This document shows positions 1 through 34,024 of a DNA stretch of 34,024 nucleotides, piece by piece. Below the pieces are notes generated by a model. That model was not told where the DNA came from, did no database searches, and was given only the letters and a program-made list of their open reading frames with translations. This DNA comes from an uncultured Synergistales bacterium (lineage in GTDB: Bacteria; Synergistota; Synergistia; Synergistales; Aminobacteriaceae): positions 159,925-193,948 of the forward strand of contig CAJOCL010000005.1 in the NCBI GenBank assembly GCA_905233565.1, in the 5' to 3' direction. Both the position numbers and the translations under genes were made by a program. Numbering within the stretch: the stretch's first letter is position 1; every line of letters starts with the position of its first letter.

Positions 1-590
1 GTGTATCTTCATGCGGCCGGCAATGCTGCTGCAGTTACTGGTTAAGGGGATTTTCGCCGATAAGCATAAGAATTGTAAAGGAACAGAGATCCGCTCTTAC
101 TCCGACGAAAATATCAGGATTATGCGGACGTTTAATGTGCTGCATGTCATACGAAAAAGAGATTTATTCGGAGATGTGGTCAAAACTTCCCGGACCGGGT
201 TCAAAAATAAGAACTGAGCAGGGCGTATATATTCTTGAGAGTATTGATGTCGGCAGTGAACGGGTAAATATAAGATGTCCGACCGGGCGTCTGCTGCCGA
301 TACTGATAAGTGAATTTCCTGATTTTAAGGAGACTGTCTTAAAAGGCGAGGAATGGGGCGAGGATAAAGAATTTGCAGCAAAGAAAAAAGCGGCTCAGGA
401 ACGTATCGCGGCCATAAAGGCACGCGCACAGCGTTTGAAATCGCGTTCAAGAACTGCCGCAGCGAAAAATTCAAGCGCAAAAGTTAAACAGGCTGCACCG
501 GTTAAGGCCGTTAAACAAAAAGCAAAACCAAATAAGCCCGTTAATCGTGATAATACGCCTAAGAACAGGAAAAAGCCAAAAAAACAGTAA
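1..590 (+). CDS. ricT: RicT/YaaT-like PSP1-domain protein, 5' end outside window
   Basis: The frame is open from base 3, so the start lies upstream of the window; 195 residues are visible. The first visible part has the PSP1-family hallmarks: a Cys cluster (CGRQCCC), then FSPISIRIVKEQ, then a TPTKISGLCGRLMCC block followed by SYEKE. A short G-rich segment typical of the end of the family follows (residues about 75-125 of the visible part). The last 55 or so residues are a Lys/Ala/Arg-rich tail of low complexity, probably disordered. In Bacillus, RicT/YaaT works with RicA and RicF in a Fe-S-containing complex that affects RNA processing; the role in a diderm anaerobe is less clear. An ATG at base 135 is only an internal Met. 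Identity is firm from the Cys-rich blocks; the function is inferred from the family. Confidence 0.85.
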   Translation, partial: VSSCGRQCCCSYWLRGFSPISIRIVKEQRSALTPTKISGLCGRLMCCMSYEKEIYSEMWSKLPGPGSKIRTEQGVYILESIDVGSERVNIRCPTGRLLPILISEFPDFKETVLKGEEWGEDKEFAAKKKAAQERIAAIKARAQRLKSRSRTAAAKNSSAKVKQAAPVKAVKQKAKPNKPVNRDNTPKNRKKPKKQ

Positions 591-595
591 AATAT

Positions 596-641
596 AATGC
601 GGAGCAAGACACTTAATGATCTCCGTAGTGTCCTCCGCATT
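596..641 (-). terminator. Long hairpin at the 3' end of the toxin gene
   Basis: Arms at 596-604 and 633-641 (9 bp, AATGCGGAG/CTCCGCATT) continue, after a 3-nt bulge, into a 6-bp helix (608-613 with 627-632) closed by a 13-nt loop. It lies between the ends of the convergent ricT and toxin genes. One arm is the last coding part of the toxin. On the minus strand it is followed by ATATTTTAC, a weak U-tract, so termination is plausible but not certain. Confidence 0.5.
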
Positions 642-879
642 CAACTATACTGACCTGCAAATCGTCAACGCTAAAAACAAGCCTGTTTTTCTTGTCAATT
701 TTGACACTTGCGTAACCTTCAAGATGTCCCTTAAGCATTTCGGGCTTCCCGTAAGAACATCTGTAACCGTTACGCTGAATATCTTTTATCAGAGCGTTCA
801 CTTTTTTTATAAACTGTCTCTGGGTTTGTTGTTCTGTATAATCTTCCCATGCTTCAGAATGCCAGAATACTCCGCGCAT
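613..879 (-). CDS. Txe/YoeB-like toxin, mRNA interferase
   Basis: An 88-residue protein with the YoeB/Txe pattern. It has an N-terminal WHSEAWEDY motif, the LIKDIQRNGY helix, the KPEMLKGHLEGYASVKID segment with the basic K-I-D-K-K-N-R-L patch, and a C-terminal ECGGHY ending that corresponds to the catalytic HY of the family. YoeB toxins bind the ribosome and cut mRNA at the A site. The gene starts 3 nt after the antitoxin stop codon, so the two are cotranscribed. YoeB is classically paired with a YefM/Phd antitoxin, whereas the partner here is RelB/DinJ-like. All expected motifs are present, so the toxin looks intact. Confidence 0.85.
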   Translation of the reverse strand: MRGVFWHSEAWEDYTEQQTQRQFIKKVNALIKDIQRNGYRCSYGKPEMLKGHLEGYASVKIDKKNRLVFSVDDLQVSIVECGGHYGDH

Positions 880-882
880 AAA

Positions 883-1161
883 CTAAGCACCCGCCATTGA
901 GTATAATCTGCCTCTGCCCTCGCTGACTTCCTTGACTCGTTTCCTGATTTCCGTAGCCTCCTGCGGCGTAAAACCATTAAGATCCAGCGATGACAATTTC
1001 ACTTCCTGTTTTCTTACAGCCTGGCTCATCAGCGCGCTTACTACGGCAGACATCGGCAACCCTATATCTTCGCAGAGCTGTGAAAATTCATTTTTCATTT
1101 TTTTGTCTATCGTTAGTGTCAATTTCGTTTTTTCCGTATTCATTTTCGTTTTTGCCGTCAT
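883..1161 (-). CDS. RelB/DinJ-family antitoxin
   Basis: 92 residues from the chosen ATG. The N-terminal half is a ribbon-helix-helix: the KLTLTIDKKMKNEFSQ strand and helix, followed by LCEDIGLPMSAVVSALMSQ, as in RelB/DinJ. The C-terminal half (residues about 50-92) would wrap the toxin. The ATG at 1161 is preferred because AAAGGAG lies 9 nt upstream; a TTG two codons earlier would sit only 3 nt from that site. RelB-type antitoxins neutralise the toxin and repress their own operon through the RHH domain. The stop is 3 nt before the toxin start. The upstream AT-rich stretch (about 1180-1200) must hold the promoter and is divergent from waaA. Confidence 0.85.
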   Translation of the reverse strand: MTAKTKMNTEKTKLTLTIDKKMKNEFSQLCEDIGLPMSAVVSALMSQAVRKQEVKLSSLDLNGFTPQEATEIRKRVKEVSEGRGRLYSMAGA

Positions 1162-1230
1162 AATCAATCACTCCTTTAATTAATATAATATACTATACAG
1201 CAGAATAAAGAAGGGAAATAATGACTCGTA

Positions 1231-2499
1231 ATGAAAATTAACCTTTATCCTTCAGGAATGTGCATGTATCGGACAATCGTAAGCACATTTTTTTCACTGG
1301 GAGGACTTAATATCTTAAAGCGCAAGTACAGGAACAGCATTTCGGAACGTACGGGAATACTTGACGATATGCCAGAAAATCCTATCTGGATTCACGCCGT
1401 CTCAGTCGGTGAAGTTCAATCCGCAAGCTCACTGATACGCCGTATAAAAAGCCGCAGCCCGTACCCCTGTGTACTCTCAACGGTAACATTAACAGGCCGC
1501 GAAATGGCTCAGAAATTATTATCGGGAATTGTTGACAGGATAATATACAGCCCTTTTGACTCCCGGAAATTTGTATCCCGTTCGCTCGACGCAATAAGGC
1601 CGTCAGCATATATAACAATGGAGACGGAATTATGGCCCGAAATGCTCGCACAGTTAAAGGCGCGTAATATCCCGGCATTTTTGGCAAACGGAAGACTTTC
1701 GGACAAAAGTTTCACGAAGCTCAAACGAACAAAATACTTCTGGTCAGGCGTTCTTGAATGTCTCAGCAAATTAATGGTACGTTTCAATGAAGACAAGAAA
1801 AAATTCCTCGCTCTCGGCGTTCCTGACGAAAAAATCGTGATAACCGGCGACTGCAAAGTTGATACGCTGTTGGACCGCCGAAAAAATACAGACCCTGAAA
1901 AATGGAGCTGGCTCAAAAACGGCAAATCACCCCTTTTCACTGCCGGAAGCACTCACAGCGGTGAAGATGAAATAGTAATATCAGCTTTCAGGACAGCCCG
2001 GAAAGTTTTTCCCGGCTCAAGGCTCGTTATAGTCCCAAGACACCCCGAACGCGCTTTGATGACTATAGCCTCCGCCCTGCCTTATGATGATGTTCACGCT
2101 GAATTATTATCGAAAATTGACAGGGACAATAACAACGCTGATGTTATCGTGGTTGACAGGATAGGCGTACTCTTTGACCTATACGCCGCAAGCGATGCAG
2201 TATTCATCGGCGGAAGTCTTGTTCAAAAGGGAGGCCAGAACCCGTTTGAACCTGCACTGTTCGGACTTCCCGCAATTCACGGACCCTGCATGACTGATTT
2301 TCCCGACACTGAGCGCATGGACTCAATGGGTGCTGCAATATGCGTACATAATGATCTGGAACTGGCAAAAGCCTGGTGCGAATGTATGAATCCTGAAAAC
2401 ATAAAAAATTCCTTAAAGAACTGCAGCGACTACTTTAATACTTTGGGAGGAGCAGCAAAAAGAACTTGGGCTGAAATCGAAAATGTTTTGAACCCTTGA
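1231..2499 (+). CDS. waaA: 3-deoxy-D-manno-octulosonic acid (Kdo) transferase
   Basis: 422 residues, the usual size for WaaA/KdtA (GT30). It transfers Kdo from CMP-Kdo to lipid A precursor at the inner membrane. Visible motifs are a hydrophobic N-terminal stretch, IWIHAVSVGEV with the essential Glu, METELWPE, GDCKVDT (the family GN-K-D block), FTAGSTHSGEDE, IVPRHPER and the C-terminal GGSLVQKGGQNPFEPALFG. The start is uncertain: the first ATG has only a distant AGGG, while the third Met (1264, MYRTIV) has AGGA 6 nt upstream and matches the usual length of the family N-terminus. A seven-codon mini-ORF (1221-1241, MTRNEN) with its own SD overlaps the first ATG. The gene shows that the organism has LPS and is therefore diderm. 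The stop codon lies inside the tRNA operon -35 box. Confidence 0.95.
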   Translation: MKINLYPSGMCMYRTIVSTFFSLGGLNILKRKYRNSISERTGILDDMPENPIWIHAVSVGEVQSASSLIRRIKSRSPYPCVLSTVTLTGREMAQKLLSGIVDRIIYSPFDSRKFVSRSLDAIRPSAYITMETELWPEMLAQLKARNIPAFLANGRLSDKSFTKLKRTKYFWSGVLECLSKLMVRFNEDKKKFLALGVPDEKIVITGDCKVDTLLDRRKNTDPEKWSWLKNGKSPLFTAGSTHSGEDEIVISAFRTARKVFPGSRLVIVPRHPERALMTIASALPYDDVHAELLSKIDRDNNNADVIVVDRIGVLFDLYAASDAVFIGGSLVQKGGQNPFEPALFGLPAIHGPCMTDFPDTERMDSMGAAICVHNDLELAKAWCECMNPENIKNSLKNCSDYFNTLGGAAKRTWAEIENVLNP

Positions 2500-2524
2500 C
2501 AAAAATTTAATTCATGCGTAAAAT
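2496..2524 (+). promoter_or_regulatory. Sigma-70-type promoter of the tRNA operon
   Basis: A perfect -35 box TTGACA (2496-2501), a 17-nt spacer and TAAAAT (2519-2524) stand 18 nt before the first tRNA. The waaA stop codon TGA (2497-2499) is part of the -35 hexamer. Confidence 0.75.
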
Positions 2525-2542
2525 ACTCCTTGTTGTTCAGCC

Positions 2543-2617
2543 GGGCGGATAGTTCAGCGGTAGAACACCTGCTTTACACGCAGGGGGTCGTAGGTTCGAA
2601 CCCTGCTTCGCCCACCA
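2543..2617 (+). tRNA. tRNA-Val (anticodon TAC)
   Basis: 75 nt with encoded CCA. The acceptor GGGCGGA pairs with TTCGCCC. The anticodon stem CCTGC/GCAGG encloses loop TTTACAC, giving anticodon TAC, which reads GTA. It is the first of four tRNAs transcribed from the promoter at 2496. Confidence 0.95.
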
Positions 2618-2637
2618 GTGATTTACGATTTCAACGC

Positions 2638-2715
2638 GGGGTCGTAGCTCAGTCGGTTTAGAGTGTCGGCCTGTCACGCCGAAGGTCGCGAGTTCAAGTC
2701 TCGTCGGCCCCGCCA
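2638..2715 (+). tRNA. tRNA-Asp (anticodon GTC)
   Basis: 78 nt with encoded CCA. The acceptor GGGGTCG pairs with CGGCCCC. The anticodon stem TCGGC/GCCGA encloses loop CTGTCAC, giving GTC. Confidence 0.95.
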
Positions 2716-2737
2716 AATAAAATTAAATCACGCTCAG

Positions 2738-2813
2738 GGCGGGATAGCTCAGATGGTAGAGCAATGGACTGAAAATCCATGTGTCCCCGGTTCGATTCTG
2801 GGTCCCGCCACCA
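2738..2813 (+). tRNA. tRNA-Phe (anticodon GAA)
   Basis: 76 nt with encoded CCA. The acceptor GGCGGGA pairs with TCCCGCC. The anticodon stem ATGGA/TCCAT encloses loop CTGAAAA, giving GAA. Confidence 0.95.
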
Positions 2814-2842
2814 GTAAATAATTTGAAAACATGATAATCATT

Positions 2843-2917
2843 GCGGAAGTAGCTCAGGGGTAGAGCACAACCTTGCCAAGGTTGGGGTCGCGGGTTCAAA
2901 TCCCGTCTTCCGCTCCA
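2843..2917 (+). tRNA. tRNA-Gly (anticodon GCC)
   Basis: 75 nt with encoded CCA. The acceptor GCGGAAG pairs with CTTCCGC. The anticodon stem CAACC/GGTTG encloses loop TTGCCAA, giving GCC. It is the last tRNA before the terminator at 2947. Confidence 0.95.
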
Positions 2918-2946
2918 AGAATAAAAAAATAAATTATGAGAATGAC

Positions 2947-2983
2947 AGCTTCAAGATAAAAACAATCTTGAGGCTTTTTTTTT
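2947..2983 (+). terminator. Rho-independent terminator of the tRNA operon
   Basis: An 11-bp stem (AGCTTCAAGAT with ATCTTGAGGCT, including G-T pairs) with a 7-nt A-rich loop is followed by nine T. It lies 30 nt after tRNA-Gly. Confidence 0.9.
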
Positions 2984-3051
2984 GTGCTTTGTTATAATAT
3001 GCAAAAATCATGAAATTATGAAAGAAAATCAAGAAAGAAAGGTAAATATTT

Positions 3052-3648
3052 ATGCTTAAAAATCATGCGTGGATTATGCTTTTTATGATGTCATTCTGCG
3101 TTTTCGTCCTTTCAGGCTGCGGAGGCGGAAGCCTTGACGGCGAAATCAGTTCCGAAACACAAAACAATCAGACCATACCGAATGATTATCCTGATACTTA
3201 CGACACTGAAAGCCTTCTCGAAGGCTCATGGCGCGCGGCTGACAGTTCGTATGAATTCAGCACTGAAAGATTCACATTCAGGTTAAATTCCGCATATCTC
3301 ACTTTCAATTCTACGGATATAAAGGGTACTATTGCACAGTCAACCGTAAGCAGCCGTCAGGAATGGCAGGCTTCATATGATGATGAAGATAATGATTATA
3401 TTATTGACTTGGGCATAAGATCCCTTGATATTGATTTCGATAATGAGACTGCTACAATGATTCATCAGGGCAAAGACAACTGGCGCTGCAACATCGACGG
3501 AAACAACAAGATACTCATGAATATAACCGTGTCAGGCGATACCCTGATAAGAGTAAACTATCAGGGAACGGCACGCAATCTTTATAACAATATCGGTGCT
3601 GAATACAATTTCACTCTGACATTCAGAAAGGAGCAATATATACAGTAA
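3052..3648 (+). CDS. Putative lipoprotein of unknown function
   Basis: 198 residues. The N-terminus is a lipoprotein signal peptide: a hydrophobic core followed by the lipobox LSGC (Cys at about residue 23) and a Gly-rich start of the mature chain. The rest is Asn/Asp/Ser/Thr-rich with alternating short hydrophobic stretches, suggesting a beta-rich periplasmic domain; the segment beginning EGSWRAADSSYEFS is reminiscent of lipocalin-like folds, but I do not recognise a family. The start is supported by AAAGGT about 8 nt upstream, and a TATAAT at 2993-2998 may be its -10 box. It is followed on the same strand, 94 nt later, by a secreted C1 protease, so it may belong to the same transcription unit. 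Confidence 0.7.
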   Translation: MLKNHAWIMLFMMSFCVFVLSGCGGGSLDGEISSETQNNQTIPNDYPDTYDTESLLEGSWRAADSSYEFSTERFTFRLNSAYLTFNSTDIKGTIAQSTVSSRQEWQASYDDEDNDYIIDLGIRSLDIDFDNETATMIHQGKDNWRCNIDGNNKILMNITVSGDTLIRVNYQGTARNLYNNIGAEYNFTLTFRKEQYIQ

Positions 3649-3742
3649 ACGCAGGTGCAGTGCGGGGGAATCAGGAATAATTACACTTTCAGTGATATAC
3701 TTAATAGACTTAAATAAAAACAAAAAGGAGAATTAATCTCAG

Positions 3743-6103
3743 ATGAAAAAAAAGAGTTTTTTACTTGCGTTTTTCCTCGCGGTCTTCATGGCCGGAACTG
3801 CTTTCGCGGCTCTTCCTGTATCGTTTGACCTGCGCGGAAACCTCCCTCCGATAAGGAATCAGGGGCGTTTCGGAACCTGCTGGGCATTCAGCACAATAGG
3901 CGGGGTTGAGAGCAGTTATTTAATGCAGATAAGCAATGACAAGAATGCTAATTTTCTTAACACCACAGTTGAGTCTATGGATCTCTCAGAACTGCATCTC
4001 GTCTGGTTCGCTCACATGGCACCGAAAAGGTATCAGCGTTTTTCAACGAGAATAACCACGAGTACAGGGAAAAAGGAAATCGTTTACAACCCTTCGCCCC
4101 GTCAGGCAATATCATCAGAAACAATGGGGGCAGCTATTGCTATACTTGCTCGCGGAGTTACGCTTGAAGAGGGAACTTGGGGGCCAGTCTCTGAAGATGA
4201 GATGCCATATGCTGTATACGGAACTTTAGGAACTGTAGACAAGCTCGAAGATGACGCAAGAAATCTTGAGGATTACACGCCCGCTTTGAGGCTTACTGAT
4301 GCATCGTTCTTTACAATTAGTGATAGATTCCGTTTCTTCGCTTCAGAAAGCTACAGAGATGAGATAAAACGTCTCATCATGGAAAAGGGCGGTATAAGCA
4401 TAGCTTACTGGCAGTCTCACGATAACGGTTTCAGAAATGAAGAATACCACTCTTATTTCTTTTCAGACTGGAGACTGAGCAGCGATGACCGCGACAGAAA
4501 AACAAGAGTAAATCCCAGAGCCAATACGACACACGCAGTCTTGATTGCAGGGTGGGACGATGATTTCCCGGTTGAAAATTTCGGCAAAGAAAAGCCCAAT
4601 AAGCCCGGCGCGTGGCTCGTACGAAATTCATGGGGCGAATATGAAGGCAGTGACGGCGGTTACTTCTGGATGTCCTACGAACAGGGGATCGAGGGAGGAA
4701 TGATATACACCGTTGAACAGCCTCCAGCAAATATGCACCGTTACGACTGGGACGATCTGGGCGTTGTCAACACGTGGAGGGATATTACAAATTCGGCCGG
4801 CTCAACCGCAGCAAACGTCTTCCAGATTCGTTCAGAAGGCGAAAGCCTGAGAGAAGTAGGTTTTTACACAACCGGATTTGATACGAAAGTTGACATCAGC
4901 ATCGCAACATACGGCAGCACTCATCCGGGCAGCAACATCATGAGCAGCGATAATATATCTCAGGTAGTAAGCGGTAAAAATTATCGTCTTCCCGGCTATC
5001 ATACTGTGAGCTTTGATTCAATACCGATGGACAAGGGAGAATATTTCGCGGTTATATTTACAGCGGCAAGTGATAACACGGATGGTAGATTCCCGATTTC
5101 CGTTGAAAAATCGAGAACTCTCTTCACTGATTATGCCAGAGTAGGAGAGGGAGAGAGTTATTTCTACAACACTTCAGAAGATAAATGGTATGACGGAGCT
5201 TATTACGTTACAAAAGTAAACGGAATGTCCTCCGTTGTCCCGAGAAACGCCTGTATAAAGGCATTCACTTTTGATACCAATATGGAAGATGAGCCGATGT
5301 CTGATGATGTTGAAACTTTCTACGGAGTTGAAGTTGTTGACTTCCCTCAAACAACAGTTGAAGACACGCATAACAGCGATGAACTTGAGTATGAAGGTGA
5401 AACAGTCAACGTAATACTTGAAAGCAATGACAATAGTCCGTTAAAAGCAGGAACGACAGCACAGGTTTATTTTATACTGCTTGACAGCGATTATAAGGGA
5501 TATGACACTGAAGCAATTTCAGACGATGTTATAAGCGGTGACGTTGACAGCGACGACTACGAAATGGACATGGATATATTTGAATATATCGGCTCAGACG
5601 ATGACAACCCGTTATATCCTGCCGGCTATGAGCCTGATTATTTCTTCAGGACAAGCGATGACATGTTATTCCCTGTTTACGGGCCTCTTGATGTTATTGT
5701 GAGCGATGACAGCGGCGTTGTTACGCTTGACCCGATAGCGCTTGAAATCCCTGAGGGCTATTATGATGTTATGTACATGGCCGGCACTGAAAGCGACAGA
5801 GTAGTCGGAGACATTGAACCGGTAATACATTTCACGAGCCTGCCTGAAAGGGAAGAGGACAATAATTACGACGAGAACAAATACTGGGGTGACGATGTAA
5901 AACCTTCAAGCAACAATAACAATAACAACAACGGAGGAAATGACAACAATACAAACAACGGCGACAGCACAACACCTTCAAACAACAGCCGGAACGGTGC
6001 TATTCAGGCCGGACCGGGAACGAAGGGCGGCTGTAATTCAGGAATATTCGGAGTTATTGCGCTTTCAGTGCTTTGCTTAATGAAGGGCAGGAAAAATAAT
6101 TAA
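3743..6103 (+). CDS. Secreted papain-like (C1A) cysteine protease with Synergist-CTERM-like tail
   Basis: 786 residues. A signal peptide (residues 1-22, ending AFA) runs almost directly into the catalytic domain, with no room for the usual inhibitory propeptide. Catalytic residues are visible: Gln40 in the NQG motif, Cys46 in GTCWAF, His264 in THAVLIAGWDD and Asn295 in RNSWG. Residues about 330-500 match the lectin-like beta domain that often follows such peptidases in anaerobes. Residues about 500-700 are rich in Asp and Glu. An Asn/Ser/Gly/Thr-rich spacer and a C-terminal sorting-type tail follow: GGCNSG, a hydrophobic helix, then KGRKNN. The tail resembles the Synergist-CTERM signal, implying processing and surface display. 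An AGGAG lies 12 nt before the ATG. The stop overlaps the ruvX start by one base. Confidence 0.9.
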   Translation: MKKKSFLLAFFLAVFMAGTAFAALPVSFDLRGNLPPIRNQGRFGTCWAFSTIGGVESSYLMQISNDKNANFLNTTVESMDLSELHLVWFAHMAPKRYQRFSTRITTSTGKKEIVYNPSPRQAISSETMGAAIAILARGVTLEEGTWGPVSEDEMPYAVYGTLGTVDKLEDDARNLEDYTPALRLTDASFFTISDRFRFFASESYRDEIKRLIMEKGGISIAYWQSHDNGFRNEEYHSYFFSDWRLSSDDRDRKTRVNPRANTTHAVLIAGWDDDFPVENFGKEKPNKPGAWLVRNSWGEYEGSDGGYFWMSYEQGIEGGMIYTVEQPPANMHRYDWDDLGVVNTWRDITNSAGSTAANVFQIRSEGESLREVGFYTTGFDTKVDISIATYGSTHPGSNIMSSDNISQVVSGKNYRLPGYHTVSFDSIPMDKGEYFAVIFTAASDNTDGRFPISVEKSRTLFTDYARVGEGESYFYNTSEDKWYDGAYYVTKVNGMSSVVPRNACIKAFTFDTNMEDEPMSDDVETFYGVEVVDFPQTTVEDTHNSDELEYEGETVNVILESNDNSPLKAGTTAQVYFILLDSDYKGYDTEAISDDVISGDVDSDDYEMDMDIFEYIGSDDDNPLYPAGYEPDYFFRTSDDMLFPVYGPLDVIVSDDSGVVTLDPIALEIPEGYYDVMYMAGTESDRVVGDIEPVIHFTSLPEREEDNNYDENKYWGDDVKPSSNNNNNNNGGNDNNTNNGDSTTPSNNSRNGAIQAGPGTKGGCNSGIFGVIALSVLCLMKGRKNN

Positions 6104-6531
6104 TGATTAATAATGTCAGAGGCCGTGTTCTTGCGCTTGATTTAGGAACTGTCCGAATCGGTGCTGCGGTCTCTGACCCTTCACGGGTAATTGCTCAGGG
6201 CTTGGGAGTCTGGAAGGCTGAAGGTGAACAATGGCTGAAGGATTTTGATGAGGCTTTGAGGAAATACGATCCGAATGTTATAGTTGTCGGGCTTCCCTTG
6301 AGAACTGACGGTAAAAACAGCGGAGCAGCAGAGAGAATACTTTCAATTGTCGATGACTTGAGGAGTAAATATCCTGAGCGTGAATTTGTTCTGCATGATG
6401 AGAGATTTACGACGGTTATTGCACAAAGGGCAATGATTGAGGCTGATGTTTCAAGGAAAGGAAGACGAAAGAAAGTTGATAAAGTTGCGGCCGTTATAAT
6501 TCTTGAGGATTGGTTAGAGGCTCAAAGATAG
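6103..6531 (+). CDS. ruvX: Putative Holliday junction resolvase RuvX/YqgF
   Basis: 142 residues, typical for the family. The RNase H-like fold is indicated by LALDLGTVRIGAAVSDP (catalytic Asp13), the IVVGLPLRTDG strand, the HDERFTT block with its Glu, and the terminal KVDKVAAVIILEDWL with the conserved acidic residues. YqgF proteins have been linked both to Holliday-junction resolution and to maturation of the 5' end of 16S rRNA precursor; the sequence alone does not decide between them. Its ATG shares a base with the protease stop codon, so it is translated from the same message, which is an unusual partner for this housekeeping gene. An AGGA lies upstream inside the protease's last codons. 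Confidence 0.93.
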   Translation: MINNVRGRVLALDLGTVRIGAAVSDPSRVIAQGLGVWKAEGEQWLKDFDEALRKYDPNVIVVGLPLRTDGKNSGAAERILSIVDDLRSKYPEREFVLHDERFTTVIAQRAMIEADVSRKGRRKKVDKVAAVIILEDWLEAQR

Positions 6532-6547
6532 AGATAGAACAATAAAA

Positions 6548-6580
6548 CCCCCTATTGTCGCTCATCAAGGGGGAAAATTT
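6548..6580 (-). terminator. Hairpin terminator of the Phd/PIN operon
   Basis: CCCCCT (6548-6553) pairs with AGGGGG (6568-6573). On the minus strand the stem is followed by TTTTATT, so it fits termination of the PIN gene. It also sits after ruvX, but there the tail is AAAATTT. Confidence 0.5.
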
Positions 6581-7004
6581 ATCCTTCAACACTGAAAACT
6601 CCTGAAAAATATTCCTCAGGCGTTAAGGCTTTCACCCTGCTGTCCTGAAAATCTTTCGTGTTGCGCGTAATTATGTAATCAGCATTAATCCTCGAGGCCG
6701 TAGCGCTCTGAACGGCATCTTCAAAATCCTGCCACTTCATATCTGCGGCTTTTTCTAAATCTGACAGACCTAAACCAACAAAGTTGAACGTCATAACAAG
6801 CGTCATAAAGATTTCTTCCGTTCGTTCAGGCGTTAATTACTTCCTCATTACGTAGGCTATATTCATTGGACTCATCGAAGATATATAACCCGTAACAGAT
6901 TCATCATATTCACATAAGCCCCATATTTTGAATGAAGTCTTGAAATGCGGTTCTCTTTCCTGCAGAACATCAAGCAGAATATTTGTGTCAATCAGCAATT
7001 TCAT
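6579..7004 (-). pseudogene. PIN-domain (VapC-like) toxin broken by one in-frame TAA
   Basis: One frame runs from an ATG at 7004 to a stop at 6579 (141 codons) and is interrupted only at codon 56 by TAA (6837-6839). The first part reads MKLLIDTNILLDVLQERE, the classic PIN start with its catalytic Asp. After the stop, the same frame continues through LTPERTEEIF, DFEDAVQSATA and ADYIITRNTKDF, which carry the other acidic residues. At codon 56 relatives usually have Glu (RKEL), so a single GAA-to-TAA change would explain it. Both halves are otherwise well preserved, so the loss is recent or an assembly error. VapC-like toxins are RNases. The start overlaps the antitoxin gene by 17 nt, the usual arrangement for a toxin-antitoxin pair. 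TAA is not a recoding signal for selenocysteine. Confidence 0.85.
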
Positions 7005-7233
7005 ATTTTTCCCTCAATATTTTATCTCTGACCTTATCCGGATCAATATCTTTGCTTAAAATGCCTGCTAATCTCTCTGCTGCTAATGAGACAACTTTCC
7101 CTCTCGGCAAAAATCGGCCGATTTCATTGTGATGTCCGTCCGTCATGATTATTTCCTGTCCGTCTTCCATCATGTCAAGATACTCGCTTATATGTTCCTG
7201 TATCTTATCTCTTGTTGCTATAGAACTTAACAT
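6988..7233 (-). CDS. Phd/YefM-like antitoxin
   Basis: 81 residues from the ATG at 7233, which has AAGGGG about 11 nt upstream. The frame is open further upstream but has no better start. The order of elements is Phd-like: a short strand, the helix IQEHISEYLDMMEDG, the strand EIIMTDGHHNEIGRFLP, then a C-terminal toxin-binding region (residues about 45-81) that is helical and charged. It is encoded just before, and overlaps, a VapC-like gene that carries a nonsense codon, so it may now be an orphan antitoxin acting only as a repressor or as an anti-addiction factor against related toxins. Family assignment is by fold pattern and context and is moderately sure. Confidence 0.7.
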   Translation of the reverse strand: MLSSIATRDKIQEHISEYLDMMEDGQEIIMTDGHHNEIGRFLPRGKVVSLAAERLAGILSKDIDPDKVRDKILREKYEIAD

Positions 7234-7260
7234 AATTATTATTACCCCTTTTTCAATTTT

Positions 7261-7285
7261 CCCCCTCGCATAATCAGCAAGGGGG
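7261..7285 (-). terminator. GC-rich hairpin after garD
   Basis: On the minus strand CCCCCTTGC pairs with GCGAGGGGG (9 bp with one G-U, 7-nt loop), 16 nt after the garD stop. There is no U-tract. It resembles the hairpin at 6548 (both begin CCCCCTTG and end in AGGGGG), so the two hairpins bracket the Phd/PIN locus. Confidence 0.45.
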
Positions 7286-7301
7286 ACAAAAACATTATAT
7301 C

Positions 7302-8819
7302 TTACGTTATCGGTGCAGGGTTGAATATGCACAGAAAGTTATGAAGCCCGTACTGTTCTGTATAAGGTTTTTTCTTTCCGCTTGCAACATCAACTATAAA
7401 CCTGAATAATTCCGTTCCGACCTCCTGAATCGTCTTCTCGCCCGTAACAACAGCACCTGCACTTATGTCGATAACATCGGGCCATTGTTCCTTCATTTCG
7501 TTTCTTGAACACACTTTAATGACAGGTGCAGCCGCAAGCCCGTAAGGTGTACCCCGTCCCGTCATGAAAACCTGCAGTCCTATGCCGCTTGCTAACTGGC
7601 ACGGACCGCATACCATATCGCTCGCAGGTGTGGCAGCGTAAATAAGGCCGTGTTTACTAGGGCGTTCAGCGGGCGAAAGGACTTCAACAATCGGTGATGT
7701 CCCCGATTTAGCTATTGACCCCATAGCCTTCTCAACAATGTTGCTTAATCCTCCCTTTTTGTTTCCCGGTGTAGGATTCGCGCTCCTGTCGACTTCCCCT
7801 GAATCAAGATATTCATCATACCAGCGCATTTCAGCCGCTAACTTGTCCCGAACTTCAGCATTTACGCACCTTTCAGCAATTAAATGCACTCCGTCCCTGA
7901 CTTCCGTTACTTCGCTGAACATCACCGTAGCTCCAGCCTTGACGAGCATATCAGCCGCATACCCTGCGCTTGGATTTGCCGAAACTCCCGAAAACGCATC
8001 GCTTCCTCCGCACTGCATACCTACAAGCAATTCTGATAAAGGTAATTCCTCGCGTCTTCTCTGATTAAGAACTTTTAATTTTCGTTCGGCCATGCTCATT
8101 ATCGCGTTAATCATTGCGTTGTAGCCCTTGCAGTCCTGCAGAACTATAACATTCTCAGGCGTGTTATTCTTCTCGCCGACAAGCCTTTCAACCGTCAATT
8201 TTTCACAGCCCAGCGATACGACCATTAACTGACCACCGAAATTAGGGTGTTTCGCTATGTTCTGCAATGCCCTTATAGGAAATTTAGCGTTAGGGGCGTT
8301 TATTGCAACTCCGCAGCCGTAAGCATGATTGACGGCGACAACATCGTCAACATTTTCATATTTAGGCAGAATTTCGCTCTTTATCCTCGCTACGGCAACA
8401 TCAAGAACCCCCTGAACGCACTGTACTGTCGTCTGAATGCCGAGAATATTTCTTGTCCCCGCGTAAAAGCCGTCAGGATTTCTGTAGCCCATAAAAGTTT
8501 TAACGGGAGCATCGGGCAGGTCTTTAACGTCCTTTATATTCACTCCGTAGGGCATGTTATCAAGTGACGGTGATACCGGCAGCCTCAGCATGTGTTCATT
8601 AATCCACGCGCCGCGTTTGATGTTGTCAAGCGCGTAGCCCAGAACAACGCCGTAACGTATTATTTCGCCGTCTTTGGGAATTTCTGAAAGCGCGAACTTG
8701 TGCGCCTGCGGTATATCATCAAGAAGCACTAATCCCGGCATTATTTCAGTGCCTTTTGAAATATCATGTGTAACTACTGCCACGTTGTCGCGTTCGGTAA
8801 GTTTTACATAATCACGCAA
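7302..8819 (-). CDS. garD: Galactarate dehydratase
   Basis: 505 residues, close to the E. coli GarD length of 523. It dehydrates galactarate (mucate) to 5-dehydro-4-deoxyglucarate, the first step of galactarate use. An N-terminal SAF-like domain (residues about 1-100) is followed by the UxaA/GarD catalytic region. Diagnostic GarD blocks include [54 protein letters not shown] and the ending FNPAPIT; altronate dehydratases differ at the [10 protein letters not shown] block. The start is a TTG, well supported by GAGGAGG with an 8-nt spacer and by the fit of the N-terminus. No other sugar-acid gene lies in the window, so the downstream aldolase and reductase must be elsewhere. Confidence 0.93.
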
Positions 8820-8874
8820 AATATAACCCTCCTCATATTAATTTGCAGTATGTCCGAATGATTATATTTTACAT

Positions 8875-8912
8875 TAAAAAAGCCTCCGTATTGTCTTGTC
8901 TTTACGGAAGCT
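8875..8912 (-). terminator. Rho-independent terminator of tRNA-Glu
   Basis: On the minus strand a 10-bp stem (AGCTTCCGTA with TACGGAGGCT, one G-U pair) with a 12-nt loop is followed by a run of six T. It lies about 20 nt after the tRNA-Glu 3' end and upstream of garD. Confidence 0.85.
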
Positions 8913-8932
8913 GTTAATTTCTTAATTTTATC

Positions 8933-9008
8933 TGGTAGCCTCAACGAGGTTCGAACTCGTGTTTTAGCCTTGAGAGGGCTACGACCTGGACCGCTAGTCG
9001 ATGAGGCC
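8933..9008 (-). tRNA. tRNA-Glu (anticodon CTC)
   Basis: 76 nt with encoded CCA. The acceptor GGCCTCA pairs with TGAGGCT, the D stem GAC with GTC, and the T stem ACGAG with CTCGT. The anticodon stem TAGCC/GGCTA encloses loop CTCTCAA, giving CTC, which reads GAG. It is a single-gene unit with its own terminator. Confidence 0.93.
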
Positions 9009-9101
9009 ACCTGTTAATTTTTCAACTTTTTCAACAGGGCAAATAGTATCATGAAAAAAAATTTTATGCAAGTCTGAACGTAAACTCATTCAAACGGCGC
9101 A

Positions 9102-9129
9102 ATGACTTTTTCTGCAAAAACTCTATAAT
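9102..9129 (+). promoter_or_regulatory. Likely ppdK promoter
   Basis: TATAAT (9124-9129) lies 16 nt after ATGACT (9102-9107). The transcript would have a leader of about 60 nt before the ppdK start. Confidence 0.5.
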
Positions 9130-9194
9130 TTAAGCGTGTTTTTTTACAGTAACAAAAATCTTTATCATTATTATTTTTTAAGGAGTGGTTTATT

Positions 9195-11843
9195 ATGCCC
9201 TCAGAACGTTATGTTTACAGCCTCAAGGAAGGTGACGGCTCAAACCGTCTTTTACTCGGAGGCAAAGGCGCAAACTTATGCACAATGGCTCAGTCAGGTC
9301 TTCCAATTCCTCCCGGCTTCGTTATAACAACTGAAGTCTGCCGTAAATACATGGTCAATCCTGCAATCATGGACGAAATTTGGGACGATGTAAAAGCCTC
9401 AGTATTACGTCTCGAAAAAGAAACAGGAAAAGGCTTCAACGACAGCAAAAACCCCCTCTTAGTGTCAGTCCGTTCAGGCGCACCGATCTCAATGCCCGGA
9501 ATGATGGAGACTATATTAAATCTCGGTCTCAATGACGAGACAGTGAAGGGTCTCGCTGAAAGTTCAGGAAACAAGCGTTTCGCTCTCGACAGCTACAGAA
9601 GATTCATTCAGATGTTCGGAAGCGTCGTCGATGAAGTCAACTTTGACCTCTTCGAGGGAGCATTAGCAAAGACGCGCAAAGATGCAGGCGTAGAACAGGA
9701 TTATCAGATTCCTGCAGAAGCCCTTGAAAAATTACTCGTTGAGTACAAAGCAATTTACAAAAAATCGACAGGTAACGACTTCCCTACAGATCCTTGGATT
9801 CAGTTACGCAGGGCAATCGAGGCAGTTTTCAAGAGCTGGAATATTCCAAGAGCCGTAACTTACAGGAAAATCAACAAGATTGATGACAGCTTAGGTACAG
9901 CCGTAAACGTAATAACAATGGCTTTCGGCAACTTGGGCAATGACTGCGGTACCGGCGTCTGCTTCACGCGCAACCCCTCAACAGGTGAAAACAAACTTTA
10001 CGGCGAATTTTTGATTAACGCTCAGGGTGAAGATGTCGTTGCAGGTATAAGAACTCCCATGCCTATTGCACAGCTCGAAAAGGAAATGCCGGAAATCTAC
10101 AAGGAACTATGCACAATCACAAGCAACCTTGAAAAGACTTATCATGACATGCAGGATGTTGAGTTCACGATTGAGCGCGGTAAACTCTTCATTTTGCAGA
10201 CAAGGGCAGGAAAGAGAACCGCAAGTGCAGCCGTAAAAGTTGCCGTCGACATGGTAAACGAAGGCTTAATCGACACGAAAACAGCCGTAACCCGTGTATC
10301 TCCTGAACAGGTCGAAATGCTGTTACACCGTCAGATCGATAAGTCAGCAAAACTTGACGTTATAACAAAGGGACTTCCTGCTTCACCCGGTGCCGGTGCA
10401 GGAATGCTTGTTTTCAGCGCAGACGAGGCCGAAGAATGGGCGCGTCAGGGCAAGCCCACAATTCTCGCGCGTCCCGAGACAAGCCCCGATGACATTCACG
10501 GACTTTTCGCGTCTCAGGGTGTCGTAACATCAAGAGGCGGAATGACTTCACATGCTGCCGTTGTTGCCCGCGGAATGGGCAAGCCTGCCGTCTGCGGATG
10601 TGAAGAGGCTGTTATAGACCTCGACAAAGAGACTCTTACTGTCGGCAATAGAGTCTTCAAGAAAGGCGATATGGTAACGGTTGACGGAACAACAGGAAAC
10701 TTCCTCGCCGGTGAAGCTAAAATGGTTGACGCAACGTTTACTGATGACTTCAAGAAGATTCTTGCTTGGGCTGACGAGAACGCAAAACTTCAGGTTTGGA
10801 CAAACGCCGACACACCTGAAGACGCAAAGAGGGCGCGTGATTTCGGCGCAAAGGGCGTAGGCTTATGCAGAACTGAACACATGTTCATGGGTGTTGACAG
10901 GCTGCCCGTTATGCAGAGCCTTATAGTTGCACTTGGTGAAGCCGGCGAAGATGGCAAAAAAGCCCGAGCTGACGCACTCGCAAAACTCAAGGTAATGCAG
11001 AAAGATGACTTCACAGGAATCTTCAAGGCAATGGAGGGTCTCCCCGTCATCATCAGACTGTTAGATCCGCCGCTTCATGAGTTCCTTCCGAAAGAACCCA
11101 ATGTACTTGAAGCCCTAAAGACTGCAACGCCCGAAGAAGCTAAAAAGCTCAACAATGTACTCGAAAAGATTCATCAGCTTCACGAGAACAACCCGATGTT
11201 AGGTTTCAGAGGGTGCAGGCTCGGAATGATTTACCCTGAGATTTACGAGATGCAGATGAACGCAATCTTTGAGGCCGTTGTCGAACTTACGAAGCAGGGT
11301 GTTACCGTGAAGCCCGAAGTCATGATTCCAATCGTAGGAACAAGAGCGGAAATGAAGTTCTTTAGGGAGATGGCCGACAGGATAGCCGCTGAAGTCAAGA
11401 AAGCAACGGGCGTTGATTTCAGCTACTTAGTCGGAACGATGATTGAACTTCCCAGAGCCGCTTTAGTTGCCGACCAGCTCGCAGAATATGCGCAGTTCTT
11501 CTCATGCGGAACTAATGACCTTACGCAGACGACATTAGGATACTCACGCGATGACGCTGAAAATAAATTCCTCTTCCAGTACATAGACAAGGGAGTATTC
11601 AAAGAGAACCCGTTCGCCGAACTTGACAGGGACGGTCCCGGACAGCTCGTTAAAATGGCGGTCGAGAAGGGGCGCAGCGTAAATCCCGGAATGTCAGTAG
11701 GCATTTGCGGAGAACACGGCGGTAACCCTTCAAGTATCGCGTTCTGCCACAGCGTAAATCTGAGCTATGTTTCATGCTCACCGTTCCGCGTTCCTGTTGC
11801 AAGGGTTGCGGCGGCTCATGCTGCTTTAGGCGTTCTGAAGTAG
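9195..11843 (+). CDS. ppdK: Pyruvate, phosphate dikinase
   Basis: 882 residues, normal for PPDK. It interconverts pyruvate, ATP and phosphate with phosphoenolpyruvate, AMP and pyrophosphate; anaerobes use it for PPi-linked glycolysis or for PEP formation. The N-terminal nucleotide-binding domain begins LLGGKGANLCTMAQSGLPIP and includes the VSVRSGAPISMPGMMETILN block. The swivelling phosphohistidine domain has GGMTSHAAVVARGMGKP with catalytic His453. The C-terminal PEP/pyruvate TIM barrel has GLCRTEHMFM, GFRGCRLG, SCGTNDLTQTTLGYSRDD and GICGEHGG. AAGGAG lies 9 nt before the ATG. It stands alone, with its own promoter and terminator. Codons are biased toward a limited set, as expected for a highly expressed gene. 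Confidence 0.97.
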   Translation: MPSERYVYSLKEGDGSNRLLLGGKGANLCTMAQSGLPIPPGFVITTEVCRKYMVNPAIMDEIWDDVKASVLRLEKETGKGFNDSKNPLLVSVRSGAPISMPGMMETILNLGLNDETVKGLAESSGNKRFALDSYRRFIQMFGSVVDEVNFDLFEGALAKTRKDAGVEQDYQIPAEALEKLLVEYKAIYKKSTGNDFPTDPWIQLRRAIEAVFKSWNIPRAVTYRKINKIDDSLGTAVNVITMAFGNLGNDCGTGVCFTRNPSTGENKLYGEFLINAQGEDVVAGIRTPMPIAQLEKEMPEIYKELCTITSNLEKTYHDMQDVEFTIERGKLFILQTRAGKRTASAAVKVAVDMVNEGLIDTKTAVTRVSPEQVEMLLHRQIDKSAKLDVITKGLPASPGAGAGMLVFSADEAEEWARQGKPTILARPETSPDDIHGLFASQGVVTSRGGMTSHAAVVARGMGKPAVCGCEEAVIDLDKETLTVGNRVFKKGDMVTVDGTTGNFLAGEAKMVDATFTDDFKKILAWADENAKLQVWTNADTPEDAKRARDFGAKGVGLCRTEHMFMGVDRLPVMQSLIVALGEAGEDGKKARADALAKLKVMQKDDFTGIFKAMEGLPVIIRLLDPPLHEFLPKEPNVLEALKTATPEEAKKLNNVLEKIHQLHENNPMLGFRGCRLGMIYPEIYEMQMNAIFEAVVELTKQGVTVKPEVMIPIVGTRAEMKFFREMADRIAAEVKKATGVDFSYLVGTMIELPRAALVADQLAEYAQFFSCGTNDLTQTTLGYSRDDAENKFLFQYIDKGVFKENPFAELDRDGPGQLVKMAVEKGRSVNPGMSVGICGEHGGNPSSIAFCHSVNLSYVSCSPFRVPVARVAAAHAALGVLK

Positions 11844-11857
11844 TTTTGAAATTATTT

Positions 11858-11894
11858 ATCCCCTTTCGGTTTTCATGGCCGGAGGGGATTTTTT
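11858..11894 (+). terminator. ppdK terminator; its 3' arm holds the mutL Shine-Dalgarno
   Basis: ATCCCCT (11858-11864) pairs with AGGGGAT (11883-11889), followed by a run of six T (11889-11894). GGAGG at 11881-11885, 15 nt before the mutL ATG and partly in the 3' arm, is the only obvious ribosome-binding site for mutL. Confidence 0.75.
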
Positions 11895-11900
11895 GAGATA

Positions 11901-13643
11901 ATGTCTAAAGTTAAGTTACTTGATGAGAGTATCTGGTCAAAAATAGCGGCCGGTGAAGTTGTTGAACGTCCTGCCTCAGCAGTAAAGGAATTAACCGAAA
12001 ATTCCCTAGACGCAGGCGCAAAGCGTATCAGCGTCAAGCTCTATGACGGCGGAAGGCTGCGAGTAATAGTCGAAGATGACGGCTCGGGAATATCATTCGA
12101 CGATCTCCCTTTAGCCCTGATGTATCACGCAACAAGCAAGCTCAGGACAATATCGGATCTTGAGAACATAAGCACTCTTGGTTATCGCGGTGAGGCTCTG
12201 GCGAGTTTAGTATCCGTTGCCGATGTCGAAATAAGAAGCCGTCAGGAAGATGACAATACAGGCGGACTGATCCGCACTCATGACGGGAAAATAACCGAAC
12301 ATGTCCGCGCAAACTGCTCACTGGGTACAAGGGTACAGATTGATAATTTATTTTCAGGCCTCCCGGCAAGGCGTAAATTCCTGAAAAGCGCATCGGGAGA
12401 ATTAAGACGTTCTGCCGTTTTTCTGCGTGAATATGCCGTCTGTAATCCTGATGTCTCTTTCGTTCTTGAACATGACGGAAAAGAAGTTTTTTCAACTGAC
12501 GGATCGGGCGACAAAATGCGCGTATTATCGAAAATATGGCCTGAAGGTGCAGAAATTCAGACCGTCAACGTAAGTTCGGAACGTCTTAATTTAGAATGCT
12601 GGTTCCAGTCAAGAGCAGGACTTTCAGGACGGGCGGATATTATGTCTTTCGTGAACGGAAGGGCTGTTAATGACCCCGTCATAAAATCGGCGGTTTCAAC
12701 GGCAGCAAGGGACTTGGCCGGGAACTGGGCATTATTCTTTAATCTTGAGCCTTCACTCGTTGACGTAAATATTCACCCCGCAAAATCTGAAGTAAGATTC
12801 CGTTACCCTGATGATATTTATAAATCCGTTCATGAGGCAGTAAAACATCTCGGCAGCCCCGTGAAAATCCCTGAAGTATTCAACATTCCAAATACGCCGA
12901 AAAAAGTTAATGCTTCAAATTATGCTTCAAATTCAGGCTGGAACTTTCACGATTCACCGTCAAAAATTACGGGGTTAAAGAATTACGGCCATGCAGCAAG
13001 ACAGATTGATATTTTCGCCGGAAATGACAACAACACGGAAATTTCTGAAAATGAAATTTTTGATGATGAGATTTTTTCAGAACCTGAAGTAATTTTCATG
13101 GGTCAAAATTCAGGAGGCTATTTAGTTTATGATACACGGGAAGGAATTACGATTATTGATCCTCACGCGGCTCATGAAAGAATAAATTATGAACGCATAA
13201 AATCATCAGCAGAAAAATCAAACAACGTTCAAAAACTTTTAGTCCCTTTAACCCTTCACCCTACATTAGCCCTTGATGTCGGTGAATACGAAAATGCACT
13301 GAAAGATTCGGGCTTTGAATTTTCTGATACTGTTTCAGGCGTTGAGCTTGTGTCAGTGCCTTCAATCGGAAGCACTGAATTTGAACCCGAGACGTTATTA
13401 CGGGCATCACTGAAAGCATTAAAAGAGAATCATGACGGCGACACGCGGAATATTCTCTGGAGGACTTGGGCGACAATGGCTTGCAAAGCGTCAGTCAAGC
13501 TCACTACAAAATTAACGCGTGATGAGGCGTTATCTTTATGGCGTGAACTTCATAACTGTGAACAGCCCTTTACATGTCCTCACGGACGGCCTACGATGAT
13601 AGAACTGAAAAATTCTGAACTCCTGAAGCGTTTCGGAAGGTGA
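11901..13643 (+). CDS. mutL: DNA mismatch repair protein MutL
   Basis: 580 residues. The GHKL ATPase domain is at the N-terminus: IAAGEVVERPASAVKELTEN with the catalytic Glu and Asn, DDGSGI, and TSKLRTISDLENISTLGYRG. The transducer domain follows (VNGRAVND, then VDVNIHPAKSEVRF), then a linker of about residues 320-390, and the C-terminal dimerisation/endonuclease domain. The metal-binding endonuclease signature is present as DPHAAHERINYE, where most nicking MutL proteins have DQHA. The supporting ACKASVK and CPHGRPT motifs are also there, so nicking activity is likely. mutS is not adjacent. The ATG lies 6 nt after the ppdK terminator T-run. It converges with tRNA-Sec. Confidence 0.95.
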   Translation: MSKVKLLDESIWSKIAAGEVVERPASAVKELTENSLDAGAKRISVKLYDGGRLRVIVEDDGSGISFDDLPLALMYHATSKLRTISDLENISTLGYRGEALASLVSVADVEIRSRQEDDNTGGLIRTHDGKITEHVRANCSLGTRVQIDNLFSGLPARRKFLKSASGELRRSAVFLREYAVCNPDVSFVLEHDGKEVFSTDGSGDKMRVLSKIWPEGAEIQTVNVSSERLNLECWFQSRAGLSGRADIMSFVNGRAVNDPVIKSAVSTAARDLAGNWALFFNLEPSLVDVNIHPAKSEVRFRYPDDIYKSVHEAVKHLGSPVKIPEVFNIPNTPKKVNASNYASNSGWNFHDSPSKITGLKNYGHAARQIDIFAGNDNNTEISENEIFDDEIFSEPEVIFMGQNSGGYLVYDTREGITIIDPHAAHERINYERIKSSAEKSNNVQKLLVPLTLHPTLALDVGEYENALKDSGFEFSDTVSGVELVSVPSIGSTEFEPETLLRASLKALKENHDGDTRNILWRTWATMACKASVKLTTKLTRDEALSLWRELHNCEQPFTCPHGRPTMIELKNSELLKRFGR

Positions 13644-13659
13644 TAAATTGATAAAAAAA

Positions 13660-13757
13660 TGGCGGAAGCGTGTGGGAATCGAACCCACCAGAGACAGCTT
13701 AAACCGCCCCTCACCGGGTTTGAAGCCCGGGCCCGTCACCAGACAAATCTCACTTCC
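13660..13757 (-). tRNA. selC: tRNA-Sec (selenocysteine, anticodon TCA)
   Basis: 98 nt with encoded CCA. It has the features of bacterial tRNA-Sec: acceptor GGAAGTG pairing with CGCTTCC, a T stem GTGGG/CCCAC, a very long variable arm, and an anticodon stem CCGGG/CCCGG around loop CTTCAAA, giving TCA, which decodes UGA. The total length fits. A run of seven T follows CCA directly and may end the transcript. It shows that the organism makes selenoproteins, although no selenoprotein or SECIS element was seen in this window. Confidence 0.93.
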
Positions 13758-13786
13758 GTTTATCAGTTAATAATAAAAACGTAAGA

Positions 13787-13813
13787 AAACAGTAAAGAAA
13801 TCTGTTACTGTTT
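13787..13813. promoter_or_regulatory. Dyad in the divergent tRNA-Sec / two-component promoter region
   Basis: Perfect 8-bp inverted repeat AAACAGTA (13787-13794) and TACTGTTT (13806-13813) separated by 11 nt. The right arm overlaps a possible -35 box for the histidine kinase gene (TGTTTA, 16 nt before TATAAT at 13831-13836). The left arm lies at a possible promoter for tRNA-Sec on the other strand (TTTACT, 15 nt, TATTAT). It is a candidate operator. Confidence 0.45.
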
Positions 13814-13874
13814 AACTTAAACTCGTATATTATAATTTATCCGGCTCAAAAAATCTATCAGGACGCTAAAAAAA

Positions 13875-14936
13875 ATGAAACGCGCAGGATTCACATACAG
13901 AATATTATTTGAACGTGTATTTGACCCCATAGCACTTTACAGAATTGACGGGAATAAAATAATTTTCGTCGACATCAACCCCGCTTATGAAAAAGTAATG
14001 AAGTTGTCGCGCTATGATGTTATAGGCAGGACATTTTATGACGTTTGGCCGCACGCTGAACAGAGATGGTCAAAAGTAATACGCGAATGTCTGAAACAGA
14101 AAAGAACAATGCACTGCATCGGCGAAAGTACCGACGTAGGCAGCTACCTTGAGGCTATAGCCTTCCCGATTCCCCCTGAAATGGCAGCCGTTATTTTCCT
14201 TGACCGTACAAAGCTGAAACGTTCGGAAAATGCCTTGAGGCGCAGGCAGCGTCAGTTAAGGGAACTTGCTGCACAGCTCACGATAATTGAGGAGAACACA
14301 AGGCGCGGCGTTGCGTCAGAACTTCACGACAGCGTTGGTTATGACCTTCTTAAACAGCTCAGGATTTTGCGCGGACTTGAAGCCAGAGAAGATACAAAGA
14401 ACATCAGCAGTATAATTCATGAACTTATATTGAACACTGAGAATATTATTGCCGGGAACAGGAGTTTAATATTTGAATTAAGCCCGCCCGTTCTCAAAGA
14501 AGCAGGATTAAACCCGGCACTTGAGGAACTTGCTAAAAATATTCTTGAGCCTCGCGGCATAACATGGCATATAATCACTAAAGGCAGCGCGGACGAATAC
14601 AAGGCCGATGACTCGGTATGCGTCATACTCTACAGAATGTCCCGAGAACTGCTCATAAATGCCGTAAAACACTCAGGAGCCTCAAACGTCAACATCATCA
14701 TAAACAGAAAGCCTGAAATCATCACCGTAGCAGTTGAAGACAACGGAACGGGATTATTACGGAGCAGCGGAAAAGGTTTCGGACTTTTCAGCATTAGGGA
14801 GAGGCTCATAGCATTAGGGGGGAACCTGAAAATTATATCTGAACAGGGGAAAGGGTTAATGGCTGTTATGACATGCCCGCTTAAAATGAAGAATGGAGAG
14901 ATTTTGCATGACGACAAAAATATTACTGGCAGATGA
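13875..14936 (+). CDS. Soluble PAS-domain sensor histidine kinase (NarL/DegS type)
   Basis: 353 residues. A PAS domain (residues about 8-115: FDPIALYRIDGNKIIFVDINPAYE) replaces any membrane sensor; there is no transmembrane segment, so it senses an intracellular signal. A short coiled stretch of Arg/Gln/Leu leads into HisKA_3 with phospho-acceptor His151 in ASELHDSVG. The HATPase domain follows, with N box ELLINAVKHSG, G1 VEDNGTGL and G2 GKGFGLFSIRERL. The family signals to LuxR-type regulators, and one is encoded next, overlapping by 29 nt. AGGA lies 11 nt before the ATG. The signal is not shown by the sequence; a selenium, redox or sulfur link would be inference from the neighbours. Confidence 0.92.
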   Translation: MKRAGFTYRILFERVFDPIALYRIDGNKIIFVDINPAYEKVMKLSRYDVIGRTFYDVWPHAEQRWSKVIRECLKQKRTMHCIGESTDVGSYLEAIAFPIPPEMAAVIFLDRTKLKRSENALRRRQRQLRELAAQLTIIEENTRRGVASELHDSVGYDLLKQLRILRGLEAREDTKNISSIIHELILNTENIIAGNRSLIFELSPPVLKEAGLNPALEELAKNILEPRGITWHIITKGSADEYKADDSVCVILYRMSRELLINAVKHSGASNVNIIINRKPEIITVAVEDNGTGLLRSSGKGFGLFSIRERLIALGGNLKIISEQGKGLMAVMTCPLKMKNGEILHDDKNITGR

Positions 14937-15546
14937 CCATGAACTTTTTATCGAAGGTCTTGCCGAACTCATGAAAAAACGCCCGGAGCTTGAACTTGCC
15001 GGGAAAGCTAAGGACGGATTGCAGGCAGTCGGCGAAGCTGAAAGGGTAAAGCCCGATATTATTTTGATGGATATAGCTATGCCCGAATTAAACGGCATAA
15101 AGGCACTGCGTAAAATTTTAACGTCAATTCCCGATATAAAAGTGATCATGCTCTCAATGTACAACAGCAGGGAGTTAATTGTTGAAAGCCTCAGAGCCGG
15201 CGCACAGGGTTATATTCTCAAAGAATGCACATCCGGAGAGTTATACGAGGCAATAAAAACGGTCATGATGGGGAATTATTATATTGCCCGTTCATCGCTT
15301 GCAGTGATGATTGAAGATTATTTGAGGCTGCTCAAGGCTGACGAAAGAAATTCAGCCCGTCTTCTCTCTGAACGTGAGCGCGAAGTCCTGAAAATGCTTG
15401 CTGACGGGAAAAACGCAAAAGAAATCGCCTACGAGCTTTCAATCAGCAAAAACACCGTAGACGTTCACCGCAGGCACATAATGGAAAAAACAGGATGCAC
15501 CAGCATGGCCGGATTAGTACGTTATGCGATAAGAGAGGGTTATTGA
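14908..15546 (+). CDS. NarL/FixJ-family response regulator
   Basis: 212 residues from the ATG at 14908, which has GGAGAG about 8 nt upstream; a Met 5 codons earlier lacks this spacing. The receiver domain begins KILLADDHELF, has phospho-acceptor Asp55 in ILMDIAMPELNG and the Lys of YILKECTSGEL. The C-terminal LuxR helix-turn-helix (residues about 150-212) reads LSEREREVLKMLADGKNAKEIA, then ISKNTVDVHRRHIMEKTG. It is the partner of the upstream kinase (29-nt overlap) and is followed with a 1-nt gap by a cysteine desulfurase-like gene. The dyad at 13787 may be an autoregulatory site. Confidence 0.95.
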   Translation: MTTKILLADDHELFIEGLAELMKKRPELELAGKAKDGLQAVGEAERVKPDIILMDIAMPELNGIKALRKILTSIPDIKVIMLSMYNSRELIVESLRAGAQGYILKECTSGELYEAIKTVMMGNYYIARSSLAVMIEDYLRLLKADERNSARLLSEREREVLKMLADGKNAKEIAYELSISKNTVDVHRRHIMEKTGCTSMAGLVRYAIREGY

Positions 15547-15547
15547 A

Positions 15548-16699
15548 TTGAGTTATCTTAACAACGCGGCTACAACATGGCCGAAACCTGAATGTGTAAT
15601 TAACGCCGTCCGTGATTTCATGCTGAAGGGCGGCGCGAACTCATCACGCGGCAGCAATTCAGAACGCGACATGAAGACGATGAATATTATTCTTGACTGC
15701 AGGATAAAACTTGCTGAGTTTTTCGGCGGCTGGGATAATTTCAACCCTTTTCTTGTTACGTTTACTTCTAACATTACCGAAGCACTCAATATAGTTTTAC
15801 GGGGATTTCTGCGTTCAGGAATGAGCGTTATAACATCGTCAATGGAACATAACGCCGTTATGCGCCCTTTGAGAGCTTTGGAAAAAAACGGCGTTAAAAT
15901 TGAAGTTGTTAATGCCGATTCTGAAGGGACGCTGAAGCCACAAGACTTTGAAAGCGTATTAAAATCATCAAAATTTGACCTTGCTGTAATCAGCCACGCA
16001 AGCAACGTCTGCGGAACTATACAGCCCGTTGATAAAATTGCCGACATATGCAAGAAGTACGGAGTTCCTTTAGTTCTTGACACCGCACAGACAGCAGGAG
16101 TTATCCCCCTGAATGCAAAGAATCTCGGACTTTCCGCGCTTTGCTTCACGGGGCATAAAAGCCTTATGGGGCCTCAGGGTACGGGCGGAATAATCTGGAA
16201 TCCTGAATTTGCCCGGAAAGTTGAACCGATAATAACGGGCGGAACCGGGAGTTATTCTCACCTTGAGACGCAGCCCGAAGACATGCCCGACAAATTCGAG
16301 TCAGGGACTCCCAATCTTCCCGGAATTGCCGGACTTAATGCGGCTCTTGACTGGCTCAATGAAACGGGGCTGAAAAATATTGCTGACGCTGAAAATGATA
16401 CGGGTGAATATTTCCTTGACGGCCTGAAAAATATTGACGGCCTGCAATTAACGGGAAAGAAAACGATGTCGGGAAGGCTGCCCGTTTTTTCGTTCAATAT
16501 TGAAGGGAAGGACAACGGAATTTTAGCCGATGAGCTTTCACGCTTGGGATTTGAGACGAGGCCGGGTCTTCATTGTTCACCGTCAGCACATAAGACGCTC
16601 GGGACTTTTCCGCAGGGAGCTTTGAGGGTTTCGGCAGGATATTTCACGGAAAAAAGAGAAATTGATTCATTCTTTGAGGCATTGAAAAGCATATTATAA
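15548..16699 (+). CDS. Class-V aminotransferase, cysteine desulfurase/selenocysteine lyase-like
   Basis: 383 residues, TTG start with AGAGGG 8 nt upstream, one base after the response-regulator stop. It is a PLP enzyme of fold type I: YLNNAATTWPKPECV at the N-terminus, EHNAVMRPL, LVLDTAQTAG, the Schiff-base Lys204 in GHKSLMGPQG, and a catalytic-loop Cys343 in RPGLHCSPSAH. The pattern (GLHCSP, KTLG, GALRVSAGYF) matches the subfamily around Enterococcus EF2568, related to cysteine desulfurases and selenocysteine lyases, rather than IscS itself. A true IscS is encoded 0.6 kb downstream. Linkage with a two-component system and a nearby tRNA-Sec gene makes a selenium role thinkable but not proven. 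Confidence 0.88.
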   Translation: MSYLNNAATTWPKPECVINAVRDFMLKGGANSSRGSNSERDMKTMNIILDCRIKLAEFFGGWDNFNPFLVTFTSNITEALNIVLRGFLRSGMSVITSSMEHNAVMRPLRALEKNGVKIEVVNADSEGTLKPQDFESVLKSSKFDLAVISHASNVCGTIQPVDKIADICKKYGVPLVLDTAQTAGVIPLNAKNLGLSALCFTGHKSLMGPQGTGGIIWNPEFARKVEPIITGGTGSYSHLETQPEDMPDKFESGTPNLPGIAGLNAALDWLNETGLKNIADAENDTGEYFLDGLKNIDGLQLTGKKTMSGRLPVFSFNIEGKDNGILADELSRLGFETRPGLHCSPSAHKTLGTFPQGALRVSAGYFTEKREIDSFFEALKSIL

Positions 16700-16710
16700 A
16701 AAAATATATT

Positions 16711-16736
16711 GCGGTCAATGGTACCGCTTTTTTTTA
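16711..16736 (+). terminator. Terminator after the two-component/aminotransferase operon
   Basis: GCGGT pairs with ACCGC around a 7-nt loop and is followed by a run of eight to nine T. It separates this operon from iscR. Confidence 0.75.
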
Positions 16737-16838
16737 ATTGGAATAATTTAATCTTGATTAATTTTGTTGCAAATGATATTCTTTGCGCCGGTTTAAGATT
16801 TCAGGTTTTATTTTTGTTACAGGAGGGGGAATTTTTTC

Positions 16839-17318
16839 GTGAAGCTATCGACTACAGCGCGTTACAGCCTGCGTGCAATGTCAGATTTATGCGTACATCT
16901 TCACAGCGGGCCCGTTTCAGCAAGCGATATAGCGTACCGCCAGAATATCCCCGTCAATTATCTTGAACAATTATTCGGGAAATTGCGGAGGGGCGGAATA
17001 CTTGAGAGCGTAAGGGGCGCTCAGGGCGGTTATCTTCTTGCGCGTCCGGCAAATGAAATAACTATTGCTGAAATACTTCAGGCATTAGATGAGCCGTTCA
17101 TATTCGGTTCGTGCCAGACTGAAAAGGGCTGCGAAAATGCCGTAACTTGTCCGACTTTTAATTTATGGCGCAGGGTAAAAGGCTCAGTTGATGAGATTTT
17201 GAGAACTACGACGCTTGAAGACATAGCGGACGAAAAAATTTCACTTCTTGAAAATTTAAGCACTGACTCAGAACGTCAGGAAATCAGAAACAAGGCACTT
17301 AAATTAAAGGGGGAGTAA
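16839..17318 (+). CDS. iscR: Rrf2-family [2Fe-2S] regulator, IscR-like
   Basis: 159 residues, GTG start with a strong AGGAGG 8-10 nt upstream. The N-terminal winged helix (residues 1-80) begins MKLSTTARYSLRAM and includes IPVNYLEQLFGKLRRGGI and SVRGAQGGYLLAR. Three Cys at residues 92, 98 and 104 keep the C-x5-C-x5-C cluster-binding pattern of IscR. In E. coli, IscR with its cluster represses the isc operon, providing feedback on Fe-S supply; here the gene is first in an iscR-iscS-iscU order, so the same loop is likely. The promoter region 16737-16830 shows no clear copy of the E. coli type 1 site. Confidence 0.92.
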   Translation: MKLSTTARYSLRAMSDLCVHLHSGPVSASDIAYRQNIPVNYLEQLFGKLRRGGILESVRGAQGGYLLARPANEITIAEILQALDEPFIFGSCQTEKGCENAVTCPTFNLWRRVKGSVDEILRTTTLEDIADEKISLLENLSTDSERQEIRNKALKLKGE

Positions 17319-17327
17319 TTAACAAAA

Positions 17328-18512
17328 ATGTTCGTATATCTTGATCACACGGCAACAACACCGACAAGCCCTGAAGTAATGAAGGCAATGATGCCGTATT
17401 TCGGGGAAATTTTCGGGAATCCTTCGAGCGTTTATTCATTTTCAAGGAAAAGCAGGGAAGCAATCGAAAAGGCCCGCAATCAGGTAGCAGCCTCATTAAA
17501 CGCTGACCCGTCAGAAATATTTTTCACGGGTTCTGGAACTGAGGCCGATAACTGGGCTTTGAAAGGGACTCTTGAAAAAGCTAAAATTTCAGGGAAAAAT
17601 CATCTCATCACTACAAAGATCGAACATCACGCAATACTGCACACGGCTGAATATCTCCATAAAGTTGAGGGTGTTGACGTAACGTATCTTCCCGTAAATT
17701 CTGAAGGTTTCGTGAGCGTTGAAGACGTTAAAAACGCAATCACGGACAAGACTGCGTTAGTCTCGGTAATGTTTGCCAATAACGAAGTCGGAACGATTGA
17801 GCCGGTTAAAGAAATAGGGGCGTTATGCAGGGAACATAAAATCCCGTTCCATACTGACGCGGTGCAGGCTGCGGCACATCTGAAAATAGACGTTAAGGCA
17901 ATGAATATCGACATGCTCTCAATGTCAGCTCACAAAATGTACGGCCCTAAAGGCGTTGGAGCCTTGTATCTCCGCAGGGGGCTTCACCCCGAAAATTTCA
18001 TTCACGGCGGGGCTCAGGAACATAAACACCGCGCAAGCACCGAGAATATAGCCGGAATTGTAGGATTCGGCGAGGCTATGGAGATTTTACAGGGAAGATT
18101 AGAGGAAGACAAAGCGTTAAATTCAGCGAGAAGAGACAGGTTAATTTCAGGAATACTTGAGAGAATACCCCACGCAAAATTAAACGGCGCAACAGGTGAT
18201 AACCGTCTTCCTAATAATATAAACTTCAGTTTTATAGGCGTTGAAGGTGAAACGCTGCTGCTTGATCTTGACGCAAAGGGGATAAGCGCATCAACAGGGA
18301 GCGCGTGTTCGTCAGAGAGCCTCGATCCTTCACATGTTCTTCTTGCGCTCGGGCTGAAACACGAAATGGCTCACGGTTCATTGAGATTCACGATAGGCAG
18401 GCTGACGACAGATGAACAGATTGATTATGTTCTTGAAGTCCTGCCGGAAATCGTTTCGAGAAGGCGCGAAATGTCGCCTTTATGGGAAGATTATATTAAA
18501 TCACAGGCTTAA
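17328..18512 (+). CDS. iscS: Cysteine desulfurase, IscS/NifS class
   Basis: 394 residues. It removes sulfur from cysteine through a PLP-bound intermediate and passes persulfide to the scaffold. Visible are YLDHTATTPTSPEV, FTGSGTEADNWALKG, KIEHHAILH, TDAVQAA, the PLP Lys203 in SAHKMYGPKG and the mobile-loop catalytic Cys327 in STGSACSS; a near-identical position is used in E. coli IscS. The start follows iscR by 9 nt. It precedes iscU by 30 nt, so the three genes form one operon for Fe-S cluster assembly. The enzyme could also supply sulfur for tRNA thiolation, since it is the only clear class I desulfurase in the window. Confidence 0.95.
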   Translation: MFVYLDHTATTPTSPEVMKAMMPYFGEIFGNPSSVYSFSRKSREAIEKARNQVAASLNADPSEIFFTGSGTEADNWALKGTLEKAKISGKNHLITTKIEHHAILHTAEYLHKVEGVDVTYLPVNSEGFVSVEDVKNAITDKTALVSVMFANNEVGTIEPVKEIGALCREHKIPFHTDAVQAAAHLKIDVKAMNIDMLSMSAHKMYGPKGVGALYLRRGLHPENFIHGGAQEHKHRASTENIAGIVGFGEAMEILQGRLEEDKALNSARRDRLISGILERIPHAKLNGATGDNRLPNNINFSFIGVEGETLLLDLDAKGISASTGSACSSESLDPSHVLLALGLKHEMAHGSLRFTIGRLTTDEQIDYVLEVLPEIVSRRREMSPLWEDYIKSQA

Positions 18513-18542
18513 TCAGACTTAATCAGAAGGGAAAATAAAATC

Positions 18543-18959
18543 ATGGCATTAGATTACAGCAAAAAAGTAATGGATCACTTCATTAATCCGCGAAATGTCG
18601 GCGAAATTCCTGACGCTGACGGGGTAGGCGAGGCAGGAAATCCAAAGTGCGGGGACATAATGAAAATATACTTAAAAGTCAATCCCGACACTAAAGTTAT
18701 TGATGACGTTAAATTCAAGACTTTCGGATGTGCAAGCGCAATAGCCTCATCAAGCATGGCTACGGAAATGATAAAGGGCAGGACGGTTGAAGATGCCTGG
18801 AACCTGACAAACAGCGCAGTCGCAGAAGCACTTGACGGGCTGCCCCCGATAAAGATGCACTGTTCCGTACTTGCTGAAGAGGCAATACACGAGGCACTGA
18901 ATGATTACAGGGCAAAACACGGAATGGAAATTATACCTGTTGAACATCACGAAGATTAA
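18543..18959 (+). CDS. iscU: Fe-S cluster scaffold protein, IscU/NifU N-terminal type
   Basis: 138 residues. All ligands are in place: Cys36 and Asp38 in GNPKCGD, Cys63 in FGCASAIASSS and Cys107 in KMHCSVLAEEA. The LPPIK segment (residues 100-104) just before the last Cys corresponds to the HscA chaperone-recognition motif of IscU. It accepts sulfur from IscS and builds a [2Fe-2S] cluster for transfer. The chaperones HscA and HscB and the ferredoxin of the proteobacterial isc operon are not present here, so this is a minimal isc operon of the kind seen in anaerobes. The operon ends at the terminator at 18974. Confidence 0.95.
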   Translation: MALDYSKKVMDHFINPRNVGEIPDADGVGEAGNPKCGDIMKIYLKVNPDTKVIDDVKFKTFGCASAIASSSMATEMIKGRTVEDAWNLTNSAVAEALDGLPPIKMHCSVLAEEAIHEALNDYRAKHGMEIIPVEHHED

Positions 18960-18973
18960 AGATTAAAGTTTTT

Positions 18974-19012
18974 CCCTCTCCTGAAAAAATTAAAACGGGA
19001 GAGGGTTTTTTT
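18974..19012 (+). terminator. isc operon terminator
   Basis: CCCTCTCCTG (18974-18983) pairs with CGGGAGAGGG (18996-19005), with a 12-nt loop and a run of seven T. citG converges on it and ends 9 nt further on. Confidence 0.9.
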
Positions 19013-19020
19013 GTTATATT

Positions 19021-19860
19021 TTATGAAAGAGCGTACAAGAAATAAGTTACGGCCAGCAGATCGCCCGAACCTCCCGGACTTATCCATTTTGAAATAAAAT
19101 CATCATCAAGCCTTTTTATGTCATCAAGCCCGAAACCTGACGAAATCATTTTTTTTGCATTAATCATTACTTCCTGAGCCGTTAAAATATCATGGCGCGA
19201 AATTATATTAGTATCCTGAGCATGTGCCATTATGTGTATTAACGTCATGGCCATTGCGTCATTCATGCTGAAGCCGTCATCAAGATATTTCTTCAGTGCC
19301 GGAAGGGATATATTGCGGACAGCGGGATAACCGTCTTCAGCCTCTCCGCGAATCCCGGTAATTCCGTGTTCAATATAGACCCGTTCGCCCTTAGTGAGGG
19401 ACTCAGGGGATTTTGTCTTAACTTCCGCAAAGTCACGCTCACAAATTCCCCTGCACATTTCAGCGGCGGTTTTCATAACGTCACCGGCCTTAACTTCACG
19501 CCCTGAACCAGATAAATAACCTGAACACGCGCTTAACAGTCCAAGCGAGAATATTTCGCCCTTATGTGTGTTGACGCCTCCTGTTGCGGAAAACATTCTT
19601 TTTTCTGCCTCAATGCCGATTTTTCTGATGTACGGGAAAATTTCACGCGGTAAAAATTTCTTAACGCCCCCGACAATTCCCGCCTCCGCGAAATCCTCGA
19701 AACTTGAACGCAGCCCCGCAGCACTCTTCATGAAAGTAAAGAAGCCCATATCTCTATGAGCGCCCGAATTATTCCTGTCGACAAGTCCGGGCTTGGGAGT
19801 AACTGACACTTCAAGCAGCATTGCTTCAAGTGCCAGCGTCCCGATTTCCTCACTCGTCAT
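19021..19860 (-). CDS. citG: Triphosphoribosyl-dephospho-CoA synthase, CitG/MdcB family
   Basis: About 279 residues from the ATG at 19860. The family signature is clear: LEVSVTPKPGLVDRNNSGAHRDM near the N-terminus, TGGVNTHKGEIFSLGLL in the middle, the DTNIISRH block and SPGGSGDLLAVT near the end. The enzyme makes the prosthetic-group precursor of citrate lyase (CitG) or malonate decarboxylase (MdcB); no gene for either target is in the window, so the client enzyme is unknown. The start is unsure: four further in-frame ATG codons lie upstream (up to 19893) inside the acidic tail of the preceding RND gene. MTSEEIG at 19860 best matches the family N-terminus and gives an 11-nt overlap. It is co-oriented with the efflux genes, probably as a passenger. 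Confidence 0.88.
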   Translation of the reverse strand: MTSEEIGTLALEAMLLEVSVTPKPGLVDRNNSGAHRDMGFFTFMKSAAGLRSSFEDFAEAGIVGGVKKFLPREIFPYIRKIGIEAEKRMFSATGGVNTHKGEIFSLGLLSACSGYLSGSGREVKAGDVMKTAAEMCRGICERDFAEVKTKSPESLTKGERVYIEHGITGIRGEAEDGYPAVRNISLPALKKYLDDGFSMNDAMAMTLIHIMAHAQDTNIISRHDILTAQEVMINAKKMISSGFGLDDIKRLDDDFISKWISPGGSGDLLAVTYFLYALS

Positions 19861-22800
19861 TTTCGTATTCGCCGTCATTGTCATCGTCATCATTATCTTT
19901 TTCGCCGTATTCCCTGCCTCTTATCCTGTCCCACCAGAACCATAAACGCCATACGCATTTATACGCCGCAGGTATTGACAGCATGGCCAGCATTCCGCCT
20001 GCGATAAGCCCTCCGATTGCGACAACCGCTATAGGCCGCTTCATTTCGGAGCCTCTTCCCGTTGACAGCAGCGGCAAAAGTGAAACGACTGACGTAACTA
20101 CAGCCATGAGCAATGATTTGAATCTTACGTGGCAGGCTTCTTCAACAGCTTTGTAAGGGTGAGTGCCTTTCAGCCTCAAAACTTCAGCATAATCAACAAC
20201 GACAATTGCATTATTAACGACCATTCCGACAAGCATTATCATACCGATTAAGGCAAATATTGAAATATTGACTTCTGATATGAGCATCGCGGGAACAACG
20301 CCGATCGCTGCCATTGGAACGGTTGCAAGGATTATAATGCTGTATGTCCATGATTCAAGTATTGCCGCGACAACAAGATACGTAACTACAATGGCGATTA
20401 CTAACGTACGTATAAGCTCGATAAAGTTCTCGGCCATGTCTTCCTGTTCACCGCCGAAATTAATGCTCACCCCGTCAGGAAGCGTCATGCTGTTGACAAC
20501 TTCTCGCATTCTTGCATTCCCTTCGCCTGACGTTATATAACGTACCCTTCCCGTAATGACAACTGCCCTTTCGCGTTCAACCCTGCGGATTTCCGTAGGG
20601 CCGTCGCCCCAGACAATATCAGTCATTTCATCAAGCGGGACAAGTCCGTAAGTCGTCATTATCGGCAGTTCGTGAGCCGTGAATATATCGCTTGCCTTTT
20701 CGCGTGAAATTCTGGCCTTTATGTCGTACTCGTAACCTCCCTGACGGAACTTGCCGGCATCACGCCCGATTAAATAGCCCCTGACTATGCTTGAAAGGTC
20801 AGAGATATTCATTCCAAGCGGTGCAAGCCTCCAGCGTATCGGCTTAACCTGAAGTTCAGGCTTGCCCATTTCCATTTCGATTTTAAGATCCCTTACGCCC
20901 GGAACTCTGCGCCCCCTTGCGCGGATCTCTTCTGCAACATTATAAAGAACGTTCAAATCCTGACCCTTTACCTGAATTTCTATCGGGTTTCCGAATCCTG
21001 AACGTGTAGCGGCAATTGAGACCTCAACGCCCGGAAGCTCCGTAAGGTACGGCCTTATCTTGTCTGCAAGGTCTTCCGTTGACGGCCTGTCAGGGTCATC
21101 ATTCATGTATAACGCAACCTGTGCTTCGCTTATAGAGTTGCTTCTCATTGAACCTGCTACAGTTGATACTATGTTGCGTATATATTTTTTTTCAGGAATG
21201 CCGTTAATGTAAGCCTCGACTTTATCTATTAAATCTCCTGTCCTGTATATAGATGAGTTGTTGTCAAGCGTCAGGGTTATTCTTACTGTCCCGTCGTCCG
21301 TTGAAGGCGTGAACTGAGTACCTATGAAACCGCCGAGCTTCAAAGATCCGTAAGTTGCAAGTACCGTGAATATTATCGTAAGCATCGGAAAACGCATAGC
21401 AAGATGAAGGACTATAAAAAATGTATCCCTGAAGCCGTCAAATATCCAGTTCCACCAGCCTGTTAATATTTTGCCGATTAACGGAAGTTCCGTACTGCCT
21501 CCGGGCTGTTTCTTTATTCTCGCTGCAAGGCACGGAGTAACTGCCATTGTTACCCAGAGCGAAAACGCAGTAGCATAAACTATGGTTATTGCGTAAGGCT
21601 TTAAGAACTGCCCCGCTATTGTCGACATCAAAGCAACCGGCATGAAAACACCCAAGTTTGTTAAAACTCCTGCAAGTACGGACATTGAGATTTCAACGGT
21701 TCCTTCTTCGGCAGCAGCAAAAGGCTCATATCCCATATCCCTGAATCTGTATATATTCTGGATAATTAATATTGCGTTCATTACCAGCGTACCCATTGAA
21801 AGCGCAAGGCCGAGAGTACTCATAAGATTTAACGTGTACTTGTGAATCTGTAACGGTACGAACGTCGCAGCAAAAGCAACCGGCATTGAAAACGCAACAA
21901 TGAAAGTTGCCGAAAACCTTCCCAAGAATAAATATATTACAAGTGCCGTCAGAATTATACCGATTGCAGTATCACGGATTATGTTTTTAACGGCTGATTC
22001 AACGAATCCCGTATCATCATAAGTATATTCATACGTAAACTCAGGGTAACTTTTCATTGTCCTTGTCATGAGGCGTTTTATTAACCTTCCAGCCTCGACA
22101 ACGTCAGCATTTGAACGCGGGCTTATCCTGAGCTGAACGACCGGCTTGCCGTCAGCACGTGCCAAACTTCTCTGGTCTTCCTCGCCGTCAACAACTGTAC
22201 CAAGCATTGACAATCTTACGGGCTGGCCGTTAGGAGTGGGAATTAATATATCTTCGAGCTGTTCAACCTCGTTAAATTCTCCCATTAGCCTCAAAGATAC
22301 TTCGTCTTTTTTCTGTGTTACATAGCCTGAAGGAGTAGTCTGGTTATTAGCGGCTACAACGTTGCAGACCTGCATATAATTTATGCCGTAGTCGCTGAGT
22401 GCCGCAGGATCCAAGTTAATGTGAATTTCCCTGTCCCTTCCGCCCGTAACGTCAACGCGCCCTACACCCTGAACACGTGCAACAACAGGCTGTATTCTGT
22501 CCTCAATCATCTTTTTAGCCGTCTTCTCCTGAAGTTCTGAGCTGAAAGAGATTATCAGGAACGGCTGTGCACTTATGTCAAATTTGCTTGATACAGGCTC
22601 GTCAGCGTCATCAGGAAGATCCGGGACTTTAGCTTTTACTTTGTTATTAACGTCGACGAGTGCCAAGTCAGGATTTGTCCCGGCCTCCATTTCAACGGCT
22701 ACCATTGAAATTCCTTCAATTGAATACGTAGTTATTGATTTCAGGTTTTCAAGGTCTGCAAGAGCGTCCTCAAGAGGCTTGCTGATTAACTGTTCGATTT

Positions 22801-22975
22801 CGTTCGGGCCTGCTCCCGTGTAAGTTGTCCTGACAAGAACAAAGGGCAGCTCAACATCTGGGTACAGGGTAACGCCGAGAGTGAAATAGCTTGAAATCCC
22901 AAGAAGTATCCATATGACAACAGAACACCCGGTAAAGACCGGGTGCGTAATACAAAATTTTATAAATCCTCTCAT
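19850..22975 (-). CDS. RND-family efflux permease (AcrB/SwrC-like)
   Basis: 1041 residues, normal for the HAE1-type RND permeases: an N-terminal helix, a long periplasmic loop beginning LYPDVELPFVLVRTTYTGAGP, five helices, a second periplasmic loop and five more helices. The TM4 segment reads LSMGTLVMNAILIIQN; where proton-driven relatives have Asp-Asp (AcrB 407/408), this protein has Met399-Asn400. In TM10 GMVVNNAIVVVDY, the Lys of AcrB (940) is Asn921. There is no other acidic residue in TM4. The tail (residues about 1020-1041) is a run of Asp, Asn and Glu. The adaptor gene ends 6 nt upstream. No outer-membrane channel gene is present, so another TolC-like protein must serve the pump. Function is inferred from the family; the missing charge relay makes ordinary proton coupling doubtful. 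Confidence 0.95.
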   Translation of the reverse strand: MRGFIKFCITHPVFTGCSVVIWILLGISSYFTLGVTLYPDVELPFVLVRTTYTGAGPNEIEQLISKPLEDALADLENLKSITTYSIEGISMVAVEMEAGTNPDLALVDVNNKVKAKVPDLPDDADEPVSSKFDISAQPFLIISFSSELQEKTAKKMIEDRIQPVVARVQGVGRVDVTGGRDREIHINLDPAALSDYGINYMQVCNVVAANNQTTPSGYVTQKKDEVSLRLMGEFNEVEQLEDILIPTPNGQPVRLSMLGTVVDGEEDQRSLARADGKPVVQLRISPRSNADVVEAGRLIKRLMTRTMKSYPEFTYEYTYDDTGFVESAVKNIIRDTAIGIILTALVIYLFLGRFSATFIVAFSMPVAFAATFVPLQIHKYTLNLMSTLGLALSMGTLVMNAILIIQNIYRFRDMGYEPFAAAEEGTVEISMSVLAGVLTNLGVFMPVALMSTIAGQFLKPYAITIVYATAFSLWVTMAVTPCLAARIKKQPGGSTELPLIGKILTGWWNWIFDGFRDTFFIVLHLAMRFPMLTIIFTVLATYGSLKLGGFIGTQFTPSTDDGTVRITLTLDNNSSIYRTGDLIDKVEAYINGIPEKKYIRNIVSTVAGSMRSNSISEAQVALYMNDDPDRPSTEDLADKIRPYLTELPGVEVSIAATRSGFGNPIEIQVKGQDLNVLYNVAEEIRARGRRVPGVRDLKIEMEMGKPELQVKPIRWRLAPLGMNISDLSSIVRGYLIGRDAGKFRQGGYEYDIKARISREKASDIFTAHELPIMTTYGLVPLDEMTDIVWGDGPTEIRRVERERAVVITGRVRYITSGEGNARMREVVNSMTLPDGVSINFGGEQEDMAENFIELIRTLVIAIVVTYLVVAAILESWTYSIIILATVPMAAIGVVPAMLISEVNISIFALIGMIMLVGMVVNNAIVVVDYAEVLRLKGTHPYKAVEEACHVRFKSLLMAVVTSVVSLLPLLSTGRGSEMKRPIAVVAIGGLIAGGMLAMLSIPAAYKCVWRLWFWWDRIRGREYGEKDNDDDDNDGEYENDE

Positions 22976-22981
22976 GAAATA

Positions 22982-24091
22982 TTAACCCTCGTTAGAATCG
23001 TCATTATCATTTTTTCCGGCAATTCCTAAATTCTTAACGATCCCTACACCGTCATAAAGTACGCGGTTACCGCTTACTATCAACGAATCGCCCGGCTTCA
23101 ATCCTGAAGTTACGACTACTTTTCCTTCACGCCCTTCACCTGTCGTTATGACCGTGAGCTTTGCCCTGTTGCCGTCAGCAACGTAAACTGACTGTTTATT
23201 ACCGCGATAAATAACGACATTTGACGGGATTACAACAACATTCTGCTGGCTGCTGACCTTGAAACGCCCTTCAACATAAGTTCCCGGCAAAATCCCCGAA
23301 TTTTCAGGAAGTCCGACGATTACTGGATAAAGTCCTGAACCCTTCTGAGCTTCCGGGCTTCTGCGTTTTACCCAGCCGTTGTAAGTCTGGCCGTCAACCC
23401 TTATTTCTACTGTAGTGTTTTCATTGATTTTCATGATGTCTTTTTTCGACACCATTAACTCCGCTTCCATTTGTTTCGGGTCAACGATCGAGAGCAGAAC
23501 CGCCCCTGCCTCTGCAACTTCGCCCGGTTCAACGTTCCTTGCTGAGACTATCCCGTTTATGCTTGCTTTCAGGCTTGTACGCTGCAGCGATGACTGAGTC
23601 GATTTCAAGGCCGCTTCTGCCGTCCTCATGCGCGAATATGCCGCATCAACTTCTGATTTCGATATTCCGCCCTTTGCGTGTAACTGCTTTAACCTGTTGT
23701 AATTCAAAACTGCCTCATCATATGCCGTCTTTCCTGACTGTACCTGTGCGCCCCTTGCAGCTACCTGAAGGGTAATGACTGTCTGACCCGCTTTAACCGG
23801 GCTTCCTATGTCGACATTGACAGTCCTGACGATTTCGCGTTCATATGTAGTTATGTTCTGTGTATGTACGCTCTTTGCCTGACCGTAATAACTTCTCCAT
23901 GTATCCCAATCCGTTGTCTTCAAAGTCTCCGTCTCAACCGGATAAATTGTTTCCGTCTGGGTTTCCAGAGATCTCAGGTTAGCTTCAGCCTGTGAAAGTC
24001 TCGCCCTCACCTGAGTACTGACCAGAAAACCAAGCCCGATAACAATAAATACCCATAATAATATCCTTATACGCGTAAAAAATTTCAGCAT
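22982..24091 (-). CDS. RND efflux periplasmic adaptor (membrane fusion protein)
   Basis: 369 residues from the ATG at 24091 (AGAGGTG about 10 nt upstream); a TTG two codons earlier is less well placed. One N-terminal transmembrane helix (residues about 8-28) anchors it in the inner membrane. The order is typical of adaptors: a split lipoyl domain (VNVDIGSPVKAGQTVITL, then ASINGIVSARNVEPGEVAEAG), an alpha-hairpin (about residues 115-175), a beta-barrel with GSGLYPVIVGLPENS and a membrane-proximal domain. The tail is rich in Asp and Asn, like that of the permease. It precedes the permease by 6 nt in one operon. A fairly good promoter stands upstream at 24152-24179. The exported compound is unknown. 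Confidence 0.92.
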   Translation of the reverse strand: MLKFFTRIRILLWVFIVIGLGFLVSTQVRARLSQAEANLRSLETQTETIYPVETETLKTTDWDTWRSYYGQAKSVHTQNITTYEREIVRTVNVDIGSPVKAGQTVITLQVAARGAQVQSGKTAYDEAVLNYNRLKQLHAKGGISKSEVDAAYSRMRTAEAALKSTQSSLQRTSLKASINGIVSARNVEPGEVAEAGAVLLSIVDPKQMEAELMVSKKDIMKINENTTVEIRVDGQTYNGWVKRRSPEAQKGSGLYPVIVGLPENSGILPGTYVEGRFKVSSQQNVVVIPSNVVIYRGNKQSVYVADGNRAKLTVITTGEGREGKVVVTSGLKPGDSLIVSGNRVLYDGVGIVKNLGIAGKNDNDDSNEG

Positions 24092-24151
24092 AAACAAACA
24101 TCACCTCTAATAAAATCTGATAAAAGATTTCTGCACCTTTTGCGAAAAAGC

Positions 24152-24179
24152 ATTATAGCACAGCAATTTAAGATGTTAA
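24152..24179 (-). promoter_or_regulatory. Likely promoter of the RND operon
   Basis: On the minus strand a -35-like TTAACA (24179-24174), a 16-nt spacer and a perfect TATAAT (24157-24152). The start of transcription would lie about 55 nt before the adaptor ATG. Confidence 0.55.
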
Positions 24180-24241
24180 TAACATACTCATATGAATATA
24201 ATATGAAATAATAAAATAACTATGTGAACATGCCGTAGCGC

Positions 24242-25915
24242 TTATTCGTAATGCGTCATTCCTGATAAACCTGGTTTGTAGAAAACAGATACTGACGTCA
24301 TATCGTCAAACTGTTTTCCGCCATCGTAAAATTTAGTTACAGCGTCCTTGATTAAATTCAATGTTTCCGCGCTGTCGTTTAATTTCACAGAAGAAAGCAG
24401 ATTTTTCAGACGTTCCTCCCCAAAGAAAATTCTATCCGGGTTTACTGCTTCAGTAATTCCGTCAGTATAAAGCAGAAGCCCTTCACCCGAAGAAAGTTTC
24501 AGCTCCTCGTTTTCTATGCCAACGTCCTTAAAGAATCCTAATGCTGTGCCGTGCTTTAATGCAATATATTCTGCGCCGTTTCTAGTTATTCTCGCTGGGG
24601 GATTATGCCCGGCGTTCGCAAAAGTAATTTCTCCGGTTTCAATGTCTATAATCATTGCGAACAATGTAACAAAGATTCTTTCAGGATTTTCAGCGCATAA
24701 CTCGTTATTTATCAGATTTAACGCTTTCGCAGGGTCTAGAGTATGCTTGATATATGCACTCAGCATGGACTTAACCATCGCCATAAACAGTGCCGCCGTT
24801 ATACCTTTGCCAGAAACATCGCCGATTGCAATAAAATATTTCATGTCATCCAGTTTGCAGCACTCGTATAAATCTCCTCCGACTTCTTGGGCTGGCTGCA
24901 TGAATGCCGAGACGTCAATATTAGCTGATTTGTCGTAAAACTCTGCTTTACACATTCCGTATTGAATCTGCCTGGCTATATTCATCTGGGTGAGTGTTCT
25001 CTCGCGTTCTGCAATTATCAGCTTGAGATCCTTCAGATAGGAATGTATTTTCAGGGACATATCTACAAATGAATCAACAATAAGCCTTATTTCCTTTATT
25101 GATGGAGTTATCGAATAAAGCGAAGGTGGTTTTATTTTGTCGGTAAATTCACTATTATTGTCATTATTGCCCAATAACGTTACAAAATTTACCATACTCT
25201 TAGATACAGCTTCAAGAGGAAGAGTAATTTTTTTGACCATTATGCGCCGCACAAAAAAATAAAATATGAAGAATACCGAAATTATTAAAGCTAATATGAA
25301 GCCCACGAAATCTAATATGTCCTTCAAAATAAGCTTCTTGAAAAAACTGATAGTGAATATAAACTGCAATTCACCGTCCTCGTCATAAAATCCCTCAGAG
25401 CATAAAAAAGACGGTAATCCTATATTATTATAACCTATAGATGTTACAACTTCTCCGGGTGCAAGTTCCTTCAGTGAGTCAAAATCATTTATAACTTCAA
25501 TTGAGCCGGGCTGATAATCAAAAGGGTTATACTCGCCCAAATACACGAGTTTATCGCCGCTCACGGCACGTAAATACGCTGAATTTACCCATTGATACGA
25601 TGAAAACATCTTCGAAAGATATTCATTTATTTTCTTGTACGATTCGTTTTCTTCAATATGCCTGAATCTTTCAGCTTTCATGAGATTATCTGAAACGTCG
25701 ATTCCCGCATATTCACGAAGCATTAACTTTTTGAGCTTCAAAATTTCGTCAATGTCAAAATTATTGTGGATCGTGTTTGCTAAAATATGTGTCCCCATAT
25801 CAAAGAAAGCTATTTCAGCAGCAATATACGTTATAGTGGTTATAATCAGCGTAATCAATACTATGATTGCGCATAAGACTATTAAAAATTTTTTCAGTAC
25901 ATTGTGAAGACTCAT
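24242..25915 (-). CDS. Membrane-anchored PP2C (SpoIIE/RsbU-type) phosphatase with extracytoplasmic sensor
   Basis: 557 residues. A transmembrane helix (residues about 9-34) and a second one (about 208-232) flank an extracytoplasmic domain of about 175 residues with no motif I recognise. A HAMP-like linker and a coiled stretch lead to the PP2C domain (residues about 320-550). Metal-binding motifs are complete: EVGGDLYECC, IAIGDVSGKGITAALFMA, LLLYTDGITEA and FDDMTS. SpoIIE/RsbU phosphatases dephosphorylate a STAS protein and so trip a partner switch; one STAS gene lies at the head of the same cluster. The gene follows the ligase-ATPase gene after 142 nt that contain a perfect hairpin. AAGGTC lies before the ATG. 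Confidence 0.92.
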   Translation of the reverse strand: MSLHNVLKKFLIVLCAIIVLITLIITTITYIAAEIAFFDMGTHILANTIHNNFDIDEILKLKKLMLREYAGIDVSDNLMKAERFRHIEENESYKKINEYLSKMFSSYQWVNSAYLRAVSGDKLVYLGEYNPFDYQPGSIEVINDFDSLKELAPGEVVTSIGYNNIGLPSFLCSEGFYDEDGELQFIFTISFFKKLILKDILDFVGFILALIISVFFIFYFFVRRIMVKKITLPLEAVSKSMVNFVTLLGNNDNNSEFTDKIKPPSLYSITPSIKEIRLIVDSFVDMSLKIHSYLKDLKLIIAERERTLTQMNIARQIQYGMCKAEFYDKSANIDVSAFMQPAQEVGGDLYECCKLDDMKYFIAIGDVSGKGITAALFMAMVKSMLSAYIKHTLDPAKALNLINNELCAENPERIFVTLFAMIIDIETGEITFANAGHNPPARITRNGAEYIALKHGTALGFFKDVGIENEELKLSSGEGLLLYTDGITEAVNPDRIFFGEERLKNLLSSVKLNDSAETLNLIKDAVTKFYDGGKQFDDMTSVSVFYKPGLSGMTHYE

Positions 25916-25959
25916 ATAATCGACCTTAAATCATATTCAAATACAATTACAAGCTGAAA

Positions 25960-25992
25960 CCAGAGTCATGTCGAAAATTTTCCTGACTCTGG
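25960..25992 (-). other. Perfect hairpin between the ligase and phosphatase genes
   Basis: CCAGAGTCA (25960-25968) and TGACTCTGG (25984-25992) form a 9-bp perfect inverted repeat around a 15-nt spacer that itself contains GAAAATTTTC. There is no U-tract on the minus strand (next bases TTTCAGC), so it is more like a processing, stability or attenuation element than a full terminator. Confidence 0.5.
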
Positions 25993-26057
25993 CTACAGCA
26001 TTCTTAATCGTGAAATTTCAGTTCGAGCAAACTAAACAGCTACAAGCCCGTTTACGT

Positions 26058-28055
26058 TTATAGCAGCCTCTCATGAGACGCAAGAAAACTCTTTATGTCA
26101 AAGTCAGAATCAAACAGGAAATCTAAGTTGTAATTATAATTTCCGTTTGAATCCGTAGTTATAGATATATCGTCAGCAGCAAATGCAATGATTTTCGCAC
26201 TGTCTGAAGTTTTGCGCTGCTTCTCGAAGTCGTAAGGCTGTCCTGAATCCTTGAATACCAACCTGAAGAAATCTCTGTAGCACACAAGATCTAAATGAAT
26301 ATCCCCGACATCGTCAAAGGCATTAATGATCCTTTCAACGAGCATCTCTTCAGAAGCCAGCTTGACGCGTCTTGCATGTTTGGCATCAAGTCCGAACTGC
26401 AGCGCATACCCTTCGATCATATATATTAAAGGCTCTATTGCGTATGATGTATTCTTGATAGAGACAGAACTCACTGTGAATCCCTGCATTAATTCGCCTT
26501 CAAGTTCACGCATTCTGAGTTTGATCAGCATGTCAGTATGAAGTTTGCGCTGGTCGACTTTGCCTGTTGCGTTCAACGGGAATTTATCGAACACGAAGAA
26601 ATAAGCGGGTACTTTGAACGAGCCGACAGTTTCCTTCAGGTGTTTGCGGAGTGCTTCCTCATCAAATTCTGCTCCTTCTTTAAGGGTGATGCAGGCACCG
26701 AGATTTTCACCGTATAATCTGTCCTTGAAACCGAAAACCCTGCATTCTTTCACGCTGTCTAGTGCGATTGCCTGAGCCTCGATTTCACCGGGAGTGATAT
26801 TTTCTCCGCCCTTGATGATTATGTCCTTGATTCTGCCGGCGATTCTGACATTGCCGTCCTGTGTAATAACGCCTAAGTCGCCTGTATGGAACCAGCCGTC
26901 CTTGTCGATTGCCTGCTTTTCCGGAGGGAGCTTATAGTATCCGTTTTTAATATGAAAACCGCGGGTTACAAGTTCTCCGATTTCACCTTCAGGAAGCAGC
27001 CGGTCTTTTTCGTCGCAGATACCGATCTCAACGCCTGGAATTTTTCTGCCTATCGTGTTATAACGCACCGAAATAGGGTCTTCTGGTCTGACCGTTATGA
27101 AGCCACTAGAAGTCTCAGTCATTCCGAACACGTTTAAGAACGTCGCATGATTCAGAGCGGCTTCGAATCTCGTAAACTGGATCGGGCTTGTATAACTTCC
27201 TGCAATGACGCACATTTTCACATACGGTGCGCATTGTTCAGTAGCTTTTTTGCTGTCTATGATTGACTGATAGACCGCTGCGACTGTCCATAAATCAGTG
27301 ATTTTTTCACGCTCTACTATATCTCCTACGCAGTCAGCTTTTATTTTGTCTGGGAAATAAACAGTTCCGCCAGAGAACAAATAAATGCACGACCCGGTCA
27401 AACCAAACACATGGAACAAGATAAGAGCAACGCAAACTTTATCGCCTCGTATTGACTTGAATGCATTCGCGTAATTTAATAACGTGTTAATCATCGAATA
27501 CTGCGATGTCAAAACAGCCTTCGGGAAAGCCGTTGTTCCTGATGTGTAAATTATATAAGCGTCGTCTTTAACGTCCCATTTTGAGTCGTCGATTTCAACA
27601 GGTTCAACCTTCGCGAAATCCGTCTCAAGATATGAAAAGATTTTTTCTTCGGACAGCTTAAAAACTCGCGATAAAATTCCGGCTTCATCAGATTTGCCTT
27701 TCGTATCATGAGTTGCACCGAACAAAACGTATTTACTGTCAGAAAACGTTACAAGCGGAGCAACATCGTTGATCGTATAATTTGAGTTAAGGCAGACAGC
27801 AACACCGCCAGCCCTGATTATTCCGTAATATGTCGTCAGCCATTCAGGAGACGCAGTTCCCCACAAGGCAACGTGATCATTTTTCTTTACACCCTGGTGA
27901 ATCAAAAACGATGCTGTTGCGTCTATTTTCGCCATCAAATCCGAGTAAGTCAGCCTCTTCTCACCCATGACTATAGCGTCTTTATCAGGGTGGAGTTTTG
28001 TCTGCTCAGAAAGGATCTGGTAATAATTCTTATTCGTAAAAATCGCTTCGTGCAA
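26058..28055 (-). CDS. AMP-forming acyl ligase fused to a degenerate HATPase (RsbW-like) domain
   Basis: 665 residues from a TTG at 28055, chosen because GGAGGA lies 7 nt upstream and the preceding stop ends 1 nt before. Residues about 1-510 are an acyl-CoA synthetase of the ANL superfamily: IIYTSGTTAFPKAVLTS, NVFGMTETSSGF, GWFHTGDLG, IAGRIKDIIIKGGENITP and the catalytic Lys in NATGKVDQRKL. It would activate a carboxylate to acyl-AMP and then acyl-CoA. Residues about 530-665 add a module that looks like an RsbW/SpoIIAB ATPase: a helix ASEEMLVERIINAF and a DSGQPYD G1-like box. The N-box Asn is missing and no G2 GLGL motif follows, so ATP binding is doubtful. It may act as a STAS-binding regulatory domain. 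Acyl substrate unknown. Confidence 0.9.
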   Translation of the reverse strand: MHEAIFTNKNYYQILSEQTKLHPDKDAIVMGEKRLTYSDLMAKIDATASFLIHQGVKKNDHVALWGTASPEWLTTYYGIIRAGGVAVCLNSNYTINDVAPLVTFSDSKYVLFGATHDTKGKSDEAGILSRVFKLSEEKIFSYLETDFAKVEPVEIDDSKWDVKDDAYIIYTSGTTAFPKAVLTSQYSMINTLLNYANAFKSIRGDKVCVALILFHVFGLTGSCIYLFSGGTVYFPDKIKADCVGDIVEREKITDLWTVAAVYQSIIDSKKATEQCAPYVKMCVIAGSYTSPIQFTRFEAALNHATFLNVFGMTETSSGFITVRPEDPISVRYNTIGRKIPGVEIGICDEKDRLLPEGEIGELVTRGFHIKNGYYKLPPEKQAIDKDGWFHTGDLGVITQDGNVRIAGRIKDIIIKGGENITPGEIEAQAIALDSVKECRVFGFKDRLYGENLGACITLKEGAEFDEEALRKHLKETVGSFKVPAYFFVFDKFPLNATGKVDQRKLHTDMLIKLRMRELEGELMQGFTVSSVSIKNTSYAIEPLIYMIEGYALQFGLDAKHARRVKLASEEMLVERIINAFDDVGDIHLDLVCYRDFFRLVFKDSGQPYDFEKQRKTSDSAKIIAFAADDISITTDSNGNYNYNLDFLFDSDFDIKSFLASHERLL

Positions 28056-28056
28056 T

Positions 28057-29742
28057 TTAGATTCCTCCTCTACCAAAATTTATAATTAGATTGTTCATTC
28101 CCAGAATATTTATATATCGGAAACTTTTTGCAAGACCGCTTACAAGCCTTAAGCCGATATTTAACACGGATTCCTTCGGTTTGTGAATCTCAAGCCACTT
28201 GGCAGGATCAAAAGCTCTGCCGTTGTCCCTTATACGCAAAATCAACCCGCCTTCATTTTCTGCAAGCCTGACACTAATTCCGAGCGATTTTTGAGACTCA
28301 TTATATTGAAAAATGTTTTTGCACATTTCCTCCAGAGCAAGCGCGGCATACATAGAAATTCTTTGAACGCAGGTTCGATGCTTTGTTATATCATCGCCTC
28401 GTTCTATACTGCACTCATAGAGAATTTTGCTGTCAGAGCCGGCTGGTTTCTTCCCTAGTGCGCACAGGGCAATCAAAATCACCGTCAGCGTTTCCGAACA
28501 CAGGAAAGCAAGCCACACACTTTGTGAGCCTGCAAAATATTTCAGAGTATAAGCGCACGGCACAAAGAATAAAATGTACTCACACACTGGAATCGTATAG
28601 GCCAGCCACCAAATGCCCATCGCCTGAATATATTTGTGAAACGCCCTGATACCCGTATAAAACGGGAAGAATAATATAAACATTCTGAGCGAAGTACTCC
28701 CGAAGTCGGCAATCTGGGCATTTTCCGTGAATATACCGAAAAGAGGACGAGCCAGCAGCAAGCAGAAAAGCATAACAACGCCCCCTATAACAAGCGCACA
28801 TTTTGTGAAAATTGAGAACAGCACTCTCAACGCTTTGTTATCACCCTCGCCATAAAACACTGACCCCATTGTGAACGTTGTAGTCGCAACAGCATCGGCA
28901 ATGGACGAGAAAATTTGATTCATTACGGAAATGACTGCATAGACAGCAACAAATTCAAGGGAAATCTTCAGCAGGAAATGATTCACGAATGAAATCTGCA
29001 GAATAATTAAGAGCCTTTCAATTCCAGAAGGAAATCCGCGCTTGAACAAAACAGCCAGAAGATTTAAGTCCTTCAGCGAAAACATAAAACGAAATACGGG
29101 GCGTTTTCTGATGAAGGCCGCAAGAGTTACAATTATCACTGCCCAGTAGCAGGCCGATGAAGCCAGACCGATTCCGAAAAGTCCGTTCTGAAATACGAAA
29201 ACAGCTGACAAATCTCCTAGAATATTCACAGCCAGCATTGCAGATATTGCCGAAATCAAGACTTTGACTCGTCCCTCCATGTACAACAAGAACGTAACAA
29301 GAGGGATAGCAAGCAGAGGCACTATTCCCAAAGATAAGCCGGACATATAATTTCGGGTCTCAGTGTACAAAAACTTATTATTCGGTTCTGCTCCGAGTAA
29401 AACTGCGATATTACTGCCGAAAACTGACAGAGCAAAAGTCATCAATGCCCCGATCGTAACAACACATGCCAAAGCAACGGATAATATTCTAAATGCCCGA
29501 TCGATTTTATCTGCTCCCAGATATTCCGAATACAAATTTTGAATGCCTGCGGCAAAAAATACTGTTACCATTGCCGCAGACATAATTACCGGCATATTAA
29601 GCTGATACGCCGACATAGAAATTTCTCCAAAATATCGCCCGATAAAAAATCCGTCGATTATCGTCCCCAAGAACATAGCAATCCCGCCGGCGAGCATGGA
29701 GAAAAATGACTTCAAAAAGACAACGGTGAAGAGTCTTTTCAT
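28057..29742 (-). CDS. MATE-family transporter fused to an RsbW-like HATPase domain
   Basis: 561 residues. Residues about 1-430 form a 12-helix MATE/MOP-superfamily carrier starting MKRLFTVVFLKSFFSMLAGG with the family's GTIIDGFFIGRYFG turn; such proteins use ion gradients to export drugs, lipids or oligosaccharides. Residues about 445-561 are a cytoplasmic GHKL ATPase of the SpoIIAB/RsbW type: N box ALEEMCKNIFQYN with Glu and Asn in place, G1 IRDNGRAFDP and G2 NIGLRLVSGLA. All nucleotide-binding motifs look intact, so it could be a working Ser kinase for the STAS protein. Its ATG overlaps the debranching-enzyme stop by 4 nt (ATGA), and the next gene begins 1 nt after its stop. The fusion is unusual. 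Confidence 0.92.
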   Translation of the reverse strand: MKRLFTVVFLKSFFSMLAGGIAMFLGTIIDGFFIGRYFGEISMSAYQLNMPVIMSAAMVTVFFAAGIQNLYSEYLGADKIDRAFRILSVALACVVTIGALMTFALSVFGSNIAVLLGAEPNNKFLYTETRNYMSGLSLGIVPLLAIPLVTFLLYMEGRVKVLISAISAMLAVNILGDLSAVFVFQNGLFGIGLASSACYWAVIIVTLAAFIRKRPVFRFMFSLKDLNLLAVLFKRGFPSGIERLLIILQISFVNHFLLKISLEFVAVYAVISVMNQIFSSIADAVATTTFTMGSVFYGEGDNKALRVLFSIFTKCALVIGGVVMLFCLLLARPLFGIFTENAQIADFGSTSLRMFILFFPFYTGIRAFHKYIQAMGIWWLAYTIPVCEYILFFVPCAYTLKYFAGSQSVWLAFLCSETLTVILIALCALGKKPAGSDSKILYECSIERGDDITKHRTCVQRISMYAALALEEMCKNIFQYNESQKSLGISVRLAENEGGLILRIRDNGRAFDPAKWLEIHKPKESVLNIGLRLVSGLAKSFRYINILGMNNLIINFGRGGI

Positions 29743-31796
29743 TTCCCTATAAGCACCATAACACTGCGAGGCATTAGAGTAGCGTAACCGTTGATAATCT
29801 CACCTTTTCTTGTGCCTTTTTCGTCTCCGCTGTAGGCGACAAGACTCCATTTCATGCCGTCCGGGATAATCGGAAGCTGCATCGTGTGTTCTTCCCAGTG
29901 CGAATTGACAGCACAATATATGAAGCAGTCTTCTTTTGTCCCGAAATCTGCTTTAGGTTCGCTGTACATTACGGCAAATGTCAACAGCGGCGTACGCATA
30001 TCAAGCTGCCAGGCTTTTTCACCGTGCCATGACATTTCGGGATAGCCGGAGGAATTATACCCCATGCTGTAACTCGTTGTCCTGAAAACCGGGTGTTCTT
30101 TCCTGAAGGCGATTAACGTCCTGAAATATTCAAAAACGTCTTCATAATCTTTGAGCCTGTCCCAGTTCAGCCAGCCGATCGGGTTATCCTGCATATAAGC
30201 ATTTCCGTTACCTTTCTGGGAATTTGCGAACTCGTCGCCCATAAAGAACATAGGAACACCCCTGCTCATAAGCACGTAAGAAATAAGATTCTTAATTTGT
30301 CTGTGCCTCAGAGCGTTCACTTCGGGGTCATTTGTTTCACCTTCTATGCCGCAGTTCCAACTGACATGGTCAACTGAAAACGGGTTTACCATTCCGACAT
30401 CATCAGCATGAGAGCCGTTATATGCAACCAGATCATACAGCGTCAAGCCATCGTGGCAGTCAGCGTAATTGATTGCGCGGTCAGGGCTTCCGAATAAATC
30501 AGGCGAGCCTGAGAAAGAGTCTATTACTTCTTGAGGATTTTGCGGGAACGCTTTTGCTAATCTCCTGTACGTGTCCCTTGTGCGGGGATTCCAATCCGCC
30601 CAGTTGACCGGAAGTTTCCCTATAGTGTATAAACCTCCAAAGTCGAATCCTTCAGAAATAAACGATGTCGAAGAAAGAATGGGATCATTTTCCAGAGCAT
30701 CAACAAGAGGAGGACTCACAACGGGTCTTCCGTCCTGTCCGCGTGTGAAAACGGGTGCTTCGTCAACTCTGAAAACATCAACATGATAATCCGAAACCCA
30801 ATAGCGCAGAGAGTCAAGAATGAATGACCTGACAACGGGGTTATTACAGTTAAGGGTATTTTTGCAGCCGCTGTAGTCTAAATAATTTCCGTCTTCCCCC
30901 ATGATGTACCATGTTCTGTTGTCTATACCCTTAAATGAGAGAGTCGGACCTTCATCGCCAAATTCTGCAGTATGATTGAACACTATATCAAGAATTACTG
31001 CAATTCCGGCTTTGTGTAACTCCTTCACGAGATTCTTCATTTCATCGGCGGCCAGTCCCATGCTCCCGGTTGCTGAGAAACCTGTTTTCGGCGAGAAATA
31101 ATTATAGGTCATGTATCCCCAGTAATTACAGGCAGGCGCGGGAAGTTCCGGGACAAATTCGTCAAATTCAAATATCGGCAGAAATTCTACGGCGTTGATG
31201 CCCAGCTTTTTCAGGTGGGGAATCTTCTCAATGAAGCCGGCATAAGTCCCACCGTATTTTACTCCGCTGGAAGGATCCATTGTGAAGCCCCTCAAATGAG
31301 CCTCGTAAATTATGAGGTCTTTGAACGGTATGCAGAGCGGTTTATCACCCTCCCAGTTAAAATCCTCTCTGATAATTCGCCCTCTGCACTGAAAATTACT
31401 GTCCGGGTAAGTTTTCTTGTTGAATACGTCTCTGCCGGAAACTAATTTTGCGTACGGATCGAGCAGAACTTTCGACTTGTCAAATCTATAACCCTTCGAG
31501 CGATCCGTCGGGCCGTCAAAACGATAGCCGTATTCCACTTTTTCCCAGTCTAAATCGAACACCATCATAGCGAAAACGCTTCCGGTTCTGAACTCATCAT
31601 CAAATGGGATTTCAACAAAAGGCTCGTCTGCTCCGATATTGTATAAAACGAGCGAGCAGGAATAAGCATCTTTCGAATAAACGGAGAAGTTTACGGCGTT
31701 ATCGCCGACCACAGTTGCACCGAAAGGAAGGAGTCTTCCGCGTCTGTATCTAATCCCGTTGATTTCATGGGATATAAATTCATCAATTCGTCTCAT
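29739..31796 (-). CDS. GH13 glycogen-debranching-type enzyme (GlgX/isoamylase-like)
   Basis: 685 residues. An N-terminal carbohydrate-binding-like beta domain (residues about 1-150: RRGRLLPFGATVVGDNAVNFSVYSK) leads into the GH13 barrel. Visible regions are ILDIVFNHTAEFGDEGP, the nucleophile Asp in DVFRVDEAPVF (about residue 343), the acid-base Glu in FISEGFDFGG (about 381) and the third Asp in YADCHDGLTLYDL (about 448). These enzymes cleave alpha-1,6 branches in glycogen or limit dextrins. No other glycogen gene is nearby; instead it lies between the acyltransferase (3-nt gap) and the MATE fusion (4-nt overlap), so it probably serves the same pathway. No signal peptide is seen, so it is cytoplasmic. 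The ATG has GAGGT 5 nt upstream. Confidence 0.92.
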   Translation of the reverse strand: MRRIDEFISHEINGIRYRRGRLLPFGATVVGDNAVNFSVYSKDAYSCSLVLYNIGADEPFVEIPFDDEFRTGSVFAMMVFDLDWEKVEYGYRFDGPTDRSKGYRFDKSKVLLDPYAKLVSGRDVFNKKTYPDSNFQCRGRIIREDFNWEGDKPLCIPFKDLIIYEAHLRGFTMDPSSGVKYGGTYAGFIEKIPHLKKLGINAVEFLPIFEFDEFVPELPAPACNYWGYMTYNYFSPKTGFSATGSMGLAADEMKNLVKELHKAGIAVILDIVFNHTAEFGDEGPTLSFKGIDNRTWYIMGEDGNYLDYSGCKNTLNCNNPVVRSFILDSLRYWVSDYHVDVFRVDEAPVFTRGQDGRPVVSPPLVDALENDPILSSTSFISEGFDFGGLYTIGKLPVNWADWNPRTRDTYRRLAKAFPQNPQEVIDSFSGSPDLFGSPDRAINYADCHDGLTLYDLVAYNGSHADDVGMVNPFSVDHVSWNCGIEGETNDPEVNALRHRQIKNLISYVLMSRGVPMFFMGDEFANSQKGNGNAYMQDNPIGWLNWDRLKDYEDVFEYFRTLIAFRKEHPVFRTTSYSMGYNSSGYPEMSWHGEKAWQLDMRTPLLTFAVMYSEPKADFGTKEDCFIYCAVNSHWEEHTMQLPIIPDGMKWSLVAYSGDEKGTRKGEIINGYATLMPRSVMVLIGK

Positions 31797-31799
31797 TGT

Positions 31800-33011
31800 T
31801 TACCTCATTTCATTAGTCATCAGTGTATCTTTTGGCAGAAAATACGGCTTCTTCGTTGTAACCGCACTGCTTATGCCTTCGTCTTTGAGAGCCTTCGAGA
31901 ATGCTTCCATGAATGCACCAGTCCCGTGTCCCATCATTGGGCAGAAACGCATTTTTCCGTTTAAGTCGAATGCTATGAACTCAAGAGTCGAATGAATGAC
32001 GATAACGAGATCTTGAATATGGCTTGTAACTTCTCCGAAGTCAATTTTTCCGAAGTAGATAGGCATAACCGTCACAGGCCGGCCGAATTTTTCCGGAGCA
32101 GTCATGAAATTATAAATTCTTTCTTTGGTCAGCTGTCCTGAAAGCATTTCCTGAACCTTCTGGGCAAGTTCAGAAGCAGGACGTTCATTGAGTTCTTTCT
32201 TGTCAACTGATACATAACTGATGAGACCGCATGTAAAAGGGTCTTTCTCGACATTCAGCATTTTTCGGACGTTGTTAGTCTGAGTAATGAGTCCTACTAT
32301 TGGAAGCTCTTCATCAGGTTTCATGCGATATACGGCTTTTGCTGCCAGAAGGAACATAAACGGCATCGGCTTGATATGATTTTTCTTGCATAAAGCAATA
32401 AACTCGCTTGAATCTGCCTGAACTTCGCCGTATGAAAGCGTGTCATCAGCATCGGGAGCGAAGTCTTCAACGCTGCAGGATTTATCAGGAAGACCGCTCA
32501 GCGGCATATCACGATAAGTACCAGTGGCTTCAGCAAAAACATCGCGGTCAAGATTTTCGCCGTCACCTCTGAAATCTCGCGCTAATTCTTCAGCCTTTGC
32601 TGGATTTCCCGTGTAAATGTCCCAGTAAAACATCGCCAGCAGCCTGATAATCATCAACATTCCGCCTCCATCAAATAAAGAATGAGAAGCGGACATAAAG
32701 ACAGTGTCGCCGTAAAAACTTACTACAAACGGGTATACATCATTGTCCAATCCTGAAATTGCGATAACTTCTTTGGACTCATAGACTTTTGCGGGGATAT
32801 TGCATTCTTCAAGGAAAAACTCACTGCCTTCTTTGACAAGTCTGCTTTTAAGAACCGGCCAGACATAATACACCAGATCCAAAGCAGCCTGCAAAGCTGA
32901 TTTATCTACGTTGTGATCGAAGGTTAATTTGAATGTTGAATGAATGCTTTCATTGCGGTCAGCGTCCCAGAAAACAGAGGTACAGCCTACAAATTTTCTC
33001 CTTGTTTTCAT
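31800..33011 (-). CDS. HxxxDG acyltransferase (condensation-domain / alcohol acyltransferase-like)
   Basis: 403 residues. The key motif is SASHSLFDGGG, with catalytic His110 and Asp114, the HxxxDG signature of the CoA-dependent acyltransferase and NRPS condensation superfamily. The N-terminal half begins with a strand-rich segment (FDHNVDKSALQAALDLVYYVWP), the C-terminal half has KIDFGEVTSH where the family's second structural motif (DFG-like) stands. It is a stand-alone single domain without a carrier protein. It would transfer an acyl group from a thioester to an alcohol or amine acceptor. In its operon an acyl ligase could provide the donor and a debranching enzyme the sugar; that is inference. 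It begins 7 nt after the STAS gene and ends 3 nt before the debranching gene. Confidence 0.8.
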   Translation of the reverse strand: MKTRRKFVGCTSVFWDADRNESIHSTFKLTFDHNVDKSALQAALDLVYYVWPVLKSRLVKEGSEFFLEECNIPAKVYESKEVIAISGLDNDVYPFVVSFYGDTVFMSASHSLFDGGGMLMIIRLLAMFYWDIYTGNPAKAEELARDFRGDGENLDRDVFAEATGTYRDMPLSGLPDKSCSVEDFAPDADDTLSYGEVQADSSEFIALCKKNHIKPMPFMFLLAAKAVYRMKPDEELPIVGLITQTNNVRKMLNVEKDPFTCGLISYVSVDKKELNERPASELAQKVQEMLSGQLTKERIYNFMTAPEKFGRPVTVMPIYFGKIDFGEVTSHIQDLVIVIHSTLEFIAFDLNGKMRFCPMMGHGTGAFMEAFSKALKDEGISSAVTTKKPYFLPKDTLMTNEMR

Positions 33012-33018
33012 CTTGGGA

Positions 33019-33318
33019 TTACTCCAGATTGAGGAATTTTATGAAACCGACAACCTCAAAGATTTTCTTGATTTCGTCAGAGACGTTCCGGATTACCATT
33101 TTCCCCTGCTTGTTCATAGTTTCCTGAGTTGAGAGAATTACACGCAGACCGGCGGAAGAGATATAATTCAGTTCAGAAAAATCAAGCACAAGGTAGTCAA
33201 TTCCCGTCAGTGACTCACTCAAGGAAGCCTCAAGATTTGGAGATGTTATAGTGTCAAGGTCACCGATGAGTTTAACAGTTAGTTTCGTACCATCCTGTTG
33301 TTTCTTAATGTCAAGCAT
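33019..33318 (-). CDS. STAS-domain anti-anti-sigma-factor-like protein (SpoIIAA/RsbV type)
   Basis: 99 residues from the ATG at 33318, which has a strong AAGGAGGA 9 nt upstream; the frame is open for 12 more codons but they precede that ribosome-binding site. It is a single STAS domain: KLTVKLIGDLDTITSPNLE, LVLDFSELNYISSAGLRV with the conserved phosphorylatable Ser55, and a C-terminal helix. In the sporulation and general-stress switches this protein is phosphorylated by an RsbW/SpoIIAB kinase and dephosphorylated by a PP2C phosphatase. Both activities are encoded downstream in this cluster, but no sigma factor is. It is the first gene, under the promoter at 33361, and so should be the most abundant product of the operon. 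Confidence 0.92.
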   Translation of the reverse strand: MLDIKKQQDGTKLTVKLIGDLDTITSPNLEASLSESLTGIDYLVLDFSELNYISSAGLRVILSTQETMNKQGKMVIRNVSDEIKKIFEVVGFIKFLNLE

Positions 33319-33346
33319 AAACAAAAATCCTCCTTCAGATTTCATA

Positions 33347-33389
33347 TTTTGCAAGTTGCAAAAATATCACTTTGTTAAAATTATTGCAA
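33347..33389 (-). promoter_or_regulatory. Promoter with an overlapping 17-bp palindrome, STAS operon
   Basis: On the minus strand a -35 box TTGCAA (33389-33384), a 17-nt spacer and a -10 box TATTTT (33366-33361). A perfect 17-bp palindrome TTTTGCAAGTTGCAAAA (33347-33363) overlaps the -10 box, and the same TTGCAA half-site makes up the -35 box. This fits a repressor site. A second inverted repeat, ATGATAT and ATATCAT (33398-33417), lies just upstream. Confidence 0.55.
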
Positions 33390-33492
33390 GCATTTTTATG
33401 ATATATATACATATCATTTTTGTGAACCCTCACACGACTATATTTCTCAATGAGAACACAACTTTATTTTATTGTTTGCAATATAATATAAA

Positions 33493-33951
33493 TTAGGCGT
33501 AAAGTTTTTTTGCCTGTGAAATAAAATATCTCGTATACTCAGGAATATAACTTCCGCTTCTTGTTGCGGCCACAAAATCGCTGAATACTCCGTCATCTCC
33601 GAAACTGTATGTATCAATTTCAGGCTTCGGGGAATGCCAGCGCAAATGGCTCTCAAATATGAATGATATTCCCCAGCCGTTTTCAGTCAGCGAAATAACG
33701 GCAGGCATATTATTCGTAGTTATCGAGTTAGAAAGAGGGATATTGCTTTCTTTCAGGTAATGCCGCGAGATCTGGCCCGTTCTCTGTTCAGGCGACAGCA
33801 AAATTAATCTCTCTTCCCTGAGTGCTGAAAGATTCAATCTTCCGCTGACCGCATAATTTTTGACTTTGTGATTACGGCATGTGCATATCAAAAGCTCTTC
33901 AGAAGCCAAAGTTTCATATTCAATATGGGTTGAATAACTGTTATTAAAAAT
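33493..33951 (-). pseudogene. LysR-family regulator remnant (C-terminal effector domain only)
   Basis: The frame reads back only to a TAA at 33952-33954. The readable part (about 152 residues) resembles the second half of a LysR substrate-binding domain: HIEYETLASEELLIC, then LILLSPEQRTGQISRHYL, MPAVISLTENGWGISFIFESHL and the ending YIPEYTRYFISQAKKLYA. The helix-turn-helix and the first half of the effector domain are absent, and the 70 nt upstream look like promoter DNA rather than lost coding sequence. A TTG at 33909 is the only candidate start. It ends 104 nt upstream of the operator-like site of the STAS operon and may be what is left of that operon's former regulator. It is most likely a truncated gene, though expression of a fragment cannot be excluded. 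Confidence 0.75.
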
Positions 33952-33952
33952 T

Positions 33953-34024
33953 TAGACAAAATTATACAAATTTATGCTAAAATTAGATTATTGGTGAGCC
34001 TTTGAAAAACTGAACATAGGCGGT
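33953..34024 (+). promoter_or_regulatory. Possible rRNA-operon leader at the window edge
   Basis: A promoter-like AT-rich stretch (TAGACA at 33953-33958; TAAAAT at 33978-33983, 19 nt apart) is followed by CCTTTGAAAAACTGAACA (33999-34016). Similar CTTTGAAAACT-AACA strings stand in front of 16S or 23S rRNA genes in several Gram-positive groups. The window ends before any rRNA could be seen, so this rests on memory of that motif. Confidence 0.3.

Follow-up and report, generated by a model that had tools for sequence, protein, structure and literature searches.

Partner switches are best known from textbooks as controllers of sigma factors; for the few with other targets, the output is largely obscure. 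Switches without a known sigma target include Bordetella BtrUVW, Vibrio SypA/SypE and Rhodobacter RbaVW (PMC8256260, PMC10120452, PMC3999984); targets other than sigma factors are already known.

The gene cluster described here lies in a window of 34,024 nt, the whole stretch of DNA that was analysed. With slightly better than even confidence, we read it as a partner switch that has proteins of its own operon as outputs and directly controls export and the synthesis of acyl conjugates.

Gene content and layout

The host, a bacterium from the gut, belongs to the Fretibacterium group. Open reading frames and Pfam/NCBIfam matches confirm the six genes and the transcription order given by the initial annotation. 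The features are as follows.

24242-33318, minus strand: six-gene set, all on this strand, in the order STAS, HxxxDG, GH13, MATE-HATPase, AMP ligase-HATPase, PP2C
33019-33318, minus strand: single-domain STAS protein, 99 aa (PF01740, 1.3e-16; TIGR00377, above cut-off)
31800-33011, minus strand: HxxxDG acyltransferase or stand-alone condensation-like protein, 403 aa (motif and fold)
29739-31796, minus strand: glycogen-debranching-like (GlgX-like) GH13 enzyme, 685 aa (PF00128, PF02922)
28057-29742, minus strand: MATE exporter (aa 1-425) with a C-terminal HATPase_c_2 domain (about aa 445-558, nt about 28069-28410; MatE 9.8e-21, HATPase_c_2 2e-7)
26058-28076, minus strand: AMP-forming acyl ligase (aa 1-515) with a C-terminal SpoIIAB/RsbW-fold domain (about aa 540-655; AMP-binding 3.8e-70)
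25958-25994, minus strand: strong hairpin in the 142-nt ligase-PP2C gap (gap RNA folds at -37 kcal/mol, z -3.4)
24242-25915, minus strand: membrane PP2C phosphatase, SpoIIE-type (PF07228, 3.9e-48; SpoIIE matches in the PDB)
19850-24097, minus strand: RND efflux adaptor (22982-24097) and permease (19850-22975), with TIGR01730 and NF033617 family matches

The annotated intergenic distances of 7, 3, -4 (an overlap) and 142 nt hold as well. The size of the fourth gap, between the MATE and ligase genes, depends on the choice of ligase start: the annotated 1 nt follows from TTG 28055, whereas the longest reading frame, starting at TTG 28076, shares 20 nt with the MATE gene. The PP2C gene had been counted as an operon member and is indeed adjacent, on the same strand and 142 nt away, but the hairpin in this gap means that it need not share the transcript. 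The hairpin has no U-run and is not reported by the terminator scan; it is a possible transcript boundary before the PP2C gene, and this possible separation counts against our reading. Downstream of PP2C, the RND pair has the same orientation. Homologous pairs occur beside related ligase loci (L020, L040, L041 and L045), and the pair is possibly part of the export route.

The STAS protein and the PP2C phosphatase

The STAS protein carries the conserved phospho-acceptor serine of partner-switch STAS domains. The predicted acceptor, Ser55, lies within Y-I-S-S-A-G-L-R, aligns with SpoIIAA Ser58, and is kept in all 23 STAS domains compared from the window and related loci. The phosphatase is of the SpoIIE type, with its metal-binding aspartates (Asp348, 366, 485 and 538) conserved in a catalytic domain at about aa 345-544. 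By eye, this domain is preceded by an N-terminal transmembrane segment, an extracytoplasmic segment, and a further transmembrane segment.

Kinase-fold domains on an exporter and an acyl ligase

In the MATE fusion, the MatE and HATPase_c_2 matches are both above cut-off. The HATPase domain has the N, G1 and G2 boxes of the RsbW/SpoIIAB type: E471/E472, N476, D506 and G530 are all present in the window, and the corresponding positions are conserved in 66/66, 50/66, 63/66 and 63/66 family members, respectively. Judged by these residues, the MATE-borne domain would be the likeliest operon-encoded kinase or anchor for the STAS protein. Against our reading, several related loci (L201, L202, L205, L245 and L258) encode a free-standing RsbW-like kinase as well, so the fused domain need not be the kinase of the switch.

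The domain on the ligase is more divergent. Its HATPase_c_2 score of 16.6 bits is under the Pfam cut-off of 27.4, and a profile search against the PDB returned RsbW as the sole match (E=0.014). In the AlphaFold2 model (pLDDT 74), the best 19 Foldseek matches in the PDB are all SpoIIAB/RsbW/UsfX kinases. Measured against the N, G1 and G2 boxes, this domain keeps only the fold: in 7/7 sequences the N-box asparagine is replaced by glutamate and the G2 box is gone. It is therefore unlikely to be a kinase and, on sequence grounds, is probably a binding domain.

A scan of genome contigs with the ligase fusion recovered only three true orthologues, all from Synergistaceae/Fretibacterium, the remainder being generic ligases. 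Orthologues in the same genus are located in a different cluster, and in most relatives the ligase-HATPase gene belongs to a cluster that has no STAS, MATE or PP2C gene, which also weighs against our reading.

The HxxxDG protein and the GH13 enzyme

The HxxxDG protein has no Pfam or NCBIfam match. Its assignment comes from an hhalign comparison with NRPS condensation domains (E=3e-7), an AlphaFold2 model with a CoA-dependent acyltransferase/condensation fold (E 1e-14 to 1e-12), and an HxxxD motif (H110, D114) invariant in 11 relatives. The GH13 enzyme scores 508 bits against TIGR02100, under the cut-off of 641; its catalytic triad residues look present by eye. The GH13 gene was not demonstrated at any other fetched locus.

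The nearest described pathway is the gut N-acyl amide (fatty acid amide, FAA) pathway OaaA/OaaACP/OaaC (PMC13142362), which resembles the window in pairing a free-standing AMP ligase with a free-standing HxxxD condensation protein. Both elements are found here, the ligase being HATPase-fused. Unlike that pathway, the cluster is without a linked carrier protein (its ORF list holds no acyl carrier protein) and adds STAS, PP2C, MATE-HATPase and GH13 genes. The FAA-clade motif (D/H)HxxxDS/A is also not matched, the window protein reading SASHSLFDGG; glycine at that motif position is found in 17% of FAA domains (PMC13142362). A carrier protein is present at a Faecalibacterium locus (L120), where the ligase-ACP-condensation trio includes a relative of the window HxxxDG protein at about 21% identity. 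The product of the window cluster is probably an acyl conjugate, e.g., an N-acyl amide or acyl saccharide.

Sigma factors

Switches directed at a sigma factor, such as RsbVW and SpoIIA, come with a cognate sigma of the SigB/SigF type whose gene is usually linked. In 18 genomes, the inspected clusters have no sigma-70 gene within 10 kb, in agreement with the absence noted in the initial annotation. Only three sigma-70 genes are present in this genome, encoding RpoD, a FliA/WhiG-type factor (beside a cheD-like gene), and a small factor of no assigned type; no SigB/SigF/SigG-type gene scores above cut-offs.

Sigma-factor output is judged unlikely on these counts. Some partner switches do have sigma genes at distant loci (PMC3999984), and an ordinary sigma-directed switch could have its sigma factor encoded elsewhere, with the enzyme fusions incidental. 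Given the small sigma-70 complement and the lack of sigma genes around every cluster in the 18 genomes, we regard this explanation as very improbable.

Recurrence in other genomes

Recurrence across phyla without a nearby sigma gene had been proposed as a check, and it holds for the design but not for the exact gene order. The six-gene order was found in this genome only, in a phylum search with the HxxxDG protein and a contig scan with the ligase fusion. Relatives of the HxxxDG protein from the phylum search are all distant (<=30%) and belong to the same genus, and a conserved six-gene order was rejected.

MATE-HATPase fusions are present in Synergistota, Clostridia and Spirochaetota. Across 25 genomes, a SpoIIE-type PP2C gene is found within 5 kb of 12/40 MATE-HATPase genes, compared with 1/126 ordinary MATE genes (Fisher p=1e-7; chance expectation 0.45 of 40). 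The other 28/40 have no PP2C gene within that distance, which counts against our reading; such genes would have to work with partners in trans, or serve another role.

Sets of the same logic occur in Synergistota (L243, L237, L231, L240, L245), Clostridia (L190-L193, L195, L201-L206) and Spirochaetota (L258), the last including one tight operon of STAS-APH, MATE-HATPase, AMP ligase, phosphatase and kinase genes. The cargo varies among NRPSs, GH3 or AMP ligases, acyltransferases and APH kinases, and some clusters adjoin NRPSs with a terminal reductase domain. A chance neighbourhood of separate housekeeping genes, sharing an operon but no function, would fit a gene order seen in one genome; the overlapping genes, the PP2C enrichment and the similar tight operon in another phylum make it extremely improbable.

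Other fusions bear on the roles of the domains: STAS-ligase (L020, L250), STAS-APH-HATPase (L190, L191), EamA-HATPase (L025) and PP2C-HATPase. The transporter could be the input, its conformation or flux controlling the attached kinase domain and setting STAS phosphorylation, with the STAS target being the ligase or elsewhere. The largely conserved ATP-binding residues of the MATE-borne domain agree with this, as do the PP2C-HATPase and STAS-APH-HATPase proteins, in which the kinase domain also sits on non-exporters. However, the cluster already has a membrane PP2C that itself carries an extracytoplasmic segment (with dCache-HAMP in one relative), and STAS or HATPase domains are also fused to ligases, which have the look of outputs; we consider a transporter input unlikely.

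The fused domains might also be scaffolds, HATPase-STAS contacts joining ligase, acyltransferase and exporter into a metabolon subject to little phospho-control, if any. This would explain the degenerate ligase-borne domain and the direct fusion of STAS to ligases. We find it distinctly improbable, since the strictly kept phospho-serine, the conserved phosphatase metal ligands and the repeated PP2C linkage argue for a working phospho-switch.

Proposed mechanism and significance

What was seen directly is the gene content, the folds, the conserved residues, the recurrence, the enrichment beside PP2C genes and the absence of sigma genes; binding, phosphorylation, the direction of control and the product are inferred. 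On the reading of a switch that acts on its own operon, an outside signal would activate the membrane PP2C and yield unphosphorylated STAS, whose Ser55 would be phosphorylated most plausibly by the MATE-borne HATPase as kinase or anchor. By binding to the fused domains, unphosphorylated STAS would alter the activity of exporter and ligase together, with the pseudokinase-like domain of the ligase probably serving only to bind STAS. This would couple the activation of acyl groups to their transfer by the HxxxDG acyltransferase and to export. The earlier interpretation survives in the absence of a sigma gene, the recurrence of the design, the PP2C enrichment and the ligase-borne fold; its exact gene order and its ligase-borne kinase do not.

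A broader proposal is about as likely as not: that at least Synergistota, Clostridia and Spirochaetota share a class of partner switches whose anti-sigma-kinase-fold and STAS domains have moved onto exporters and acyl- or amino-acid-activating enzymes, the ligase bearing a pseudokinase form, with the result that the phosphorylation of STAS directly gates specialised-metabolite synthesis and export. Because the output proteins bear the kinase-fold domain, the target can be read from sequence and is testable. If true, exporters and NRPS-like or acyl-conjugate pathways of gut bacteria would be under direct phospho-control, and many "anti-sigma factor" annotations in such bacteria would need a revised reading. 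The design suggests a little-explored on/off control over small-molecule production and export.

Comparison with known systems

The initial annotation knew of no described system of this design. Non-sigma switches qualify that claim; as to the fusions, no partner switch with a MATE-HATPase or ligase-HATPase was found in the open-licence literature. The Bacillus SpoIIAA/SpoIIAB/SpoIIE and RsbV/RsbW/RsbU systems share with the window a phospho-serine STAS protein, a HATPase kinase fold and a SpoIIE-type PP2C. The window differs in being without a sigma factor and in bearing its kinase-fold domains on a MATE exporter and on an acyl ligase; the domain on the ligase is degenerate. BtrUVW, SypA/SypE and RbaVW share the STAS/kinase/phosphatase logic without a known sigma target, but the available parts of these papers (PMC8256260, PMC10120452, PMC3999984) describe no exporter or acyl-ligase fusion for them. 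SLC26/SulP transporters (PMC8256260) likewise carry a partner-switch-type domain on a membrane transporter. In theirs, a STAS domain sits on an anion transporter, whereas in the window an anti-sigma-kinase fold sits on a MATE exporter with a phosphatase linked to it.

Locus organization

The cluster occupies positions 24242-33318 of the window on the minus strand and contains, in transcription order, genes for a STAS protein, an HxxxDG protein, a GH13 enzyme, a MATE-HATPase fusion, an AMP ligase-HATPase fusion and a SpoIIE-type PP2C phosphatase. Positions and spacings agree with the initial annotation, and only the ligase start is ambiguous: a start at the 28076 TTG gives an overlap with the MATE gene, and one at the 28055 TTG a 1-nt gap. 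The first five genes are tightly packed. The 142-nt gap before the PP2C gene contains a strong hairpin, and this gene is possibly transcribed separately from the other five. An RND adaptor/permease pair follows it after 144 nt.

The window runs up to the last position of contig C5 (193948 of 193948) in a 2.02-Mb genome. At this edge, the STAS gene is immediately preceded by the apparent C-terminal part of a LysR-type regulator (33493-33909, by eye), which lacks an intact start and is truncated or a remnant. The window also encodes a papain-like (C1A) secreted protease (3743-6103, by eye) with an Asn/Ser-rich tail and a sorting-type hydrophobic/basic C-terminal signal.

Conserved features of the putative switch proteins

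Ser55 of the STAS protein aligns with Ser58 of SpoIIAA. The PP2C protein matches SpoIIE structures and has the metal-binding Asp residues. Elsewhere in the genome, two SpoIIE-domain fragments with in-frame stops (G000:C26:757-1092) probably derive from a PP2C gene that has decayed. Neither Pfam nor NCBIfam yields a match for the HxxxDG protein, which has the fold of CoA-dependent acyltransferases/condensation domains.

The exporter and the ligase were both proposed to carry kinase-like domains. The MATE-borne HATPase scores above the Pfam cut-off and retains both Glu residues, the N-box Asn, the G1 Asp and the G2 Gly. Across 66 family members both Glu are invariant, with the N-box Asn in 50, and the G1 Asp and G2 Gly in 63 each. 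The G1-box Gly (position 508 in the window protein) is Cys in 44 of the 66, giving an RDDC-type motif versus DxG, a change that is possibly redox or metal related.

The ligase-borne domain falls below the Pfam HATPase cut-off and was therefore checked independently by profile and predicted structure. A seven-sequence profile matched RsbW alone in the PDB (E = 0.014), and the top 19 PDB matches of the predicted structure (mean pLDDT 74) were SpoIIAB, RsbW or UsfX. In all seven sequences Glu replaces the N-box Asn and the G2 box is missing; the domain has a SpoIIAB-like fold and is probably not a kinase.

Sigma factors and stand-alone kinases

As first described, the cluster contains no sigma gene. 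Sigma genes are not constantly linked to such clusters, because among 18 genomes with these clusters none carries a sigma-70 gene within 10 kb of one (nearest ~13 kb, in the Clostridia genome G218). Of the three sigma-70 genes in the window's genome, one encodes RpoD, another is of FliA/WhiG type and adjoins a cheD-like gene, and the third, a small gene, passes only the superfamily cut-off. Some loci include a stand-alone RsbW-like kinase, but the window cluster does not. The genome has one such kinase elsewhere, in a STAS-PP2C-RsbW cluster (L025) with the following fusion:

L025:11233-13029 (G000:C16): EamA-type transporter-HATPase fusion, clustered with STAS, an LPG_synthase_C-like protein, PP2C and RsbW

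The LPG_synthase_C-like label comes from a Pfam match in the counterpart locus L240 (Synergistota), where EamA and HATPase are separate ORFs rather than fused.

Recurrence across phyla

The design recurs, but the order does not. A profile of the C-terminal region detected MATE-HATPase fusions throughout the genus and in further Synergistota, with confirmed fusions in ~17 of 291 Clostridia genomes and fusions in 3 of 296 Spirochaetota genomes. Twelve of 40 MATE-HATPase genes (25 genomes) lie <5 kb from a SpoIIE-type PP2C gene, where random placement predicts 0.45, versus 1 of the 126 ordinary MATE genes that were the best-scoring matches listed in the same genomes (Fisher p = 1e-7); fragmentation of several genomes lowers the counts on both sides, and two of the Clostridia genomes counted, G218 and G373, look closely related. 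STAS and PP2C genes recur across ~65 fusion neighbourhoods, with changing cargo.

Cargo and STAS fusions at MATE-HATPase loci
L203, L243: two-module NRPS, reductase at end
L196-L198, L200: other NRPS-like genes
L204, L206: GH3 acyl-adenylating enzymes
L201: GNAT
L245: formyltransferase-like protein
L190:12702-14309, L191:9952-11541: APH-type (choline-kinase-like) phosphotransferases fused to STAS and HATPase
L188:7818-9026, L258:495-1700: STAS-APH/choline-kinase-like fusions near MATE-HATPase genes
L030:1395-2618: STAS-APH fusion, APH inferred only from length and context

The large NRPS-like genes of L196, L197, L198, L200, L203 and L243 directly adjoin MATE-HATPase genes (Clostridia and one Synergistota genome); the terminal reductase was seen in those read completely, L203 and L243. 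STAS-APH fusions represent a further partner-switch-enzyme fusion type near MATE-HATPase genes. L020 has, in order, genes for three HxxxDG proteins and for MATE-HATPase, then a STAS-ligase fusion and, after 2 nt, an RND-type permease; a second STAS-ligase fusion (L250) adjoins the L243 NRPS cluster. The nearest whole-operon match is L258 (Spirochaetota), whose genes overlap at their ends: HATPase, STAS-APH, MATE-HATPase, AMP ligase, dCache-HAMP-PP2C and HATPase.

The ligase-HATPase fusion is much less widespread. Six further genomes of the genus carry orthologues of it (57-77% across the C-terminal domain). Named relatives of the ligase gene come from rumen Synergistaceae and uncultured Fretibacterium genomes, which places the host in this genus-level group. 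Most of the orthologues are clustered with a carboxylesterase-like protein, an HxxxDG protein and a glycosyltransferase-GH3 protein, and in one relative (L039) two tandem STAS genes lie nearby. In L045 (12000-14564), a Glycosyltransferase 2-GH3 acyl-adenylating fusion assigned by Pfam adjoins the ligase-HATPase gene, and L040 and L041 have similar ORFs. The exact six-gene order was found in this genome alone: relatives of the window's HxxxDG protein are all distant and confined to the genus.

Proposed mechanism and relation to known systems

The observations on the cluster concern its composition, folds, motif conservation and linkage, and they are most simply explained by a partner switch whose targets are enzymes of its own operon. 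The STAS protein would bind the fused HATPase-type domains and be phosphorylated by the MATE-borne one; an outside signal would cause PP2C to reverse this phosphorylation, coordinating acyl activation and export. RND pumps adjoin most related ligase loci, consistent with export in a two-membrane cell. The initial annotation's overall reading stands in part: recurrence in three phyla, with the statistics above, strengthens it, and the unconserved order, the degenerate ligase-borne domain and the possibly separate PP2C transcript weaken it.

The pairing of ligase and HxxxDG protein is similar to OaaA/OaaC of the N-acyl amide pathway in the gut (PMC13142362), but the window cluster lacks a carrier protein, and its HxxxDG protein reads SHSLFDG instead of the FAA-typical motif. 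Given the GH13 gene, the product could alternatively be an acylated saccharide. PMC8256260, PMC10120452 and PMC3999984 describe partner switches lacking a sigma target, so the logic itself is not new. In the literature searched, no description was found of an anti-sigma-kinase fold joined directly to a MATE exporter and an acyl ligase and linked across phyla to PP2C and STAS genes; judged by its sequence, the window cluster appears to be a new variant of partner switching.
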